Assembly (NCBI RefSeq): GCF_900107965.1
Contig: NZ_FNVU01000004.1
Span: 248,001 to 312,000 of the forward strand
Length of the DNA stretch: 64,000 bases
From: Actinacidiphila yanglinensis
Lineage (GTDB): Bacteria > Actinomycetota > Actinomycetes > Streptomycetales > Streptomycetaceae
Reading direction: 5' to 3'
The notes beneath the pieces were generated by a model, which ran no database searches, was not told the origin of the DNA, and was given only the letters and a program-made list of their open reading frames with translations. Shown here piece after piece: positions 1-64,000 of this stretch. Every line of letters starts with the position of its first letter. Position 1 is the stretch's first letter. Made by a program: the position numbers and the translations under genes.

Positions 1-663
1 GGCGGTGCCCGTCGCGGCGGTGTCGTCGTCATCCACCACATGCCCGGATACGACCGGTCGACCAAGGAGATGGTCCGCCGCTTCGCCGAGATGGGTTACG
101 ACGCGGTCTGCCCGAACCTGTACTCCCGCGAGGCACCGGGGGCGGCTCCCGACGACGCGGCGGCCGTGGCCCGCGCGCAGGGCGGCGTTCCCGACGAGCG
201 GCTGGTCGGCGACGCGGCCGGCGCCGCCGCCTACCTGCGGGCGCTGCCCACCTCCAACGGCAAGGTCGCCGTGATCGGGCACTGCTCGGGCGGCCGCCAG
301 GCCGTGCTGGTCGGCTGCACCGTCGACGTGGACGCGGTGGTGGACTGCTACGGCGCCTTCGTCACCGGCACGGTGCCCGAGGGCTTCCCGCTCAAGGTCA
401 CCAACCTCGTCGACCGGCTGCCCGACCTCAAGGCCCCCGTGCTCGGCCTGTTCGGTGAGGAGGACACCCACCCCAGCCCGGAGCAGGTCGCCGAACTCGG
501 CAGCCAGCTCACCGAGTTGGACAAGGCCTTCGAGATCCACAACTACCCGGGCGCCGGGCACGGCTTCTTCGCGGTGGACCGCCCCAACTACAACGTCGCG
601 GCTGTTGCCGACGGTTGGGAGCGGATCGGGGAGTTCTTCGGCCAGCACCTGACGGAGGCGTGA
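1..663 (+). CDS. Dienelactone hydrolase family protein (5' end missing)
   Basis: The reading frame is open from the first base, so the gene starts upstream; 220 residues are visible. It is an alpha/beta hydrolase of the dienelactone hydrolase family, which opens lactone or ester bonds with a Cys/Ser-His-Asp triad in the cytoplasm. Visible signatures are the oxyanion region GVVVIHHMPGYD, the nucleophile elbow GHCSGG (Cys at visible residue 95), the acid in GEEDTHPS (Asp about 155) and the His in GAGHGFF (about 187). A Cys nucleophile is the classic choice in this family. An internal ATG at base 40 lies inside the conserved core and is not the true start. A DUF6295 gene follows after 7 bases, so the two are probably one transcript. 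The natural substrate cannot be read from the sequence. Confidence 0.88.
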   Translation, partial: GGARRGGVVVIHHMPGYDRSTKEMVRRFAEMGYDAVCPNLYSREAPGAAPDDAAAVARAQGGVPDERLVGDAAGAAAYLRALPTSNGKVAVIGHCSGGRQAVLVGCTVDVDAVVDCYGAFVTGTVPEGFPLKVTNLVDRLPDLKAPVLGLFGEEDTHPSPEQVAELGSQLTELDKAFEIHNYPGAGHGFFAVDRPNYNVAAVADGWERIGEFFGQHLTEA

Positions 664-670
664 GCCGGCA

Positions 671-937
671 ATGTGCACCTACACCACCGTCAAGGACGTC
701 GTCGACGGCAGCGCCAAGGGCCCGAACGGTTCCTGGTTCCACGTCACCGACGTGACCGTCTACTTCGACCACCCGGTCCACGCGATGGCCGAGCACACCA
801 TGAACATCGACTTCGCCAACCCGGCCAAGGGCCCCTCGGCCCGGGTCGCGCTGGAGTTGACGGCGGAGTCCGCGCGCACCCTGATCGCCGCGCTCCAGGA
901 CGCGCTGGCCGCGGTGCCGGTGGAGATGCAGGTCTGA
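671..937 (+). CDS. DUF6295 family small protein
   Basis: An 88-residue soluble protein beginning MCTYTTVKDVV, starting 7 bases after the hydrolase stop. The sequence, with a central YFDHPVHAMAEHTMNIDF segment, resembles the actinobacterial DUF6295 family, which I recall as often lying next to a dienelactone hydrolase gene. It has no signal peptide or membrane segment. Conserved His and Cys residues near the N-terminus and centre might bind a metal or cofactor, but no function is established. The close spacing suggests translation with the hydrolase and a role as its accessory protein; that is inference. The family name is from memory, not a search. Confidence 0.7.
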   Translation: MCTYTTVKDVVDGSAKGPNGSWFHVTDVTVYFDHPVHAMAEHTMNIDFANPAKGPSARVALELTAESARTLIAALQDALAAVPVEMQV

Positions 938-959
938 GCGCACCGTGACCCCGAGGCCG

Positions 960-990
960 CCCGGGCGCGGGTCCGCTCCCCGCGCCCGGG
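960..990. terminator. Bidirectional hairpin terminator between convergent genes
   Basis: A perfect 12-base inverted repeat, CCCGGGCGCGGG at 960-971 and CCCGCGCCCGGG at 979-990 with a 7-base loop, fills the 55-base gap between the DUF6295 gene (+) and the AfsR-type gene (-). It is followed on the + strand by GTTTAT. Its place between two convergent stop codons suits a terminator for both. Confidence 0.72.
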
Positions 991-992
991 GT

Positions 993-3900
993 TTATCCCT
1001 GCTTCCCGCCGGTGCCGGTCCGGGCTTCCGTGCCGGGGCCGGCGCCCCGGTCTGTACTGGTCCCGCTGCCGATATCGGCGCGGGCGTCGTGCGGGCCGTC
1101 CGGCCCGAGCCCGGCCAGGCCGCGCAGCGCGGCCTCCTCCTTCGCGGTCAGCCGGTGCGCCCGGGCCAGGTCCACCGCCTCCTCCCAGCAGGCGCGGGCG
1201 GCGCCGCGGTCGCCCCGGGCCAGGTGGGCGCGGCCGAGGATCTCCAGGACGTCGGCGGCCGTCGCCCGGTCGCCGAGCCGGTCGAGCAGGGCGAGCGTCT
1301 CGGTGAGGGCCTCCACCGCCTCCGCGGGCCGGCCCAGGGCGAGTTGCGCCTCGCCGAGGCTGCCCAGCGCGCGGGCCATGCTGACCACCGAGCCCCGCGC
1401 CCGCCAGGCCGCCAGCGCCTCGCGGAAGCAGTCCTCCGCGGCCTTCGGGTCGCCCGCCTGGAGGTGGGTGTCGCCGAGGTTGCCGAGCACCGTGGCCACC
1501 CGGTCGAAGTCGCCCAGCGAGCGGTGCAGTTCGAGCGATCTTCGGCCGTAGTCCAGGGCGAGGTCGTAGTCGCCGGTGCCGCTGTGCAGACCGGTGAGGT
1601 TGGTGAGGACCGCGGCGACCCCGCGCTGGTCGCCCGCCGCCTCGAACCGGGCCCGGGCGACGTGCAGATGGCCCAGGCCCACGTCGTACCGCTCGGCCAT
1701 GCAGTGGGCGACGCCGAGCCGGCTGTGCATCCACGCCTGCCCGAGCACGTCGCCGCCCGCGGTCACGCAGGCCATCGCCTCCTCCAGGCAGGCGGTCCAC
1801 TCACCGGTCCACCAGTACGCCTGGGCGTAGCCGAAGAGTCCCGCCGCGGTACGCCAGGCGACGTCCGGCCAGCCGTGGGCGATCGCGGTCCTGATCGACT
1901 CCCGGATCGCGGGCAGTTCGCGTACGCACCAGCCGAGCGCCTCCTCGTCACTGCCGAACCCGGCCGCGGGCACCACCGGTTGCTCCTCCAGCGGGGGCAG
2001 CGGGTGGCCCTCGGGGGCGAGGACGGCGAGCGAGGCGGCGACCGAGGCGGCGTACCAGACGGTGATCCTGCGCACCGCGGACCGGCGTTCCTCCGGGGCG
2101 AGTTCGGCGAAGGCGCAGACCGCGGCGTACTCCCCGACCAGGTCGTGGAACCCGTAGCGGCCCGGTCGCGGCGTCTGGAGCAGGTGCGCGTCGACGAGAG
2201 CTTCGAGGACGTCGTCGGCCGCGGGCCCGGACTCCCGGCCGAGCAGTGCGGCGGCGGCCGACGGGTCGACGCCGTGCCCCGGCCAGACGCCGAGCATCCG
2301 GAACGCCCGGGCCACGGCGCGCTCGGCGGCGATCGGGCTGTCCCGCATCGCGACGTAGCTCATCGCGAAGGTGTCCTGGACGGCGAGGCCGCCGGTGCTC
2401 AGCGCGTGCAGCCGGGAGCCGTCGGGACCGTCCAGGCGTTCGGCGAGCGCGGTCAGCGGCCAGTTGGGGCGGGCCGCCATCCGGGCGCCGGCGATCCGCA
2501 GGGCCAGCGGCAGCCCCCCGCACGCGGCCAGTACCCCTTCGGCGGCCTCGGGTTCGGCCGCCACCCGGCGGCTGCCGCACAGCGCGACCAGCAACTCCCG
2601 CTGCTCGCCGACGGTCAGCGGATCGAGTGCCAGCCGGGTGGCGCCCGGGAGTTCGGCGAGGGTGCGGCGGCTGGTGACGACCAGGGCGACGTCGCCGCCG
2701 CCCGGCAGCAGCGGGACCACCTGGGCCGCGTCGCCCGCGTTGTCCAGCATCAGGAGCAGGCGGCGGCCGTGCAGCGCGTCGCGCCACAGCACGGCCCGGT
2801 CGTCGGGGTCCTCGGGCAGCGGCTGGCCGTCCGGGCAGAGGTCGCCGAGGAAGCGGGCCAGCAGGTCGCTCGGGCAGCGGGCGCTGCCGGCGCCGAAACC
2901 GCGCAGGTCGGCATAGAGCTGCCCGTCGGGGAACTCCGCGCGCAGCAGGTGCGCGGCGCGGACCGCCAGCGCGGTCTTGCCGATGCCGCCCATACCGGAG
3001 ACGACCGCCACGCGGGGCCCGCGCTCCGCCGGGTCCCCGTCGCCGCGCAAGGCCGCGAGCAGGGTGGCGAGTTCGGCGCTCCGCCCGGTGAAGTCAGGTG
3101 TGTCGGCCGGGAGTTGGGACGGGCAGGGGCGGCGGGTGTGGGGCGCGCCGGCGCGGGCGGGCGCCGAGGGGGAGGCGGGGGCCGGAGTCGCCGCCGGGTC
3201 GGTGGCCGTCTCCGGGCCGGGCGGCGTTTCCGGGTCGGGGCGGGGCCGCGGCCCGGAACCGGCCGAGGTGGACGTTGCCGGGCCGGCGGTGGCCGGGCCG
3301 TGCCGGGGCGCGAACCGCTCCGGGGCGCCCGCCCGATCAGGCGTCGTCGAGGTACGCGCGGCATCCCCGGGACCGTCCGCGCGGGCGGCGCCGTCCGAAC
3401 CGTCCGTGACCTCCCCGCCGTCCGTACCGTTGCCCCGAGCGCCGCGGGCCGCCGCGCTGCCCTGCGCGGCGGGGCCGCCTCGCCCCGGAGGCCCGGTCCG
3501 CCCGAACGCCTCGCCCCCCGCGCGCCCGGTGCGACGGGGCGGCAGCGCGACACCGGCGGCCCGTGCCGCCTGCGCCAGCCCGGAGCGGATCTCCTCGCCG
3601 GAGTCCCCCGCCCGGGATGCGCCCAGCGGCGCGGGCGGCGCGGCGGGCGCGCAGCGGATCAGCGCGGGCTCGGCCAGGATCTCTCGGTAGGCGGCCTGCA
3701 CGGCGGAGTCCGGTTCCACGCCCAACTCGTCGACCAGGGTGCGGCGCAGCACGTGGTAGACCGCCAGCGCCTCGGCCTGCCGGTGGGTGCGGTGCAGGAC
3801 GAGCATCAACTGCCGGTGGAAGGTCTCGCGCAGCGGGTTCGCCGCGGCCAGCCCGGCCAGTTCCGCGGCTAGGCCCTGGTGCCGGCCGAGCGCGAGTTCC

Positions 3901-4442
3901 GCGTCGAAGTACCACTCCAGGGTCAGCAGCCGCGCCTCGACCAGGTGCGCCGCCAGCGCCCGCAGCCGGTCGGACCGCAGCGGAACGTCCGTCAGCGGGT
4001 CGCCGCGCCACAGGGGCAGCGCGGCCCCGCACTCGGTGAGCACCGTGGTCCAGTCCTCCGCGCGGTGCGCCACCCGGGCGGCCGCGTGGTGGCCGAGGAA
4101 GGTCCAGACGTCGAACTCGCCGTCGGCGACGTCCAGGACGTACCCGGACGGCGCGGCCCGCAGCCGGGAGCCGTCCCGGCCCTCCTCGCGCAGCACCCGC
4201 CGGAGCCGGGCGACGTGGTTGTGCAGCGAGGCGGTGGCGGTGGTGGGCGGGGTGTCGCCCCACAGCGCGGACTTGAGGCTGTCCAGCGGCACCGCGCGGC
4301 AGGGGGTGGACAGGAGTGCGGCGAGCAGTGCGCGCACCTTCTCCGAGCCGATCGGCCGGGCCGGCTCCTTGCCGTCGTCCCGGTCGCCGTCACCGTCGCC
4401 GTCGACGGAGACCGTCACCGTGCCGAGCAGGCCGAACCGCAT
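993..4442 (-). CDS. AfsR/SARP-family transcriptional regulator (SARP-NB-ARC-TPR)
   Basis: A 1149-residue pathway or global regulator. Domains in order: an OmpR-like winged helix (about residues 1-95, MRFGLLGTVTV onward), a bacterial transcriptional activation domain (about 96-245), a long Ala/Gly/Pro/Arg-rich linker (about 250-455), a nucleotide-binding NB-ARC module with P-loop GMGGIGKTAL (Lys near 489) and Walker B-like LLLMLDNAG, then TPR-like helical repeats to the C-terminus. This is the AfsR layout; the Streptomyces family protein of about 990 residues is shorter, mainly through its linker. The start at 4442 is chosen because AAGGAGG lies 7 bases upstream (4450-4456), although the frame is open further upstream. 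No biosynthetic cluster adjoins it, so it may be a global or distant-target activator. ATP binding and oligomerisation are inferred from the family. Confidence 0.92.
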   Translation of the reverse strand: MRFGLLGTVTVSVDGDGDGDRDDGKEPARPIGSEKVRALLAALLSTPCRAVPLDSLKSALWGDTPPTTATASLHNHVARLRRVLREEGRDGSRLRAAPSGYVLDVADGEFDVWTFLGHHAAARVAHRAEDWTTVLTECGAALPLWRGDPLTDVPLRSDRLRALAAHLVEARLLTLEWYFDAELALGRHQGLAAELAGLAAANPLRETFHRQLMLVLHRTHRQAEALAVYHVLRRTLVDELGVEPDSAVQAAYREILAEPALIRCAPAAPPAPLGASRAGDSGEEIRSGLAQAARAAGVALPPRRTGRAGGEAFGRTGPPGRGGPAAQGSAAARGARGNGTDGGEVTDGSDGAARADGPGDAARTSTTPDRAGAPERFAPRHGPATAGPATSTSAGSGPRPRPDPETPPGPETATDPAATPAPASPSAPARAGAPHTRRPCPSQLPADTPDFTGRSAELATLLAALRGDGDPAERGPRVAVVSGMGGIGKTALAVRAAHLLRAEFPDGQLYADLRGFGAGSARCPSDLLARFLGDLCPDGQPLPEDPDDRAVLWRDALHGRRLLLMLDNAGDAAQVVPLLPGGGDVALVVTSRRTLAELPGATRLALDPLTVGEQRELLVALCGSRRVAAEPEAAEGVLAACGGLPLALRIAGARMAARPNWPLTALAERLDGPDGSRLHALSTGGLAVQDTFAMSYVAMRDSPIAAERAVARAFRMLGVWPGHGVDPSAAAALLGRESGPAADDVLEALVDAHLLQTPRPGRYGFHDLVGEYAAVCAFAELAPEERRSAVRRITVWYAASVAASLAVLAPEGHPLPPLEEQPVVPAAGFGSDEEALGWCVRELPAIRESIRTAIAHGWPDVAWRTAAGLFGYAQAYWWTGEWTACLEEAMACVTAGGDVLGQAWMHSRLGVAHCMAERYDVGLGHLHVARARFEAAGDQRGVAAVLTNLTGLHSGTGDYDLALDYGRRSLELHRSLGDFDRVATVLGNLGDTHLQAGDPKAAEDCFREALAAWRARGSVVSMARALGSLGEAQLALGRPAEAVEALTETLALLDRLGDRATAADVLEILGRAHLARGDRGAARACWEEAVDLARAHRLTAKEEAALRGLAGLGPDGPHDARADIGSGTSTDRGAGPGTEARTGTGGKQG

Positions 4443-4927
4443 CCGTGCGCCTCCTTGGCCGTTGGCCCGATCGGTCGCGAAGGTGCCCGCGGCGCCGGAT
4501 GCCGGTGTCGCGCCGCCTCGCGAGTGCCGCCCTGGCCCGATCCTATGCGCGCGCCTGCCCCGTGGCACCGAACTGTCTTGCGATCGGAGCCGAACGGTCC
4601 CCTGGGTGCGCCGAGTTGCCGGGAGTGCGCCGAACGTCCGCTCAGGGTGTGCGGGGGGCGCGGCGCCGGGCGGCGGCCGTGGGGACGAAGCGTTAGCCAT
4701 ATGTTAGCGCTCGGTTGGCGGCCCTCCGGATGATGACGGAGTCGGGTCCGGCCGCGGCGGGTGCGCGCGGAAGCCCACCTTCCGCGAACGGGGGCACTCT
4801 CGCCGCGGTCGGGCCCGGGCATTCCTCTCCCGCGGCCCGCAGGACGTCCGCCGGCCGGGGCGGGACCCCCCGAGTGACGGGCATGGCGTTGCGGGGCGGC
4901 GGGCGGCGCCGCTGCCAGACTCGGGGA
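4443..4927. other. Divergent intergenic region, afsR-like / cupin
   Basis: About 485 bases with no convincing gene. It carries the ribosome binding site of the AfsR-type gene (4450-4456, minus strand) and must hold both divergent promoters. An imperfect direct repeat, GTTAGC followed 11 bases later by GTTAGC around a CATATG centre (4692-4708), is the only notable motif. The open frames here are GC-rich shadows. Confidence 0.5.
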
Positions 4928-5260
4928 ATGCGCAAATTCTCCCTGGATGCCAAGGTTCGCGAACACCTCCACGAGGCCACCGGGGCCTCCACCGGACGCA
5001 GCTCGGAGACCGTCTACGGCGGCCACGAGCGGGTGCTGCGCCAGACGCTGATCGCGCTGACCGCGGGCACCTCCCTCGCCGAGCACGAGAACCCGGGGGA
5101 GTCCACCCTGCTGGTGCTGCGCGGCCGGGTCCGGCTGGTGTGCGGCGAGGACCACTGGGACGCGATGACCGGGGACCTGCTGGTGCTGCCGCACGCCCGG
5201 CACGGCCTGGAGGCCCTGGAGGACGGCGCGGTGCTGCTGACGGTCGCCAAACTGCTCTGA
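4928..5260 (+). CDS. Small cupin-domain protein
   Basis: A 110-residue single-domain cupin beginning MRKFSLDAKVREHL. The two cupin motifs are visible: an HENPGESTLLVLRG segment (G-x5-H-x-H-like first motif with one His) and GDLLVLPHARHGLEA (second motif with two His). Such small beta-barrels bind a metal or small ligand and act as sensors, isomerases or dioxygenase-like enzymes. The start at 4928 is chosen because it opens the conserved domain; the frame extends upstream to 4715 without conserved sequence. It stands alone, divergent from the AfsR-type regulator and followed by a 300-base gap before tatA. The function is not known. Confidence 0.8.
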   Translation: MRKFSLDAKVREHLHEATGASTGRSSETVYGGHERVLRQTLIALTAGTSLAEHENPGESTLLVLRGRVRLVCGEDHWDAMTGDLLVLPHARHGLEALEDGAVLLTVAKLL

Positions 5261-5565
5261 AGGACGCCCCGATCGCCCGCCCGGCCCGGCTGCCGGGCCG
5301 CCCCGGGCCGGGTCGCGGCCGGTGTCCGCGGAGGTGGCGGAAACGCGCCGCCCGGCCGTTCGGGAGGGGGTCCGCGCAGGTGGCGGCGGGGGTCGGGGGC
5401 TCGGATGGCGGCGTCCGGAACGCGGGACGAAAGGGGTTGGGTCTTCCCGTTCACGAGCTTTTTGCGCATGCTTTGAGTACCCGGGTTGCCGTCGATGACG
5501 GTGGCAGGGTGACAATGCGACACTAGAGAGCTGTGAGTCGGCGATAACGAAACGAGGATCATCCC
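5261..5565. other. Intergenic region upstream of tatA
   Basis: About 305 bases without a credible gene. The 3' part turns less GC-rich (5450-5565) and should hold the tatA promoter; TTGCCG near 5485 and TGACAAT near 5510 sit 18 bases apart and could be -35 and -10 elements, though this is weak evidence. GAGGA lies 7 bases before the tatA ATG. Confidence 0.4.
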
Positions 5566-5847
5566 ATGTTGCGAAACGGGCTGGAGCCGTGGCACCTGAT
5601 CGTGGTGGCGATCGTCGTCATCGTGCTGTTCGGTTCCAAGAAGCTTCCTGAGGCCGCCCGCGGTCTCGGCAAGTCGATGCGCATCCTGAAGTCCGAGGCG
5701 AAGGCGATGAAGAGCGACGACGCGTCGGCCGCCGGCAGCGCGCCGACCGCGTCCACCACCCCGGCACCCGAGGCGATCACGCCCAGCGATGTGGTGACCG
5801 CCAACGAGACGAAGCAGCAGGAGCCCGCCACCGGCACCGCGAAGTAA
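5566..5847 (+). CDS. tatA: Twin-arginine translocase subunit TatA
   Basis: A 93-residue protein with the TatA plan: a short N-terminus ([11 protein letters not shown]), one membrane helix (about residues 9-24, [15 protein letters not shown]), the [17 protein letters not shown] hinge and amphipathic helix, and a charged, disordered tail rich in Ala/Thr/Pro. TatA oligomers form the variable pore of the Tat pathway, which exports folded proteins; a Tat substrate (the DyP peroxidase at 22.5 kb) is in this window. The FG motif and following Lys-Lys are conserved in TatA. GAGGA precedes the ATG. It is a single gene with no tatB or tatC alongside, as is common in Streptomyces, where tatA and tatC may lie elsewhere, so this could be a second tatA copy. 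Confidence 0.93.
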
Positions 5848-5900
5848 CCGCCGACCGCCGCCGCGGCACCGGTGGCACCGGCGCCGTCGGGCAACCGGCG

Positions 5901-5932
5901 GCCGGGTCCCGCGCGCCGCGGCAGGACCCGGC
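5901..5932 (+). terminator. Hairpin downstream of tatA
   Basis: A 9-base perfect inverted repeat, GCCGGGTCC and GGACCCGGC, with a 14-base loop, begins 54 bases after the tatA stop. There is no T-tract, which is normal for Streptomyces terminators. Confidence 0.5.
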
Positions 5933-6016
5933 AACCCAACAGGCCCCCCGCTTCCGGGACCCGGCAGTCTTGATACGTTCTTGACGTCCGGGTGCGGGAA
6001 GCGATCATGGGGGCCT

Positions 6017-7210
6017 GTGGTGTCGTCGGGGGCGGGGAGCGGGACCGTGCGGGGTCAGGACGCGGCGGACGGGACGGGGAGCGGATCCGGGCGCCCGGGC
6101 CACACCGGAGGGCACTCCGGCCACCGGCGCGAGGCCGTACCGCCGGAGTTCGTGGCCGGTTTCGCCGAGACGCTCGCGGAGATATCCCGCAGCTGCCGGA
6201 CCCTCACCCGCACCGAGCGCGAGAGCCGCCGCGTGCTGGGCGAGCACGCCGCGGACTCCGGTCTCTCGCTGCGCGACCTGACCGCCGTCCACCTCGCGAC
6301 GGCCCGGCGGGCCTGGTCGCACCTGCCCGGTGTGGCCGCGGCCCGCGACGCGGCCGAGCTGCGCCAGGTCGGCAGCGCCGTGCTCGCCGCGCTCGAGATC
6401 GGTATCGACGCCCTCGCCGAGGGCCATGCGCGTGCCCAGCGGCACGCGGTGCGCCGCGCCGAGGAGGCCCGGCGGGCGTTCGTCGACGACCTCCTCTACG
6501 GCCGCAGCGACCCGGGCCGGATCGCCGAGCAGGCGGAGGGCTTCGGACTGCGGCTGGCCGACCGTCACCTCGTCGCGGTGGCCGCACCGGCGGCCGGTGA
6601 CACGTATCACGAGACCCACCCGCTGCTGCACCGGATCGAGCGCGAACTGGCCGGCCGTTTCGGCGACCACGACCTGCTGGTCGCCCCCAAGGACGGCCGC
6701 ATCGTCTGCGTCGCCCCCACGGAGCAGCGGCCCGCCCTGGACGCCTTCGTCAAGCTCGCAGCCGCCGGGCGGGTCGCGCTCAGCCGCCCGCACAGCGGCG
6801 CCGTCGGGGTGGTGCGCTCCTACGAGGAGGCGCTCAGCACCCTCGACCTCGCCGCACGGCTCGGTCTGGAGGCGCCGGTGCTCAACGCGGTGGACCTGCT
6901 GGTCTTCCCCGTGCTCATGCGTGACCGCGCCGCGATGGCCGACCTGGTCCGTACGGTCCTCGGCCCGCTCGCGCAGGCCCGCGGCGGCGCCCGGCCGCTG
7001 GTGGAGACCATCTCCACCTACGCCGCCTCCGACTACGTCAACGCCGAGGCGGCCCGCCGCCTGGACCTCAGCGTCCGGGCGCTGTCCTATCGCCTGGAAC
7101 GCATCGCCGCGCTCACCGGCTTCGACCCCGACGACGCGCTGCAGCGCTACACCCTGGAGACCGCCGCCCTGGGCGCCCGCCTCCTCGACTGGCCCGCCCG
7201 CGAGATCTGA
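6017..7210 (+). CDS. PucR-type helix-turn-helix transcriptional regulator
   Basis: About 397 residues. The C-terminal 60 residues (YVNAEAARRLDLSVRALSYR onward, ending DDALQRYTLETAALGARLL) match the PucR C-terminal helix-turn-helix that ends this family. The middle (about 190-330) looks like a GGDEF-derived CdaR-type sensor domain, and the N-terminal part has helical segments with LSLRDLTAVHLATARRAW. Family members regulate purine, sugar-acid or stress genes and often act on neighbours. The frame begins at a TTG at 5981; two GTG codons at 6017 and 6020 after a G-rich stretch are more likely starts, so the exact N-terminus is uncertain. It is followed after 36 bases by the convergent marR gene. 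The target is unknown. Confidence 0.85.
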   Translation: MVSSGAGSGTVRGQDAADGTGSGSGRPGHTGGHSGHRREAVPPEFVAGFAETLAEISRSCRTLTRTERESRRVLGEHAADSGLSLRDLTAVHLATARRAWSHLPGVAAARDAAELRQVGSAVLAALEIGIDALAEGHARAQRHAVRRAEEARRAFVDDLLYGRSDPGRIAEQAEGFGLRLADRHLVAVAAPAAGDTYHETHPLLHRIERELAGRFGDHDLLVAPKDGRIVCVAPTEQRPALDAFVKLAAAGRVALSRPHSGAVGVVRSYEEALSTLDLAARLGLEAPVLNAVDLLVFPVLMRDRAAMADLVRTVLGPLAQARGGARPLVETISTYAASDYVNAEAARRLDLSVRALSYRLERIAALTGFDPDDALQRYTLETAALGARLLDWPAREI

Positions 7211-7246
7211 CGGATCCGACGCCCGGGCAGCGGCGCCCGCGGCCGG

Positions 7247-7819
7247 TCAGCAGGCGCCGGCCATCCCCCGCGGGTCGTCCGAGCCGTCCTCCTCGGCCGC
7301 CGTGCCGCGCTCCGCGTCGCCCGCCTCGCACGCCGCCGCGTCCTCCGCGCGGGCGGTGTCGCACTCCGTGCGCAGGCCCGAGCTGATCGCGCGGCCGATC
7401 TCGCGGAGGGTGTCGAGCTGCTCCGGGGTCAGGACGTCGAAGAGGTGCTCGCGGACCGCGGTGACGTGGCCGGGGGCCGCCGCGGCGAGGGCCTCGAAGC
7501 CCGCGGGGGTGAGCGCGCAGATCCAGCCGCGTCGGTCGGCGTCGGCGGGCCGGCGGTGCACCCAGCCGTTCTTCTCCAGGGCGGCGACGGCGTGTGAGAG
7601 TCGGCTGCGGGAAAAGAGCGAGGCATCGGCCAGCTCGCTCATCCGCAGGCACCGCCCCGGGGCCTCGGAGAGCCGGACCATGATCTCGTAGTACGCCATG
7701 GGCATGCCGGAGTCGCGGCGCAGCTGCCGATCCACGTACGCGGAGAACTCCACGCTCGCGGTCATGTAGGCCCGCCAGATCTCCTGCTCCCCGTCGGTCA
7801 GCCAGCGCACGTCGTCCAT
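7247..7819 (-). CDS. MarR-family regulator, divergent from yceI
   Basis: A 190-residue winged-helix protein. The MarR core runs from about residue 30 to 145: MRLSEAPGRCLRMSELADAS leads into the recognition helix SRLSHAVAALEKNGWVHR and the beta-wing DADRRGWICALTPAG. The last 35 residues are acidic and low in complexity. MarR dimers bind palindromes and release them on ligand binding or Cys oxidation. The gene is transcribed away from yceI across a 102-base gap holding an 11-base inverted repeat with half-sites 21 bases apart (7839-7881), a likely operator controlling both genes. The inducing signal cannot be read; YceI targets elsewhere respond to solvent or redox stress. Confidence 0.88.
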   Translation of the reverse strand: MDDVRWLTDGEQEIWRAYMTASVEFSAYVDRQLRRDSGMPMAYYEIMVRLSEAPGRCLRMSELADASLFSRSRLSHAVAALEKNGWVHRRPADADRRGWICALTPAGFEALAAAAPGHVTAVREHLFDVLTPEQLDTLREIGRAISSGLRTECDTARAEDAAACEAGDAERGTAAEEDGSDDPRGMAGAC

Positions 7820-7838
7820 GGCTCCAGCATACGTGTGG

Positions 7839-7881
7839 TTGAACTTTCAATACCAGCGCAGTATGGTCAGTGAAAGCTCAA
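7839..7881. promoter_or_regulatory. Inverted-repeat operator between marR and yceI
   Basis: TTGAACTTTCA (7839-7849) and TGAAAGCTCAA (7871-7881) are inverted copies with one mismatch, separated by 21 bases. The region is AT-richer than its surroundings and lies between the divergent starts at 7819 and 7922, so it probably overlaps both promoters and binds the MarR protein. Confidence 0.65.
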
Positions 7882-7921
7882 CAACCAGCACTACCCCAGT
7901 TTCCCTTTCAAGGAGCCCCTG

Positions 7922-8473
7922 ATGAGCACGCAGACCGAAGTGATCGACGGCTACGTCGCCGGCACCTGGAAGATCGACACCGTGCACTCCGACGTGTCCT
8001 TCTACGTCCGCCACCTGGGTGTCTCGAAGGTCCGCGGTCACTTCGCGGCCTTCGAGGGCACCATCGTCACCGCCGAGGACCCGCTGGAGTCCACGGTCAA
8101 CGCGGTGATCAGGACGGACTCGGTGAGCACGAACAACGAGGGCCGTGACACCCACGTGCGCAGCGCCGACTTCCTCGACGTCGAGCAGTTCCCGGAGCTG
8201 ACCTTCTCCTCCACCGGCATCCGGGCCAAGTCCTCCGAGGTCTTCGAGGTGGACGGCGACCTGACGCTGCACGGCGTGACCAAGCCCGTCACCCTCGCCC
8301 TGGAGCTGAACGGCTTCGGCACCGGCTTCGACGGCACCGTGGTGGCCGGCTTCTCCGCCGCCACCGAGATCAGCCGCGGCGAGTTCGGCGTGACCGGCGG
8401 TCCCGCCGGTGCCGCGGTCAGCGACAAGATCCGGATCGCCCTGGAGATCGAGGCCGCCAAGGCCGACGCCTGA
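7922..8473 (+). CDS. YceI-family polyisoprenoid-binding lipocalin-like protein
   Basis: A 183-residue YceI-domain protein with the hallmark start YVAGTWKIDTVHSDVSFYVRH and the motifs VRGHFAAFEG, SADFLDVEQFPELTF and VDGDLTLHGVTKPVTL. YceI proteins form an extended lipocalin-like barrel holding an isoprenoid or other amphipathic lipid; E. coli YceI is periplasmic, but this protein has no signal peptide and is probably cytoplasmic, as is usual for actinobacterial copies. AAGGAG lies 7 bases before the ATG. The divergent MarR gene and shared operator suggest induction by a stress ligand. The ligand is unknown. Confidence 0.93.
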   Translation: MSTQTEVIDGYVAGTWKIDTVHSDVSFYVRHLGVSKVRGHFAAFEGTIVTAEDPLESTVNAVIRTDSVSTNNEGRDTHVRSADFLDVEQFPELTFSSTGIRAKSSEVFEVDGDLTLHGVTKPVTLALELNGFGTGFDGTVVAGFSAATEISRGEFGVTGGPAGAAVSDKIRIALEIEAAKADA

Positions 8474-8487
8474 GCGGTTCCCGGTCC

Positions 8488-8578
8488 GGTCCCGGGGTGT
8501 CCCCGGGACCGCCGATCCCCTTCCGGCGACGGCCGTCGTACGCGCGTGGTTCAGCGCCTACGACGGCCGTCGCTTTTT
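8488..8578 (+). terminator. Double hairpin terminator after yceI, with T-tract
   Basis: Two stem-loops follow the yceI stop. The first, GGTCCCGGGG (8488-8497) and CCCCGGGACC (8501-8510), has a 3-base loop. The second is a perfect 15-base stem, 8526-8540 and 8559-8573, followed directly by TTTTT (8574-8578). A T-tract is uncommon in this genome and makes this the clearest intrinsic terminator in the window; it isolates yceI from the flotillin unit downstream. Confidence 0.88.
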
Positions 8579-8705
8579 GGTTGCACACGGATCAGGACGT
8601 CTCGGGGCCGCCAACTCTGCCGGAACGCGGCAATGCCGTAGGGGCCCCGACGCTGCCACGATCTGTGCGGCAGGACGGAACGGCAGGGGGGGAGGCGCAG
8701 ACGGC

Positions 8706-9542
8706 ATGGGGGAGTTCGCCGATGTGTGCCTCGGCTTTCCGACCGTCCTGTTCGGAGGGGCGCTGGTGGTCGTGGTCGGCTTCTGGGGCCTGGTGCTCGT
8801 CGGCGGCGCCGACGCGCACGGCCCGGGCCACCACGGCGCCGGTGGCGGCCACGGCGTGGGACACGGGGGTGCCCACGGGGCCGCCCACCCCGCCCCCTCC
8901 GGCGGACACGCAACGGCCGCCCACGGCCACGTCCACGCCGGGCACGGGCCCGTTCATGGGCAGGGCCACGGCCACGCGCAGGACCATGGCCGCGGCGACG
9001 CCCGGCCCGGCGGGGACGCCGCCACCGGGCACGGCCTGCTGGCCACCGCGGGACTCGACGGCGTCCCCGTCACCGTCGTGCTCTCCCTGCTCATCGCCCT
9101 CGGCTGGTTCCTGAGCCTGGCCGGCTCGGCCGCCCTGGACGGTGCCGGGCTGCACGGCGCCGGCCGCGCCGTCGCCGACGTCGCCCTGATCGCCGCCGCG
9201 CTGGTCGGCGCCTGGCTGCTCACCTGGGTGCTGGTGCGTCCGCTGCGCCACCTGTTCCCGTACGCGCTGCCGCCCTCCCGGGAGGACTTCGTCGGCCGGA
9301 TCTGCGTGATCCGCACCGGCACCGTCACCGAGCGGTTCGGGCAGGCCGAGGTGACCGCGCCCGACGGCTCGACCGCGGTGGTCCAGGTCCGGCGCGCCGC
9401 ACAGGACACCGACGGCATCCTGGCGGCCGGCCGCACCGCGCTGCTCTACGCCTACGACCCGCAGGGCGAGTTCTTCTGGGCCGCGCCCTACGAGGACCCG
9501 GCGGGCGGCGCACCGCCGCCGGGCGCCCGCGCGCTGCCCTGA
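8706..9542 (+). CDS. NfeD/YqiJ-like membrane protein with His-rich loop and OB-fold domain
   Basis: A 278-residue protein, first gene of the flotillin unit. It has three predicted membrane helices (about residues 11-33, 119-139 and 155-176) and a C-terminal OB-fold-like domain (about 190-260, FVGRICVIRTGTVTERFGQAEV) as in YqiJ and NfeD, the usual partners of flotillins. Between helices 1 and 2 lies a low-complexity segment (about 36-110) with 17 His in 75 residues, mostly Gly-His and Ala-His, a probable divalent-metal-binding or pH-sensing loop that YqiJ lacks. If the OB-fold is cytoplasmic, the three-helix topology places this loop in the cytoplasm too (inference). The start at 8706 precedes the first helix directly; upstream in-frame sequence crosses the yceI terminator and is not coding. 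The flotillin gene follows after 82 bases. Confidence 0.82.
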   Translation: MGEFADVCLGFPTVLFGGALVVVVGFWGLVLVGGADAHGPGHHGAGGGHGVGHGGAHGAAHPAPSGGHATAAHGHVHAGHGPVHGQGHGHAQDHGRGDARPGGDAATGHGLLATAGLDGVPVTVVLSLLIALGWFLSLAGSAALDGAGLHGAGRAVADVALIAAALVGAWLLTWVLVRPLRHLFPYALPPSREDFVGRICVIRTGTVTERFGQAEVTAPDGSTAVVQVRRAAQDTDGILAAGRTALLYAYDPQGEFFWAAPYEDPAGGAPPPGARALP

Positions 9543-9624
9543 CCGCGAGGAGTCCCCTCCAGCCGGCCCGGCGCCACCGTCCCACCCACTCATATCCGCT
9601 TCACCGCATCGAGGTTGATCCGTC

Positions 9625-11799
9625 ATGGATGCCACCGTCATCGGGATCGGCGTGCTGGTCGCCGTTCTCCTGCTCATCGCCCTGGGCGTGGCCGTCACCG
9701 TCACGAAGCTGTTCCGGAAGGTCTCCCAGGGGCAGGCGCTGATCCTGTCCAAGTCCAAGCACGTGGACGTGACCTTCACCGGCACCGTCGTGCTGCCGGT
9801 GCTGCACAGCGCCGAGGTGATGGACATCTCGGTGAAGACCATCGAGATCCAGCGCACCGGCCGCGAGGGCCTGATCTGCCAGGACAACATCCGCGCCGAC
9901 ATCCACCTGACGTTCTTCGTCCGGGTCAACAAGACCAAGGAGGACGTGATCAAGGTAGCGCAGGCCATCGGCACCGACCGGGCCAGCCACCAGGAGACGT
10001 TGCAGAAGCTGTTCAGCGCGAAGTTCTCCGAGGCGCTCAAGACGGTCGGCAAGCAGCTGGACTTCGTCGACCTCTACACCCACCGCGAGCACTTCCGGGA
10101 CCAGATCATCCAGGTCATCGGCACGGACCTCAACGGCTACCACCTCGAGGACTGCGCGATCGACTTCCTGGAGCAGACCCCGCTCACCCAGCTCGACCCG
10201 GCCAACATCCTCGACGCGCAGGGCATCCGGAAGATCACCGAGCTGACCGCGATCGAGCACGTGCGCACCAACGAGTTCCAGCGCACCGAGCAGAAGGAGA
10301 TCACCCGGCAGAACGTCGAGGCCCGCGAGACCATCCTGGAGCTCGAACGCCGCCAGTCCGAGGCCGAGATCAAGCAGCGCCGCGAGGTCGAGACGCTGCG
10401 GGCCCGGGAGGAGGCGGTCACCGCGAAGGTCCAGGAGGAGGAACGCCTCGGCGCCCAGGGCGCGTTCCTGCGCACCGAGGAGCACCTGGGGGTGCAGCGG
10501 GAGAACCAGGCCCGCGAGGTCGCCGTCGCGCAGAAGAACCGCGAGCGGGTGATCGCGGTGGAGAACGAGCGGATCGAGAAGGACCGGGTGCTGGAGGTCA
10601 TCGCCCGCGAGCGGGAGACCGAACTGGCCAGGATCTCCAAGGAGCGTGAGGTCGAGGGCGAGCGCCGGGACGTCGCGGACGTGGTGCGGGAGCGGATCGC
10701 GGTGGACCGGACGGTCGCCGAGCAGGAGGAGTCGATCAAGCAACTGCGCCTGGTGCAGGAGGCCGAGCGGGAACGGCAGGCGCTGATCATCACCGCGGAG
10801 GCGCAGGCCCAGGAGCGGCTGGTCAAGGACATCAAGGCCGCCGAGGCCGCAGAGCAGGCCGCCCAGCACAAGGCCCGCGAGTCGCTCACCCTGGCCGAGG
10901 CCCGCAGGCGCGCCGCCGAGCTGGACGCGGACGCGAAGGTGCGGCTCGCCGAGGGGCTGCGCGCGGAGGCGGCGGCCCAGGGGCTCGCCGAGGTCGAGGT
11001 GCGCGAGCGCAGCGCCGCTGCGATCACCAAGGTCGGCGCCGCCGAGGCGGAGGCGACCACGGCCCGGCTGAGGGCCGAGGCCGAGGGCGCCCGGGCCAAG
11101 TCCCTTGCCGCGGCCGAGGGTACGGCCGCGCAGGCCACCGCGGACGCCGCGATGATCGGGGAGCGGCTGAAGGCGGAGGCGGCCGGCCTGACCGAGAAGG
11201 CCGCCGCGATGGCAGCCCTCGACGAGGCGTCGCGTGGGCACGAGGAGTACCGGCTGCGGCTGGCCGCGGAGAAGGACGTCCGGCTGGCCGGGCTGGAGAC
11301 GCAGCGGCAGATCGCCGAGGCGCAGGCGACGGTGCTGGCCACCGGGCTGGAGAAGGCGGACATCAGCATCGTCGGCGGCGAGAGCGTCTTCTTCGACCGG
11401 CTGCTGGGCGCGGTCAGCGCGGCCCGCTCGGTGGACTCGTTCGTTGCCAACTCCGCTACCGTGCAGGTGATGGCGGCGCCGTGGCTGGACGGGTCGGGGC
11501 GGTTCACGGAGGACGCCACCCGCGTGCTGTCCTCGGTCGGCACAGGCGGGATGAGCGTGGCGGGCCTGCTCGGCCGGCTGATCGCGAACGGCGGCCCGCA
11601 GGCCGGCGGACTCCAGCAACTGCTGGACCAGGCACGGGCGATGGGCATTGCCGACACCACCCTGGCCGGGATCGCGGGCGGGGCGGGAGGCGCCGTGTCC
11701 CCGGTGTACGCGGGCGCCGACGGCAACGGCATCAGCAGCGCGAACGGCAACGGCGGCGCGGCCGGCGGTGCGCAGGCGAACGGAACCGTGAAGAAGTGA
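9625..11799 (+). CDS. Flotillin-family (YqiK-type) membrane scaffold protein
   Basis: A 724-residue flotillin. An N-terminal membrane helix (about residues 5-25) is followed by the SPFH/Band 7 domain (about 30-200, VSQGQALILSKSKHVDVTFTG... DLNGYHLEDCAIDFLEQTPL). A long charged coiled coil (about 225-560) is rich in Glu, Arg and Ala with flotillin-type Ala-Glu repeats, and the C-terminal 130 residues are Gly/Ala/Asn-rich. Flotillins oligomerise at the membrane and organise fluid or ordered microdomains; with NfeD-type partners they form large cages. The start ATG follows a gap of 82 bases from the OB-fold protein. The stop codon overlaps the GTG of the ATPase gene (GTGA at 11796-11799), so scaffold and ATPase are translationally coupled and probably work together. 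Confidence 0.93.
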   Translation: MDATVIGIGVLVAVLLLIALGVAVTVTKLFRKVSQGQALILSKSKHVDVTFTGTVVLPVLHSAEVMDISVKTIEIQRTGREGLICQDNIRADIHLTFFVRVNKTKEDVIKVAQAIGTDRASHQETLQKLFSAKFSEALKTVGKQLDFVDLYTHREHFRDQIIQVIGTDLNGYHLEDCAIDFLEQTPLTQLDPANILDAQGIRKITELTAIEHVRTNEFQRTEQKEITRQNVEARETILELERRQSEAEIKQRREVETLRAREEAVTAKVQEEERLGAQGAFLRTEEHLGVQRENQAREVAVAQKNRERVIAVENERIEKDRVLEVIARERETELARISKEREVEGERRDVADVVRERIAVDRTVAEQEESIKQLRLVQEAERERQALIITAEAQAQERLVKDIKAAEAAEQAAQHKARESLTLAEARRRAAELDADAKVRLAEGLRAEAAAQGLAEVEVRERSAAAITKVGAAEAEATTARLRAEAEGARAKSLAAAEGTAAQATADAAMIGERLKAEAAGLTEKAAAMAALDEASRGHEEYRLRLAAEKDVRLAGLETQRQIAEAQATVLATGLEKADISIVGGESVFFDRLLGAVSAARSVDSFVANSATVQVMAAPWLDGSGRFTEDATRVLSSVGTGGMSVAGLLGRLIANGGPQAGGLQQLLDQARAMGIADTTLAGIAGGAGGAVSPVYAGADGNGISSANGNGGAAGGAQANGTVKK

Positions 11800-14700
11800 G
11801 CGAGCAGGTCTCCACGCCGGACACGCCGGACGCCCCGGGCGCGTCCGGCCGGTCGGACGGCGGCCCCGCACCCGAGGCGGCGGGGCCGTCCGGCGACGCC
11901 TACCAGGTGCTGCGCACCCGGCTGTCGGGCGTGGCACGGGAGCTGGCCCGCCGGGCCGAGGCGCTGAACGCGGCCCGCCAGGAGGTCTTCGGGTCGACCG
12001 AACTGCGGCTGGCCGGCGCCGCGCGGCTGCGCACCGCCCGCCCGGCGCTGCCCGCCGACATCGCCGCGGTCGGGCCCTACCTGCTCTTCGCGGCCAACCC
12101 CGCCGACGTCGAGGACGTCGGGGATGTCGCGGACGTGTTCCGGGCGCACCGGGCGGACCGCCTCGACGGAGACCTCGCGAACGGGGCTCCCCCCAAGAGG
12201 GACCTCGCGGAGGGCGACGCGGGCCCGGGCGGCGACCGCGGCCCGGCCGGGCTGCTGGACGACCCCGGCTTCGTCCGCGACTTCCGCGAGCTGTATCGCT
12301 ACTACCGGCAGACCCGGGTGGTGCGGGTGCGCGCCGGGGAGAACCGGGTGCTCGCCGTCTTCCGCACCGGCGCGGCCGCCGGCGACGTCAAGGTGCTGGG
12401 CTGGCGGATCGGCCGGGACGGCCGCTGCGCGTACGAGGGGGCCTCCCGCGAGGAGCCGGCCGAACCGCCGGAGACCGTCCGGTGGAGCGCGGTCGGCCGC
12501 GAGGCGTACGTCCCCGGCCGCCACCCGCACATCGCCCTCGCCGGGCCCGACGGCGGCACCCTCACCCTTGACACCACCGGCGGCGCCCTCACTTTGCGTA
12601 CGGGCGGCGCCGTGCACGAGGAACCCGTCGACGACGCCCTCCAGTCGCTGGCCGACGCGGAGGTCGGCTCCGCGGGCGCCGGGCCGCTGGTGCTGCTGCG
12701 GGTCCGCCCCTACCGGGAGGCCGCCGCCCGGTACTTCGCGGTCAACACCCGCACCGAGCAGGTCGAGCGGATCGACGCGCTCGGCCAGGTCTGCCTGCGG
12801 CTGCCCGACGACCAGGGCGTGGTCTTCCCCGGCGGCTACGTGCTCGCCACCGGCGGCACCCGCACCTTCGACCTGGCAGGACTGTCAGGTCCGACCGGAC
12901 CCGCCGGACCGGCCGGTGCCGGCGACCGCGCGGAACCGGCCGGCGACGCGGGTGCGCAGGCGGCCGGCAGCGCCGAAGTGACCACGTCCCGGCTGGAGTT
13001 CGAGCGGGCGGTACGGTCCGCCGACGGCGAGGACGTCCTCTACGTCTTCCATGCCCCGGCCGACGGCCGCCGCCTGCTGCTGCCGTACAACCTCATCCGC
13101 AAGGAGGCGGCCGCGCCCCTGCACGTCCAGGGCAGCGCGCTGTACGAGGACGGCACCCTGATCACCCTCCGCCCGGCCGAGGGCGGCGAGCCCGGCCGGG
13201 TGCACACCCTCCAGCGCTGGCACACGCCCTTCCTGTCCGACACCTACGCCGCCGCGCGGCCGGTCGGTGACGGCCCGCTGGCCCGGATCGGCAACCCCGA
13301 CCTGGTCCGCGCGGTCTCCGACGCGCTGTCGGTGGCCCGCGCCGCGCTGGCGCCCGAACCCGCCGCCGCCGTGTACGAGGCGCTGGGCGCGGCCGCGGAG
13401 CGCGTCCTGGACCGCCACCACTGGCTCGCCGACCCGGCCGCGCAGGACCTCGCGGGACCGCTGACCGAGGTCCGTGACACCGCGCGGCAGGTGCTCGCCG
13501 AGTACGCCCGGGTGCGGGAGTCGACCGCGCGGGCCGCCGAGGCCGCCGGCGAGGTGGAGGCGCGGATCACCGCGTTGGGCCGCCGGGTGCGCGGCGAGGC
13601 CGCCGCCACGGCGGACGAGTGGGTCACCCGCCTCACCGAACTGCGCCGCACCCAGGGACGGTTGGCGACGCTGCGGGAGATGCGGCACGCCGACCGGGGC
13701 CGGCTGGACGCCCTGGACACGCTGCTCGCCCGCGAGCTGGCCGAGGCGTCGGCCCGCGCCGCCGGGCACTTCGCCGACCCGGGCGCCTTCGACGGCTACC
13801 GGCAGCGGGTCGCCGATGTGGCCGCACAGGTGCCGCAGGCCGCGACCGCCGCCGCCACCGAGCCGCTGGCCGCGACCCTGAACGAGCTGGCGGAGGGGCT
13901 GGCCACCGTCACCGGGACCGCCGGCACCCTGGAGATCGCCGACGCCACCGTCCGTACCCGCATCCTGGCCACCTCCGCCGACGTGCTCGGTGCGGTCAAC
14001 CACGCCAGGGCCCTGCTGGCCGCCCGCAGGAGGGAGTTGCTGGCCGCCGAGACCGGCGCGGAGTTCGCCGCGCAGAGCGCCCTGCTCGCGCAGAGCATCG
14101 GCGCCGCCCTCGACGCGGCCGGTACCCCCGAGGCGTGCGAGGAGCAACTCGGCCGCCTGCTGGTGCAGATCGAGAACCTCGCCACCCGGTTCGCGGCCGA
14201 CGAGGAGCGGTTGGCGGCCCTGGACGCCCGCCGCGAGGAGGTACGGGACACCTTCGCCGCCCGCAAGCAGGCGCTCACCGACGAACGCGCCCAACGCGCC
14301 CAGCGGTTGACCGGCAGCGCGGCCCGCCTGCTGGACGGCATCCGGCGCCGCGCGGGCGCACTCGGTTCCGCCGACGAGATCCACACCTACTTCGCCTCGG
14401 ACCCGCTCGCCACCGAACATCGACGCATCGCGGCGGAGTTGACGGACCTGGGCGACCCCGCCCGGGCCGCCGAACTCGGCGCCGCGCTCGCCGCGGCCCG
14501 CCAGGCCGCCGTACGCGACCTGCGCGACCGCCTCGACCTCTACGAGGACGGCGGCGCCGCGATCCGCCTGGGCCGGCACCGCTTCGCCGTCAACACCCAG
14601 CCCCTCGATCTCGCCCTCGTCCCGCACGCGGACGGCCTCGCCTTCACCGTCACCGGCACGGACTACCTCGTCCCGGTGACAGACCCCTCCTTCGCGGCCA

Positions 14701-16817
14701 CCCGTGCCTTCTGGTCCCGCCCGCTGGCCTCGGAGTCCCCCGACCTGTCCCGCGCGGAGTTCCTCGCCGGCGGGCTGCTGCTGGACATGCTCGCCGCGGG
14801 CGGCCCCGTCACGGACGCGGACGAGGTGCGCGGGACCGTCCGGGCGGCCGTCGCCGCACGCGCCTCCGAGGGCTACGAGCGCGGCGTGCACGACCACGAC
14901 GCGGCCCTGCTCCTCACCGCGCTGGCCGAACGCGCTCTGTACGCGGGGACGTTGCGCTACCCGGCCGCCACGCGGGCGGGCGCGCTGCTGTTCTGGACGT
15001 ACGCGGCCGAGCCCGCTTCCCGGTCGGCGTGGACCGCCCGCGCCCGCTCGCTCAGCCGGGCGCGGTCCGCGTTCGGCGGCGCGGGGGCCGGCCGGGCGCT
15101 GGACGCGCTGGCCGCCGAGATCGGCTCGGCCGCACGGGAGTTCCTCGTCGCGGCGGGGCTGGGCGAGCTGACCGGGCCGACCGGTCGGATCGCAGCCCCG
15201 TCCGTCGACGACATGCTGGTGGGGGAGTACCTGGTGGCCGAACTCGCCGCCGGGCGGGACGGGTTCGCGATCGGCCCGGGAGCCCGCGCGGCGGTGGCAC
15301 GGCTGACCGGCGCGCTGGGCGGCCCGGACGCGGTGCCGTACAAGGAACTCGGCGCCGATCTCGACGCGCTCGGCGGCGCGCGGGACGGGGGGCTCGCCGC
15401 CCGCTGGCAGCTCGCCCGCGCCTGGCTCGGCCCCTTCGCCGGGGAGGGCCCCGGCCAGGCGGACACCGGCGACACCGCCGACCTGGTGGAGGCCGCGGCG
15501 GGCCTGGTCTGCGGCGCGGGGACCGTACGGTACGCGGTGGACGCCGAGGTGCAGCTCACCGTGCGCGGGCTGCTCGCGGCGCATCCCCGGGCCGTGGACG
15601 GCGCGATGACGCTCCGGCTGGACGAACTCCTGGCCCGGGTACGGCGCTTCGCGGCCGAGGAAGTGCCGGCCCACCAGGCGTACCAGCGGCACCGCACCGC
15701 CGTGGTCGCCGCCGAGCGCGCCCGGCTCGCCCTGGACGGCTACCGGGCCCGCCCGCCGGCCGGGTTCGTCCGCAACCGGCTGCTGGACGAGGTCTACCTC
15801 CCGCTGGTCGGGGACAGCCTGGACAAGCAGTTCGGTCCGGCCGGCGGCCTGCTGATGCTGCTGTCGCCGCCCGGATACGGCAAGACCTCGCTGGTGGAGT
15901 ACGTGGCGAGCAGCCTCGGGCTGGCGCTGGTCGCCGTCTCCGGTCCCGCCCTGGGCAACGGCACCACGTCCCTCGACCCGGACCGCGCGCCGGACGCGGC
16001 CGCCCGGCGCGAGCTGGAGAAGGTACGGCTCGCCCTGGAGATGGGCTCCAACGTGCTGCTGTACCTGGACGACATCCAGCACGCCTCGACGGAGTTCCTC
16101 CAGAAGTTCATCCCGCTGTGCGACGCGCAGCGCCGGATCGAGGGACCCGGCGGCGCGTACGACCTGCGCGGCAAGCGCTTCGCGGTCTGCATGGCGGGCA
16201 ATCCGTACACCGAGTCCGGCGCGCTCTTCCGGGTGCCGGACATGCTCGCCAACCGCGCCGACGTGTGGAACCTGGGGGACGTCCTCGACGGCAGGCAGGA
16301 CCTGTTCGCGCTCAGCTACGTGGAGAACGCGCTCACCGCCAACCCGGTGCTCGCCCCGCTGGCTGCCCGCGACCGCGCCGACCTCGACCTGCTCGTGCGG
16401 CTTGCCGCTGAGAACCCGGCCGACCCGGCCGCCCGCGCCGCGGATCTCGCGCACCCGTACTCCGAGGCCGAGCGGACCGAGGTCCTGGCGGTCCTGCGGC
16501 ACCTGCTGCGGGCCCGGGACACGCTGCTCGCCGTCAACGCGGCGTACATCGCGTCCGCGACGGGTGCGGCTTCCGGCGCCGCCGGTACCGGGGAGCCGTT
16601 CCTCCTGCAGGGGTCGTACCGCTCCATGAACCGGATCGCCGGGCGGATCACCGCGACGATGAACGCGGCGGAGGCCGAGGCGGTGATCACCGACCACTAC
16701 CGCGCCGAGGCGCAGACCCTCGCGCACGGCGCCCAGGCGTCCCTGCGCCGGCTCGACGGGATCCGGGGTGACCTGGCCCGGCGGGAAGGCCCTACGGTGC
16801 CGCATCCGGGTCGGTGA
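11796..16817 (+). CDS. Giant DUF3686-type coiled-coil AAA ATPase (annotated elsewhere as DNA repair ATPase)
   Basis: A 1673-residue protein. The N-terminal 450 residues (YLLFAANPADVEDVGDVADVF, DPGFVRDFRELYRYYRQTRVV) resemble the DUF3686 region of proteins labelled ATPase involved in DNA repair. A long helical/coiled-coil middle follows (about 540-1000). The C-terminal AAA module has Walker A LLSPPGYGKTSLVEY (Lys near residue 1363), Walker B NVLLYLDDIQHAS (about 1420), a sensor-like CMAGNPYTESG and MoxR-like features. The GTG start overlaps the flotillin stop by 4 bases. The DNA-repair label is probably only from coiled-coil similarity; the coupling to flotillin and an NfeD-like protein favours a membrane-associated remodelling or stress role. 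Its 3' end overlaps the convergent reductase gene by 26 bases. Confidence 0.85.
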   Translation: MSEQVSTPDTPDAPGASGRSDGGPAPEAAGPSGDAYQVLRTRLSGVARELARRAEALNAARQEVFGSTELRLAGAARLRTARPALPADIAAVGPYLLFAANPADVEDVGDVADVFRAHRADRLDGDLANGAPPKRDLAEGDAGPGGDRGPAGLLDDPGFVRDFRELYRYYRQTRVVRVRAGENRVLAVFRTGAAAGDVKVLGWRIGRDGRCAYEGASREEPAEPPETVRWSAVGREAYVPGRHPHIALAGPDGGTLTLDTTGGALTLRTGGAVHEEPVDDALQSLADAEVGSAGAGPLVLLRVRPYREAAARYFAVNTRTEQVERIDALGQVCLRLPDDQGVVFPGGYVLATGGTRTFDLAGLSGPTGPAGPAGAGDRAEPAGDAGAQAAGSAEVTTSRLEFERAVRSADGEDVLYVFHAPADGRRLLLPYNLIRKEAAAPLHVQGSALYEDGTLITLRPAEGGEPGRVHTLQRWHTPFLSDTYAAARPVGDGPLARIGNPDLVRAVSDALSVARAALAPEPAAAVYEALGAAAERVLDRHHWLADPAAQDLAGPLTEVRDTARQVLAEYARVRESTARAAEAAGEVEARITALGRRVRGEAAATADEWVTRLTELRRTQGRLATLREMRHADRGRLDALDTLLARELAEASARAAGHFADPGAFDGYRQRVADVAAQVPQAATAAATEPLAATLNELAEGLATVTGTAGTLEIADATVRTRILATSADVLGAVNHARALLAARRRELLAAETGAEFAAQSALLAQSIGAALDAAGTPEACEEQLGRLLVQIENLATRFAADEERLAALDARREEVRDTFAARKQALTDERAQRAQRLTGSAARLLDGIRRRAGALGSADEIHTYFASDPLATEHRRIAAELTDLGDPARAAELGAALAAARQAAVRDLRDRLDLYEDGGAAIRLGRHRFAVNTQPLDLALVPHADGLAFTVTGTDYLVPVTDPSFAATRAFWSRPLASESPDLSRAEFLAGGLLLDMLAAGGPVTDADEVRGTVRAAVAARASEGYERGVHDHDAALLLTALAERALYAGTLRYPAATRAGALLFWTYAAEPASRSAWTARARSLSRARSAFGGAGAGRALDALAAEIGSAAREFLVAAGLGELTGPTGRIAAPSVDDMLVGEYLVAELAAGRDGFAIGPGARAAVARLTGALGGPDAVPYKELGADLDALGGARDGGLAARWQLARAWLGPFAGEGPGQADTGDTADLVEAAAGLVCGAGTVRYAVDAEVQLTVRGLLAAHPRAVDGAMTLRLDELLARVRRFAAEEVPAHQAYQRHRTAVVAAERARLALDGYRARPPAGFVRNRLLDEVYLPLVGDSLDKQFGPAGGLLMLLSPPGYGKTSLVEYVASSLGLALVAVSGPALGNGTTSLDPDRAPDAAARRELEKVRLALEMGSNVLLYLDDIQHASTEFLQKFIPLCDAQRRIEGPGGAYDLRGKRFAVCMAGNPYTESGALFRVPDMLANRADVWNLGDVLDGRQDLFALSYVENALTANPVLAPLAARDRADLDLLVRLAAENPADPAARAADLAHPYSEAERTEVLAVLRHLLRARDTLLAVNAAYIASATGAASGAAGTGEPFLLQGSYRSMNRIAGRITATMNAAEAEAVITDHYRAEAQTLAHGAQASLRRLDGIRGDLARREGPTVPHPGR

Positions 16818-17418
16818 AGTCCCCGACGGCCGGCTCGCCGCCCAGCGTGTACTCGAGCTGGAGCGAACCGTTGGCGAAGACCCGCGAGGTGGTCAGCCGC
16901 AGCTCCGACGGCACGGCGCCGCCCTCGAACACGCGCTTGCCGCGGCCGAGCACCACCGGGTACATCCACAGGTTCAGCCGGTCCACCAGCCGCTCCGCGA
17001 GCAGGGACTGGAGGAGGTTGAGGCTGCCGATCACGTGGACCCGGCCGTAGCGCTCCTTGAGCCCGGCCACGGCGCCGGCGAGCGTGCCGTCCAGGACGTG
17101 CGAGCCCGCCCAGTCCAGCGGGTCCGCCAGGGTGCGGGTGGCGACGTACTTCGGGACGCGGTTGAGCAGGCGGGTGAAGTCCATCTCCGCGGGAGCCGTG
17201 GGCCAGTACCCGGCGAAGATGTCGTAGGTCCGGCGGCCCAGCAGCAGGGCGTCCATGCCCTTGGCCTGCTCGAAGACCAGCCCGCCGGCCTCCTCGTCCC
17301 ACAGCGGCGCCTGCCAGCCGCCATGGGCGAAGTCCTCCGTGGGGTCCTCCTCGGGCCCGCCCGGTGCCTGCGCGACGCCGTCGACGGTCATGAACTCGGT
17401 GACGGTGAGCTCACCCAT
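16792..17418 (-). CDS. RibD C-terminal / dihydrofolate reductase family protein
   Basis: A 208-residue NADPH-dependent reductase-like protein. Typical signatures are MGELTVTEFMTVDGVAQ at the N-terminus, DALLLGRRTYDIFAGYWP, KYVATRTL, the nucleotide-binding region VHVIGSLNLLQSLLA and the ending VDRLNLWMYPVVLGRGKRVF. This group shares the fold of dihydrofolate reductase and of RibD but the small family members have no proven substrate. It is soluble and probably a single transcription unit, convergent with the ATPase gene with overlapping 3' ends. No regulatory site is evident. Confidence 0.9.
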   Translation of the reverse strand: MGELTVTEFMTVDGVAQAPGGPEEDPTEDFAHGGWQAPLWDEEAGGLVFEQAKGMDALLLGRRTYDIFAGYWPTAPAEMDFTRLLNRVPKYVATRTLADPLDWAGSHVLDGTLAGAVAGLKERYGRVHVIGSLNLLQSLLAERLVDRLNLWMYPVVLGRGKRVFEGGAVPSELRLTTSRVFANGSLQLEYTLGGEPAVGDFTDPDAAP

Positions 17419-17563
17419 GATGGGTCCTCTCGGGGTGGGAAACGCTCTCCCCCTGCAGACGACGCGCGGCGGTGGAACTCATCGGTGCCCCCCGACCCCG
17501 CGACCGGAGTCGACCGCATGGCGTACGGCCGCGGCGAGGCGGGCCCGGGGCCGGGCGGACATG

Positions 17564-17597
17564 CCGACGGGCCGGTGCGACCGCACCGGCCCGTCGG
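17564..17597 (-). terminator. Strong hairpin terminator after the LADTG surface-protein gene
   Basis: A perfect 16-base inverted repeat (17564-17579 and 17582-17597), with only two bases between the arms so that the tip opens into a small loop, starts 14 bases beyond the stop codon of the surface-protein gene on the minus strand. It has no T-tract. Confidence 0.75.
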
Positions 17598-17611
17598 AGG
17601 GACGCCGGGTG

Positions 17612-20074
17612 TCAGTGCTGCCCGGCGTGCCGCTTGCGGCTCACGTAGGCGAACACCGCACCCGTGCCGACCAGCAGGCCGACGAGGGCGAGGATCTCCG
17701 CCATGCCGGACAGACCGGTGTCCGCGAGGGTGCCGGACGGACTGCCGCCCTGGGCCGAGAGCGACGGTCCCGAACCGGTCGGCGGAACCGAGGTCGGCGA
17801 CCCGGAGGACGGCGGAGCGGACGTCGGCGGTGTCTTCGCCGGGATGTAGACGCCCGCGTCGATCGTGTGGTCGACGCCTCCCGGCTCCGCCGGCGCGGTC
17901 ACCGGCGCGGACCCGTCGCACAACTCGCCCTTGGTGGGCGGGGTCACGTTGGAGTCGTGCGCCCGGTCACTGCCGGCCCGCGGGAGGGTGAAGCGCAGCT
18001 CGGCGGCCGCCGGGGTGCCCGGCACCTTGCTGGTGTCCGAGGTGCACGTGTCGAACTCGACGGTGTACTTCGCGCCCGGCGTCAGCTGGTAGGCGGCGCC
18101 GACCCCGCCGAAGTAGTACTCGCCGTCGGCGTCGGTCGTGGTCGTGGCGACCTGCTTGCCGGAGGAGTCCAGCAGGTTGACCGTCGCGTCCGGCAGCAGC
18201 ACCTGGCCGGGGTCCTGGATGCCGTTGTGGTCGCCGTCGTACCAGACCACGTTGCCGATCTGGATCGGGGCGTTCGCCGCGGCGTACGCGATGTCGCCGA
18301 GGCCGCCGGCCTTGCCGAAGCCGTTCTGCTCCTGGCCGACGAACTGGTAGGCGTTCGCGGACGTGTTGTTGCCCGGGCCCTGACCGGTCGTGAGGTCGTG
18401 GTAGCCGGTGCCCGAGGTCTCGACGTTGACGGTCGGGTCGAACTCCGTGCTGACGACGGTCTGTTCGCGCGGGATGTGGGCCACCGCGCCGAGCGCGGTC
18501 TCCTGGTGCCCGCCGACGTAGAAGTCGCCCGGGAAGTACTCGACCACGCCGCTGTCCTCGCCGTCGTCGTTGCCCGCGGTGGCGTGGTTGGGGCAGTTGC
18601 CGGTGCCCTCCCACGCGTACCCGCCGGCGGCGTCGGCGCAGGCCATATTGATGTCACCGCCGGACATGCCGATCTCGGCCGTGCTGTTCAGCGGGCGGGG
18701 GTCCTGCCCCTTCGCGCTGAGGACGTCCATGAACCGGTCGCGGAAACCGAGGACCATCGAACCGTCGTTGGCGAAGGCGAGGCCGGACAGCTCCGGTTGC
18801 GGGTCGATGAAGGCGTTGCCCAGCTTGTGCTGGTCCCAGGTGGCGAGGTCGGTGTTCCACGGGTTCCAGTGGGTGGCCTGGTCGGCGTCACCGGCACCGG
18901 TGAAGACCGTCCCGCGCTTGTCGGTGAGCGTGTGGGTCAGCACGCTGCTGAACCGCTTGCCGTCGTAGGCGTAGACGACGGCCTTCAGGTCCGCGCGCTG
19001 CTGGGTGCTCTCCGCGTCGCAGACCCCGCCCACGTACAGGGTGTTGTCGTGGACGCTGAGGGCGGACGGCCGCCAGTCGCCGGCCGTCGCGCACCCGGGG
19101 TCGGGGATCGGCACCGTCGACTCGGGCGAAGAGGCGGTGTCCCCGGTCGCGTCGAAGCTCACCAGGCTGCGGGTGAGCAGGTTCACCGCGTACAGCGTCG
19201 AGCCGTCCTCGGACAGGGCCAGACCGCCGATGCTCTCCTTGCCCGGCGCGTTGGTGAACCCGGGGTCCTTGATCATGTCCGCGGTGTCGTGCGGCGTCAC
19301 CGCGGCGCCCGGCACCGTCGCGAACAGCTTCGCGCCCCCGCCGTCGGCCGGCACGGTGTAGATCGCGCCACCGCCGTCCGGTCCGTACGGGGCGTAGCGG
19401 CGGGCGAACGCGCTCTGGAACAGCCGGCTCCGGTACCGGTCGTACGCCAGCCCGAAGGTGGTGCCGACCTCCGCCTGCGTGTCCAGCGTGGTCGGGCACG
19501 ACGCGTCGGTGGGGCAGGTGCCCCGGACGTTCGTCCCGAACGCCACCAGGGCGCGGGTGTCCGTTCCGTTCGCACCGTTCTGGATCGGCACGAAGTACCG
19601 CGAGTCCGGGAGCGTGTAGTCGGCCGCGTCCCAGACCCCGGTGATGACCGAGGCGTCCTGGCCGCCCGAGACGTCCACGAAGCCGGTGAAGCTGTCGAAG
19701 TGGTTCGCCGCGGTCGAGGCGGGCGCCGCCCGCAGGTAACCGTCGTAGGGCGCCGGCACGCTGACGTCGACGCGGTAGCGGCCGCCGGTCAGCTCCGCCG
19801 ACGGTGCCACCACGACCTTCCCGGTCGCGTCCGTGGTGCCGGTGACGTGATGGCCGGCCAGGTCGGCGACGTCGACTTTCATGCCCTGCTGGGGCACGTC
19901 CGTGGTCGCGTTGATCACGCCGGTGCCGAGGAAGTCCCGCAGCACCTCGACGGTCAGCGTGCCGTCAGAAGTCGCGGCGCCGGCCTGCCCGGCGCTCGTG
20001 ATGATCGTGCCGGTGGCGGTGCCCATCAGGAGGAGACCCGAGAGCCCCACCCGCACCAGCCCGTGTAATGGCAT
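17612..20074 (-). CDS. Cell-wall-anchored (LAXTG) surface protein with SdrD B-like domain
   Basis: An 820-residue secreted protein. The signal peptide covers about residues 1-33 (MPLHGLVRVGLSGLLLMGT...). The mature part begins with a Cna-B-like beta domain, continues into a large beta-propeller-like region (about 100-480, repeated blades such as YDRYRSRLFQSAFARRY and LALSEDGSTLYAVN), and has an SdrD B-like domain near 595-700 (IGNVVWYDGDHNGIQDPGQ, DADGEYYFGG). A Thr/Pro/Ser spacer then leads to the sorting signal LADTG (783-787), a hydrophobic helix and the tail SRKRHAGQH. LAXTG is the motif used by actinobacterial class E sortases. The start at 20074 has GGA 7 bases upstream. A role in adhesion or aerial-surface structure is likely but unproven. 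No sortase gene is nearby. Confidence 0.85.
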   Translation of the reverse strand: MPLHGLVRVGLSGLLLMGTATGTIITSAGQAGAATSDGTLTVEVLRDFLGTGVINATTDVPQQGMKVDVADLAGHHVTGTTDATGKVVVAPSAELTGGRYRVDVSVPAPYDGYLRAAPASTAANHFDSFTGFVDVSGGQDASVITGVWDAADYTLPDSRYFVPIQNGANGTDTRALVAFGTNVRGTCPTDASCPTTLDTQAEVGTTFGLAYDRYRSRLFQSAFARRYAPYGPDGGGAIYTVPADGGGAKLFATVPGAAVTPHDTADMIKDPGFTNAPGKESIGGLALSEDGSTLYAVNLLTRSLVSFDATGDTASSPESTVPIPDPGCATAGDWRPSALSVHDNTLYVGGVCDAESTQQRADLKAVVYAYDGKRFSSVLTHTLTDKRGTVFTGAGDADQATHWNPWNTDLATWDQHKLGNAFIDPQPELSGLAFANDGSMVLGFRDRFMDVLSAKGQDPRPLNSTAEIGMSGGDINMACADAAGGYAWEGTGNCPNHATAGNDDGEDSGVVEYFPGDFYVGGHQETALGAVAHIPREQTVVSTEFDPTVNVETSGTGYHDLTTGQGPGNNTSANAYQFVGQEQNGFGKAGGLGDIAYAAANAPIQIGNVVWYDGDHNGIQDPGQVLLPDATVNLLDSSGKQVATTTTDADGEYYFGGVGAAYQLTPGAKYTVEFDTCTSDTSKVPGTPAAAELRFTLPRAGSDRAHDSNVTPPTKGELCDGSAPVTAPAEPGGVDHTIDAGVYIPAKTPPTSAPPSSGSPTSVPPTGSGPSLSAQGGSPSGTLADTGLSGMAEILALVGLLVGTGAVFAYVSRKRHAGQH

Positions 20075-20225
20075 GGAGTTCCTTTGTTCGTTCCCCGTCG
20101 ACGCCGACCGTCGACGCACACCACATAAACCTCAGAAGTCACGTTACAAGTTGACAGAGTGTCAAGTATCGGAAACGCAAAGTTGCCAGACGTGTCCTGA
20201 GTGGGAACTGTTAGCATCGCGCCGC

Positions 20226-21020
20226 GTGGGGAGCATGAGAGTCACGAGAGGTCTCCCGCGGGGCGCAGCAGGCCGGCGCCGCCCGCGGCCGCGGTTACGC
20301 CGGGCGGCAGTCGCCCTCGTCCTCGCCGCCGCGGCGGCGGCGACCGCGCTCGTCCTCGCCGGCAACAGCGGCGGCTCCACCGGCCGGCACGCCCTGAACC
20401 CCGACGAGGCGAACCGGCTGGCGATCACGCGGTTCCGCAACTACCAGGCGGGCGGCCGCGCGGTGACGCTCACCGTGCCGAGTACCGCGGGCGGGCTGGT
20501 CGTCACCGGGTCGATCGACTACCGCGTAGGTATCGGGTACGGCGTGGTGCGCGGCAGCGGGCGCGACACGTCCAGCGACGGGTTGATCGAGTGGACGTCC
20601 ACCACCGTGCTCGTCCACCCCCTGGCGGACGCGCCGTCGGCGGCTCCGGTGTCGCCACCCGCGTCCGGCTGGTACGGCCGTCCGCTGACGACGTCCGGCA
20701 GTTCACTGGACAGCTCGCTGGCCATCGCGCTCGGCCTGGGCAGCGACCGGCCGGACAACGCCGAACTGCTGCCCCAGAACGGCGCCGTCCGCGTCGGGCA
20801 GGACACGGTGCGCGGCCACCGGGTGGATGTCATGGTCGGGCCGCGCTCCAGTGCCGCCAAGGGCACCTCGGGCACGGTGCGTTACTGGATCGGCCCGGAC
20901 GGCACCATGTACCGGGTCCGGGCCGGCGTGGCCTCCGAGTCGCAGCCCGTGGTCATCGACTTCGACACCCAGAAGTACGTCGCCGTCCGGCCGTTGCCGG
21001 GCGTCTCCGCCACGCCGTGA
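20226..21020 (+). CDS. Secreted/membrane-anchored protein of unknown function
   Basis: About 264 residues with an Arg-rich N-terminus followed by one hydrophobic helix (AAVALVLAAAAAATALVLAG), so a membrane anchor or signal sequence, and an extracellular region with a beta-rich ITRFRNYQAGGRAVTLTV core and a WIGPDGTMYRVRAGV segment. The layout resembles lipoprotein-like LppX/LprAFG relatives of actinobacteria, but no lipobox Cys is present and I cannot assign a family firmly. The start is uncertain: GTG at 20226 or ATG at 20235. It is divergent from the LADTG surface-protein gene across about 150 AT-richer bases and convergent with the beta-helix lipoprotein gene. Confidence 0.65.
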   Translation: MGSMRVTRGLPRGAAGRRRPRPRLRRAAVALVLAAAAAATALVLAGNSGGSTGRHALNPDEANRLAITRFRNYQAGGRAVTLTVPSTAGGLVVTGSIDYRVGIGYGVVRGSGRDTSSDGLIEWTSTTVLVHPLADAPSAAPVSPPASGWYGRPLTTSGSSLDSSLAIALGLGSDRPDNAELLPQNGAVRVGQDTVRGHRVDVMVGPRSSAAKGTSGTVRYWIGPDGTMYRVRAGVASESQPVVIDFDTQKYVAVRPLPGVSATP

Positions 21021-21056
21021 CCGCCGCGGGCCTCGCACACCCGCCGCCGTCCTCGC

Positions 21057-22400
21057 TCACGAGACCTGTACCCGCGCCCCGTCGGCGAGCAGGGACGTCG
21101 ACGGCAGCGGGACGCTCGCGGTGTCCGGCAGCGCCGGAGCGGCCGGCACCGCGGTGGCGCCGGCGGTGGTGGCGTGCGGGAACTGCGGTTGCGGACCGGG
21201 CGCGGCCACGTCGGTGAACGGGATGCCGGCCGGTGCCGGCGGACTCGTCCACGTGCCCGACGGCGTGCGCGACGTGCCGGGTACGGGACAGGCCGCGGTC
21301 GCCGCGATGCGGGCGGGCTCGGTCGTGCGGAGGGTGTTGCCCTGAAGGCAGTTGCCCTGCCCCTGGGTGGCGTGCGGGAACGTCCAGCCGACGTCGACTC
21401 CGTTGGCGCCGAAGGTGTTGCCGGTGATCCGGTTGCCGTTCGGCGGGATGTCGACGGTCGCGGTGATCACGAACCCGGCGTCGGTGTTGCCGGTGATCCG
21501 GTTGCGGAGGAACTGGTTGCCGCTGCCGCCGTCGACACCAATGCCGATCCCCCAGCCCCCGTCGGCCTGTTCGGGGGTGCGCGGCTGCTGGTTGTCCGCG
21601 ACCAGGTTGCCGGCGACGACGGCGCCGCGCTGCGGGAGCAGCTTCTCCTGGTGGTCGGAGTCGGTGGTCAGACCGACGCGGTTGCCGACCAGGCGGTTGC
21701 CGACGACGTACATGTCGCCACTGGCGTTGGTGCCTTCGTAGCCGACCGCGTTGAGCTCGGCGACGTTGTCGCGGACGACGACCTGGCACGGCTTGCACTG
21801 GCCGACGTAGATCCCGGAGTCGGCGCCGCCCGAGGCGTAGGAGTGCTCGATGACACCGTCCTGCGCGGAGAAGGCGTAGATGCCGTAGAGCCCGTTGCGG
21901 GTCGCGGTGACGTACGAGACCAGGAACGACTTCAGGAAAGTGACCGGTTCATCTCCCGTGTCGTAGCCGCCACTTCGGCCCGGCAACCCGGCGACGGCCG
22001 CCGCCGATCCGGTGACCAGCACGCCGTTCTGCGTGTTGTTCTCCACGGTGAGGTTCTCCACCGCGACCCCGGGCGCGGCGACGACGACACCGTTGGCCTG
22101 CCGCAACCGCCCGTCGATGACGACCTTGTCGCGGGAGGCGCCGCGAAGGGTGACGCGGGCCGTGTCGATCCGCACCGACTCGTGGTAGACGCCGGGTGCG
22201 ACCAGCACCAGGTCGCCGGGGCGGGCCAGCGACACCGCCGCCGAGATGGTCGGGGCGTCGGCGGGCACCCGGATCGTCACGTGCGCGCCGTCGGGCCGCC
22301 GGCCCTTGTCCGATCCGCCGCCGCCACCGCTGCTGCAACCGGCGAGAAGGGTCAGCACGGCCAGCACACCAGCCGTCACGCGAAGCGCTGATCGACACAT
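21057..22400 (-). CDS. Right-handed parallel beta-helix lipoprotein
   Basis: A 447-residue lipoprotein. The signal peptide ends in the lipobox LLAGC (Cys 22), followed by a Ser/Gly linker. The body is a right-handed beta-helix of pectate-lyase/NosD type: the entry APTISAAVSLARPGDLVLVAPGVYHESV is typical, followed by coils such as VTLRGASRDKVVIDG, VAVENLTVENNTQNGVLV and NRLVGNRVGL. Two Cys in GQCKPCQVV may form a disulfide or bind metal. Such proteins bind or cleave polysaccharides at the cell surface; a catalytic set cannot be named. GGGGATC precedes the ATG at 22400; the upstream part of the open frame lacks a signal peptide. It is divergent from the DyP peroxidase gene by 110 bases. Confidence 0.85.
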   Translation of the reverse strand: MCRSALRVTAGVLAVLTLLAGCSSGGGGGSDKGRRPDGAHVTIRVPADAPTISAAVSLARPGDLVLVAPGVYHESVRIDTARVTLRGASRDKVVIDGRLRQANGVVVAAPGVAVENLTVENNTQNGVLVTGSAAAVAGLPGRSGGYDTGDEPVTFLKSFLVSYVTATRNGLYGIYAFSAQDGVIEHSYASGGADSGIYVGQCKPCQVVVRDNVAELNAVGYEGTNASGDMYVVGNRLVGNRVGLTTDSDHQEKLLPQRGAVVAGNLVADNQQPRTPEQADGGWGIGIGVDGGSGNQFLRNRITGNTDAGFVITATVDIPPNGNRITGNTFGANGVDVGWTFPHATQGQGNCLQGNTLRTTEPARIAATAACPVPGTSRTPSGTWTSPPAPAGIPFTDVAAPGPQPQFPHATTAGATAVPAAPALPDTASVPLPSTSLLADGARVQVS

Positions 22401-22510
22401 GATCCCCAGTCTGGCACGGCAGTGAAATGCCTGAGGGGACACCGGAGTTGCGCGGTACGAAAGAGGGAGTCGGGCGGCACGCACGGGGCGGGTGTGGCAC
22501 GCTGCACACC

Positions 22511-23668
22511 ATGCGCCCAGCCGATCACCACCCGTCACGCCGGAGATTCCTCGACGCCACCGGCGCCTTGGCGGCCATCGGCCTGACCGCCGGGTGCACG
22601 GCGGACTCCGCCCGGTCGGACCCGCACCAACCCTCGCCCGCCGCCACGCCGGCGCCGGTTCCGCCGACGGGCAGGTACCAGGCGGGCATCACCCTCCCGC
22701 AGCCCGCCCAACCCCACCTGCTGGCCGTGGTCGCCGACCTGGCCGCCCACGCGGCCGCCGGCCCGCTGCTGGCCGAACTCGGCCAGGCCGTCAGCGCGCT
22801 GACCGCGGGAACCGACGCCCGGCTGCTGGGCATGCCGCCGGGTGACCTCACCGTGACGATCGGGGTCGGCCCCCGGCTGGTCCGCACGGCCGGCCCGTCC
22901 CTGCCCGGCGCGGCCGACCTCCCCCGCTTCTCGCGCGAACGGATCGACGCCCAGGCGCGGGGCGGCGACCTGCTGCTCCAGATCTGTGCGAGCGACGCCC
23001 TGTTACCGGCGGTGGTCGCGACCGCGCTCCTCGACCGGGCCGGCGACCGCCTCCGCGAACGCTGGCGCCAGTCCGGACAGCGCGGCGCGAACATCCCCGT
23101 GGACAAGTCCCGCACCGCGCCGCGCAACCTGCTCGGCTTCATCGACGGCATCGTGGGCCCGCACACGACCGCCGCGCAGGAGCGGAACCTGTGGCTGGCC
23201 GGACCGGCCCCGGTCGCCGGCGGCACCCTCGCCGTCGTGCGGCGCATGGAACTCGACCTGCCGCGGTTCGCCGCGCTGTCCGTCGCCGAGCAGGAGGCGG
23301 TCTTCGGCAGGCGCCGGGAGTCCGGCAACCCGCTGTCGGGCGGCGCCATCACCGCCGACCCCTCCCTCGGCGCGAAGACCCCTGACGGCCGCTACCTCAT
23401 CCCCGCCGACGCGCACGTCCGTCGGGCGAACGCCACCGTGGTGGGCGCCGGCCTGATGCTCCGCCGCTCCTACAGCACCGACCAGCCGACGGCCGGGCTG
23501 CTCTTCATCAGCTTCCAGAACGACATGCGGACCTTCACCGACACGCTGACACACATGGACGACTCCGACGCGCTCCTGGGCTTCACCACCGCCACCGCCG
23601 GCGGGACCTTCCTGATCCTGCCCGGGTTCGACGCGCGGCGGCCCCTCGGTTCCACGCTGTTCCGCTGA
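22511..23668 (+). CDS. Tat-exported Dyp-type heme peroxidase
   Basis: A 385-residue dye-decolorizing peroxidase. The N-terminus carries a Tat motif (RRRFLD, residues 10-15) and hydrophobic stretch ending LTAGC (Cys 29), so it may be a Tat-exported lipoprotein. The family fingerprint GXXDG is seen as GFIDG in LLGFIDGIVGPH (Asp is the distal catalytic residue), the proximal heme ligand His is probably in PADAHVRRAN, and the Arg of GLMLRRSYS completes the distal pocket. It uses H2O2 to oxidise bulky phenolic or dye-like substrates outside the membrane; EfeB-type members also serve in iron uptake, but no efeO or efeU is next to it. The start is set by the Tat signal. Export would rely on TatA as found at 5.6 kb. 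Confidence 0.93.
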   Translation: MRPADHHPSRRRFLDATGALAAIGLTAGCTADSARSDPHQPSPAATPAPVPPTGRYQAGITLPQPAQPHLLAVVADLAAHAAAGPLLAELGQAVSALTAGTDARLLGMPPGDLTVTIGVGPRLVRTAGPSLPGAADLPRFSRERIDAQARGGDLLLQICASDALLPAVVATALLDRAGDRLRERWRQSGQRGANIPVDKSRTAPRNLLGFIDGIVGPHTTAAQERNLWLAGPAPVAGGTLAVVRRMELDLPRFAALSVAEQEAVFGRRRESGNPLSGGAITADPSLGAKTPDGRYLIPADAHVRRANATVVGAGLMLRRSYSTDQPTAGLLFISFQNDMRTFTDTLTHMDDSDALLGFTTATAGGTFLILPGFDARRPLGSTLFR

Positions 23669-23728
23669 GTGCGGCCCGCCGCCCGCAGGGGCAGTAGCGG
23701 AGCCATCCGCCGCCGGCGGTGCGGCCGT

Positions 23729-24322
23729 TCAGGTGCGGCGGCGCTGGGGGCGGAGGCGCGGCGGGACCGCGAGCGCGGGGAGCCGCAGATTCGCGCGGCG
23801 GACGCCGAGCATCAGGACCCAGGCCAGGAGGCCGCCCCATGCGAGGCCGGCCAGGACGTCGTGGGGGTAGTGGACGCCGATCCAGACGCGGGAGGCGCCG
23901 AGGGCGAGCGCGAAGGGGACGGCGATCAGGCCGAGCCGGCGGTCGGCGAGGAGGAGCGCGACCGCGGAGGCCGCGGCGATCGCGGCGTGATTGCTGGGGA
24001 AGGACCAGTCGCCGAGCCCGGGACATGCCTCGACGGTCGCGGTGACGTGCAGCGTCCGGCAGGGCCGCTGCTCGGAGACGAGCGACTTGACGAGGTCGTT
24101 GGCGAGGAAGACCGCGACCACGACGACGGGTACGGCGAGCACCGCCACCATGCGCGCGCCGCCGTACGACCGGGCCCGCCACCAGGCGGCGAGCATGAGC
24201 ACGGCGAACAGCCCGAGCCCGTAGTCGCTGAACAGGCGGATCGTGTCGTCGAGCGGGCCGGGGGTGTGCTGCGCGAGGTGCACGACCCAGCGGTAGAGGC
24301 CCGCGTCGACACGGGAGTTCAC
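23729..24322 (-). CDS. PAP2-superfamily membrane phosphatase
   Basis: A 197-residue membrane protein of about five helices. The three PAP2 motifs are present: KSLVSEQRP (K-x6-R-P), PSNHAA (PSGH-like, with Asn for Gly) and SRVWIGVHYPHD (S-R-x5-H-x3-D). The family dephosphorylates lipid phosphates such as phosphatidate or undecaprenyl pyrophosphate at the outer face of the membrane. The GTG start at 24322 overlaps the stop of the upstream DedA gene by 4 bases (GTGA), so the two are translationally coupled and may share a role in lipid-carrier handling. Replacement of Gly by Asn in motif two is a small oddity that occurs in related proteins. Confidence 0.9.
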   Translation of the reverse strand: MNSRVDAGLYRWVVHLAQHTPGPLDDTIRLFSDYGLGLFAVLMLAAWWRARSYGGARMVAVLAVPVVVVAVFLANDLVKSLVSEQRPCRTLHVTATVEACPGLGDWSFPSNHAAIAAASAVALLLADRRLGLIAVPFALALGASRVWIGVHYPHDVLAGLAWGGLLAWVLMLGVRRANLRLPALAVPPRLRPQRRRT

Positions 24323-25122
24323 GAGCCGTCCCGGGAGACGGCGGCGGCCCGCTCGCCCCGCCCGCGCTCGCGCCTTCCGCGCCGCATCTCGACGGCGAGC
24401 GGCACCAGCGACACGACGACCACGACCGCCACGATCGGCAGCAGGTAGTGGTCGACGTTCGGCACGGACGAGCCGAGCCCGTAGCCGGCCAGCACCAGGC
24501 CGACCGCCCAGACCGCGCCACCGGCCACCTGCCACAGCGTGAAGGTGCGGACCGGGACCGCCAGCGCACCGGCCAGCGGGTTGAGCACGGTGCGGACCAC
24601 GGGGACGAAGCGGGCGAGCACCACGGCCCGCGCATGGCCGTAGCGGGCGAGCAGTTCGGTCGCGCGCGCCGCGCCTTCGTGCAGCCTCCGGTTCCGGGAC
24701 CTGGCCAGCAGCGCCGGGCCGGCCCTGCGACCGAGCACGTAACCCGTCTGGGCGCCGAGCAGGGCGCCGGCCAGCGACGCGCACAGCACCTGCCACAGGC
24801 TCAGGTGCACGGCACCCGAGGCGCCCGGCACGGACAGCAGGCCCGCGGTGAACAGCAGCGAGTCGCCCGGCAGGAAGAAGCCGATCAGCAGCCCGGTCTC
24901 GGCGAAGAGCACGACCGCGATGCCCAGGGCGCCGAAGGAGGAGAGCACGGAACTCGCGCTGAGCGGGTTCAGGGCGAGCGGGGTCGAGGCGAGGTGCACG
25001 GCCCCATGGAGGACGGGGTGGGCGGGCGCGTGGAGGGGCGCGTGGAGGGGTGCGTGGAGGGGTGCGTGGGCGGCCGCGGCGGCCACGTTTCGGGCGGCGA
25101 GTACGGGTGCGGGCAGCGGCAT
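24319..25122 (-). CDS. DedA-family membrane protein with N-terminal HAPL repeat
   Basis: A 267-residue DedA/SNARE-associated (VTT) protein: FFLPGDSLLFTAG, RFVPVVRTVLNPLAGAL and a terminal membrane helix near LLPIVAVVVVV are family hallmarks. DedA proteins act as lipid scramblases or in recycling of undecaprenyl phosphate and in membrane-potential homeostasis. An unusual N-terminal extension (about residues 14-35) has the tetrapeptide-like repeat HAPL/HAPA, encoded by a 12-base tandem repeat at 25021-25070. The start at 25122 has GGGAGGG about 10 bases upstream. It overlaps the PAP2 gene by 4 bases and is divergent from blaI; the BlaI operators at 25178-25212 lie within the shared promoter region. 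Confidence 0.9.
   Translation of the reverse strand: MPLPAPVLAARNVAAAAAHAPLHAPLHAPLHAPAHPVLHGAVHLASTPLALNPLSASSVLSSFGALGIAVVLFAETGLLIGFFLPGDSLLFTAGLLSVPGASGAVHLSLWQVLCASLAGALLGAQTGYVLGRRAGPALLARSRNRRLHEGAARATELLARYGHARAVVLARFVPVVRTVLNPLAGALAVPVRTFTLWQVAGGAVWAVGLVLAGYGLGSSVPNVDHYLLPIVAVVVVVSLVPLAVEMRRGRRERGRGERAAAVSRDGS
25021..25070. repeat. Short 12-base tandem repeat in the DedA coding region
   Basis: Four near-identical copies of GCGCGTGGAGGG / GTGCGTGGAGGG (plus strand) encode repeated HAPL units of the DedA N-terminus on the minus strand. Such repeats readily change length by slippage. Confidence 0.8.
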
Positions 25123-25177
25123 GGCGGTGAAGCCCTCCCATAATGGTTCCGGGGACGCCTCGCGGCACCCCGACCGA

Positions 25178-25212
25178 CTACAGTGATGTAGACGGTCTAC
25201 AGCACTGTAGAC
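25178..25212. promoter_or_regulatory. Twin BlaI/MecI-type operators
   Basis: Two palindromes with the TACA...TGTA core recognised by BlaI/MecI-type repressors: CTACAGTGATGTAG (25178-25191) and GTCTACAGCACTGTAGAC (25195-25212). They lie 27 bases before the blaI ATG and 55 bases from the divergent dedA start, so the repressor probably controls its own operon and possibly dedA-pap2. Confidence 0.8.
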
Positions 25213-25239
25213 GAATGAGCCGGAAGGGGCGATCGAGCC

Positions 25240-25701
25240 ATGCCGGAGCCGAGCGTGGGCCGCCGCCCCTCGGGCGAGCTGGAAGCGAGCGTCCTGGCCG
25301 CGCTGTGGGCGGCCGACGGCCACCCCCTGACCCCCGCCGACGTGCAGCGCGAACTCGGCACCGCGCTGGCCCGCACCACCGTCACCACGATCCTGGCCAG
25401 GCTCTACGAGAAGGGCTCCGTCAGCCGCACCCGCTCCGGCCGCGGCTACGCCTACCTCCCGGTCCAGGACTCCCCGGGGCTCGCCGCCCGCCGGATGCGT
25501 ACCGAGCTGGACAAGTCGACCGTCGACGACCGCGGCACCGTGCTGGCCCGCTTCGTCTCCGGGCTGGGGCCCGACGACGAGAAGGTGCTGCGCGAGCTGC
25601 TGGCGCAGGCGGGCGGGCCGGCCGCCGCCGACGGGGGCCCGGGACCGGCAGCCGCCGGCGCGGCTGCCGACGGCGGTACCGGGGACGGGGGGCCGCGGTG
25701 A
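25240..25701 (+). CDS. BlaI/MecI/CopY-family transcriptional repressor
   Basis: A 153-residue winged-helix repressor. ELEASVLAALWAADGHPLTPADVQREL and the recognition helix TTVTTILARLYEKGSV match the Penicillinase_R family, and a C-terminal helical dimer domain (about 85-120) precedes a Gly/Ala/Pro-rich tail. In the family, cleavage by a partner metallopeptidase sensor releases DNA. Two TACA-TGTA operators precede it. The stop codon overlaps the GTG of the M56 peptidase gene by 4 bases, the usual pair. The signal is not known, and no beta-lactamase gene is nearby, so the pair probably senses another envelope or metal signal. Confidence 0.92.
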   Translation: MPEPSVGRRPSGELEASVLAALWAADGHPLTPADVQRELGTALARTTVTTILARLYEKGSVSRTRSGRGYAYLPVQDSPGLAARRMRTELDKSTVDDRGTVLARFVSGLGPDDEKVLRELLAQAGGPAAADGGPGPAAAGAAADGGTGDGGPR

Positions 25702-26618
25702 GCATCGCCGTCTGGCTGCCGCTGCTGCTGCCCCTGCTCGCGGCGCCCGCCGCCCGGCGGCTCGCCGACGCGCTGCCGCCGCGTACCGCCGCGTTGCTGC
25801 TGGCGGTGTCCGCGGTGCTGCTCGCCGCGTGCAGTACCGCCGCGCTCGGGCTGCTCGCGGGGGCGGGCGCGCTGCGGCTGCCGCCGGTCGCCGCGCTCGG
25901 CCACCTCGTCCTGCCCGTGGTCGGCGACCAGGTCACCGTGCCGGCGGCATGCGTCGCCGCGGCTCTCCTCACCGCGGTCGCGGTCGCCCTCGTCCACGCC
26001 GTCCGGCGCCACGTCCTGCTCGCGGACCGGGCCCGGCGCAACGCCGAGCAGGTGGGTACGGCCGCGGGCGACCTCACCGTGCTCAGCGACGCGCGGCCCG
26101 ACGCGTACGCCCTTCCCGGGCGGCCGGGGCAGCCCGGGCGGATCGTCGTCACCTCGGGGATGCTGCGCGCGCTCGACCCGGCCGAGCGCGAGGCCCTGCT
26201 CGCCCACGAACGGGCCCACCTCTCCGGGCGCCACCACCTCTTCCTCACCGCCCTCGCGCTGGCCTGCGCCTGCCACCCGGCGCTCCGGCTGCTGCGGGCG
26301 CCGCTGTCGTACGCGCTCGAGCGGGGCGCGGACGAGGCTGCCGCCGCGGCCGTCGGGGACCGCCGGCTCGCCGCGCTAGCGATCGGGCACGCCGCGCTCG
26401 CCGGGCGTCCGGCGCCTCGGCCGTACGCCGCGCTCTCCGTTGCCACGGGGCCTGTGCCGCGCCGGGTGTCCGCGCTGCTGTCCCCCCGGGCCGCCCGCAC
26501 GCCACGGGCCATCGCGCTCCTGCTCGCCGCCGTGGTCACGCTTTCCGCGGGGTGCGCGCTCTATGCGGCGGTCGACCTGCACGGGTCGATCGAGGTGGCG
26601 CAGGGGGAGCCCCGCTAG
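25698..26618 (+). CDS. M56-family membrane metallopeptidase (BlaR1-like, no sensor domain)
   Basis: A 306-residue membrane protein with several hydrophobic segments (about 1-20, 30-55, 80-105, 265-285) and a zinc-binding motif LLAHERAHL (HExxH) followed by an Glu-containing helix, LERGADEAAA, with the third ligand. It lacks the C-terminal penicillin-sensor domain of BlaR1, as is typical for actinobacterial M56 proteins. Its role is probably to cleave the BlaI repressor. The GTG start overlaps the BlaI stop (GTGA at 25698-25701). The signal that activates it, and whether it acts on other substrates, is unknown. Confidence 0.88.
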   Translation: MSIAVWLPLLLPLLAAPAARRLADALPPRTAALLLAVSAVLLAACSTAALGLLAGAGALRLPPVAALGHLVLPVVGDQVTVPAACVAAALLTAVAVALVHAVRRHVLLADRARRNAEQVGTAAGDLTVLSDARPDAYALPGRPGQPGRIVVTSGMLRALDPAEREALLAHERAHLSGRHHLFLTALALACACHPALRLLRAPLSYALERGADEAAAAAVGDRRLAALAIGHAALAGRPAPRPYAALSVATGPVPRRVSALLSPRAARTPRAIALLLAAVVTLSAGCALYAAVDLHGSIEVAQGEPR

Positions 26619-26844
26619 GCCCGGTGGGACTTGAGGGGACCCTCCCTTGGTGGGTGGTGCGGTTTTCTCGGGACCTTTTTGTGGTGGGGGTACGGCGGGG
26701 GTTCGCCGTTGTGGGTGACGGTTGAGCGCCGAGGGTCCGCCCGGTGGGGGGTGCTCGCGCAGTTCTCCCCCAGGGCTTCGCCTGGGAGGTACCCCCAGCG
26801 CGCCCCTGGGTGGGTGCCCCTGCGGGGGGCGGGAGAATGGGGGC
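26619..26844. repeat. Intergenic dispersed repeat, long form (copy A)
   Basis: The gap between the M56 and DUF2786 genes holds a copy of the dispersed element seen at 39 kb. The core GCTCGCGCAGTTC (about 26753-26765) is followed by a 32-base insert with the hairpin CCCAGGGCTTCGCCTGGG and GGTACC, then CGCGCCCCTGGG (about 26799-26811). The 60 bases before the core also resemble the other copies. No gene is present. Confidence 0.75.
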
Positions 26845-27942
26845 GTGGAGTGGGATGAGGCGTGGAGCCGGGCGGTGTGGGGTGGCGAGGGGGAGCGGGA
26901 TACGGCTGCCTCCGTGTTGGCGGCGGCGGGGGAGGGGTGGACGGGGGTTGCCGTGCGGACGTTTGGTGAGGTGGTACGGGGGGCGGTCGCGCGGGGGTGG
27001 GCGGACGAGGATCTGGTGCGGATGGCCGGGCGGGAGCTCGGGGAGCCGTCGCACCGGATGGCGCGGGCACTGGCAGCCGCGCCCGGGCGGAAGTCGCTCG
27101 GCCGTTTCGTCGACGGGGAGCGGCTGGACCGTTTCTCCGCCGCGCACACCTTCGTCGAGCTGCTCTGCCTCTACGCCGCCCTGCCCACGATCACCGCACC
27201 GACCCTCCCCCCGCCGGCCCGCCCGGCCGAAGGGGTCGGCGGCAAGGCCCTGGCCCGTATCCGCGCCCTGCTGGCGAAAGCGGAGTCCACCGGCTTCCCG
27301 GAGGAGGCCGAGGCGCTGTCCGCGAAGGCCCAGCAGTTGATGGCGAGGCACAGCATCGACGCGGCCGAGCTGGCCGCGGCGCACGGCGGCGGCGCGGACG
27401 CCCCTGCCACCCGCAGGATCGGCGTGGACCGGCCGTACGAAGGCGCGAAGGCGCTCCTCCTGGACGCGGTGGCTGCCGCGAACCGCTGCGAGTCCGTCTG
27501 GTCCGCGGAGTACGGCTTCGCCACGGTCGTGGGGCACACCGCCGACCTGGAGGTGGTCGAGGTGATGTTCACCTCGCTGCTGGTCCAGGCGGACCGGGCC
27601 CTGCACCGCGGCCGCTCGTCGCGCTCCCGCGACTTCCGCGAGTCCTTCCTGATCTCGTACGCCGCCCGGGTCCGGGAGCGGCTGACCGCCGCGACCGAGG
27701 CGGAGGTCGCCGAGGCGGCCCGCGCGTCGGGGCCGGGCCTGCTGCCCGCGCTCGCCGCCCGCGACCTCGCGGTGCGCGACGCCACCCGGCACCTCTTCCC
27801 GCGGACCACCGCCACTCGGCTCAAGGGCCGTGACCCCGACGGCTGGCGCGACGGCCGCACCGCCGCCGACCGCGCCCGCCTGCGGGATCAGGTGCCGCCG
27901 ACCTTCTCGGGGTCGATCCGGAACAGGCCGCGGCGGTCGTAG
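26845..27942 (+). CDS. DUF2786 domain-containing protein
   Basis: A 365-residue soluble protein. The N-terminal 130 residues are helical (AAVRTFGEVVRGAVARGWADEDLVRMAGRELG-like pattern). The middle shows the DUF2786 signature: ALARIRALLAKAESTGFPEE AEALSAKAQQLMARHSID, followed by DUF7168-like sequence with a conserved ANRCESVW and LLVQADRAL. The function is unknown; DUF2786 proteins also occur in phages and plasmids. The GTG at 26845 is chosen because GGGAG lies upstream; the frame is open further upstream through the repeat element. Its 3' end overlaps the convergent ABC-2-like gene by 55 bases. Confidence 0.82.
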   Translation: MEWDEAWSRAVWGGEGERDTAASVLAAAGEGWTGVAVRTFGEVVRGAVARGWADEDLVRMAGRELGEPSHRMARALAAAPGRKSLGRFVDGERLDRFSAAHTFVELLCLYAALPTITAPTLPPPARPAEGVGGKALARIRALLAKAESTGFPEEAEALSAKAQQLMARHSIDAAELAAAHGGGADAPATRRIGVDRPYEGAKALLLDAVAAANRCESVWSAEYGFATVVGHTADLEVVEVMFTSLLVQADRALHRGRSSRSRDFRESFLISYAARVRERLTAATEAEVAEAARASGPGLLPALAARDLAVRDATRHLFPRTTATRLKGRDPDGWRDGRTAADRARLRDQVPPTFSGSIRNRPRRS

Positions 27943-29204
27943 AAGTGGGTGACGCCGAAGCCGAGCACCAGTCCCACGACCAGCCCGACGCAGAGCCACA
28001 GCCAGGCGCGTTCCAGGCCGGCGTTGCCGCGGGCGTCGAAGTAGAGGATCGCCCGGACCCCGCCGGTGATCTGGCGCATCGGTTCGAACCAGGCGAGGCC
28101 GCGGTAGAACGCCGGCACGGCTTCGAGGGGGATCGTGGCGCCGGCGGAGGGAAGCCCGAGGGCGACGAAGAAGAACATGGCGACGAGTTGCCCGAGCGTC
28201 CCGAAGATCGCCGTGATCGCCTGCACGCCCACGCCCACCACCGCGCCGGCGCAGACGGAGAACACCCACAGCAGGAACAGGTGCGGCATGTCCAGATCGA
28301 TGATCACCGCGGTGGCCAGCACCACCACGGACGCGGTCAGGACGGACAGGGCCAGCGACATGACCATCTTGACGGCCAGGGTCCGGACCCGGCTGATCAG
28401 CACCGGCGACCGCATCCGCCGGAACGGCCCGAACTCGCTGGGCGCGTAGCCGAGTGCCGCGTCCACGCCGTTGCTGATGATGTTGGCGCCGAGGAAGCCG
28501 CCCAGCACGAGCACCAGCGTGTAGTAGAAGGAGGTGAGCCCCAGGCCGGTGCGCACGCCGATGGTGTGGCCCGGCGCGCTGGTCGTGGTGACCGGGTCGT
28601 CGAGGAGCATCCGCTGCGCGGTGTTCGGCCGGGCGCCGGTACGGGTCAGCCGGTCCAGCAACTGGGCGCCGATCTGCCGGGAGGCGGGCGGCACCACCGC
28701 CTGGGTGGCGGTCGTGGCCAGCGAGGAGGCGAGGCTGCCGGCGCCGGGGTTGGTGAGCAGGACCACGTGCGGCTGGCGGATGTTCGTGGTCGAGGCGCCG
28801 GGCCGGATGATCGCGTTCAGGGAGGCGGTGAAGTCCGCCGGGACGGCGATCCCTCCGTACAGCCGCCCGGAGTCGAAGCGGTCCTTCGCCTCGGCGGGCG
28901 TCAGCACCTCCCACTTGATGCGGTGCCGCGGGTTCGGAGCGGTGGCGATGCCCTGCACGAACTGCGTGCCGATCGGGCCGGTGTCCTGGTTGACCAGGGC
29001 GATCGGCAGGTTCCGTACGTTGCCGCGCGGGTCGGCGACCCCGCCGGAGTAGATCAGCGCGAGCAGGAAGGACACCAAGGTCACCAGGATCGAGGGCAGC
29101 GCCCAGACCGGCCATTTCCCCAGGATCTGCCGCGCGGTGACCGCCGGGGGCGCGTACGCGGGCGCGGGGTGTCCATGCGGCGGCTTGGCGTGGTGCTTGG
29201 ACAC
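27888..29204 (-). CDS. ABC-2/YhgE-Pip-like (DUF3533) membrane protein
   Basis: A 438-residue membrane protein with the permease-like plan: an N-terminal helix (about 35-55, LPSILVTLVSFLLALIYSGG), a large extracytoplasmic domain (about 60-230, NLPIALVNQDTGPIGTQFV is the hallmark), and five C-terminal helices (about 235-425). This matches the YhgE/Pip or DUF3533 group of export-type permeases related to ABC-2 and to yeast SNG1. The first 20 residues are His/Pro-rich. GGGAGAGG lies before the GTG start. No ATPase gene is adjacent, so it may work alone or with a distant partner. Export of drugs, lipids or proteins is possible; the substrate is not evident. Confidence 0.83.
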   Translation of the reverse strand: MSKHHAKPPHGHPAPAYAPPAVTARQILGKWPVWALPSILVTLVSFLLALIYSGGVADPRGNVRNLPIALVNQDTGPIGTQFVQGIATAPNPRHRIKWEVLTPAEAKDRFDSGRLYGGIAVPADFTASLNAIIRPGASTTNIRQPHVVLLTNPGAGSLASSLATTATQAVVPPASRQIGAQLLDRLTRTGARPNTAQRMLLDDPVTTTSAPGHTIGVRTGLGLTSFYYTLVLVLGGFLGANIISNGVDAALGYAPSEFGPFRRMRSPVLISRVRTLAVKMVMSLALSVLTASVVVLATAVIIDLDMPHLFLLWVFSVCAGAVVGVGVQAITAIFGTLGQLVAMFFFVALGLPSAGATIPLEAVPAFYRGLAWFEPMRQITGGVRAILYFDARGNAGLERAWLWLCVGLVVGLVLGFGVTHFYDRRGLFRIDPEKVGGT

Positions 29205-29325
29205 GGACGGCCTCTCCCGGTGCCTTGACCGCGACCCGCTACGGGGCCCCGGACGTGGGGTGCGGAGATCTCCTCAAGGGTGGCCCGCCCCGCCGCCGCA
29301 CACCCCTGGAGTGCCGCCGGGCGGG

Positions 29326-29736
29326 TTACGCCGGGTTCGCGCCCCCGGTGTCCGGGCCCTCGGCGTCCTGGCCGTGCCCGGTGTCGATGACGCAGAAGCG
29401 GTTCCCCTCGGTGTCCGCGAGCACCACGAAGTCGGCGTCCTGCGGATAGAGGTCCCAGTCCACCCGCCGCGCGCCGAGCGCCACCAGCCGCTCCACCTCC
29501 GCGGCCTGGTCGGCCGCGTCGCCCGCGTACAGGTCCAGATGCACGCGGGGGTACTCCTGCACCGGGCTCTCGCTCAGCCCCAGCGACAACTGCGGGCCGG
29601 TACCCGACGCGGGCACCAGCACCACCCAGTCCGCCGCCATCTCCTCGCGCGGCACGTAGTCCAGCGCGCGCGTCCAGAACTCCGCCGCCCTGGGTACGTC
29701 CTGGACGCCCATCACCACCGAGCCGATTCTCACCAT
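29326..29736 (-). CDS. VOC-family (glyoxalase-like) protein
   Basis: A 136-residue vicinal-oxygen-chelate protein. It opens with MVRIGSVVMGVQDVPRAAEFW, the usual first beta-alpha unit, and contains VHLDLYAGD (His as possible ligand) and the ending DFVVLADTEGNRFCVIDTG with the terminal Glu. Actinobacterial proteins of this size are often labelled glyoxalase, bleomycin resistance or dioxygenase-like, without proven substrate. The start at 29736 opens the domain; the frame extends to 29784 with unrelated sequence. It follows the MreB-like gene on the same strand by 44 bases and may be cotranscribed. Confidence 0.87.
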   Translation of the reverse strand: MVRIGSVVMGVQDVPRAAEFWTRALDYVPREEMAADWVVLVPASGTGPQLSLGLSESPVQEYPRVHLDLYAGDAADQAAEVERLVALGARRVDWDLYPQDADFVVLADTEGNRFCVIDTGHGQDAEGPDTGGANPA

Positions 29737-29780
29737 GCCGTCATTCAACCGCCCGCGCCCCTCGGGCGCGGGCGGTTCCC

Positions 29781-30836
29781 TCATGCCATCAGCGGGCTGA
29801 GCACCATGGGGCGGACCTTGCCCTCGATCATCGCGCCGAGTCCCCGCACGGCGACGGTGTCGGGGTTGGGGGCGACGTTGACCGGCATGTTCGTGGCCTC
29901 ACGGAGCATCAGGTCCAGGCCGGGCATGTGCGCGCTGCCGCCGGCCAGCATGATGCCGCGGTCGCCCAGGTCGGCGACGAGGTCGGGAGCGCAGCGGCGC
30001 AGCACGGACGTGATGGCGTCGAGCACCGCGTTGAGCGGGGGCCGCATCGCGCTGCGCACCACCTCGGTCTCGACCATGACGGAGCGGGCCAGCCCGCTCG
30101 CCACGTCCCGCCCGTACACCTCGGTCGTGGCGGTCCCGCCGGCGGTGGGGGCGCCGAGCGCCTGGTGCAGCGGCCGCACGGACTGGCTGGGCAGCATCAG
30201 CGCGTGGTTGCTGCGCAGGTGGTCCACCACCGCGCGGTCGATCGCGTCGCCGCCCACGGGCACGGTCTCGGCCGCCACCAGGGAGCCGAGCGAGAGCACC
30301 GCGACCTGCGTCGTACCGGCCCCGCACACCACGATCATGGTGGCCTCGGGGTGCTCCACGGGCAGCCCGCAGCCGACCGCCGCGGAGATGAGGGTGTCCA
30401 CCATCTCCACCCGGCGTGCGCCGAGTCCGTACATCGTCTCGACGGCGGCACGGCGCGCGATTGGGGCGCTGCCGTGCGGCATGCAGACCGCCGCGCGCAT
30501 CACCGGCGAGCCGCGCAGCCGCATCCAGCGGCGGCCGAGCTTGCCGCCGAGGACGTGCCGCAGCATCCGCTGGGCCATCTCGATGTCGACCACCGCGCCG
30601 CCGGCCACCGGACGGGCCACCCGGATGTGGTCGGGGGTGCGGCCGAACATCGTCTCGGCCCGCTTGCCGACGGCGATGAGCGCGCCGGTGCGGGTGTCGA
30701 TCGCCGCGACGCTCGGCTCGTCGACGACCAGGCCGCCGCCGCGCAGGTAGACCCGGGTACGGGCGGCGCCGATGTCGACCGCCATGGTGCAGCGGCGCAG
30801 CTGCCCGAGGGTGGGGTAGAGGGCGGTGGGGGTCAC
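29781..30836 (-). CDS. MreB-like rod-shape-determining protein (divergent actin homologue)
   Basis: A 351-residue actin-family protein. Recognisable are phosphate-1 AVDIGAARTRVYL, a connect region with MLRHVLGGKLGRRW, phosphate-2 IVVCGAGTTQVAVLSLGS and adenosine motif GIMLAGGSAHMPGLDLML. The phosphate-2 motif has Cys-Gly-Ala-Gly where MreB has Asp-Ile-Gly-Gly-Gly, so nucleotide handling may differ. Streptomyces carry one canonical MreB and divergent Mbl-like copies; this is one of the latter and is not in an mreBCD cluster. The GTG start overlaps the stop of the DUF7144 gene by 4 bases; an alternative ATG lies at 30785. The link to a small membrane protein suggests a membrane-anchored filament. 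Confidence 0.85.
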   Translation of the reverse strand: MTPTALYPTLGQLRRCTMAVDIGAARTRVYLRGGGLVVDEPSVAAIDTRTGALIAVGKRAETMFGRTPDHIRVARPVAGGAVVDIEMAQRMLRHVLGGKLGRRWMRLRGSPVMRAAVCMPHGSAPIARRAAVETMYGLGARRVEMVDTLISAAVGCGLPVEHPEATMIVVCGAGTTQVAVLSLGSLVAAETVPVGGDAIDRAVVDHLRSNHALMLPSQSVRPLHQALGAPTAGGTATTEVYGRDVASGLARSVMVETEVVRSAMRPPLNAVLDAITSVLRRCAPDLVADLGDRGIMLAGGSAHMPGLDLMLREATNMPVNVAPNPDTVAVRGLGAMIEGKVRPMVLSPLMA

Positions 30837-31318
30837 AGCGCACCGCCGTAGGGGAGGTTGCGCGGGTGGTATGTGGCCAGCGACCAGATCACGAACGTGT
30901 CGATCGCGACCATGATGATCGCCCAGATCGGCTGGTAGGGCAGGAACATGAAGTTCGCGATCATGTTCAGGCCGGCGATGAAGATGCCGAGGTAGCGCGC
31001 CCACGCCAGGCCGCGCAGCAGGCAGTAGCCGACGAGCAGGGCGATGACGCCGAGGACCAGGTGGATCCAGCCCCACGCGGTCACGTCGAACTTGTACACG
31101 TAGTCGCCGCGGGTGCGCACGTAGACGACGTCCTTGGCGATGCCGACGATTCCCTCCAGGACCGCCAGGATGCCGCCGACCATCAGCATCAGTCCGGCGA
31201 AGACGGTGCCGCCGGCGGCCCACGCGGTGCGCGACTCGTCGCGGTCGCGCGGGGGGCGTCCGGCGCCCCCCGGCGGTTGCGCCCCGGGGGGCGGACTTGC
31301 GGTGGTGTCGTGGCTCAT
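30833..31318 (-). CDS. DUF7144-family four-helix membrane protein
   Basis: A 161-residue protein with a Pro/Gly-rich cytoplasmic N-terminus (about 1-30) and four membrane helices (about 36-55, 80-100, 104-122 and 127-148). The sequence VFAGLMLMVGGILAVLEGIVGI and the ending WSLATYHPRNLPYGGAL match the actinobacterial DUF7144 family. GGGAG precedes the ATG at 31318. It overlaps the MreB-like gene by 4 bases and is the first gene of that unit. The function is unknown. The family name is from memory. Confidence 0.75.
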   Translation of the reverse strand: MSHDTTASPPPGAQPPGGAGRPPRDRDESRTAWAAGGTVFAGLMLMVGGILAVLEGIVGIAKDVVYVRTRGDYVYKFDVTAWGWIHLVLGVIALLVGYCLLRGLAWARYLGIFIAGLNMIANFMFLPYQPIWAIIMVAIDTFVIWSLATYHPRNLPYGGAL

Positions 31319-31484
31319 TGGCGGTCTCCCGAGAGCGTCGGCGTCCACGGCGGGCCCGCCCGGTCCCGGCTGCGGGGTGATCCGCACGAACCAGGGCGAG
31401 AACCTGCCCTCTAGTCACGAGGATTGGCCCGGCCGCCGGGCACGGCGAGAGATGTTGGGCCGAACGAGCAGGCGCCGCAGGCGG

Positions 31485-31528
31485 GAACGCCCCCGTACGG
31501 CGCGTCGCCGCGCGGTACGGGGGCGTTC
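31485..31528 (-). terminator. Hairpin downstream of the dodecin gene
   Basis: A perfect 14-base inverted repeat, GAACGCCCCCGTAC (31485-31498) and GTACGGGGGCGTTC (31515-31528), with a 16-base loop. It lies 64 bases past the dodecin stop on the minus strand and upstream of the DUF7144 gene. Confidence 0.7.
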
Positions 31529-31591
31529 GGGAACGGGGGTACGGGGCCTACGGGGCGGGAGGGTGCCGAACTGTGCCGGACGGTGCCGGGG

Positions 31592-31804
31592 TTACGCCTC
31601 CTCCAGCCGGAAGCCCACCTTCAGGCCGACCTGGTAGTGCTCGATCTCCCCGTCCACGATGTGCCCGCGGACCTGGGTGATCTCGAACCAGTCCAGGCCG
31701 CGCAGGGTGCGCGACGCACGCGTGATGCCGTTGCGGACCGCGGCGTCGACACCCTCGGTGGAGGTGCCGACGATCTCGGTGACGCGGTAGGTGTGGTCAG
31801 CCAT
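31592..31804 (-). CDS. Dodecin-family flavin-binding protein
   Basis: A 70-residue dodecin: the start HTYRVTEIVGTSTEGVDAAV, the flavin-stacking Trp in LRGLDWFEITQVRG and the GEIEHYQVGLKVGFRLE ending are characteristic. Dodecins form hollow dodecamers that store or buffer riboflavin, FMN or CoA in the cytoplasm. AAAGG precedes the ATG. The gene is monocistronic with a hairpin terminator 64 bases downstream; the flavodoxin-type reductase at 57.5 kb is far away, so there is no flavin operon. Confidence 0.95.
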   Translation of the reverse strand: MADHTYRVTEIVGTSTEGVDAAVRNGITRASRTLRGLDWFEITQVRGHIVDGEIEHYQVGLKVGFRLEEA

Positions 31805-31895
31805 GGCGGTGCCTTTCGTGTGGGGGGACGGCCGGTCGGTCCCGGCGGGTCGGTGGCTCGGGGTCGGTCGCTCCTGGGTCCGGCGGGTGTGCGGC

Positions 31896-33299
31896 TCAGT
31901 GGTGGAACGCGGTGGCCACGGACTCGGGGCGGTTCAACGGGTGCGGCTGGCGGCGCAGTTCGGGCAGCAGCCGGGTCACGTCGGCGATCAGCAGGTCGGC
32001 CAGGTCCTCGGAGAAGCCATTGCGGCACACCAGGCGCAGCACCGCCAGGTCCTGGCGGTTCGCCGGGTAGGTGTACGCGGGGACCAGCCAGCCGTGCTCG
32101 CGCAGCCGCCGCGACACGTCGAACACGTCGTACGCCGTCACCTCCGGTGTGGTGGTCACCGCGAACACCGGGAGCTGGTCGCCGGAGGTGATCAGGCGGA
32201 AGTCGCCGAGTTCCACGAAGCGTTGGGCCAGGCTGGTGGCGACGTCACGGCAGGACTGCTGCACCGCGCGGTAGCCCTCCTTGCCCAGCCGCAGGAACGA
32301 GTAGTACTGCGCGACGACTTGGGCGCCCGGGCGGGAGAAGTTCAGCGCGAAGGTGGGCATGTCGCCGCCGAGGTAGTTCACCCGGAAGACCAGCTCCTCC
32401 GGCAGCGCGTCGGCGTCGCGCCACAGCGCCCAGCCGACACCGGGGTAGACCAGCCCGTACTTGTGGCCGGAGGTGTTGATCGAGGCGACCCGCGGCAGCC
32501 GGAAGTCCCATTCCAGGTCCGGGTCGAGGAAGGGCGCGATCATCCCGCCGGAGGCGCCGTCGACGTGCACGGGGATGTGGATGCCCGTGCGCTGCTCGTA
32601 GTCGTCCAGGGCCGCGCAGATCTCGGCGACCGGTTCGTAGGAACCGTCGAAGGTGGAGCCGAGGATGGCCACCACGCCGATGGTGTTCTCGTCGCAGAGC
32701 GCCAGCGCGGCCTCGGCGTCCAGGTGCAGCCGGTCGCCGGTCATCGGCGCGAGCCGGGCCTCGACCTCCCAGAACGTGCAGAACTTCTCCCAGCACACCT
32801 GCACGTTGGCGCCCATCACCAGGTTCGGCCGGGCGGTGCCCGGGTAGCCCGGGGTGCGCTGGGACCAGCGGCGCTTGAGCGCCATCCCGGCGAGCATGCA
32901 CGCCTCGGACGAGCCGGTGGTCGAGCAGCCGACCACCGAGTCGGGGTCGGGGGCGTTCCACAGGTCGGCGAGGATCGCGACGCAGCGCCGCTCGAGTTCG
33001 GCCGTCCGCGGGTACTCGTCCTTGTCGATCATGTTCTTGTCGACGCACTCCGCCATCAGCACGTTGGCCTGCGGCTCCATCCACGTGGTGACGAACGTGG
33101 CGAGGTTCAGCCGCGAGTTGCCGTCGAGCATCAGCTCGTCGTGCACGAGCTGGTACGCCGCGGTGGGCGTCATCGGGCCGTCCGGCAGGCGGTGCTTGGG
33201 CGGGGCGGTCTGCATGCCCCCGATCGGATCGGCGGCGCCGAGGTAGAACGGGTTGACGGAGACGTCGTGCTGTGCGCCAGACCCTTTGTGCAGCGACAT
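31896..33299 (-). CDS. gadB: Glutamate decarboxylase
   Basis: A 467-residue PLP enzyme of the group II decarboxylases. The opening NPFYLGAADP and DGNSRLNLATFVTTWMEP are typical of bacterial GAD, as are VDKNMIDKDEYPRTAELERRC and the PLP-lysine motif TSGHKYGLVYPGVGW. It converts glutamate to GABA and CO2 in the cytoplasm, consuming a proton; the product feeds the GABA shunt. GGGAGG lies before the ATG at 33299; the open frame above it is not conserved. It is a single gene and no GABA antiporter gene is adjacent, so an acid-resistance pair is not formed here. Assigned gadB from sequence alone. Confidence 0.95.
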   Translation of the reverse strand: MSLHKGSGAQHDVSVNPFYLGAADPIGGMQTAPPKHRLPDGPMTPTAAYQLVHDELMLDGNSRLNLATFVTTWMEPQANVLMAECVDKNMIDKDEYPRTAELERRCVAILADLWNAPDPDSVVGCSTTGSSEACMLAGMALKRRWSQRTPGYPGTARPNLVMGANVQVCWEKFCTFWEVEARLAPMTGDRLHLDAEAALALCDENTIGVVAILGSTFDGSYEPVAEICAALDDYEQRTGIHIPVHVDGASGGMIAPFLDPDLEWDFRLPRVASINTSGHKYGLVYPGVGWALWRDADALPEELVFRVNYLGGDMPTFALNFSRPGAQVVAQYYSFLRLGKEGYRAVQQSCRDVATSLAQRFVELGDFRLITSGDQLPVFAVTTTPEVTAYDVFDVSRRLREHGWLVPAYTYPANRQDLAVLRLVCRNGFSEDLADLLIADVTRLLPELRRQPHPLNRPESVATAFHH

Positions 33300-33409
33300 G
33301 CGGGGGACCCTCCCGGCAGCGGGGCGGCGCCGGCCGGGCCTTCGGACGCCCGTACGGTCGTACCGCCGTACCCGCACGACGTTACGGTGGATCGCCCCGG
33401 GCCGCAGCG

Positions 33410-33865
33410 CTACGACTCCCGTGGGAGCAGGGCCTCCTGGGTGAAGCGGTGCAGTGCGCGGGCGAAGGCCTCGGCCTCGGCGGCCGGCCAGTGCGCGAGG
33501 TAGGCGTCGAACCGCTCGGCCAGCCGGGCGCGCATCCGGGCCACCACGCGCTCGCCCTCTTCGGTGAGCACCAGCAGGCTCGCACGGCGGTCCGCCGGGT
33601 CCGGCTCGCGCCGCAGCAGACCGGCGCCCTGCAGGCGGTCGGCGTGCCGGCTGACCACGGAGCGGTCCAGGCCGATGTCGTGGCCGAGCCGGGCCGCGCT
33701 GCGCGGGCCGCCGCGCGCGAGGCCGCTCAGCACGGGGTAGGTGGCCTCGTCCAGGGCCGGGCCCAGGCCCGCGGTCAGCTCGCCGTACACCACGGCGCGT
33801 GATTCCCGGCGGACGATGTCCCCGAAGTCCTCGGCGATCCGCTCCCCGGCGGTGGATTCGCTCAT
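33410..33865 (-). CDS. MarR-family regulator, divergent from an NTF2-like gene
   Basis: A 151-residue winged-helix regulator. The core includes YPVLSGLARGGPRSAARLG, recognition helix DRSVVSRHADRLQGAGLLRR, wing DPADRRASLLVLTEEGER and the dimer-helix ending ALHRFTQEALL. It is a standard MarR of solvent/antibiotic-response type. Upstream, two copies of a 17-base palindrome flank the promoter of the divergent gene, so it probably represses the NTF2-like gene and itself. The ligand is not known. Confidence 0.88.
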   Translation of the reverse strand: MSESTAGERIAEDFGDIVRRESRAVVYGELTAGLGPALDEATYPVLSGLARGGPRSAARLGHDIGLDRSVVSRHADRLQGAGLLRREPDPADRRASLLVLTEEGERVVARMRARLAERFDAYLAHWPAAEAEAFARALHRFTQEALLPRES

Positions 33866-33936
33866 CGGCTCAGCTTAGGGCTGTGCCGGGCCCGGACCGG
33901 CCTTCCGAGGGACAGGAGCGGGCTGCATCCGATGAA

Positions 33937-33995
33937 GCGTGCACGAAGCACGCGTTTGGACTAGGGTGAATCTGAAGAGCGTGCACGGAGCACGC
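33937..33995. promoter_or_regulatory. Duplicated 17-base operator between marR and NTF2-like gene
   Basis: GCGTGCACGAAGCACGC (33937-33953) and GCGTGCACGGAGCACGC (33979-33995) are two nearly identical palindromes whose centres lie 42 bases apart, four helical turns. Both lie between the divergent starts and the second ends 18 bases before the NTF2-like ATG at 34013. Confidence 0.78.
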
Positions 33996-34012
33996 TTATG
34001 GAGGGAGTCGGG

Positions 34013-34441
34013 ATGAACGGGAACGGGCAGCGGGAGGCCGGCCTCGCGGAGTTCGTGGAGCGCGCCCTCACGGAGGTCTGTTTCGGCGGCGAGGAGGAGT
34101 ACCCGCTGGAGCCGACCGTCGCGCGCTACTTCCATCCGGGGTACCGGCAGCGGGTGGACGGCGAGGTGCTCGGGTACGACGAGTTCGTCGCGCACCTGCG
34201 GCTGGTCCGGGCCCGGGTCGCCCCGGGCAGCAGGATCGAGGTGCACGAGGCGCTGCGGGACGGCGCCCGGATCGCGGACCGCCACACCGTGCACGTCGTC
34301 AAGCCCGACGGCGGCCGGATCGAGACGGACGTGTACCTCTTCGGCGAGTTCGCCGACGATCAGCGGCTGCTGCGGGTCGACGAGGTCTCGCGGATGGTCT
34401 CAGGCGGCGCGGAGGACGCCGACCTCGGCTCCGCCCGCTGA
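34013..34441 (+). CDS. SnoaL/NTF2-like small protein
   Basis: A 142-residue protein with the cone-shaped NTF2-like fold pattern: LAEFVERALTEVCFGGEE, ARYFHPGYRQRVDGEVLGYDEFVAHL, a central beta-rich part with TDVYLFGEFADDQRLLRVDEVSR. Family members are cyclases, isomerases, or bind small ligands; the active-site residues are not clear here. The ATG at 34013 is chosen because GGAGGG lies 8-10 bases upstream, better than the ATG at 33998 (which has no such site). It is divergent from marR and convergent with the acetyltransferase gene, overlapping it by 82 bases. The duplicated operator suggests tight ligand-controlled expression. Confidence 0.75.
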   Translation: MNGNGQREAGLAEFVERALTEVCFGGEEEYPLEPTVARYFHPGYRQRVDGEVLGYDEFVAHLRLVRARVAPGSRIEVHEALRDGARIADRHTVHVVKPDGGRIETDVYLFGEFADDQRLLRVDEVSRMVSGGAEDADLGSAR

Positions 34442-35175
34442 GCGGCCGCGGCCAGCGGCCGGTAGGCCAGGCCGAGCGCGCGGTAGAGGCGCAGGGCCGG
34501 GGTGTTGGCGTCGTCGACGACGAGGGCGGCCAGCGGCCGGTCGGCCAGGGCCTCGCGGAGCAGGAAGGCACAGGCGGTCCGACCCAGGCCGAGGCCGCGG
34601 GCGGACGGCGCGGTGGCGACGCCCGCGAGGAAGGCGACGTCGGGCGCGCACCAGGCGAGCGCGGCGACCGCGGCGAGGCGGCCGCCGGTGCGTACGCCCG
34701 CCCAGCGCTCGCCCGGTCCGCAGCGGCCCGGGTAGGCGTAGGAGGCGGGGAACGCCTCGTCGAGGAGTGCGGACGTCTCGTCCGCGTCGGCGGCGGTGAG
34801 CCACGCGGCGCCCTCGGCCGGCCCGTCCGGCGGCCGGTCGGTCTGCATCCAGCCGAAGTCGGCGACCGGTGCGAGCCCCGGTACCTCGGCCACGACGGCG
34901 CGCAGCAGCGCCCGGTCCCCGAACGGCCGGAAGCCGGGCCCGATCCGCGGCAGCACCACGCGGACGAGGGGCACCGCGTCCGCGGCGGGGCCGGCGACCA
35001 CCAGCCGGTCCCGGCCGGACAGCCCGGGCGCGGCGACGGCGACCGCGTCGCCCCGGATGAAGACGCGGGAGGCGCCACCCGGTTCCTGGGCCGCCCACCG
35101 CACCAGGGGGTCGAGGGCGGCGGCGGGCGCGGGCACGGGAACTCCTGACGGCTTCGGGTCGGCGGGCCCGGTCAC
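34360..35175 (-). CDS. GNAT-family N-acetyltransferase
   Basis: A 271-residue protein. The C-terminal half (about 120-260) has the GNAT acetyl-CoA signature VATAPSARGLGLGRTACAFLL and the later ALRLYRALGLAYRPL. The N-terminal half has a probable second GNAT-like or substrate-binding part (ALDPLVRWAAQEPGG, FIRGDAVAVAAPG). Substrate unknown. The start at 35175 is a GTG with weak upstream signal, so it may be shorter by a few codons. Its 3' end lies antisense to the last 82 bases of the NTF2-like gene. It follows the glycan unit on the same strand by 63 bases but is probably independent. Confidence 0.83.
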   Translation of the reverse strand: MTGPADPKPSGVPVPAPAAALDPLVRWAAQEPGGASRVFIRGDAVAVAAPGLSGRDRLVVAGPAADAVPLVRVVLPRIGPGFRPFGDRALLRAVVAEVPGLAPVADFGWMQTDRPPDGPAEGAAWLTAADADETSALLDEAFPASYAYPGRCGPGERWAGVRTGGRLAAVAALAWCAPDVAFLAGVATAPSARGLGLGRTACAFLLREALADRPLAALVVDDANTPALRLYRALGLAYRPLAAAAQRAEPRSASSAPPETIRETSSTRSSR

Positions 35176-35238
35176 CGTAACCGCCCGGCGATCCGGGCTG
35201 CCACGGTGTTTCAGGACCCGAGTTTCCGGACCCGGGTC

Positions 35239-37587
35239 TCAGAACCCGAGCGCGCGCAGGGCCTCCGCGTTGTCCTGGGTGACGCGCCACAGGGCGTCCT
35301 GGCGCTCGTGGACGTCGGCGACGGCCGCCGCGTGGTCGGTGAGCAGCGCGGTGGCGCGCTCGGTGAGGTGCGCGGACAGGTCGCGGTCGTGGACGGAGAC
35401 GCCCCACTCGGGGCGCTCGATGTCCGCCAGGAAGTACGCCATCTTCGGGTGCGAGATGAGGCTGATGATCGGGGTGCCGCAGCCGAACGGGACCATCCCG
35501 GCGTGGCCGCGCATGCCGATGACGAGCTTGGTGCGGGCGTACGCGGCGCGGATCCCGTCGCTGTCGAAGTCGTACATCGGCACGACGGGCAGCGAGACGC
35601 CGTGCTCGCGCCGCAGGTCGTAGGCGATCCGCTCGTCCTCGACGGTGTGCGCGACGCACCGCACCTCGGCGAGCTTGTCCAACGCCCTTACCGAGGAGGC
35701 GAGTTCGGCGAGGAAGTGGCCGTAGTCGTGGCCGAAGCGCAGGCCCGCGCGGTCGTAGGCGGCGTTGAGCAGGATGGTCTCGTCACGCCGCTCGGGGTCG
35801 GTCCAACCGGGCACCAGGTGGCGGGTGACGGTGGTGGGGCAGGGCTGGAAGCGCACCTTGCCGTGCAGCTCCGGCGGCAGCAGGCGGCGCACCTGCGCGA
35901 TGGAGCCGTGGTTGCGCAGCCCGAAGAAGGCGGCCTTCTCGGCGAGGAGCCGCAGCGCGCTGCGGAATCGCTCGTGCCGGTAGGACTGCCCGTCGAAGAC
36001 GTTGAAGCCGACGGCGTACACCGCGATGGGCACGTCGATCCGCCGCAGCAGGTCGTCGGGGACGTTCCACTGCCAGGCGCTGTTGCCGTTGGGCATGGTG
36101 TCGGGAAGGAAGAGGCCGCCCCCGCCGATCACCAACCCGCGGCGGGCGTTGACCCGTTCGAGCGCGGCCGGGTCGAAGAGCCGGTGGGCGTGCAGGGAAT
36201 GCCAGCGGCGCGGACCGGCGTCCGGGCCGAAGGTGAGCCGTACGGCCTCGGGCAGTACCTTGTCACCGGCGTTGCCCTGCTGCGGCATGTAGAACGCGAC
36301 GTGCGCCAACTGCTCGCGTGGATCGGCCGGTTCGGCCTCCCCCGCGCCGACCTGCCCCACCGGGCCGTCGCCCGCGGCGGTCCGCAGCAGCATCTGGCGG
36401 CTCGGCCGGTGCGTCGGGTCCGCGTCGAGGCCGGCGAGCGCCAACTCCCTTGCGGCGGAGTCCTCCCCGCGCACCCACGCGATCTGGGCCAGCCGGGCGA
36501 AGGCGGGTGGTGCCCAGTTGGGCGAGGCGGTGGCCAGCCGCAGGTGCGCCCGCGCCTCCGCGTCCCGGGACACGCTCATCAGGGCCTGGCCGTAGACCTC
36601 GTGGGGCCACGCGTCGTCCACCGGGATGCGCACCGAGCCGAGCAGGTCCACCGCGTCCTGGTACTCGCCGGCGGCGACGTGCGCCGCCGCGACCCGGCGC
36701 GCGCAGCCGACATCGCCGGTCCTGGCGGTGTGCGGGGTGCCGAAGTGCACCAGCAGGTCGTGGTGCGCGGCGCCGGACAGCGCCATGAACGCCGCGCGGA
36801 ACGCCGCGTCCGAGTCCTCGTCGAGGGCGATGTCCCCTTCCCCGTCCGCGCGTTGACCGGAGGCGCCGTGCCGGTCCTGGCCCGCCGCCGGCTCGAACAC
36901 CCCGCGGGTGTCCAGCGGCACGAACCCGTCGTCCAGCGCGCGCGCCAGCACACCCGCGGCCGCCCGCTCCTGCGGGTAGGCCCCCTCCAGGGCCACCGCG
37001 TCCAGCCGGGCGCAGAACGCGTCGGTCAGGTACTCCCGCTGCACCACCAGGACATCGGTGCCCGGCCCGTCCCCGTCGTCGCGGTACGGTGCCGCGGCCA
37101 GCCCCCGGCACAGCGTCAGCAGCCGGTCGAGCGGACCGCGGGCCACCTGCGCGGTGTCCAGCACGATCACCGTGTCGTAGTCGCGGACCCGGAACGCCTC
37201 CAGGACGCCGAACGCCTCGGGCCCGGCCGCGTCGCCGGAGGCCTTCGCGTACGACGCGCGGCGGGCGGCCGACTCGGCGCCGGTGCACCGCAGTTCGGCG
37301 CGGGGGTGGAAGGTCGCGATGCGGGCGGCCGCGTCGTCGGGCAGCTCGTCGTGCAGCACGAGGAAGTCCTCGCACACCGTCTGGTTGGTCAGCGCGAGGC
37401 TGCGCAGCAGCGCCAGCAGGCCGGGCAGCCGGGCCGCGTCCGTCCAGGTGACGAAGGCGATCCGCCGCTTGCCGGTGAGGGCGGCGGCGGAGAGCCCGGC
37501 TGCGGGGGTCGAGGGGCTCGCGGGTGCGACCGGCGCCGCGGAGCCGGCGGGGTGGTCGGCGGGTTCGGGGCTGGTGGTGGTGCTCAT
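35239..37587 (-). CDS. Glycosyltransferase-like / TPR / polysaccharide pyruvyl transferase fusion
   Basis: A 782-residue cytoplasmic protein with three parts. The N-terminal 200 residues resemble a GT8-like glycosyltransferase (RRIAFVTWTDAARLPGLLALLRS, DYDTVIVLDTAQVARGPLD), but the DxD metal motif is degenerate (LDTAQ). The middle (about 285-400) has tetratricopeptide-like helices with ARRVAAAHVAAGEYQDAVDLL. The C-terminal half (about 430-780) is a polysaccharide pyruvyl transferase domain (MPQQGNAGDKVLPEAV, GLVIGGGGLFLPDTMPNG, KLVIGMRGHAGMVPFGCGTPIISL). Such enzymes transfer pyruvate from phosphoenolpyruvate to cell-wall or capsular sugars. Its ATG overlaps the stop of the upstream GT29-like gene by 4 bases. 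The first domain may be a non-catalytic binder. Confidence 0.85.
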   Translation of the reverse strand: MSTTTSPEPADHPAGSAAPVAPASPSTPAAGLSAAALTGKRRIAFVTWTDAARLPGLLALLRSLALTNQTVCEDFLVLHDELPDDAAARIATFHPRAELRCTGAESAARRASYAKASGDAAGPEAFGVLEAFRVRDYDTVIVLDTAQVARGPLDRLLTLCRGLAAAPYRDDGDGPGTDVLVVQREYLTDAFCARLDAVALEGAYPQERAAAGVLARALDDGFVPLDTRGVFEPAAGQDRHGASGQRADGEGDIALDEDSDAAFRAAFMALSGAAHHDLLVHFGTPHTARTGDVGCARRVAAAHVAAGEYQDAVDLLGSVRIPVDDAWPHEVYGQALMSVSRDAEARAHLRLATASPNWAPPAFARLAQIAWVRGEDSAARELALAGLDADPTHRPSRQMLLRTAAGDGPVGQVGAGEAEPADPREQLAHVAFYMPQQGNAGDKVLPEAVRLTFGPDAGPRRWHSLHAHRLFDPAALERVNARRGLVIGGGGLFLPDTMPNGNSAWQWNVPDDLLRRIDVPIAVYAVGFNVFDGQSYRHERFRSALRLLAEKAAFFGLRNHGSIAQVRRLLPPELHGKVRFQPCPTTVTRHLVPGWTDPERRDETILLNAAYDRAGLRFGHDYGHFLAELASSVRALDKLAEVRCVAHTVEDERIAYDLRREHGVSLPVVPMYDFDSDGIRAAYARTKLVIGMRGHAGMVPFGCGTPIISLISHPKMAYFLADIERPEWGVSVHDRDLSAHLTERATALLTDHAAAVADVHERQDALWRVTQDNAEALRALGF

Positions 37588-38954
37588 CGCAGCGAGATCA
37601 CGGCTCCGTCGACGTTCTGGGCGCGTTGCATGACCCATTCCTTCTGGCTGGTGTTCGCCTCGGCCGAGGCGGCCGGGATCGACATCGCGTCCGGCAGGCG
37701 GTAGGGGCCGGTGCGGTGGAAGTCGAATCCGATCAGGTCGAGGCGCGGGCTGACGTCAAGGAAGTCGATCAGCCACATCACCTCGAACGAGCAGGTCAGG
37801 GGGTGTGGCCAGGCGTCCTTGCCGAGCCGGCCGATGCCCCGGACGGGCGCGCGCAGCGACTCCTCGCAGGTGTGGCGCTGCGCGCCGGGCACCAGGCGGG
37901 CGCGCACGTCGGTGCGCCAGGCCGCCGCGTTGTCGCCCAGGACCAGCCGGGTGGTGACCGGGCGGTCCCAGTTGAAGACCTTCCGGTGTCCGGTGACGTG
38001 GATGTCGGTGCGCGAGCCGGTCGCGGCGGGGTCGATCACGTAGGAGGTGAAGCGGACCACCACGTCGTAGGAGTCGATCAGCTCGCCGAGTGAACCGTCC
38101 CTGACCGTCCCGGAGTTGGCGACGAGGCAGATCGAGCGGTCGGCGATCCGGTTGCGGAACTCGCCGAGCCCCAGCCAGCCGGTGCCGCCGTACGTCGGGT
38201 CGGCGATCGGCGGGCGCAGGCGGTGCCGGCGCTGGTCGGCGTAGAGCGCGATCACGCGTGACAGCGCGGCCGGGTCGCCGGTCCCGGCGGACGCCAGCCG
38301 CTCGTCGATGTGCCGCAACGCGGCTGATTCCAGGGCCTGTACGGGGTTGCCGCCGCTGGTGCCTGTGGTGTCCGGCGGCAGCAGTGCGGCCAGTTCGCGC
38401 TGCTCGGGCAGCGCCGTCCGCAGCGCGGTGACCCGGCTGCGGGCGTGGCCGTCGAAACCGGCCAGCTCCACGCAGCGCTCGTACGCCAGGAGGGCGTCCG
38501 CCAGCTCGCCGAGGGCCTCCAGGGCCTGGGCCCGCAGCCGCCAGGCCGGGCGGGAGTTCCCACGCAGCGGCAGCACCGTCCGCGTGATGGTCAGCGCCAG
38601 TCGCCGCCCCGCGTCGTCCGTCGCCACCGCCTTCTCGCCCGCGGCCAGCAGCGCGTCCAGCAACTCGTCGGAGACCGCCGGGCCGATGACCGTGTCCGGG
38701 CCCAGATCCTCCGGCGAGGGCAACAGGACGAGGAGGTCGGCGAGTTCGGGGTACCGGCCGCCGCGGACCGCGGTCAGCGAGCCGCACAGGCGGGCGCACG
38801 CGGCCAGGCAGTCCGGCACGTTGACGGGGGTCATGGGAGTGCCCGCGGGGGCCTGCGCGGCGGGGTCCGGCGGAGTGGCCTCGGCCGGTTCGTGCTGGTG
38901 CGGCGCGGCGCTCTGAGGGCGTGGCCTGAACCAGTGGCCGCGGGTTGTCGTCAC
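37584..38954 (-). CDS. GT29-like (sialyltransferase-like) glycosyltransferase with N-terminal helical region
   Basis: A 456-residue protein. The N-terminal 250 residues are helical and TPR-like (LRAQALEALGELADALLAYERCVELAGF). The C-terminal part has the sialyltransferase L-motif pattern, SICLVANSGTVRDGSLGELI with YDVVVRFTSYVIDPAATGSRTDIHV (about 270-320), compared with the eukaryotic consensus of small-residue-Asn-Ser-Gly-x-Leu. A later segment, HPLTCSFEVMWLIDFL, is like the S-motif. It may transfer a nonulosonic acid or another sugar in the cytoplasm. It is first of a two-gene unit with the pyruvyl transferase and is coupled to it by a 4-base overlap. A GTG starts it, without a strong ribosome binding site. 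The donor sugar is not shown by the sequence. Confidence 0.8.
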   Translation of the reverse strand: MTTTRGHWFRPRPQSAAPHQHEPAEATPPDPAAQAPAGTPMTPVNVPDCLAACARLCGSLTAVRGGRYPELADLLVLLPSPEDLGPDTVIGPAVSDELLDALLAAGEKAVATDDAGRRLALTITRTVLPLRGNSRPAWRLRAQALEALGELADALLAYERCVELAGFDGHARSRVTALRTALPEQRELAALLPPDTTGTSGGNPVQALESAALRHIDERLASAGTGDPAALSRVIALYADQRRHRLRPPIADPTYGGTGWLGLGEFRNRIADRSICLVANSGTVRDGSLGELIDSYDVVVRFTSYVIDPAATGSRTDIHVTGHRKVFNWDRPVTTRLVLGDNAAAWRTDVRARLVPGAQRHTCEESLRAPVRGIGRLGKDAWPHPLTCSFEVMWLIDFLDVSPRLDLIGFDFHRTGPYRLPDAMSIPAASAEANTSQKEWVMQRAQNVDGAVISLR

Positions 38955-39269
38955 CGTGCGAACGGTAGGGCGGTCCGGTGAAGTGCGGGTGAACCCGTGT
39001 TTACGGGGGGTTGCCGCGTGGGCGGTTCGCCGCCGCGACGGGTTCGGTCCGTTCCCGGGTTTCGCCCGGCGGGCGGTTGCTCGCGCAGTTCCCCGCGCCC
39101 CTGTTGTGGTTGCTCGCCGCGGTGAGGTGCGGTTCGCCGCCGTCGCGGTTTCGGTTCGCTCCCGGGTTCCGCCCGGTGGGCGGTTGCTCGCGCAGTTCTC
39201 CCCCAGAGCTTCGCCTGGGAGGTACCCCCACGCGCCCCTGTTGCGGGTGCTCGCCGCTGCTGTGTGCGG
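38955..39269. repeat. Tandem pair of dispersed repeats (copies B short form, C long form)
   Basis: The 315-base gap holds two head-to-tail copies of one unit (starts about 39023 and 39129, period 106). Both run through GCGGTTCGCCGCCG, CCCGGGTTTCGCCCGG / CCCGGGTTCCGCCCGG, GCGGTTGCTCGCGCAGTTC and CGCGCCCCTGTTG. Copy B (about 39023-39128) has CCC directly after AGTTC; copy C (about 39129-39263) has a 32-base insert there containing the hairpin CCCAGAGCTTCGCCTGGG. No gene is visible. Confidence 0.8.
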
Positions 39270-40664
39270 CTATTCCAGGAGGGGCTGCTGGGTGGGGGCC
39301 GGGCAGATGCGGTTGCCGTCGCGGTCGAAGACGTAGAGGTGGGCGAGGTCGACCAGGAGGGGGACGCGGTCGCCGCGGCGTACCCGGATGTCGGGGCCGG
39401 TGCGCACCACGAGATCGCCGGTCTGGGTCTCCGGCGAGCCCTCGGGCCGGTCGATCACGGCGGCGGGGGAGTGGGTGGGCCGGGGCGGCACGGAGTCGGT
39501 GGCGTTCGTGCCGCCGTCGCGGTCCATCATCGTCGCCTGGATGCGCCGCGCGGCCTTCTGCGCCAGCTTGCCGAGACCGGCGCCGGAACCGCCGGCGGCC
39601 CTGCGGCTGCCGGTGCGGGGCGCGGGGGCGGGCCGGGGCGCCTCCAGTTCGGGCACGATCGCGGGCCGGGACCCGGTGTCGAGGTGCACCAGCGACTCGT
39701 GACCCTGGTATTCCACGTGCTCGACGATCCCGCTGATCACGACCTCGCCGGCGTGCGCCTGGCTCGGCTGGGAGATGCGGACGGCCTCCGAGCGCAGCCC
39801 GACGATGATCGGCCGGCCCTGCTGGATCCGCAGCATCTGGTGGTCGAAGCTGAGCGGTTCGGGCAGGCCGAGTCTCTGGCGTCCTAAATCGATCCACATC
39901 CCTCCGCTGAGTGGAGCGATCACGGTCGCCTGGAGCAGGTTGATCCGGGGGATGCCGACGAACGCCGCCACGAACACGTTCTCCGGCAGGTGGTAGGCGT
40001 CGCGGGGGGTGCTGAGCTGCTGGAGCACCCCGCTGCGCATGATCGCCACCCGGTCCCCGAGCGACATCGCCTCGGCCTGGTCGTGGGTGACGTAGACGGT
40101 GGTGACGCCCATGCCGTGGGTGAGCCGCGCGATCTCCGCGCGCAGGTGCGAGCGCAGCTTCGCGTCGAGGTTCGACAGCGGCTCGTCCATCAGGAACACC
40201 GAGGGGTGCCGGGAGATCGCCCGGCCCATCGCGACGCGCTGCCGCTCGCCGCCGGACAGCTGCCCGGGGTAGCGGTCCAGGATCTCCTCGATGCCGAGGA
40301 TGCGGGCGGTCTCGTCCACCCGGGGGCCGGGCTCCGCGCCGGGCATCTCGAACCGCAGCGGGAACCCGATGTTCTCCCGGCTGGTCATGCTCGGGTACAG
40401 GGCGAAGTTCTGGAAGACCATGGCCATCTTCCGGTCACCCGGGGCCAGGTCGTTGGAGTACTCGCCGTCGAGCAGCAGCTCGCCGGTGGTGATGTCCTCC
40501 AGCCCCGCGATCATCCGCAGGACGGTCGACTTCCCGCAGCCCGAGGGGCCGAGCAGGACCAGGAACTCCCCCGGTGCGATGTCGAGCGAGAACCGGTCGA
40601 CGGCCGGCGACGGCTGCTTCGGGTAGTACTTGGAAACTTCGTGCAGGGAGATGGCGCGAGTCAT
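39270..40664 (-). CDS. Sugar-type ABC transporter ATPase (MsiK/UgpC-like) with C-terminal insert
   Basis: A 464-residue ABC ATPase. Walker A LGPSGCGKST, Q-loop FQNFALYPSMT, signature LSGGERQRVAMGRAI, Walker B VFLMDEPLSNLD and H-loop VTHDQAEAM are intact. The C-terminal OB/TOBE region (about 240-340 and 410-460, LRSEAVRISQ and LLVDLAHLYVFDRDGNRI) is of the sugar importer type, MsiK/UgpC, which energises several distant sugar importers. MsiK is about 378 residues; here a 75-residue, Arg/Pro/Ser-rich segment (about 340-415) interrupts the TOBE part. No permease or binding-protein gene is adjacent, as is normal for shared ATPases. It lies divergent from the dedA2 gene. Confidence 0.9.
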   Translation of the reverse strand: MTRAISLHEVSKYYPKQPSPAVDRFSLDIAPGEFLVLLGPSGCGKSTVLRMIAGLEDITTGELLLDGEYSNDLAPGDRKMAMVFQNFALYPSMTSRENIGFPLRFEMPGAEPGPRVDETARILGIEEILDRYPGQLSGGERQRVAMGRAISRHPSVFLMDEPLSNLDAKLRSHLRAEIARLTHGMGVTTVYVTHDQAEAMSLGDRVAIMRSGVLQQLSTPRDAYHLPENVFVAAFVGIPRINLLQATVIAPLSGGMWIDLGRQRLGLPEPLSFDHQMLRIQQGRPIIVGLRSEAVRISQPSQAHAGEVVISGIVEHVEYQGHESLVHLDTGSRPAIVPELEAPRPAPAPRTGSRRAAGGSGAGLGKLAQKAARRIQATMMDRDGGTNATDSVPPRPTHSPAAVIDRPEGSPETQTGDLVVRTGPDIRVRRGDRVPLLVDLAHLYVFDRDGNRICPAPTQQPLLE

Positions 40665-40879
40665 AACGAAAGCCGCCAGACAGGTCGGACACGGTGACGG
40701 GGCAGGTGGGGGGAGGTTTTCCTCACAGGTGCGACACAGGTGTGGTTTGGGTGTGACCTGTGTGGCCTGCGTGACTTGCCGGACTTGCGAAGATGCGTGG
40801 TTGACGCTGCGCAGACGCTAGTGCACTACTCGTAGGTTGCGGAACGTTTGTATCAACACTGGATTGATAGTTTTGAGTC
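40665..40879. promoter_or_regulatory. Divergent promoter region, ABC ATPase / dedA2, with inverted repeat
   Basis: A 215-base gap, AT-rich for this genome near its right end. An inverted repeat TATCAA (40851-40856) and TTGATA (40864-40869) with 7-base spacer lies 11-14 bases before the dedA2 start. The middle has several CACAGGTG/GTGACCTG-like segments (40725-40765). These may bind regulators; no gene is visible. Confidence 0.45.
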
Positions 40880-41620
40880 GTGATGAACCTCGCGCTCGGA
40901 CCGAGCTGGCTCGACCCGAACCATCTGATCAACACGTACGGCCTGTGGGGCGTGCTGCTGGTTGTCTTCGCCGAGTCCGGACTCCTGATCGGATTCTTCC
41001 TGCCCGGTGACTCCCTGCTGTTCACCACGGGCCTGCTCGTCGCGTCCGGCACCCTGCACCAGCCGCTGGCGGTGGTGGCGGCGCTGATCGCCGTGGCCGC
41101 GGTGGTCGGCGAGCAGACCGGGTACTGGTTCGGTCGCAAGGTCGGGCCCTCGCTCTTCTCCCGGCCCGAATCCCGGCTCTTCAAGATGGAGAACATCGAG
41201 AAGGCGCACGCCTTCTTCGAGCGGCACGGGCCGAAGGCGATCGTGATGGCCTGCTTCGTGCCGATCGTGCGGACCTTCACCCCGATCGTGGCCGGCGTCA
41301 GCCGGATGAACTACCGGACCTTCGCGACGTTCAACATCCTCGGCGGGACGCTCTGGGGCGCCGGCGTCACGCTGATGGGGTACTGGCTCGGAAAGATCGC
41401 CTTCGTGCGCGACAACATCGAGGTGATCCTCGTCCTGGTCGTGCTCGTCTCCGTGGTCCCGGTCGGCATCGAGTTCCTGCGCTCGCGGGGGAAGGCGGCC
41501 GCTGCCGCCGGCGAGATGGACCCGGACGCCCCCGCGCCGGGCCCGCACGCCGGCCCCGGCACCGAGATGGCCTCCGCCACCGCCCCCCGTGGCGGTCGGC
41601 ACCGCGCCCAGAAGCGCTGA
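40880..41620 (+). CDS. DedA-family membrane protein (second copy)
   Basis: A 245-246-residue DedA/VTT protein. It has the re-entrant-loop motif ESGLLIGFFLPGDSLLFTTG, VVGEQTGYWFGRKVGP, and FVPIVRTFTPIVAGVSRMNYRTF with the conserved Arg, Pro and Met-Asn-Tyr. The C-terminal tail is Ala/Pro-rich. The function is like that of DedA 1: membrane lipid or carrier handling. The start is GTG at 40880 or the ATG three bases on. Its 3' end overlaps the GTG start of the ThrE-like gene by 32 bases, so they form one transcript. The two copies in this window are only moderately alike. Confidence 0.92.
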   Translation: MMNLALGPSWLDPNHLINTYGLWGVLLVVFAESGLLIGFFLPGDSLLFTTGLLVASGTLHQPLAVVAALIAVAAVVGEQTGYWFGRKVGPSLFSRPESRLFKMENIEKAHAFFERHGPKAIVMACFVPIVRTFTPIVAGVSRMNYRTFATFNILGGTLWGAGVTLMGYWLGKIAFVRDNIEVILVLVVLVSVVPVGIEFLRSRGKAAAAAGEMDPDAPAPGPHAGPGTEMASATAPRGGRHRAQKR

Positions 41621-43226
41621 CACCTTGCCCGGCGACCACCACGAACCTCCAGGGCGCCCCGACCCCGACGGGGCGCCCGGCCGCGGCGCCGGAGAGGGTT
41701 CCGCGGCGGGGCCGCGGGACTCGGGGAAGCCCACCGGAGAGCCGGAGAACGGCACGGACGCGTCGGACGCGCCCGTCGACCTCGGGGCCGCGCTGACCCC
41801 CGCGGACGGCATACCCGTCGTGGTCCTGCCGCCCGAGGGCGGGCTGTGGCAGGACCGGATGCGGGCGATGATCCGGCTGCCCTCGACGGAGCGGCCCGCG
41901 CCGCCCCCGGACCGGCCGGGCGCGGCGGGCGGCGGCGTGGTGCCGCGCGTGCTCGACCTCACCCTGCGGATCGGCGAGCTGCTGCTGGCCGGCGGGGAGG
42001 GCGCGGAGGACGTCGAGGCGGCGATGTTCGGGGTGGCGTTCGCGTACGGGCTGGCGCGGGTGGAACCCACCGTCACCTTCACCCTGCTCGGCATCTCCTA
42101 CCAGCCGTCGCTGACCGAGACCCCGCTCACCATGAGCCGTACGGTGCGCCGCCGGGGCACGGACTACACCCGGCTCGCCGCCGTCTTCCACCTCGTCGAC
42201 GGGATCACCGCGCACGAGGTGACGCTGGAGGAGGCGTACCGCAGCCTCGCCGACATCCGCCGAAACCGGCATCCGTACAGCTCCTGGGTGCTCACCGGGG
42301 CGGCCGGGCTGCTCGCGGGCGCGGCGAGCGTGCTGGTCGGCGGTGGTCCGCTGATCTTCTTCCTGGCCGCGCTCGCCGCGATGCTCGGCGACCGCCTGGC
42401 GTGGCTGCTGGCCGCGCGGGGCCTGCCGGAGTTCTACCAGTTCGCGGTCGCCGCGACGCCCGCCGCCGTGATGGGCGTCCTGGTCGGCCACTACGGCCAC
42501 TGGGTCCCGGGCGCCACCAACGTGCAGTCCTCCGCCGTCATCACCGGTGGGCTGTTCGCGCTGCTGCCGGGCCGCGCGCTGGTCGCCGCTGTCCAGGACG
42601 GCCTGACCGGCTTCTACATCACGGCCTCGGCCCGCCTGCTCGAAGTGGTCTACCTCATCGTCGGCATCGTCATCGGTGTCACCCTCGTCCTCTACGCCGG
42701 GGTCCATTCCGGCGCCCGGCTCAACCCCGACCAGGCGCTGCGCGCGTACGACCGGCCGTGGGTGCAGCTTCCCGCCGCGATGGTGCTCACGCTCGCGTTC
42801 GCGGTGCTGCTCCAGTGCGAGCGGGGGGTCCTGCTGCTCGTCACCCTCAACGGCGGCGTCGCCTGGACCGTCTTCGGGGTGCTGCACCAGCGGGCGGGCG
42901 GCAACCAGGTCGCCGCGACGGCCGCGGCCGCGGGGCTCGTCGGGCTCTTCGGCCAGCTCATGGCGCGGTACCGCTTCGTTTCCGTGCTTCCGTATGTGAC
43001 CGCGGCGATCGGGCCGCTGCTGCCCGGGTCGGCGACGTACTTCGGGCTGCTCGCGCTCACCCAGCACCACCAGTCGGCGGCGCTGAGCCAGCTCACGAAA
43101 GCGGCTGCGCTGGCGCTCGCCCTCGCGATCGGGGTGAATCTCGGGAACGAGATCGCGCGGCTCGCGCTGAGGACTCCGGCGTCCGCCGCGCCTCGGCGTG
43201 CCGCCAAGCGCACCCGCGGCTTCTAG
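41589..43226 (+). CDS. Threonine/serine exporter (ThrE)-like membrane protein
   Basis: A 545-residue membrane protein. After a disordered, Pro/Gly-rich N-terminus (about 1-110) comes the cytoplasmic DUF1212-type domain (LDLTLRIGELLLAGGEGAEDVEAAM, VEPTVTFTLLGISYQPS) and about ten membrane helices of ThrE type in two halves (270-400, then 400-525). Glu in GGEGAEDVE is strongly conserved in the family, where ThrE exports threonine and serine. The gene overlaps dedA2 by 32 bases. The fused architecture, in which ThrE and ThrE_2 halves are joined, is usual in actinobacteria. Substrate is inferred from the family only. Confidence 0.88.
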   Translation: MAVGTAPRSADTLPGDHHEPPGRPDPDGAPGRGAGEGSAAGPRDSGKPTGEPENGTDASDAPVDLGAALTPADGIPVVVLPPEGGLWQDRMRAMIRLPSTERPAPPPDRPGAAGGGVVPRVLDLTLRIGELLLAGGEGAEDVEAAMFGVAFAYGLARVEPTVTFTLLGISYQPSLTETPLTMSRTVRRRGTDYTRLAAVFHLVDGITAHEVTLEEAYRSLADIRRNRHPYSSWVLTGAAGLLAGAASVLVGGGPLIFFLAALAAMLGDRLAWLLAARGLPEFYQFAVAATPAAVMGVLVGHYGHWVPGATNVQSSAVITGGLFALLPGRALVAAVQDGLTGFYITASARLLEVVYLIVGIVIGVTLVLYAGVHSGARLNPDQALRAYDRPWVQLPAAMVLTLAFAVLLQCERGVLLLVTLNGGVAWTVFGVLHQRAGGNQVAATAAAAGLVGLFGQLMARYRFVSVLPYVTAAIGPLLPGSATYFGLLALTQHHQSAALSQLTKAAALALALAIGVNLGNEIARLALRTPASAAPRRAAKRTRGF

Positions 43227-43258
43227 GGTGCCTCTGAGGGTGCCCCTGACCCCCCGGG

Positions 43259-43438
43259 GTGCCCCGTCCTGTTGCTACGGGACCTTGCGGTCCGGCTGTG
43301 GCTGTTCGCGCAGTTCCCCGCGCCCCTTGGTGGTTGCCCTCTTTTCGCGGAGGGGGCCGCGCGTACCCAGGGGCGCGGGGAACTGCGCGACAAGCCAGCC
43401 ACCCGCCGCAAGGTCCCGTGACAGCAGGACGGGGCAGC
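43259..43438. repeat. Long imperfect palindrome containing two inverted copies of the dispersed repeat
   Basis: Left arm 43259-43330 and right arm 43366-43437 are inverted copies of about 72 bases with about 80% identity, separated by 35 bases. Both carry GCCCCGTCCTG, CGGGACCTTGCGG and, next to the centre, GCGCAGTTCCCCGCGCCCCT, the core of the dispersed repeat. It lies in the gap between the ThrE-like and tetR genes and could be a MITE-like or REP-doublet element, or a terminator. Confidence 0.82.
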
Positions 43439-43495
43439 CGGGCGGGTCGGGGGCGGACCCGGAAGAGCTACGATCGGGAGAGAAAAGATACGCAA

Positions 43496-43503
43496 CGTTC
43501 AGT
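43496..43503. promoter_or_regulatory. Possible TetR half-site before tetR
   Basis: CGTTCAGT here equals half of the perfect palindrome at 44164-44182 and lies 22 bases before the tetR start, so the repressor may bind its own promoter weakly. Confidence 0.4.
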
Positions 43504-43524
43504 TACGGCCCGCCGGAGGTCCCC

Positions 43525-44184
43525 GTGGAGACGGAGGAACCCGTACGGACGGGGCGCCCTCGCAGCGAGAAGCGCAAAGCGGCGATCCTCGCGGCGGCGG
43601 GCGACCTGATGATGGAGGGCGGTCTGCGCGCGGCCACGATGGAGGCGATCGCGGCACGCGCGGGCGTGGGCAAGGCCACCGTCTACAAGTGGTGGCCGTC
43701 GCGCGGCGCGGTCGCGCTGGAGGGGTTCATGCTCCGCGCCGCGGATTCATGGACGCTCCCGGAGGGCCTCCCCGCCGCGCAGGCGCTCCGCATCCTCGCG
43801 GCGGACGTGGTCCGGCTGTTCACGCGAAGCCCCGCGGGACCCCTGATGCGGGCGCTCGCCGCGGACGCGCAGTCCGACCCGGAGATCGCGCAGGCACTCC
43901 GCGAGCAGTGGTTCGCGCCGCGCCGGGCGGTGGCGGCCGAGGTCCTGCGCCAGGGAATGCGCAACGGCGAGCTGCGGGACGACCTCGACCTCGCGGCGAC
44001 CCTGGACCTGGTGTTCGCGCCCGTGTACTACCGGCTGCTGTTCAGCCACGAGCCGCTGGACGAGGGCTTCGCCGAGCGGACGGTGGACCAGGCGCTGGCC
44101 GGGATCGCCGCCCCGCGCCCCGTGCCCGGCGCCGGGAATAGCGGCGCGGCCGCGAACGCTCAAACTGAACGTAGCGTTCAGTAA
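43525..44184 (+). CDS. TetR-family transcriptional regulator
   Basis: A 219-residue repressor. The helix-turn-helix is MEAIAARAGVGKATVYKWW (about residues 42-60) after RSEKRKAAILAAAGDLM, with a ligand-binding helical C-terminus resembling the TetR_C_11-type family (LRILAADVVRLFTRSPAG, FAPVYYRLLFSHEPLD). The GTG start at 43525 follows GGAGG by 5 bases; the frame is open upstream through the palindrome but is not conserved. It is followed after 54 bases by an MFS transporter gene; the perfect operator overlaps its last codons and stop. It probably represses the transporter and perhaps itself. The inducer is unknown. Confidence 0.9.
   Translation: METEEPVRTGRPRSEKRKAAILAAAGDLMMEGGLRAATMEAIAARAGVGKATVYKWWPSRGAVALEGFMLRAADSWTLPEGLPAAQALRILAADVVRLFTRSPAGPLMRALAADAQSDPEIAQALREQWFAPRRAVAAEVLRQGMRNGELRDDLDLAATLDLVFAPVYYRLLFSHEPLDEGFAERTVDQALAGIAAPRPVPGAGNSGAAANAQTERSVQ
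44164..44182. promoter_or_regulatory. Perfect TetR-type operator overlapping the tetR stop codon
   Basis: ACTGAACG-TAG-CGTTCAGT is a perfect inverted repeat with 8-base arms. It covers the last six tetR codons and part of the TAA stop and lies 57 bases before the MFS start, where the transporter promoter should be. The CGTTCAGT half also occurs before tetR. Confidence 0.75.
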
Positions 44185-44238
44185 GAGGCCGCTCAGCGAC
44201 GAGCGGAGCAGCGAGCAGCGAGCACCGGAGAGACCCGC

Positions 44239-45501
44239 ATGACCACCCGTGGCCCGTCCCCGTCCACCACACCCTCCACCGACCCGGCCGAGGCACCTGC
44301 CGGCGGGGCCACCCCGGCCGTACCCGAGCCCACCCGGGCGCTGCGCTGGGTGATCCTCACCCTCGCGTTCGCCTGCGGTGCCAGCGTCGCCAACCTCTAC
44401 TACGCGCAGCCCCTGCTCGGCCTGCTCAGCCACTCCTTCGACGTGAGCAAGGGCACCGCCACCATCGTCGTGACCGCCACGCAGATCGGTTACGCGCTCG
44501 GGCTCGCCCTGCTGATACCGCTCGGCGACCTCCTGGAGAACCGGCGGCTGGCCTCCCGGACGCTGCTGGTCACCGCGGTCGCGCTCGCCGTGGCCGCGTT
44601 CTCCCCGGACTTCTGGGTCTTCCTCGCGGTGTCGGTGCTGATCGGCGTCACCTCCGTGGTGGCCCAGATCCTGGTCCCGCTCGCCGCGCACCTCGCGCCC
44701 GCCGAGTCGCGCGGGCGGCTGGTCGGGCAGGTGATGAGCGGGCTGCTGCTGGGCATCATGCTGGCCCGGTCGGTGGCCAGCTTCGCCGCCGCCGCGTGGG
44801 GCTGGCGCAGCATCTACGCGATCTCCGCGGTGGTGATGCTGCTCACCTCGCTGGCGCTGCTGAAGATGCTGCCGGTCCGCAAGCCCGACCACAGCGCCCG
44901 CTACGGCACGCTGCTCGCCTCGGTGGTCGGCCTCGCCCGCAGCGAACCGGTGCTGCTGCGCCGGGCGTTGACCCAGGCGAGCATGTTCGGCGCGTTCACG
45001 GCGTACTGGACGGCGGTGGCGTACGAACTCGCCGACCGGCACCACCTGTCGCAGAACGGGATCGCCGTCTTCGCGCTGGTCGGTGCCGCGGGCGCGGCGT
45101 CCGCGCCGATCGCCGGGCGGCTCGGCGACAGCGGGCGCGGCGTGCCCGGCCGGGCCGTGGCGATCCTGCTCGGGCTGGTCGCCATGATCGTGGCCGGGTT
45201 CGGGGTCAACCACCTGGTGCTGCTCGCGCTCGGCGGCGTGCTGCTGGACTTCGCCGTCCAGGGCCACCAGGTGCTCAGCCAGCGGGACATCTATGCGCTG
45301 CGGCCCGACGCCCGCGCCCGCGTCAACTCCCTCTACATGACCAGCGTCTTCCTCGGCGGTGCCGCCGCCTCCGCCGCGACCGGGGCGGTGCACTCCGCCT
45401 GGGGATGGACCGGGGTGACCACGATGGGCGCGGCCCTGACGCTCGTGGCGTTCCTGCTGTGGGCGGTCGAACTCGGCGCCCGCCCGCGGCTCCGCGCCTG
45501 A
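44239..45501 (+). CDS. MFS transporter (drug-efflux type)
   Basis: A 420-residue major facilitator protein with twelve predicted helices. The first helix has FACGASVANLYYAQPLLGLLS, with GYALGLALLIPLGDLLENRR in the A-motif position between helices 2 and 3, and the second half has GLARSEPVLLRRALTQASMFGAFTAYW. The pattern is that of the YnfM/sugar-efflux group; drug or metabolite export is likely. GGAGAG lies before the ATG. It follows tetR, with which it forms the common regulator/transporter pair. The substrate is not evident. Confidence 0.9.
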   Translation: MTTRGPSPSTTPSTDPAEAPAGGATPAVPEPTRALRWVILTLAFACGASVANLYYAQPLLGLLSHSFDVSKGTATIVVTATQIGYALGLALLIPLGDLLENRRLASRTLLVTAVALAVAAFSPDFWVFLAVSVLIGVTSVVAQILVPLAAHLAPAESRGRLVGQVMSGLLLGIMLARSVASFAAAAWGWRSIYAISAVVMLLTSLALLKMLPVRKPDHSARYGTLLASVVGLARSEPVLLRRALTQASMFGAFTAYWTAVAYELADRHHLSQNGIAVFALVGAAGAASAPIAGRLGDSGRGVPGRAVAILLGLVAMIVAGFGVNHLVLLALGGVLLDFAVQGHQVLSQRDIYALRPDARARVNSLYMTSVFLGGAAASAATGAVHSAWGWTGVTTMGAALTLVAFLLWAVELGARPRLRA

Positions 45502-45636
45502 GACCGGGGCGCGTTCGGGGTCGGATACGCGACAGGGTGGCCGTCGGGGCGTGGTTGACCGTGTCGCGCGTGCCGGTCGACAATCCCGGCAGGGCTCGAG
45601 CGACACCCGCCGGGCACCTGACGAAGGACGTGACCC

Positions 45637-46200
45637 GTGGTCGTACCCGACGACGCCGCCGTCGAAGCGGTCGTTCTGCTGCGCCGGCTCGGTGCCGCGG
45701 ACACCGCGCATCCCGGCGGTACCCTCCTCGCCCACCTCCAGCGCGTCCAGGGGCGACTCGCCACCTGGGGCGCGCGTCCCGCCCTGCAACTCGCGGGGCT
45801 GTGCCACGCGTTCTACGGCACCGACGGCTTCCCCTCGGCCCTGCTGCCGCTCGACCGCCGTACCGAACTCTCGACGGTGATCGGCGCCGAGGCGGAGACC
45901 GTCGTGTACCTCTACGCGTGTTGCGACCGAGAGGCCAGCTACCCGACGCTCGTGGACTCCGACGGGCCCTTCCGCGACCGTTTCACCGGACGCACCCTCA
46001 CCCCCGGCCCGCGACTGCGACGGGACTTCGCCGAGCTGTCGGCGGCCAACGAACTCGACCTCGCCCGCGTCAATCCCGCCTTCCGGAAGGAGTGGGGTGC
46101 CCCACTCCTGGACCTCTTCACCCGGTTCCGCCCCCTGTTGAGCGAGCCGGCCTGGGAGGAGTGCCGCACCCTCCTCGGTCCCTCCCGCGGCGATGGGTGA
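45637..46200 (+). CDS. DUF6817-type protein of unknown function
   Basis: A 187-residue soluble protein starting with GTG. The segment HPGGTLLAHLQRVQGRLATWGA followed by LQLAGLCHAFYGTDGFP looks like an HD-like metal-binding domain, with two His-containing helices, and the family resembles DUF6817, which I recall from Streptomyces. Further motifs are VVYLYACCDREASYP with two Cys, and a terminal helical part. A phosphohydrolase-like role is possible but unproven. It stands alone after the MFS gene by about 135 bases. Confidence 0.62.
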   Translation: MVVPDDAAVEAVVLLRRLGAADTAHPGGTLLAHLQRVQGRLATWGARPALQLAGLCHAFYGTDGFPSALLPLDRRTELSTVIGAEAETVVYLYACCDREASYPTLVDSDGPFRDRFTGRTLTPGPRLRRDFAELSAANELDLARVNPAFRKEWGAPLLDLFTRFRPLLSEPAWEECRTLLGPSRGDG

Positions 46201-46262
46201 AATCGGAGCGAAATCCCGTTAACGTGCCGTGAGTCGAGATCAGCCGAGCCGGGGGGAACGCT

Positions 46263-47246
46263 GTGCTGGAACGTGTCGTGAAGACCTTCAAGGCCGTGGA
46301 CGCGGGCGACGGGCTGGACGGGCGGTGGGCCGCGCGGGTCCGGGAGGTCGCGAAGGAGAGCGATCCCGCGGTCTGGCTGCTGGAGGAGGCGCGGACTCCG
46401 GAGGGAGCAGCGCGGGCCAAGGCGCTCTTCGCCCGCCACATGCCGGAACTCGTGCCGGTGCTGGAGCGGTTGGCCGAGCAGGCGCGGGACATCCCGTACG
46501 GCGAGGCACTGTTGACGCACGCGGCGATCAAGCCGTTCTTCTCCGGCTGCACCCAGACCGCCCGCCCCGGACGGCTGCTGCGCAACTACGACTTCCCGCC
46601 GGACGCCTGCGAGGGCACCATCACCCGCACGCACTTCCTGCGCCCGGTGATCGGCACGCAGGAAGGCGTCTGGGGACTGCTCGACGGGATGAACGACGCC
46701 GGCCTCGCGGTCTCCCTCACCTTCGGCGGACGGTTCGAGTACGGCACGGGCCTGTCCATCCTGATCGCGCTCCGCTACCTCCTGGAGACCTGCGAGACCG
46801 TCGACGAGGCGGTGGAGCGGCTGCGCCACCTGCCCATCTCCATCCCGCAGAACGTCACCCTCTCCGACCCGCACCGCGCCGTCAGCGTCCAGGTCGGCCC
46901 GGACATCCCCCTCACCGTCGATCCCGGCCCGGGCGCTTGCGCCGCCAACCACCAGCTCGTCGCGCCCGTTCCGCCCGAGCAGGAGGCCAACACCCGTACC
47001 CTCGCCCGTCTCGACGCGATCCGCGCCGCCGGTCCGGACACGCCCGTCGCCGCGATGCTGCGCCCGCCGCTGCACCGGATGGAGTACGACCAGGGACTCG
47101 GCACCCTCTACACCGCCGACTACCGCGCAGCGGACGGCGAGGTCACCTACCACTGGCCCGCCGCGGACCCGTGGGGCTTCTCCTTCGGGTCCTTCCACGA
47201 GGGCGAGCGCACCGTCGAACTCGTCCCCGCCCCGGCCACGGCGTAA
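46263..47246 (+). CDS. C45-type acyltransferase/amidohydrolase-like protein
   Basis: A 327-residue NTN-hydrolase-like protein of the C45 (acyl-CoA:6-aminopenicillanate acyltransferase) family. The putative nucleophile is Cys in FFSGCTQTARPGRLLRNYDF (near residue 95), and the motif RNYDF with a distant GLLDGMNDAGLAVSLTFGGR matches family consensus. Members cleave or transfer acyl groups on amides, including penicillins, carcinine and N-acyl amino acids. In the self-processing members the Cys follows an N-terminal propeptide, consistent with the 94 residues before it here. GTG start after GGGGGG. The substrate is not evident. Confidence 0.8.
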   Translation: MLERVVKTFKAVDAGDGLDGRWAARVREVAKESDPAVWLLEEARTPEGAARAKALFARHMPELVPVLERLAEQARDIPYGEALLTHAAIKPFFSGCTQTARPGRLLRNYDFPPDACEGTITRTHFLRPVIGTQEGVWGLLDGMNDAGLAVSLTFGGRFEYGTGLSILIALRYLLETCETVDEAVERLRHLPISIPQNVTLSDPHRAVSVQVGPDIPLTVDPGPGACAANHQLVAPVPPEQEANTRTLARLDAIRAAGPDTPVAAMLRPPLHRMEYDQGLGTLYTADYRAADGEVTYHWPAADPWGFSFGSFHEGERTVELVPAPATA

Positions 47247-47354
47247 CGCCCGGGCCGTCGCATCCCTGTGCGGGTCCCCGCCGCGGTACTGCGCGCTCGC
47301 GGGGATCCGGGGCAGACGGCAGGGTGAGGGCAACGCCGGTGCAGATGGGAGGAG

Positions 47355-47657
47355 ATGGTGAGCGTGGACCGTACGGAGGTGGGCTGGCTCGTCGCCGCGG
47401 TCGTGGTCGTGGCCGTGGTCACCGCGGTGCTCGCGGTGCGGATGCTGCTCAAACTGGTCCGCGCGCGGCGGGTGTTGAAGGAAACGGGGATGCCGCTGTC
47501 GACCAAGGCGATGTTCTGGGGGTCGATCATCTACCTCGTCTGCCCGGTCGACCTGCTGCCCGATCCGATCTACCTCGATGACGTCGGCGTCCTGATGCTG
47601 GCCCTGCGGTCGGTCCACGCGGCGGCGGCGCGGGCCCGGCGAGGGCGCGAGGTGTGA
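47355..47657 (+). CDS. DUF1232 small membrane protein
   Basis: A 99-100-residue protein. One or two hydrophobic helices (about 11-30, LVAAVVVVAVVTAVLAV) precede the DUF1232 signature KAMFWGSIIYLVCPVDLLPD with PIYLDDVGVLMLALR. The family includes YkvA of Bacillus; its role is unknown. The start may be ATG 47355 or GTG 47358; GGAGG at 47348-47352 is better placed for the GTG. Located alone between the C45 gene and a lipoprotein gene. Confidence 0.85.
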   Translation: MVSVDRTEVGWLVAAVVVVAVVTAVLAVRMLLKLVRARRVLKETGMPLSTKAMFWGSIIYLVCPVDLLPDPIYLDDVGVLMLALRSVHAAAARARRGREV

Positions 47658-47906
47658 ACCCGGCGGTCCATCGGTACTACGGGACTCGTTCTACTTCGAC
47701 CGCGCCCCGGCCGATCGTCCGCAATTCCCTCACATCTCTTTCACGCCGTGCGGAGTTCGCCGGGTGCGAACCCCCGGCCGCGGAAACCCCATCAGGTCTC
47801 ATGTAGAGTACCGACGCATCACAGACGTTCGATTGTACGGGGGCGAGTCCGAACGGCGTTGGCGCCGCTGTCGGTTCTCGCATTCGACTCTGAGGGGTAA
47901 ATCACC

Positions 47907-48563
47907 ATGCGTGTCCGGGTTCAGACCTGCCTTCCTGCCATTGCCGCGGTAATCGTCGGCGGCGCCCTGCTGACCGCCTGCAACGACGACTCGGACTCGT
48001 CCGACGCGTCGTCGTCGCCGTCGCAGACCACCTCGGCCGCCGCGCCGAGCGACACCAGCGCGGCGCCCACGACTAGCGCCACCGCCTCCTCCACCGGGGG
48101 CGCCGGGAACTCCGGGAGCCCGGTGGCGGTGAACAAGTCGTTCGACGACCCGGTGCTGGGCGAGAAGGCGACCGTGCTCAAGTACGTTGCCGGGTACCAG
48201 CCTTCGGCCGCGGCGAAGAGCAAGTTCTCCGCGCTCGCCGACGAGGACGTCGTCCTCGTCGACGTGAAGGTCACCGCGAGCAGCAAGTACTACGACACCT
48301 TCGGCGCCGACTCGTTCTACCTGACGGGCATGTCCAACGGGATCGACCAGGCGAGCACCACGATTCTCGACGACGAGCTGAAGTCCGCCGGGTACACGCC
48401 GCTGCCGGACGCCGAGACCGGAAAGACGACGACCGGCTGGGTCGCCTTCACCCCGGACAAGGGTGACGCGAAGAAGCTCGTGCTCCGCTACAAGCGGCTC
48501 GCCGCCCAGGCGAACGACGGAATGTCCATCAGCGCGAAGAACTTCGACATTCCGCTGAACTGA
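47907..48563 (+). CDS. Secreted lipoprotein, DUF4352-like
   Basis: A 218-residue lipoprotein. The signal peptide ends in LLTAC (Cys 25). Residues 26-70 are a Ser/Thr/Asp-rich linker, followed by a beta-sandwich domain (FDDPVLGEKATVLKYVAGYQP, DVVLVDVKVTASSKYYDTFG) of DUF4352 type. Such domains appear in Gram-positive lipoproteins of unknown role. GAGGGGT precedes the ATG. The leader (47658-47906) is about 250 bases without a gene; downstream lies a hairpin terminator. The role is unknown. Confidence 0.82.
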   Translation: MRVRVQTCLPAIAAVIVGGALLTACNDDSDSSDASSSPSQTTSAAAPSDTSAAPTTSATASSTGGAGNSGSPVAVNKSFDDPVLGEKATVLKYVAGYQPSAAAKSKFSALADEDVVLVDVKVTASSKYYDTFGADSFYLTGMSNGIDQASTTILDDELKSAGYTPLPDAETGKTTTGWVAFTPDKGDAKKLVLRYKRLAAQANDGMSISAKNFDIPLN

Positions 48564-48578
48564 CCCGCCTATTCCGGC

Positions 48579-48605
48579 ACGGCCCGCCGTATCCCGGCGG
48601 GCCGT
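48579..48605 (+). terminator. Hairpin terminator after the DUF4352 lipoprotein gene
   Basis: ACGGCCCGCCG (48579-48589) and CGGCGGGCCGT (48595-48605) form a perfect 11-base stem with a 5-base loop, starting 16 bases past the stop codon. Confidence 0.75.
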
Positions 48606-48707
48606 ATCGGCATGCCCGAAAGGTAATTCGGGCTCCGTAACATGTTCACCGGAACGTGGAATCGCGTACGCCGAATGTCGAGAGCCGGGTGTCCGCGGGG
48701 GTGGCGG

Positions 48708-49262
48708 TCACATCGGCAGGGAGAGCAGGCGCACCGGGCCTGCCGGCCAGGACGCGCCCTCCCGCAGCGGCATGACCATCGTCGCCAACGGCATGGTCAC
48801 GACGCGGGCTTCGGGCTGCTCGACGAGGACGTCCGTGTCGAGCGGGTGCCATCCGAGGCGCCGGTACATCGGCACGAGCGGCGGCCGGCAGAAGAGGAGG
48901 GCGTGCCGGGCCGGGGGCGACCCCATCGTGCGGGCGTGCGCGAGGGCCGCGTCGAGGACGAGCCGGGCCAGGCCCCGACCGCGTACGTCGGGTGCGACGG
49001 CCACCCCGCCGACCCCGATCACGGGGGTCGCGACCTCGCCGACCGTGGTGTCGAGCGCGACCAGCCCGGCGTGTGCCACGAGCCGCTCGCCCAGCAGCAC
49101 CCCGAAGTGCTCGTCCTTGCCCCGCCAGCTCAGTCCGGTCCCGGCCACCCCGAACGGATCAGCGCCGTCGCCGAGGATCGACTGCTGCTCAGTCCTGGTG
49201 TACGAGGGGAGCCGCACGGCGACCGGTGCGGAGGAGGAGGCCGAGGGGGTGTTGTCTGCCAT
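48708..49262 (-). CDS. GNAT-family N-acetyltransferase
   Basis: A 184-residue acetyltransferase. The acetyl-CoA motif VGGVAVAPDVRGRGLARLVLDAAL (pattern V-x-R-G-x-G) is followed by ALLFCRPPLVPMYRRLGWHPL. The N-terminus is a short Ser/Ala-rich tail. The family uses acetyl-CoA on amino groups of small molecules or proteins; substrate unknown. It is transcribed alone, near-convergent with the lipoprotein gene and 35 bases upstream of the HEAT-repeat gene on the same strand order. Confidence 0.88.
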   Translation of the reverse strand: MADNTPSASSSAPVAVRLPSYTRTEQQSILGDGADPFGVAGTGLSWRGKDEHFGVLLGERLVAHAGLVALDTTVGEVATPVIGVGGVAVAPDVRGRGLARLVLDAALAHARTMGSPPARHALLFCRPPLVPMYRRLGWHPLDTDVLVEQPEARVVTMPLATMVMPLREGASWPAGPVRLLSLPM

Positions 49263-49297
49263 GCCCCCATCATGACGGTCCCCCGAATCCCGGAGGT

Positions 49298-49609
49298 TCA
49301 GTGCCCCTGGTGGTCCTGGGAGTACTGCCGACAGGCGGCGTGATACTCCGTGCGCGCGTCGGGGCGCAGGAGCGCGATCTCGGCGGCTTCCAGTGCGGTG
49401 GTCCGGGCGGCGATCTCGCCGAGGGACTCACCCGCGGACGCGGCCACCAGGTACTCGGTGCCCGGATCGCCGGCCAGCCGCAGGAGGACCGCCCGGGCAC
49501 GCGGATCATCACTTGCGCACAACGCCATTGCCGCGTCGTCCCGTTCGTCCTCCCGCGCCGACGAGTCGCTCAGCAGAGCGATGAGGGCTTCGGTTCGCCA
49601 TGTCTCCAC
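49298..49609 (-). CDS. Short HEAT-repeat-like protein
   Basis: A 103-residue helical protein with two or three HEAT-like repeats (EALIALLSDSSAREDERDDAAMALC, DPRARAVLLRLAGDPGTEYLVAASAGESLGEIAAR). The GTG start at 49609 opens the conserved sequence. It is a probable scaffold or immunity-like protein; function unknown. It is divergent from the XRE gene across a gap of 388 bases and on the same strand as the GNAT gene. Confidence 0.7.
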   Translation of the reverse strand: METWRTEALIALLSDSSAREDERDDAAMALCASDDPRARAVLLRLAGDPGTEYLVAASAGESLGEIAARTTALEAAEIALLRPDARTEYHAACRQYSQDHQGH

Positions 49610-49997
49610 GGGGGCATTCTGGCCGCCGACCTCGCCCGGGCCAACGGTGCCTGGAGGTGCGTGTGGCTGACGCTGTGTCGGGTCTCTCACACGGAGCGGG
49701 GTGCAAGTGCTCACGTGGGTGCGGCGGGGGGTGCGGGTGTGGCGGGGGATGATCGAAGTTCACCCGTTCGTGAGCACTTCCTGACATTCCGTGAACAGGG
49801 TTGCCGTGTGGCCCCTACGATCTGTTTCAGGTGAGCCTTTGTCCGGGCAAAGGGGCTTATTTGTCCATGCCCGGAGGCAATACGGCGAGCCCGTTCGGAT
49901 CAGTGGAAAGGAAGGGGCCCAGCTCGGACGCCTGACTGCCCCGCGCAGCAAGGCTCTTGTCCCGGCCCCGTGGCAACAGGAAGGGGATGGAACCCCG
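49610..49997. promoter_or_regulatory. Divergent region before the XRE-DUF397 pair
   Basis: About 388 bases without a gene. The right half is AT-richer. A short hairpin, CCTTTG (49836-49841) and CAAAGG (49848-49853), and TACGAT (49816) as a possible -10 are visible. The ribosome binding site of the XRE gene is at about 49980 (AGGAAGGGGA). Confidence 0.4.
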
Positions 49998-50852
49998 ATG
50001 GGCGACAGCAACAGCAACGCCAGTGGTGAGTGCGGGACCTCGGCCCGGCGGATCTACGCGAAGGAGCTGGCCAGGCTGCGGGAGCGGGCGGGGCTGAGCC
50101 TGGTGCAGCTCGGCGAGCAGACCAGGTACGAGCAGTCGTACCTGCACCGGCTGGAGAAGGGGGACCGGCTCGGCTCGTCCGACGTGCCGCGGGTGCTCGA
50201 CCGGTTCTACGGCACCGGCGACCTGCTCTGGGACCTGTGGCAACTCGCCAAGAAGGAGAAGCGGCAAGGGCGGTACGAGGGCTTCATGGATGCCGAGGCC
50301 GAGGCCGGGAGCATGCAGCAGTTCGTCGGGGGCGTGATTCCCGGGCTGCTCCAGACCGAGCGGTACGCCGCCTCGTTGATGAGTTCCAATCTGTCGACCT
50401 CCGTGGAGGAGATGAACCGGCGGGTGCGGGAGCGGATGGCGCGCCAGGCCCGGCTGTTCGGAAAGGCCAACCTGCTCGACTACCGCGTGCTTGTAGACGA
50501 GTCCGCGATCCGACGCAGGCTCGCAGATCCGGAGGCGTGGACCGAGCAGCTCGAACGGATCGTCCAGGCGGCGGAGTTGCGGCATGTCGTGCTGCACGTG
50601 GTTCCGTTCGGCGCCGGCCCGCACGCACTGTTGGGCGGTTCTCTCACCCTTCTGTGGCTGCCCAGTGGGCGCAACATCGCCTATCTGGAGGGCAGCGTCA
50701 CCGGCCAGCTCATCGAGGATTCGGAAGAAGCCGAGCATCTGCGGTTGGCCTACGATCGGCTGAGGGACTTCGCAATGACCCCGGAAGACTCCCTGGCCCT
50801 GATCCGCACCGCACTGGAGGACCACGTATGTTCGTCACTGCCCCGGACCTGA
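49998..50852 (+). CDS. XRE-family regulator with DUF5753 domain
   Basis: A 284-residue protein with an N-terminal helix-turn-helix (LARLRERAGLSLVQLGEQTRYEQSYLHRLEKGDR, residues about 23-56) and a C-terminal DUF5753 domain (YEGFMDAEAEAGSMQQFVGGVIPGLLQT onward). This is the typical Streptomyces partner of a DUF397 gene, as in the BldB/WhiJ group that affects development and secondary metabolism. The start at 49998 follows a purine-rich site; the frame is open upstream to 49791. It overlaps the next gene, DUF397, by 25 bases. The DUF397 partner is thought to modulate DNA binding. Target genes are unknown. Confidence 0.92.
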   Translation: MGDSNSNASGECGTSARRIYAKELARLRERAGLSLVQLGEQTRYEQSYLHRLEKGDRLGSSDVPRVLDRFYGTGDLLWDLWQLAKKEKRQGRYEGFMDAEAEAGSMQQFVGGVIPGLLQTERYAASLMSSNLSTSVEEMNRRVRERMARQARLFGKANLLDYRVLVDESAIRRRLADPEAWTEQLERIVQAAELRHVVLHVVPFGAGPHALLGGSLTLLWLPSGRNIAYLEGSVTGQLIEDSEEAEHLRLAYDRLRDFAMTPEDSLALIRTALEDHVCSSLPRT

Positions 50853-51046
50853 GCGGCGCCGCCTGGCGCAAGTCCTCCTACAGCAACGGAGACGGGGGCG
50901 ACTGCGTCGAGGTCGCAGACGGCTTCACCGGCGTGGTCCCGGTACGCGACTCGAAGGACCCGCAGGGCCCGGCCCTGACCTTCTCCGCCGACGCGTGGAC
51001 CTCGTTCGTGGGCGCGGTGCGGGAGGACCGGCTGCGTACCGTCTGA
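50828..51046 (+). CDS. DUF397 small protein (partner of XRE regulator)
   Basis: A 72-residue protein starting MFVTAPDLSGAAWRKSSYSN with GGDCVEVADGF, VPVRDSKDPQGPALTFSADAW: a full match to the DUF397 consensus. Such proteins occur beside XRE-DUF5753 regulators and are thought to counteract them. It overlaps the XRE stop by 25 bases, so translation is coupled. It has one Cys in GGDC, which is typical. The precise mechanism in this strain is inferred. Confidence 0.93.
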   Translation: MFVTAPDLSGAAWRKSSYSNGDGGDCVEVADGFTGVVPVRDSKDPQGPALTFSADAWTSFVGAVREDRLRTV

Positions 51047-51087
51047 ATGGGCTTGACCTGGGCGGTCGTTTCGGCTGAGCTGAGGCA

Positions 51088-51771
51088 ATGGCTTCCATCC
51101 ACCACACCACCTTGGTCCCGAGCAAGCTGGAACTGGTCGCGCCCTGGTTGCCCGCGCAGCCGTGGTACGCGGGCAGGAGCGGCGAGCCCGCGCTCACCGC
51201 ACTCTCCAAGGCCGGCGGGTTCCGGCTCGACGACCCGGAGGGCGAGGTGGGCATCGAGTTCATGGTGGTCACCGACGAGTCCGGCGACGGGCCGCGCGCG
51301 TACCTCGTCCCGCTGACCTACCGGGGCGCTCCGCTCGACGGTGCCGACCACGCGTTGATCGGCACCACCGAGCACGGCGTCCTCGGTAAGCGCTGGGTGT
51401 ACGACGGCGCGTACGACCCGGTGCTGCGGGCGCAGTTGCTCGCGCTGCTCCAGGACCGGGCGGAGGCGCAGATGCAGTCCGTCTCGGACGCTCCCGACCC
51501 GTCGGTGATCCCGACGCTCAACGGACCGGCGCTGCCTGTCGGCGCCGTGGCCACGACCGTGGAGAACGGCCCCGACGGCACCGATCTGGCCGTGGAGACC
51601 CCGGCGTACGCCGCGCACACCCTGCGCATCGTCCGCGCCCTCGACCCGGACGCACAGGTGCCGACCGACCCGGCCCCCCGCGCCCACCTCGTCGCCGCGT
51701 GGACGGCCCCCGGCGCCGCCGCGGCCGACTCCCGCGCGCTCTTCGCCGTCCTCCACGCGGCAGCGCTCTAG
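51088..51771 (+). CDS. Maltokinase N-terminal cap-like domain protein
   Basis: A 227-residue soluble protein. MASIHHTTLVPSKLELVAPWLPAQPWYAG and the beta-rich GIEFMVVTDESGDGPRAYLVPLTYRGAPL, HALIGTTEHGVLGKRWVYDGAYD match the N-terminal cap of maltokinase, here without the kinase domain. Stand-alone caps are common in Streptomyces, with unknown role. The start ATG at 51088 follows TGAGG. It lies 41 bases after DUF397 and 29 bases before the methyltransferase gene, so it may be cotranscribed with it. Confidence 0.83.
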   Translation: MASIHHTTLVPSKLELVAPWLPAQPWYAGRSGEPALTALSKAGGFRLDDPEGEVGIEFMVVTDESGDGPRAYLVPLTYRGAPLDGADHALIGTTEHGVLGKRWVYDGAYDPVLRAQLLALLQDRAEAQMQSVSDAPDPSVIPTLNGPALPVGAVATTVENGPDGTDLAVETPAYAAHTLRIVRALDPDAQVPTDPAPRAHLVAAWTAPGAAAADSRALFAVLHAAAL

Positions 51772-51799
51772 TCCGCAGAGAAGAAGGAGACCGCCGGAC

Positions 51800-52606
51800 G
51801 TGCTGGACTTCGACGAGGCGGAACGGACGATCTGGGCCGGCCGGGCCGCGGCCTTCCGGGACAGCTTCGCCAAGCTCTGCGCCCACACGGCACCGGCGCT
51901 GCTCGACGCCGCCGGCGCGGGTCCGGGCATCCGGCTGCTGGACGTCGGCACCGGCATCGGCACCGTCGCCGCGGCGGCGAGTGCCCGTGGCGCCCGGGTG
52001 ACCGCGGTCGACGCCGAGCCCGGCATGATCGAACTCGCCCGGCAGGCCGCTCCGGAGGCCGGGTTCCGTCAGGCCGTACTCCCCGAACTACCCTTCGCCG
52101 CAGGAAGTTTCGACGCGGTCGTGGCGAACTTCGTGGTCAACCACGTCGGCCGGCCGGCCGCGTCCGTCGCGGCCATGCGTGCGGCGACCCGCCCCGGCGG
52201 CCGGGTCGCCGCGACGATCTGGTGCAGCCCGGCTGGTGCGGGGCACGAACTGCTCGGCCGCGCGGTGGAGTCGGCCGGGGTGCGGCAGGCGGCCGATGCG
52301 CCGCGGCTCGATCCGGCGGAGGACTTTCCCCGCACCGAGGAGGGGCTGGCCGGACTGTTCACCGCGGCCGGACTCGCCGACGTCTCCTGCGAGCCGGTGA
52401 CCTGGGACCACGTCGCGTCGCCCGAGGAGTGGTGGGGAGGCGCCGCGGCAGGGGTGGGGCTGATCGGCCAGAGCGTGACCCGGCACGGCCCGGAGACCGT
52501 CGGCCGGATCAAGGCGGCCTACGACGCGCTCGTCCCGGAGTACGCCGGGCCGGACGGGCGGCTCGTCCTGCGCTACCACGCGCTGCTGGCCTCCGGGCGG
52601 GCCTGA
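51800..52606 (+). CDS. Class I SAM-dependent methyltransferase
   Basis: A 268-residue methyltransferase. Motif I LLDVGTGIGTVAAAAS (about residues 37-52), the acidic loop VTAVDAEPGMIELAR, motif IV VANFVVNHVGRP and motif V-VI RPGGRVAATIW are all visible. The GTG start follows AAGGAGA. The C-terminal lid (about 185-268) is helical. Substrate unknown. It is followed by sigJ after 77 bases, but there is no evidence for a common promoter. Confidence 0.9.
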   Translation: MLDFDEAERTIWAGRAAAFRDSFAKLCAHTAPALLDAAGAGPGIRLLDVGTGIGTVAAAASARGARVTAVDAEPGMIELARQAAPEAGFRQAVLPELPFAAGSFDAVVANFVVNHVGRPAASVAAMRAATRPGGRVAATIWCSPAGAGHELLGRAVESAGVRQAADAPRLDPAEDFPRTEEGLAGLFTAAGLADVSCEPVTWDHVASPEEWWGGAAAGVGLIGQSVTRHGPETVGRIKAAYDALVPEYAGPDGRLVLRYHALLASGRA

Positions 52607-52683
52607 CCCGGTCGCTGGTCGAGACGGCCGGGGCGGCGCCGACCCCCTGACCGGGCAGGCGGCCCTGTGGCACGCTGGGCGCC

Positions 52684-53583
52684 GTGACGTCAGAGAGCGC
52701 CGAGGAGTTCCTCACCCACCGCCCCCGGATGTTCGGGCTGGCCTACCGGCTGCTCGGCTCCGCGGAGGAGGCGGAGGACGCGGTGCAGGACGCGTACCTG
52801 CGCTGGAACGGCGCGGACCGCGCGGCGATCACGTACCCGGGTGCCTGGCTCGCCAAGGTCGTCACCAACCTCTGCGTCAACCGGCTCACTTCGGCGCGGT
52901 CCCGGCGCGAGCGGTACGTCGGGCCGTGGCTGCCGGAACCGGTGCTCACGCAGGACGGCGCGCTCGGGCCGATGGAGTCCGCGGAGCAGCGCGAGGCCGT
53001 GTCGACGGCGCTGCTGGTGCTGCTGGAGCGGCTGACCCCGACCGAGCGCGCGGTCTACGTGCTGCGCGAGGCGTTCGGCTACCGGCACCGGGACATCGGC
53101 GAGGTACTCGACCTGACCGAGGCGAACTGCCGCCAGGTGTACCGCAGGGCGGCCCAGCGGGTGGCGATGCCCGAGGCCCGTTTCGTGCCCGCCGTCGAGC
53201 GGCAGCGCGAGCTGGTGGAGTCCTTCGTGACCGCGGCCCGCGAGGGCGACCTCGCCGGACTGGAGCGGCTGCTCGCCGAGGACGTCACCTGGTTCGGCGA
53301 CGGGGGCGGCAAGGTCACCGCCGCCCGGCAGCCGATCGTCGGCCGGGAGAAGCTCATGCGGTTCCTGGTCGGCGGGGTGCGGCGCTACGGGGACGGCTGG
53401 GCGGTGTCGTTCGCCGAGGTCAACGGGGCACCCGCGCTGGTCGCACGGGCGGGTGAACGGGTGGCCGCCATCGCCTCCTTCGACCTGCGCGACGGTGTCA
53501 TCCACCAGGTGCAGGCCGTCATGAACCCGGACAAGCTCGGTTACGTGAGCCGTCAGCTCGCCGCGATGTCCGCCGGGGCGTGA
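52684..53583 (+). CDS. sigJ: ECF41-type RNA polymerase sigma factor SigJ
   Basis: A 299-residue extracytoplasmic-function sigma factor. The sigma-2 region is RPRMFGLAYRLLGSAEEAEDAVQDAYLRW, the sigma-4 region is LTPTERAVYVLREAFGYRHRDIGEVLDLTEANCRQVYRRA. The C-terminal SnoaL-like extension (about 180-299) has the ECF41 hallmarks WLPEPV, DGGGK and NPDKL. In ECF41 this extension is a built-in regulator and there is no anti-sigma factor. The usual target is an adjacent oxidoreductase or carboxymuconolactone decarboxylase gene; here an NmrA-like SDR follows after 153 bases. The GTG start opens a TGACGTCA sequence, like the palindromes downstream. The gene symbol is the usual one for this family. 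Confidence 0.92.
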   Translation: MTSESAEEFLTHRPRMFGLAYRLLGSAEEAEDAVQDAYLRWNGADRAAITYPGAWLAKVVTNLCVNRLTSARSRRERYVGPWLPEPVLTQDGALGPMESAEQREAVSTALLVLLERLTPTERAVYVLREAFGYRHRDIGEVLDLTEANCRQVYRRAAQRVAMPEARFVPAVERQRELVESFVTAAREGDLAGLERLLAEDVTWFGDGGGKVTAARQPIVGREKLMRFLVGGVRRYGDGWAVSFAEVNGAPALVARAGERVAAIASFDLRDGVIHQVQAVMNPDKLGYVSRQLAAMSAGA

Positions 53584-53602
53584 CACGGGGTGGACCGAGT
53601 CG

Positions 53603-53637
53603 TGACGTAGCGTCATCATGGGTGGCGTGACGTCACG
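53603..53637. promoter_or_regulatory. Two palindromes upstream of the SDR gene
   Basis: TGACG-TAG-CGTCA (53603-53615) and the perfect CGTGACGTCACG (53626-53637) lie between sigJ and the SDR gene. A candidate ECF41 -35 sequence TGTCACG (53653-53659) follows, but no CGTC -10 lies 16-18 bases on, so promoter assignment is weak. They may bind a regulator, or form hairpins that end sigJ transcription. Confidence 0.45.
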
Positions 53638-53736
53638 TCCGGCCGGTGGGGCTGTCACGTCCCCGGGGGCTCGCCGGTTCTCAGCGGCTGACGGGCGTTC
53701 CACCGGGGAGCGCCCCCACCGAAGGGACGGCAACGC

Positions 53737-54489
53737 ATGACGGCAATCATGGTGACCGGAGGGACCGGGACGCTCGGCCGGCTCCTCACGGAGCGGCTGC
53801 GCACCGGCGGGCACGAGGTGCGCGTCCTGAGCCGGCACGCCCAGCCGTACGCCGTGGACCTGCGCAAGGGCACGGGACTTGCCGAGGCCGTCACGGGCGT
53901 CGACACGATCGTGCACTGCGCGTCCAGCCCGCGCGGCGGCGACGAGGAGATGTCCCGCCGGCTGATCGACGCGGCCCGCGACGCCGGGGTGCGGCACCTG
54001 GTGTACATCTCGATCGTCGGCGTCGACCAGGTGCCGCTCGGCTACTACCGCAGCAAGCTCGCCGTGGAGCGGATGGTCGAGGCCTCCGGGATCGGCTGGA
54101 CCGTGCAGCGCACCACGCAGTTCCACGACCTGGTGCTGCGGGTGATGCAGGGCTTCGCGAAGCTGCCGGTCATGCTGCTCCCGGCCGGGGTCCGCGACCA
54201 GCCGATCGACACCGACGAGGTCGCGGCCCGGCTGGCCGCGCTCGCCACCGCGGAGCCGGCCGGGCGGGTGGCGGACATGGGCGGCCCCGAGGTGCGGACG
54301 TTCCGCGACCTGGCACGGGCCTACCTGCGCGCGAGCGGACGCCGCCGTCCGCTGGTGGACGTGCCCCTGGCGGGCCGGACCTACCGCGCCATCCGTGCGG
54401 GCGGGCACATGGTCCCCGGGCTGGCGGTGGGCGAGGGCACCTTCGAGCAGTTCCTGAAGGACCGTTTTCCTTCTGGGGAAGGCCTCTAG
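53737..54489 (+). CDS. NmrA-like atypical SDR (NAD(P)H-binding protein)
   Basis: A 250-residue Rossmann-fold protein. The nucleotide motif is VTGGTGTLGRLLTERL (residues 6-21), then VRVLSRHAQ, and LVYISIVGVDQVPLGYYRSKLAVERMVEASGIGWTVQR has the Tyr-x3-Lys pair. The family (NmrA/SDR a5) includes redox sensors and uncharacterised oxidoreductases. It follows an ECF41 sigma gene, a standard genomic link, so SigJ likely transcribes it. The ATG at 53737 opens the Rossmann motif. Confidence 0.9.
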   Translation: MTAIMVTGGTGTLGRLLTERLRTGGHEVRVLSRHAQPYAVDLRKGTGLAEAVTGVDTIVHCASSPRGGDEEMSRRLIDAARDAGVRHLVYISIVGVDQVPLGYYRSKLAVERMVEASGIGWTVQRTTQFHDLVLRVMQGFAKLPVMLLPAGVRDQPIDTDEVAARLAALATAEPAGRVADMGGPEVRTFRDLARAYLRASGRRRPLVDVPLAGRTYRAIRAGGHMVPGLAVGEGTFEQFLKDRFPSGEGL

Positions 54490-54600
54490 CCCTGCCCGGC
54501 CGCAGCCGCCATCCTGTGAAATGACGGTGCGTCAGCCGCCGCCGCGGGTCGGGGAGCCCCGTGGCGCCGGCAGTTCGGGCCCCGCGCGGGGGGCGGGGCA

Positions 54601-54631
54601 CCGGCGCTCTCGGGACCCGTCCCGGCGCCGG
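54601..54631 (+). terminator. Hairpin between the SDR and membrane-protein genes
   Basis: CCGGCGC ... GCGCCGG with an inner stem CGGGAC/GTCCCG forms a nested stem-loop (54601-54631) before the 54692 gene. It could be a terminator for the SDR gene. Confidence 0.5.
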
Positions 54632-54691
54632 CGGAAAGACTGAGGGGGCAGCTGCCGACGCCGCGCCCGCATCACCTGTTGGGGGACCACG

Positions 54692-56179
54692 ATGGAGTAC
54701 CCGCCGCAACCCGTCATCCTCGGAACCGCGCCCCCGGCGCGGCCGGCCCGCGACCCGCTCGCCGTCGCGCTGGCCAACGCCTCACTGCTGAGCGCCGGTT
54801 ACCTGATGCTGCGGCGCCGCGGCCTCGCCTTCGTCACCGGACTGGTCACCCTGGTCCTGCTCATCCTGCTCGGCACCGCCTTCCGCACCGGCTGGTTCGA
54901 GGGAGTCCTGGTGGCGTGGTGGGCGCTGATGATCGCGCACGGCTGGTTCCTCGCGGGCGGGCGTCCGGTGCGGCGCGTCAGCCTCGCCAGGACCGGCACG
55001 CGTCCGGGGCTGCTGGACGGTTGGCGGATGAGCCGGGTCCGCACCCAGCGGCTGGTCGCGCTCGGCGTGCTCGTACCCGTGCTGGTGGTCGTCGGGCTGC
55101 TGCGGGCCGACGCCTCCAGCAAGGAGGACGCCGTCACCGCCGCACGCCACAGCGGGAACTGCGCGAAGGCGCTGCACGCGCAGGACGGTGTGTGGTTCGG
55201 GGTGCGGCTTGCAAACTCCCCGCTGACCAGGCACGGCGAGAAGACCGTGACCGCGTGCCACCAACTCGCCTCGGCCAAGGGGCAGCTGAAGACCGGGCTG
55301 ACCGGCGACACCGACGCGCTGCGCGCGGGATTCGACGGCATGTCCACGGTCCTCAGCACCCTGCCGGGCCACGAGCAGATGGTCGACACCGTCCTGAACG
55401 GCTTCCTCGACGGCCTGCCCACCAAGGACGACTGCCACACCGTGGCGATCACCGACTGGCTGCGCGGGCGCAAGGCGGACGGCACCACCCTCGACCGCGC
55501 CTCCACCGTGGTCCCGAAGATCGCGCCCGCCGCCCTGGTCGGCTGCGGCAACGACCAGATGGCCAAGAAGAGCTGGACGGCGGCCAAGGCCCGCTACCAG
55601 CAGCTGCTCGACCAGTACCCGCACGACGCCAAGGCGGCCACCGCCAAGGCCGGTGTCACCAAGGCCGATCTCTCGATCCAGCTGGACCACGTCAACGACC
55701 TCCTGGAGCAGGTCGGCAGCGAGGAGCCCAAGTACTGCACGTCGCCCGCGCGGTACAGCGGCGCGCCGGCGCCCCACAAGGGCACCAACAAGTCCCTGAT
55801 CTACGGCAACTCGACGTACACCGACGACCTTCCCGACAGCTGGCAGGCGCCCGAGGCGTCGGTCGCCACGTATGTCGTCTGCGTGGGCGACGACAAGGAC
55901 GGGCGCGCCGTCCAGACCTGCCCCTACAAGGGCGGGATCTTCACCGCGTTCCCCGAGGACGTGACCTTCCACAAGATCGCGATCCCCGTGAAGGTCTACG
56001 AGCTGCGCACCGGCAAGCTCGTCGCGCACAAGACGATCCAGATCAGCGGCAAGAGCTGCCCCGCGTCCCTGTCCTACACCGAGTACGACGGTATCGACAC
56101 CGGGCCGTCCGACGACCAGTACGTCGACCCCAGCACCTCCGATGTCCGCGCCGCGTTCAGTCCCCTGATCCACCGCTGA
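54692..56179 (+). CDS. Membrane protein with TPR-like extracytoplasmic domain
   Basis: A 495-residue protein. Two or three hydrophobic helices (about 45-62, 68-90 and 121-138) lie in the first 140 residues, followed by a soluble domain. Residues about 290-330 (KKSWTAAKARYQQLLDQYPHDAKAATAKAGV) form a TPR-like unit. Several Cys (CAKALHAQ, CHQLASAK, DCHTVAI, GCGND, KYCTSP, VVCVG) suggest disulfides, so this part is probably extracellular. No family is firmly recognised. The ATG follows a clear purine-rich site. The role is unknown; the gene is alone. Confidence 0.72.
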   Translation: MEYPPQPVILGTAPPARPARDPLAVALANASLLSAGYLMLRRRGLAFVTGLVTLVLLILLGTAFRTGWFEGVLVAWWALMIAHGWFLAGGRPVRRVSLARTGTRPGLLDGWRMSRVRTQRLVALGVLVPVLVVVGLLRADASSKEDAVTAARHSGNCAKALHAQDGVWFGVRLANSPLTRHGEKTVTACHQLASAKGQLKTGLTGDTDALRAGFDGMSTVLSTLPGHEQMVDTVLNGFLDGLPTKDDCHTVAITDWLRGRKADGTTLDRASTVVPKIAPAALVGCGNDQMAKKSWTAAKARYQQLLDQYPHDAKAATAKAGVTKADLSIQLDHVNDLLEQVGSEEPKYCTSPARYSGAPAPHKGTNKSLIYGNSTYTDDLPDSWQAPEASVATYVVCVGDDKDGRAVQTCPYKGGIFTAFPEDVTFHKIAIPVKVYELRTGKLVAHKTIQISGKSCPASLSYTEYDGIDTGPSDDQYVDPSTSDVRAAFSPLIHR

Positions 56180-56321
56180 ACTGCCGCTGTCCGCAGGTGC
56201 GTTGAGCGACCGTGCCACCGCGGAACCGGACGCGTTGCGTCCGCGGCGCCCCCGGCGCCATGCTGTCCGGCGCGCCGGGGGGGCAGCCGCCCGCCGGGCA
56301 TCCCCCCGAAGGAGGCGGGCC

Positions 56322-56432
56322 GTGAACCGGTCAGGGCCGTCCATCCCCCTCATCGTCCTCACCTGCCTCGTCGTGGTCCTGATCGTGGCGGCGGTGGTCA
56401 AGCTGGTCAGGTTTCTGCGGCGCCGCTCCTGA
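56322..56432 (+). CDS. Small single-helix membrane peptide (36 residues)
   Basis: A GTG at 56322 preceded by GAAGGAGGCGGGCC (GGAGG 8 bases upstream) opens a 36-residue frame: VNRSGPSIPLIVLTCLVVVL onward, with a single 20-residue membrane helix and an Arg/Lys-rich end (KLVRFLRRRS). The frame is open further upstream to a TTG at 56202, but that part is Arg-rich, low complexity, and unlikely to be translated. Small hydrophobic proteins of this type often have regulatory roles; here the function is not known. Its end overlaps the convergent LysR gene by 26 bases. Confidence 0.55.
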   Translation: MNRSGPSIPLIVLTCLVVVLIVAAVVKLVRFLRRRS

Positions 56433-57330
56433 CCCCGGCGGGCGCCGCCGCCGAAGCCTCCAGCAGCAGGTCGTGCAGCGCCGTGGCGGCGTCGGACGGC
56501 TCGGGCGGCGTCAGGACGACCTGGTCCGCGGTGGTCGAGGGGCCGGTGAGCGGGATGACACGCAGGCCGGGCGGCCGGTGGTCGAGTGCGGACTCCACGG
56601 TGATGCCGATGCCGGTTCCGGCGGCGACGTGGGCGGCGATGGCGTGCACGCTGTCGGCGGTCCTGATGATGCGCAGGTCCGCGCCGCCGATGTGGAAGGC
56701 GGCCAGCAGGCGGTCGCACAGACCGCTGTTGAGCTGGTGCGGCCAGGTCAGCAGGTTGGTGGTGGACAGCTCGGCCGCGCTCAACTCCGCGTGGCCGGCC
56801 AGCGGGTGAGCCGCGGGGACGAGCGCCATGAACCGCTCGGTGGACAGCACCCGCGCCCGGACGCCCGCGACGCCGTCGGTCGCCCAGCCGATGCCCAGCC
56901 CGATCGTCTCGGCCCGCAGGGCCGGGAGTTGGGCCGTGGTCGGCATCGGCTCCGGCACGATCATCACGTCGGGGAAGAGCTCGCGCAGCCGCGGCAGGCA
57001 GCACAACAGCAGCTGGTGATCGGTGTATTCGGCGTGCCCGACGACGAGGGCGGTGCGGGTCCGGCCGCCCGCCGCGAGCGAGCGCCCGCGCTCCTGGAAG
57101 CGGCGCAACTGGGCCAGGGAGGCGCGGGCGTCGGGGAGCAGCTCCTCACCGAGATCGGTCAACGACACCCGGCGGCTGGTGCGGTGGAACAACCGCCCGC
57201 CCAGCGCGCTCTCCAGCCGCCGGACGGCGTCGCTGACGGTGGGCTGCCCCCGGTGCAGGCGGGCGGCGGCGCGGCCGAAGTGGAGCTCCTCGGCGACCGC
57301 GACGAATGCTTCCAGTTCCATCCTGTCCAC
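56407..57330 (-). CDS. LysR-family transcriptional regulator
   Basis: A 307-residue regulator: N-terminal helix-turn-helix (ELEAFVAVAEELHFGRAAARLHRGQPTVSDAVRRLESALGGRLFHR), a linker helix and a type-II periplasmic-binding-like effector domain (about 90-300). The start is GTG 57330, or ATG 57321 if GGTGG is used. The divergent flavodoxin-type reductase gene lies 135 bases away and is the probable target; the intergenic palindrome CCGATCGATCGG (57345-57356) and nearby CGATCG repeats are candidates for the binding site. The effector is unknown. Confidence 0.9.
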   Translation of the reverse strand: MDRMELEAFVAVAEELHFGRAAARLHRGQPTVSDAVRRLESALGGRLFHRTSRRVSLTDLGEELLPDARASLAQLRRFQERGRSLAAGGRTRTALVVGHAEYTDHQLLLCCLPRLRELFPDVMIVPEPMPTTAQLPALRAETIGLGIGWATDGVAGVRARVLSTERFMALVPAAHPLAGHAELSAAELSTTNLLTWPHQLNSGLCDRLLAAFHIGGADLRIIRTADSVHAIAAHVAAGTGIGITVESALDHRPPGLRVIPLTGPSTTADQVVLTPPEPSDAATALHDLLLEASAAAPAGVRSGAAET

Positions 57331-57344
57331 CGGACCAGGCTAAC

Positions 57345-57356
57345 CCGATCGATCGG
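57345..57356. promoter_or_regulatory. Palindrome in the lysR/reductase intergenic region
   Basis: CCGATCGATCGG is a perfect 12-base palindrome, followed within 20 bases by another CCGATCG. It lies 15 bases before the LysR start and may be part of the LysR site. Short palindromes rich in GATC occur by chance, so the evidence is modest. Confidence 0.4.
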
Positions 57357-57465
57357 TCCGGCCGATCGCTGCGTGCCGGAGTTCGTCGTTGATGCCCGGC
57401 CGCCCGCGGGCTGTGATGGAGGGGTAGGCACGGATGGCCCCACTACCGGGAGAAGTGAAGAGCAG

Positions 57466-58200
57466 ATGGCAGTCAATGACGTGGACCGTGGCAGCGATGC
57501 GCCGAGCGTCACGGTGGCGGTGGTCCACCACTCGGTGCACGGCCACACCCGGGTTTTGGCCGAGCAACTCGCCGACGGGGCACGGTTGGTGCCGGGCGCG
57601 CGGGTGCACCTCGTCGAGATCCGGGCCGAGGACGTCACCGCGGGCCGCTGGCACGACGCGGAGGTGATGGCGCTGCTCGCACGCTCCGACGCGATCGTCT
57701 TCGGCTGCCCGACCCTGATGGGCAGCGTCTCGGCGGTGTTCAAGGCGTTCATGGAGGCGACGTTCACGCCGTTCACCACGCAGGCGTGGAAGGACAAGCT
57801 GGCCGGCGGGTTCACCATGTCCGCCTCGCAGAGCGGCGACAAGCTCGCGGTCCTGGAGCAACTGGCGGTCTTCGGCGCGCAGATGGGCATGCAGTGGATC
57901 GGCGTGGCCGACATGCCCGGCAACAACTGGAGCGGCGGCACCCGCGACGACGTGAACCGGCTGGGCTCGTGGCTGGGCCTGATGAGCCAGAGCCACGCCG
58001 ACCTGGGGGCGGAGCACGCCGGATCACTCGGCGACCGGATCACTGCCCGGCGCTACGGCGAGCGGATCGCGCTGCTGACCCAGCGGTGGGTCAACGGCGT
58101 GCCGTACACCACGTCCCGGATGACCGAGCACGAGGCCCGCGCGCTGTCGGCCTCCCTGCGGGAGGCGGACGACGCACCGGCGGCGCTGACCGGCGCCTGA
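57466..58200 (+). CDS. Flavodoxin-like NAD(P)H-dependent FMN reductase (WrbA-like)
   Basis: A 244-residue flavodoxin-fold enzyme. HHSVHGHTRVLAEQLADGA binds the FMN phosphate, AIVFGCPTLMGSVSAVFKAFME resembles WrbA, with a C-terminal extension of 55 residues. The fold and motifs fit NAD(P)H:quinone oxidoreductases or reductases of the NADPH-dependent FMN family. The start ATG at 57466 follows AAGTGAAGAG. Divergent LysR gene probably controls it. The substrate may be quinones or aromatic compounds; not proven. Confidence 0.88.
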   Translation: MAVNDVDRGSDAPSVTVAVVHHSVHGHTRVLAEQLADGARLVPGARVHLVEIRAEDVTAGRWHDAEVMALLARSDAIVFGCPTLMGSVSAVFKAFMEATFTPFTTQAWKDKLAGGFTMSASQSGDKLAVLEQLAVFGAQMGMQWIGVADMPGNNWSGGTRDDVNRLGSWLGLMSQSHADLGAEHAGSLGDRITARRYGERIALLTQRWVNGVPYTTSRMTEHEARALSASLREADDAPAALTGA

Positions 58201-58235
58201 CGCACACGCCCCACGCGCACGCCTGACCCCGCACG

Positions 58236-58273
58236 GCGGGCCGGTCCGGGGGCGACCCCGGCGACCGGCCCGC
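58236..58273. terminator. Bidirectional hairpin between reductase and ppa genes
   Basis: GCGGGCCGGTC (58236-58246) and GACCGGCCCGC (58263-58273) form a perfect 11-base stem. It lies between the convergent reductase (+, ends 58200) and ppa (-, ends 58286) genes. Confidence 0.75.
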
Positions 58274-58285
58274 TCCGCGGTGTCC

Positions 58286-58780
58286 TCAGTGGCCGCCGCC
58301 GTGCTCCTTCAGGCGGCGGAAGGACTCCTCGATCTCCGCCTCGGCCTCGGAACGGCCGACCCAGTCCGCGCCCTCGACGGACTTGCCGGGCTCCAGGTCC
58401 TTGTAGACCTCGAAGAAGTGCTGGATCTCCAGCCGGTCGAACTCCGAGACGTGGTGGATGTCCCGCAGGTGCTCCACGCGCGGGTCGGACGCGGGCACGC
58501 ACAGCACCTTGTCGTCGCCGCCGGCCTCGTCGGTCATGCGGAACATGCCGATCGCGCGGCAGGTGATCAGGCAGCCCGGGAACGTCGGCTCGTCCAGGAT
58601 GACCAGCGCGTCCAGCGGGTCGCCGTCCTCGCCGAGGGTGTTCTCGACGAAGCCGTAGTCCGCGGGATAGCTGGTCGAGGTGAAGAGCCTGCGGTCCAGG
58701 CGGATCCGACCCGACTCGTGGTCCACCTCGTACTTGTTGCGTGAACCCTTCGGGATCTCGATCGTGACGTCGAACTCCAC
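58286..58780 (-). CDS. ppa: Inorganic pyrophosphatase
   Basis: A 164-residue family I soluble pyrophosphatase. The signature [12 protein letters not shown] (D-x-D-P-x-D) binds the metal ions; [25 protein letters not shown] and the [25 protein letters not shown] part are typical. It hydrolyses PPi to drive anabolic reactions. The GTG at 58780 follows GAGGAG by 7 bases. It starts the core block at the right end of the window and is divergent from dacB by only 42 bases, so their promoters overlap. Confidence 0.96.
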
Positions 58781-58822
58781 GGCCCTACTCCTCAATGATC
58801 AGCACACAGTGTGGGTGGTTAA

Positions 58823-60316
58823 GTGTCTCCCACGCATCGGGGTGGTCGCGAAAGGGGCTGGTCGGCTGTGCCGCTCGGCAGGACGTGGCGGGTCGTGGCG
58901 GTATCCGCCGGAATAGGGGTGGTCGTCGCGGCCGGGGCCGCCGCGGCGGCCGGACCGTGGCAGGGCGGGCAGCGCACCGCGGAACGCCGATTCGCCGCCG
59001 CGCGGGACGGGCGCGACGCGCCGGCCGGGCCCACCCGGAAGAGCACGTCCGCGGCCGGAACCGGCCGCAGGCCCGCGGCGAAGCCCGCACCCGCACCCGC
59101 CGACATCCCCGACGACGTGCCCACGGCCGCTCCCGTCCTGCTGCCGGCCGACGGGACGTCCGTCCCGCTCCCCGCCGGCCTCGCGGCCACCCTCGCGGGG
59201 AAACTGAAGCCGCTGCTGACGGCGGACGGGATGGGCCCGGTGCGCACCGGCGCGGTGGTCGACGTGAGTTCCGGCACGGTGCTCTACGACCACCAGGACG
59301 GCACCGCCACGACCCCCGCGTCCACCACCAAACTCGCCACCGCCACGGCCGCGCTCGGCGTGCTCGGCCCGGACAAGCGGCTGACCACGCGGGTGGTGGC
59401 CGCCGGCGGGAACCAGGTGGTGCTGGTCGGCGGCGGCGATCCCACCCTGGAGCTGGGGCAACTCGCCAAGGACACCGCGAAGGCGCTGAAGGCGGCCGGC
59501 CGCACGAAGGTCTCGCTGGGCTACGACACCTCCCTCTACAGCGGGCCGACCCTGCACCCGATCGGCCACAACGACAACCTCGCGCCGGTGACCGCGCTGA
59601 TGGACGACGAGGGCCGGCTCGACGGCAGCAGCAGCGGACCCGCGCCCCGGGCATGGGACCCGGCGGCGGACGCGGCCGGCGACTTCGCCCAACTCCTGGG
59701 CGCCCAGGGCATCACCGTGACCGGCCCGCCCCAGCAGCGGAACGGCACGCACGGCGCGGTCACCGGCAGCACCCTCGCCACCCACTCCTCCGCGCCGCTG
59801 GACGACCTGGTGGAGCGGATGCTCACCAACAGCGACAACGACCTCGCCGAGGCGCTGATCCGCCAGGTGGCGCTCGCGAGCGGGCAGCCGGCGAGCTTCA
59901 GCGGCGGCGCGAAGGCGACCCGGGCCGCGCTGGTCCGCTACGGCGTCCCGCTGCCCCAGGCGTCCTTCCACGACGGCAGCGGCCTCGACCACGACGACCG
60001 GCTCGCCCCCCTCACCCTCGCCCGGCTGCTGGCGCTCGCGGCCGGACCCGCGCACCCGGAGCTGCGGTCCGTGCTCAGCGGCATCCCGGTCGCCGACTTC
60101 ACCGGCACCCTCGCCACCCGTTTCCAGGGCTCGCCCGGCGCCGGCGTGGTGCACGCGAAGACCGGCACGCTCACCGGCACCAACACGATCGCCGGCACCG
60201 TCGTCACCCCCGAGGGCCGGCTGCTGGCGTTCTCCTTCATGACCCAGGGCGCCTACGACCCGGCGGCCACCGAGGGCGCGCTCGACGACCTGGCCGCGGC
60301 GGTGGCGGTCGCCTGA
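58823..60316 (+). CDS. dacB: D-alanyl-D-alanine carboxypeptidase/endopeptidase (PBP4, S13 family)
   Basis: About 497 residues. A signal anchor (about 24-45, VVAVSAGIGVVVAAGAAAAA) follows a short cytoplasmic start; then come a Pro/Ala-rich linker and the S13 catalytic domain. SxxK is STTK in TPASTTKLAT, SxN is SDN in MLTNSDNDLAEALIRQ, KTG is HAKTGTLTG. It trims peptide cross-links and tails in peptidoglycan outside the membrane. The start may be GTG 58823 or GTG 58868, the latter with AAAGGGG upstream. Divergent from ppa and followed by a metalloprotease gene at 101 bases. Members of this family are PBP4-like. Confidence 0.92.
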   Translation: MSPTHRGGRERGWSAVPLGRTWRVVAVSAGIGVVVAAGAAAAAGPWQGGQRTAERRFAAARDGRDAPAGPTRKSTSAAGTGRRPAAKPAPAPADIPDDVPTAAPVLLPADGTSVPLPAGLAATLAGKLKPLLTADGMGPVRTGAVVDVSSGTVLYDHQDGTATTPASTTKLATATAALGVLGPDKRLTTRVVAAGGNQVVLVGGGDPTLELGQLAKDTAKALKAAGRTKVSLGYDTSLYSGPTLHPIGHNDNLAPVTALMDDEGRLDGSSSGPAPRAWDPAADAAGDFAQLLGAQGITVTGPPQQRNGTHGAVTGSTLATHSSAPLDDLVERMLTNSDNDLAEALIRQVALASGQPASFSGGAKATRAALVRYGVPLPQASFHDGSGLDHDDRLAPLTLARLLALAAGPAHPELRSVLSGIPVADFTGTLATRFQGSPGAGVVHAKTGTLTGTNTIAGTVVTPEGRLLAFSFMTQGAYDPAATEGALDDLAAAVAVA

Positions 60317-60417
60317 CCCCCCGGATCACCCCCGGGCCGTACGGTTCCGGGCCCCCTCTCGCGGCGCAGAACCGTCGCCGCCCCCCAAAGCGGGAGCGGG
60401 CAACGTACCGTGAAGGC

Positions 60418-61602
60418 ATGACGAGCATCGGTGGAAGCGAGATGGTCGACTGGAACCTCGCCGTGGCGACCGCACAGCGGCTGACGCGGCCCGGGCCGGA
60501 GGTGAGCCGCGACGAGGCGCGGGCGATCGTCGCCGAGCTGCGCGCGCACGCCGAGGAGTCGGAAGGCCACGTCAGGGCGTTCACGCGGATGTACGGCGAC
60601 GGCGCCGCGCAGCCGCACGGCACGCCGGTGCTGATCGTGGACCGGCCGGGCTGGGTGCGGGCCAACGTCGCGGGTTTCCGCGAGGTGCTCAAGCCGTTGC
60701 TGGGCAAGATGCAGGCCCGCCGTCCCGGCGGCGCGGGCGGGGTGGTGCTGGGCACCGTCGGCGGCAAGGTCACCGGCGTCGAGGTCGGAATGCTGCTGAG
60801 CTTCCTGTCCTCGCGTGTGCTGGGCCAGTACGAGACCTTCGCGCCGGCCACCCGGGAACTGCCCGCCGGCCCGGTCAAGCCGGGCCCGGGCGAGTCCAAG
60901 GCGGGGCGGCTGCTGCTGGTCGCGCCGAACATCGTGCACGTCGAGCGCGAGCTGGACGTCGACCCGCACGACTTCCGGCTGTGGGTGTGCCTCCACGAGG
61001 AGACCCATCGCACCCAGTTCTCGGCGGTGCCCTGGCTGCGCGACCACATCGAGGGCGAGATCCAGTCCTTCCTCGGCGAGACCGAACTCGACGCCTCCAC
61101 GGTCGTCGAGCGGGTCCGGCAGGCGGTGCAGACGTTCAGCGGCGGCAAGGACCGCGAGGAGGGCGAGGCCGGCGCGGACGGCGCCGACGGCGAGCCGGAC
61201 GACGGCCGCAGCCTCGTCGACCTCGTGCAGACCCCCGCGCAGAAGGAGATCCTGACCCGGCTGACCGCCGTGATGTCCCTGCTCGAAGGGCACGCCGACT
61301 TCGTGATGGACGGCGTCGGCCCCGAGGTCGTGCCCACCGTCGCGGAGATCCGCGAGAAGTTCGGGCAGCGGCGCGCCAGCGGCGCGGGCCGGCTCGACCA
61401 GGCGCTGCGCCGGCTGCTGGGGCTGGACGCGAAGCTCCGCCAGTACCGCGACGGCGAGCGGTTCGTGCGCGGCGTGGTCAAGGAGGTCGGCATGGACGGC
61501 TTCAACCGCGTGTGGACCTCGCCCAACACGCTCCCCACCAAGGCGGAGATCGCCAAACCCGCGGACTGGGTGGCGCGGGTGCACGGGCGCAGCGAGGGCT
61601 GA
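60418..61602 (+). CDS. Zinc-dependent metalloprotease-like protein (DUF2342)
   Basis: A 394-residue soluble protein of the DUF2342 / coenzyme-F420-biosynthesis-associated group. The zinc motif is [11 protein letters not shown] (HExxH) at about residue 195, preceded by [14 protein letters not shown]-like sequence and followed by a helical part with [12 protein letters not shown]. Acidic, disordered insert at about 245-265. Family members are widely conserved next to dacB and tilS in actinobacteria; peptidase activity is inferred from HExxH. ATG 60418 is the best placed start. The substrate is not known. Confidence 0.88.
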
Positions 61603-61891
61603 GCGCGGCGCACCGCGGCCGCGCCCCCCGCGCCGCCGCCCGGCCGGCCCGGGTCACCATCCACCCCACCCGTACCGGCCGTTGCGGCTGTCCGGACGCG
61701 CCCGGAGAGGCGGGCAGCCGCTGGTTTCGCGCCCGGTTCACCCGTCCGAGGGACCGCAGGCGTGGGGTGCCGCGTGCGATGCTCGGGTTATGCCCGGGCT
61801 TCTGTCACCATCTGAATACCCTGCGTCAACCCACCGCGCAGGGCCTGCCGTTCTGCCCGCCCAACCCAGCCTCCCCAGGAGGGATCCGGAC

Positions 61892-62980
61892 ATGGGACCG
61901 CACCCCACGGTCGCGGCGATACGTCTGGCGGTCCGCCGCGTCCTGCACGATGTGCTCGCAGCCTCCGCCGACGCGTCCGCCGCGCCGTCCACCACCCCCG
62001 CGGGCCCCGACGGCCCGCTCGTCCTCGCCGCTTGCAGCGGTGGCGCCGACTCCATGGCGCTGGCCGCCGCCCTCGCCTTCGAAGCACCCCGGCTCGGCGT
62101 GCGCGCCGGTGCCGTCACCGTCGACCACGGCCTGCAGAGCGGCTCCGCCGGCCGCGCCCAGGAGGTCGTGGAGCGGCTGCGCGCCCTCGGACTCGACCCG
62201 GTCGACGCGATCGGCGTGACCGTCGGCCGCCAGTCCACCACGGCCGCGCACGGCAGCGCGTACGTCGGCAGCGCGGGCACCGGCCGAAGGGTCGGCCCCG
62301 AGGCCGCCGCGCGCGACGCGCGCTACGCCGCGCTGGACGCCGTCGCCGAGCGCCGCGGCGCCGCCGCGGTGCTGCTCGGCCACACCCGCGACGACCAGGC
62401 GGAGACCGTGCTGCTGGGCCTGGCCCGCGGCTCGGGCACCCGGTCGCTGTCCGGCATGGCCGCGGTCTCCGGCACCGGCGGGCGCTACCGGCGGCCGTTC
62501 CTGCTGCTGGACCGCGACACCGTGCGGCAGGGCTGCCTCGCCCAGGGGATCACCGTGTGGGAGGACCCGCACAACCACGACCCCGCCTACACCCGCTCCC
62601 GGGTCCGGCACGAAGCGCTGCCGGTGCTGGAGAAGTCCCTCGGCAAGGGCGTCGTCCAGGCCCTCGCCCGCACCGCCCAGCTCTCTCGTGACGACGCCGA
62701 CGCCCTCGACCAGTGGGCCGCCGACGCGCAGGCCGACGCGGCCGGCGACGACGGCAGTCTCGACGTGGCCCGGCTGCACACCCTGCCCGCCGCGGTGCGC
62801 CGCCGGGTGCTGCGCAGGGCCGCGGTCGCCGCGGGGTCCCCACCCGGCTTCCTGTTCGCCCGGCACATCGAAGAAGTGGACCGGCTGGTCACCGGCTGGC
62901 GCGGGCAGAAGGCACTCAACCTGCCGGGGGGCGTCGCGGTCCGAAGGGCGGATGGCAGACTGGTGTTCTCGCCGTCGTAG
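61892..62980 (+). CDS. tilS: tRNA(Ile)-lysidine synthetase
   Basis: A 362-residue PP-loop ATPase. The ATP motif SGGADSMAL (about residues 49-57), [31 protein letters not shown] and the [15 protein letters not shown] segment are hallmarks of TilS. It converts cytidine 34 of tRNA-Ile(CAU) to lysidine with ATP and lysine, so that the tRNA reads AUA. AGGAGGGA lies before the ATG at 61892. hpt follows after 28 bases, an order known from many actinobacteria and firmicutes. Actinobacterial TilS lacks much of the C-terminal domain, which fits the length. Confidence 0.96.
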
Positions 62981-63008
62981 AGCCGCACACCTGAGGACGT
63001 ACCGCGTA

Positions 63009-63563
63009 GTGAATGAGACCGACATGGGCGCCGACCTTGAGAAGGTGCTCATCGCCAAGGAAGACATCGACGCGAAGCTGGTGGAGCTGGCCGCCGAGAT
63101 CGACCGGGACTACGCGGGCAAGGACCTGCTGATCGTCGGCGTCCTGAAGGGCGCGGTGATGGTGATGGCCGACCTGGCCCGCGCGCTGTCGAGCAACGTG
63201 ACGATGGACTGGATGGCGGTGTCGTCCTACGGCGCGGGCACCAAGTCCTCCGGGGTGGTCCGGATCCTGAAGGACCTGGACACCGACATCGCCGGGCGGC
63301 ACGTCCTGATCGTCGAGGACATCATCGACTCCGGGCTGACTCTCTCCTGGCTGATCAGCAACCTCGGCTCGCGCGGTCCGGCCTCCCTGGAGGTCTGCAC
63401 CCTGCTGCGCAAGCCGGACGCGGCGAAGGTCCGCATCGATGTCAAATACACTGGCTTCGACATCCCCAACGAGTTCGTGGTCGGTTACGGCCTGGACTAC
63501 TCCGAGAAGTACCGCAACCTGCCGTTCGTCGGCACCCTCGCACCGCACGTCTACGGGGGCTGA
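63009..63563 (+). CDS. hpt: Hypoxanthine phosphoribosyltransferase
   Basis: A 184-residue purine salvage enzyme. The PRPP motif [17 protein letters not shown] is complete, with the [15 protein letters not shown] loop and [16 protein letters not shown] flexible part, then ending [15 protein letters not shown]. It makes IMP or GMP from hypoxanthine or guanine. The GTG at 63009 lies 28 bases after tilS; GAGGA is 11 bases upstream, with an ATG (63024) 5 codons further on as alternative. The location between tilS and ftsH is conserved in bacteria. Confidence 0.96.
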
Positions 63564-63751
63564 GGCCGCACTGAGACCACCCTCACGGCGGCTCGGGGAA
63601 CCACTCCCGGTTTCCCGCCGTTGGAGCAGGGGAAAGCCGGATTGTTAACGGTCGGCGGCAACCTCGGGTGACAATGCTGGGGTACCGTCCGAAGGATCGG
63701 TCATACACCGGATGCACACGCCGCACACCAGCGGCTGTGCCTCACTGCGGC

Positions 63752-63785
63752 AGGAGGGACGGGGCGTTCACGCCCCGCATGGATG
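63752..63785 (+). promoter_or_regulatory. ftsH ribosome binding site with hairpin before the start codon
   Basis: AGGAGG (63752-63757) lies 25 bases before the ATG (63783). Between them GGGGCG (63761-63766), loop TTCA and CGCCCC (63771-63776) form a 6-base stem. If folded, the site comes to 9 bases from the start. It may aid or control translation. Confidence 0.6.
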
Positions 63786-64000
63786 GACGTGAAGCGCTAT
63801 TTCCGTGGGCCGGTCATGTGGATCGTGCTGGCTGTCCTTGCCGTGGTCGTGTTGATGGAAGTCGTCGGTTCCGGCGGCGGCTACAAGACAGTCGACACAG
63901 GCCAGGTACTGCACGCGATCAACACCAACCACGCCAGTTCCGCACAGCTGACCACCGGAGACGACAACTCCATCAAGGTCCAGCTCAAGGACGGCTTTAA
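63783..64000 (+). CDS. ftsH: ATP-dependent zinc metalloprotease FtsH, N-terminal part (3' end outside window)
   Basis: Seventy-two residues are visible: MDVKRYFRGPVMWIVLAVLA onward, with the first membrane helix (about 12-26, MWIVLAVLAVVVLME) and the beginning of the extracytoplasmic FtsH domain (GGGYKTVDTGQVLHAI, LTTGDDNSIKVQLKDG). This matches actinobacterial FtsH, a membrane AAA protease that degrades unassembled or damaged membrane proteins. The AAA and zinc parts are beyond the window. The start is the ATG at 63783, not the one at 63779, which is in another frame. Its position after tilS-hpt is canonical. Confidence 0.95.
   Translation, partial: MDVKRYFRGPVMWIVLAVLAVVVLMEVVGSGGGYKTVDTGQVLHAINTNHASSAQLTTGDDNSIKVQLKDGF

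Follow-up and report, generated by a model that had tools for sequence, protein, structure and literature searches.

Three adjacent genes in Actinacidiphila yanglinensis, encoding a YqiJ/NfeD-like membrane protein, a flotillin-like SPFH protein and a very large ATPase (together, the trio), constitute a real unit and are inherited together. On balance, and with modest confidence, we favour the view that their products make up one membrane machine serving envelope or membrane stress, in which an SPFH scaffold is paired with a dedicated non-proteolytic AAA+ remodeller. Coordinates refer to the window, the 64,000-nucleotide stretch of DNA that was analysed (NZ_FNVU01000004.1, positions 248,001 to 312,000):

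8706..9542, + strand: NfeD/YqiJ-like membrane protein (ATG ORF, 278 aa)
9625..11799, + strand: flotillin-like SPFH protein (ATG ORF, 724 aa)
11796..16817, + strand: DUF3686 ATPase (GTG ORF, 1673 aa), named 'DNA repair ATPase' in databases
8525..8578, + strand: terminator-like hairpin plus U run, 3' of a YceI gene and 5' of the trio
6047..7210, + strand: PucR/CdaR-type regulator (GGDEF_2 + HTH_30), possible regulator of the trio in Streptomycetaceae

Gene layout and co-inheritance

The ORF coordinates agree with the three reading frames of the original prediction and with its 4-base overlap, the flotillin stop and the ATPase start sharing the bases GTGA. The upstream terminator it described also holds up: the hairpin at 8525-8574, followed by five U, reaches -44.5 kcal/mol (z -6.8), a stability equalled by 0 of 200 shuffles, and it sets the trio apart from the YceI gene. 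A simple terminator scan does not have this hairpin among its predictions, presumably because of an internal stem mismatch.

Among 61 relatives, 28 carry both flotillin and ATPase, 33 carry neither and none carries one alone; across 396 phylum genomes the corresponding figures are nine with both and 387 with neither, absence of the flotillin being judged in each set on few scored candidates per genome (at most 18 and at most 2, respectively). The 28 positive relatives are represented by 26 loci of at most 20 kb, to which the window adds a 27th, G015 being left out. For genome_contigs we compared the 80 best of 588 confirmed loci, all actinobacterial: the flotillin gene precedes that of the ATPase in 78, and in the remaining two the contig ends inside the ATPase. 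The plasmid collection, represented by 10 loci taken from 12 ATPase records, shows this order in all 10. The unit of ATPase and YqiJ/YqiK-like genes is conserved in four phyla, including Bacteroidota, Deinococcota and Pseudomonadota; the conserved neighbourhood anticipated at the outset is indeed found. In two close relatives the trio is wholly absent between conserved flanking genes, as if it had been gained or lost as a single unit.

The patchy distribution across the phylum might suggest that the unit is an accessory island for defence or some other stress, the more so as it is carried by pQBR103 and by plasmid records of Deinococcus, Hymenobacter and Streptomyces. However, it is present in 27 of the 35 genomes of its own genus (window included), and the PADLOC hits are weak and partial, confined to coiled-coil and P-loop stretches; we grant this explanation only a very slim chance. 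The phage collection contains no match to the unit, an observation that bears little on the defence question.

Domain architecture of the three proteins

Pfam, NCBIfam and PADLOC return little besides DUF3686 for the three window proteins. For the ATPase, Pfam reports DUF3686 (PF12458) at 443.7 bits against a gathering cut-off of 25, together with DUF7902 and a weak AAA match, and no protease domain. AlphaFold2 models of residues 34-905 (mean pLDDT 87.7) and 890-1665 (mean pLDDT 87.3), each based on a 49-row alignment (the window plus 48 of the 80 loci, chosen to differ by more than 20%), predict two features:

12000..13229, + strand: beta-propeller-like domain of the ATPase (residues 69-478; AlphaFold2 model)
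15717..16781, + strand: AAA+ motor of the ATPase (residues 1308-1662; AlphaFold2 model)

As modelled, the ATPase would thus combine a beta-propeller-like domain and long helices with an AAA+ motor whose fold is closest to MoxR-type CbbQ/NorQ, in line with the DUF3686-type protein with a C-terminal AAA motor that had been proposed. The propeller finds its best PDB matches among WD40 propellers, with moderate Z values of up to 9.4 (for the six WD40 entries listed first, rmsd 4.8-6.5 over 206-224 aligned). For the motor, VIA-align ranks CbbQ and NorQ first (Z 13.9-16.4; for CbbQ 6l1q, Z 16.4, rmsd 4.1, 251 aligned), so that its fold is nearest known MoxR members by this measure, whereas Foldseek places ClpA at the top, with RuvB and Lon at similar E-values, and a PDB sequence search yields matches around the P-loop, Rix7/VCP-type first. 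The solved CbbQ/NorQ chains have 231-267 residues; here the motor is approximately the last fifth of 1673 residues. Its motifs, which we take to be Walker A (PPGYGKT, 1358-1364), Walker B (DDIQ, 1425-1428) and sensor N1469, with R1487 as candidate arginine finger, are invariant among the relatives compared.

In the window flotillin Pfam finds no family at E<=0.1, neither Flot nor Band_7. A relative that is 46% identical to it (L069) does match Band_7 (2.3e-7), and a profile of its family can be aligned to 274 columns of E. coli YqiK (28% identity, E 5e-25), which substantiates the flotillin/SPFH identity originally assigned. YqiK matches the C-terminal Pfam Flot domain, unlike the window protein and four relatives, and PDB sequence searches bring up no relative of the flotillin. 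Residues 211-570 are free of proline and hold 8-16 charged residues per 30, a composition that fits a long coiled coil. Of 309 records with a flotillin match in the plasmid collection, the best 12 are exactly the 12 ATPase carriers (36-75% identity), the 28 other matches listed reaching at most 34.6%. The window protein belongs to an SPFH clade seen only with the DUF3686 ATPase in the sets searched.

Hydropathy delineates three hydrophobic segments in the YqiJ-like protein (TM1 14-32, TM2 120-138, TM3 159-177). The histidine richness noted previously is real, with 17 His in residues 36-118 between TM1 and TM2, though comparison with relatives identifies this loop as an insertion confined to the lineage. 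The C-terminal region resembles the OB part of YqiJ/NfeD, a likeness drawn from profile comparison. Pfam detects no family in the window protein at E<=0.1, and hence neither PF07290 nor PF21001, and the best PDB sequence match of the profile has an E of 0.6. Kinship with YqiJ is visible only via intermediate profiles: a profile of the window protein's relatives (A3) matches one of YqiJ-like proteins from other phyla (A6) at E 1.2e-35, and A6 matches E. coli YqiJ at E 1.5e-5, while the direct match of A3 to E. coli YqiJ is weak (E 0.0011). A recognisable YqiJ-like gene is absent from 22 of 113 loci, at least four of these 22 being cut (duplicate L042 was removed from the count, one duplicate locus is still in it), and the OB region is absent from the gene in L060-L062, the OB losses being judged by a simple gene caller and absent tblastn matches. 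The full trio is therefore not always required.

Neighbouring genes

The neighbours of the trio vary by lineage. On pQBR103 and in Hymenobacter, PspA and a YjfI or Tir-type gene stand in the same gene run as the trio; PLD and TelA genes lie 3' of the ATPase in Vibrio, as does TelA in Photobacterium; LemA and TPM genes adjoin the trio in Proteus; and TrkA, Na/H exchanger and CBS genes recur nearby in part of Streptomyces.

We searched for PspA (Pfam PF04012) in the 61 relatives, in 10 records of distant loci and in the nine genomes behind named loci, where contig numbers are unmapped to loci. PspA occurs in 60 of the 61 relatives, with or without the trio, and by position lies near it in 0 of the 28 that have the trio. 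Among the 10 distant or plasmid records, it is found beside the trio in two, elsewhere in the record in three and is absent from five. A small PspA profile recovered it only in L152 and L153 out of 126 loci plus the window; PspA is thus unlikely near the named actinobacterial loci, a statement we put no more firmly because the profile failed one of three leave-one-out controls.

Is the ATPase the DNA repair protein that its database name and Pfam title announce, with the flotillin an incidental neighbour or an anchor for repair at the membrane? There are weak RuvB matches over about 35 residues around the P-loop, RuvB chains appear in the Foldseek rows for the motor, and a LexA-family regulator gene lies upstream of the Hymenobacter operon on the opposite strand. 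Against this stand the exact co-inheritance with the flotillin, the closer structural alignment, which puts CbbQ/NorQ first, and the neighbours themselves: Pfam detects no DNA-repair family in 10 window neighbours, 10 distant-locus neighbours or 10 representatives of recurrent families, nor is there a DNA-repair gene among the annotated neighbours of the plasmid-record loci. We consider a repair function highly improbable, and the context speaks for the suspicion that the label misleads.

A less remote alternative is that the unit serves certain membrane complexes, as a chaperone of their assembly or in their quality control, rather than acting as a general membrane-stress system. NorQ and CbbQ, nearest in fold to the motor, each serve one enzyme; the TrkA, Na/H exchanger and CBS products in Streptomyces could be clients; and PspA is unlinked to the trio in the window's relatives. 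However, with neighbours that change with lineage no single client is conserved, and VWA genes, with which MoxR ATPases are usually paired, did not turn up among the neighbours scanned with Pfam. We regard this explanation as unlikely, although it deserves to be kept in mind.

Relation to known systems

In one respect the original prediction went too far: the system is not undescribed, since the gene set was already predicted in 2024. The section of Ravi et al. 2024 (PMC11237479) on the operon describes a flotillin, an AAA+ protein with coiled coil and beta-propeller, and YqiJ/YuaF, with and without PspA, and suggests that it acts in assembly at the membrane. We infer from the protein's architecture and the order of the genes that the 'novel AAA+' of that section is DUF3686. 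The window has the same three gene types and the same ATPase architecture, matching the short form without PspA that the section names: a band-7/flotillin gene, an AAA+ protein with coiled coil and propeller, and a 3TM YqiJ/YuaF-type protein. The long form, with a CesT/Tir-PspA pair in the operon, is not what we see here, as both PspA genes of this genome lie on contigs other than that of the trio; the composition of the Hymenobacter operon equals the long form as described there. The window form differs from the published operon in the lack of a nearby PspA, in the His-rich loop of its YqiJ-like protein, in its want of a Pfam Flot match and in the nearby PucR-type regulator, absent from that section of the paper.

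E. coli YqiJ-YqiK is a related pair in the same order as in the window, but without an adjoining ATPase, so a flotillin/YqiJ pair is possible without one; YqiK matches both Flot and Band_7. HflK-HflC/FtsH likewise pairs an SPFH scaffold with an AAA+ protein, but FtsH is a membrane protease, whereas the DUF3686 ATPase shows no Pfam protease domain. In the open-licence PMC literature we found no functional test of the gene set, nothing on DUF3686 by name, nothing joining 'DNA repair ATPase' and flotillin, and nothing joining flotillin, NfeD, PspA and ATP-grasp. A 2009 amidoligase paper from the Aravind group reportedly touches related operons. A precedent for the machine favoured here comes from B. 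subtilis, in which an SPFH protein is required to bring PspA to the membrane (PMC8581546).

A candidate membrane machine

How might the favoured machine work? We infer a physical complex in which the YqiJ/NfeD-like and flotillin-like proteins would build a scaffold anchored in the membrane and facing the cytoplasm, to which the ATPase would bind via its beta-propeller-like part and long helices. The AAA+ module, probably a hexamer, would spend ATP to remodel or dismantle protein assemblies at the scaffold, candidate targets being that scaffold, any PspA polymers present and damaged membrane complexes, none of which would be degraded. The machine would respond to envelope or membrane stress, and a PucR-type activator may turn the trio on in Streptomycetaceae. 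What carries this view is the order of the genes, their co-inheritance, the predicted folds, the conserved ATPase motifs and, in some distant relatives, adjoining PspA, TelA, PLD, LemA or TPM genes. Against it count the missing link with PspA in the window's relatives, the E. coli pair that does without the ATPase and the loci that lack part of the trio. A membrane-remodelling, microdomain or envelope-stress role, as first suggested, may be retained.

A bolder version, which we hold only tentatively and think rather doubtful, makes this a third SPFH-AAA+ machine, in which a flotillin cage would be joined by an obligate, non-proteolytic motor of the MoxR type, whose propeller would read the target and which would pull apart or reshape membrane-bound polymers, independently of PspA in actinobacteria and under PucR control. 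If true, bacteria would have in it a counterpart of ESCRT-III/Vps4 made from unrelated parts. Bacterial flotillins want a clear job, and a clade that was seen, in the genome sets searched, only in the company of its own ATPase offers a well-defined machine that has an energy source and can be tested; its hosts include genetically workable Streptomyces, and renaming the 'DNA repair ATPase' would clear a misleading annotation.

The PucR-type regulator

By tblastn, 69 of 82 Streptomycetaceae loci have the possible regulator close to the trio, in four arrangements (L042 and L064, whose contigs are those of L075 and L106, were left out). In the window, a MarR gene and the YceI gene stand between it and the trio. 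Its link with the trio is not a strict one: it is found in five trio-negative genomes (G001, G005, G017, G020 and G023), two of which (G005 and G020) have it beside TatA, MarR and YceI genes at a site without the trio; in trio-positive G013 it lies on a different contig. Distance correlations over 60 loci, calculated with no species control and from which we draw nothing, are 0.855 for ATPase/flotillin, 0.875 for ATPase/regulator and 0.868 for flotillin/regulator. Nor do we take Fisher values as proof, since related genomes count in them as independent. In L043-L046 the regulator is present as convergent copies.

Three genes inherited together

Re-calling the open reading frames in the window reproduces the gene coordinates and protein lengths of the original prediction for the three genes considered here (the trio), of which the flotillin and ATPase genes overlap by GTGA.

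Features of the trio and the region upstream
6047-7210: PucR/CdaR-type regulator (Pfam)
8525-8574: hairpin then five U, upstream of the trio (-44.5 kcal/mol, z -6.8)
8706-9542, + strand: NfeD/YqiJ-like protein gene (ORF call)
9625-11799, + strand: flotillin-like SPFH protein gene (ORF call)
11796-16817, + strand: DUF3686 ATPase gene (ORF call, Pfam)

Elsewhere, the window contains a large SARP-type regulator with BTAD, NB-ARC and TPR domains (993-4442) and a gene for an 820-aa, perhaps surface-located protein that carries an SdrD_B-like domain (17612-20074).

That the trio is one unit, as originally proposed, is borne out by conserved order and by flotillin/ATPase co-occurrence across 61 relatives of the window and 396 genomes drawn from the phylum. 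DUF3686 and flotillin are both present in 28 of the relatives and both missing from 33, each gene marking the identical genomes, and in the phylum sample 9 genomes have both and 387 neither; note that the flotillin searches scored few candidates per genome, which makes a missing flotillin less certain than a detected one. In 26/26 loci fetched from the relatives, tblastn recovered each of the three genes with the gene order unchanged (the ATPase of L031 is incomplete, extending past the contig end). Ten further loci all have the flotillin, with a YqiJ-like gene in eight by clustering and seven by tblastn. Among genome-contig loci (best 80 of 588 confirmed), flotillin precedes the ATPase in 78, and the remaining two start within the ATPase at a contig end. 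The same arrangement of partners recurs in the plasmid collection, where loci from Pseudomonas, Hymenobacter, Deinococcus, Proteus, Halomonas, Vibrio, Photobacterium and Streptomyces (n = 10, some records being chromosome-sized) carry flotillin in 10/10 cases and a YqiJ-like gene in 9/10. When the 309 plasmid-collection records with any flotillin match are ranked, the top 12 are the same 12 that carry the ATPase, so that, judged by sequence, the window-type flotillin looks like a separate SPFH clade accompanying the ATPase. Within the trio, the YqiJ-like gene is the most variable in its presence, with a recognisable copy in just 91 of 113 loci. In two genomes of the window's genus without the trio, the TatA, PucR, MarR and YceI genes are kept at the locus, and this stretch holds no called gene matching any trio member.

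A few loci are irregular. One genome carries two trios (L060, about 6174-11051 on the - strand, and L062), in one of which the ATPase is split into two called frames of 996 aa and 576 aa, be it by a frameshift, a split gene or a sequencing error. Another has two ATPase loci, L065 and L064, the latter sharing its contig with L106 (Streptomyces aureus), and in both the flotillin appears as separate pieces. On a Streptomyces globosus plasmid (L160, 5484-12551), flotillin and ATPase are followed by nhaA, with no recognisable YqiJ-like gene beside them.

A putative scaffold and its motor

The ATPase was modelled with AlphaFold2 in two parts, residues 34-905 (mean pLDDT 87.7) and 890-1665 (87.3). 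In order, the models show a short helix, a beta-propeller-like domain (69-478), a long stretch of helices and, at 1308-1662, an AAA+ module. In fold comparison the best row for the propeller-like domain is DCAF1 WD40 (Z 9.4, rmsd 6.4, 218 aligned), and although a Z near 9 is moderate, the 50 rows obtained with the N-terminal model are mostly propellers. The AAA+ module is closest to MoxR-type CbbQ (Z 16.4, rmsd 4.1, 251 aligned), with NorQ at Z 13.9-15.5 and dynein and midasin ranking next; Foldseek alone places ClpA first and RuvB just behind CbbQ and NorQ. Counting duplicate loci, the motif patterns fit 124/124 ATPases for Walker A, 123/124 for Walker B, 120/124 for sensor 1 and 121/124 for the arginine-finger stretch.

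Profile comparison relates the flotillin-like protein, which has no Pfam Flot match, to YqiK, and links the YqiJ-like protein to YqiJ via relatives from other phyla. The YqiJ-like protein lacks its OB region in L060-L062. Most loci from the window's genus, and isolated others such as L098 (Actinomadura), encode its His-rich loop, which most Streptomyces and other-family loci lack; given this limited spread, metal binding is not the core function.

We modestly favour reading the trio as a scaffold of SPFH and YqiJ-like proteins that has its own AAA+ remodeller. Beyond the linkage of the genes, the fold prediction and the conserved motifs of the motor, we infer each step: the SPFH and YqiJ-like proteins would form a scaffold, and the ATPase dedicated to it would do the remodelling. 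The claim that the system is undescribed does not hold, since Ravi et al. 2024 (PMC11237479) already describe the operon class, including a short, PspA-free form, and suggest that it takes part in assembly at the membrane; the window trio is therefore a further case of a published, predicted kind. An experimental test of trio function was not found in the literature searched, nor, in its accessible parts, were the name DUF3686, a MoxR-type assignment of the motor, strict flotillin/ATPase co-inheritance or the PucR-type regulator. The accessible portions of Hinderhofer et al. 2009, where flotillins are paired with NfeD genes, and of the P. aeruginosa SPFH and Shewanella SO1377 papers do not mention such an ATPase.

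Neighbouring genes

The genes around the trio suggest a connection with membrane, ion and toxic-anion stress. On pQBR103 it is preceded by YjfI, PspA, rhomboid, DUF2491, DUF350, DUF1190 and glutathionylspermidine synthase genes, and in Hymenobacter by PspA and a Tir-type chaperone gene. Downstream of the ATPase lie PLD and TelA genes in Vibrio and a TelA gene in Photobacterium; LemA and TPM genes adjoin the trio on the opposite strand in Proteus. Some Streptomyces repeatedly have TrkA, Na/H exchanger, CBS and TerB genes in the vicinity. There, a few loci place the TerB gene (4517-4972 in L092) next to the PucR-type regulator, with TrkA and the Na/H exchanger close by, possibly a tellurite or ion stress island.

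PF04012, the Pfam family of PspA, is found in 60/61 relatives irrespective of trio presence and never lies near the trio in the 28 that carry it; in 10 distant or plasmid records, PspA adjoins the trio in two, lies elsewhere in three and is absent from five. This pattern counts against a fixed link between PspA and the trio.

A possible PucR-type regulator of the trio

Of 125 loci, 69 have the PucR-type regulator close to the trio (its distance to the flotillin/ATPase pair is 3.3-7.3 kb in 6 of these and shorter in the others). A further 44 loci show no copy despite flanks of 3 kb or more on each side, and the remaining 12 had less flank. The nearest relative of the regulator within the same genome shares 31% identity with it. 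Assigning loci by organism names and kinship, we find it near the trio in 69/82 Streptomycetaceae loci (13 lack it despite enough flank; 7 more were too short) and in 0/31 non-Streptomycetaceae loci. The regulator stays close though its orientation changes (upstream co-directional in 28, upstream divergent in 34, downstream convergent in 4, downstream co-directional in 3), and this conserved proximity suggests a functional link to the trio. It is present in 28/28 trio-positive relatives and also in 5/33 trio-negative ones, so it may have other targets too. In the window, as in most loci of its genus, MarR and YceI genes (7247-8473) separate the regulator from the trio; in L026 and L048 it sits immediately upstream.
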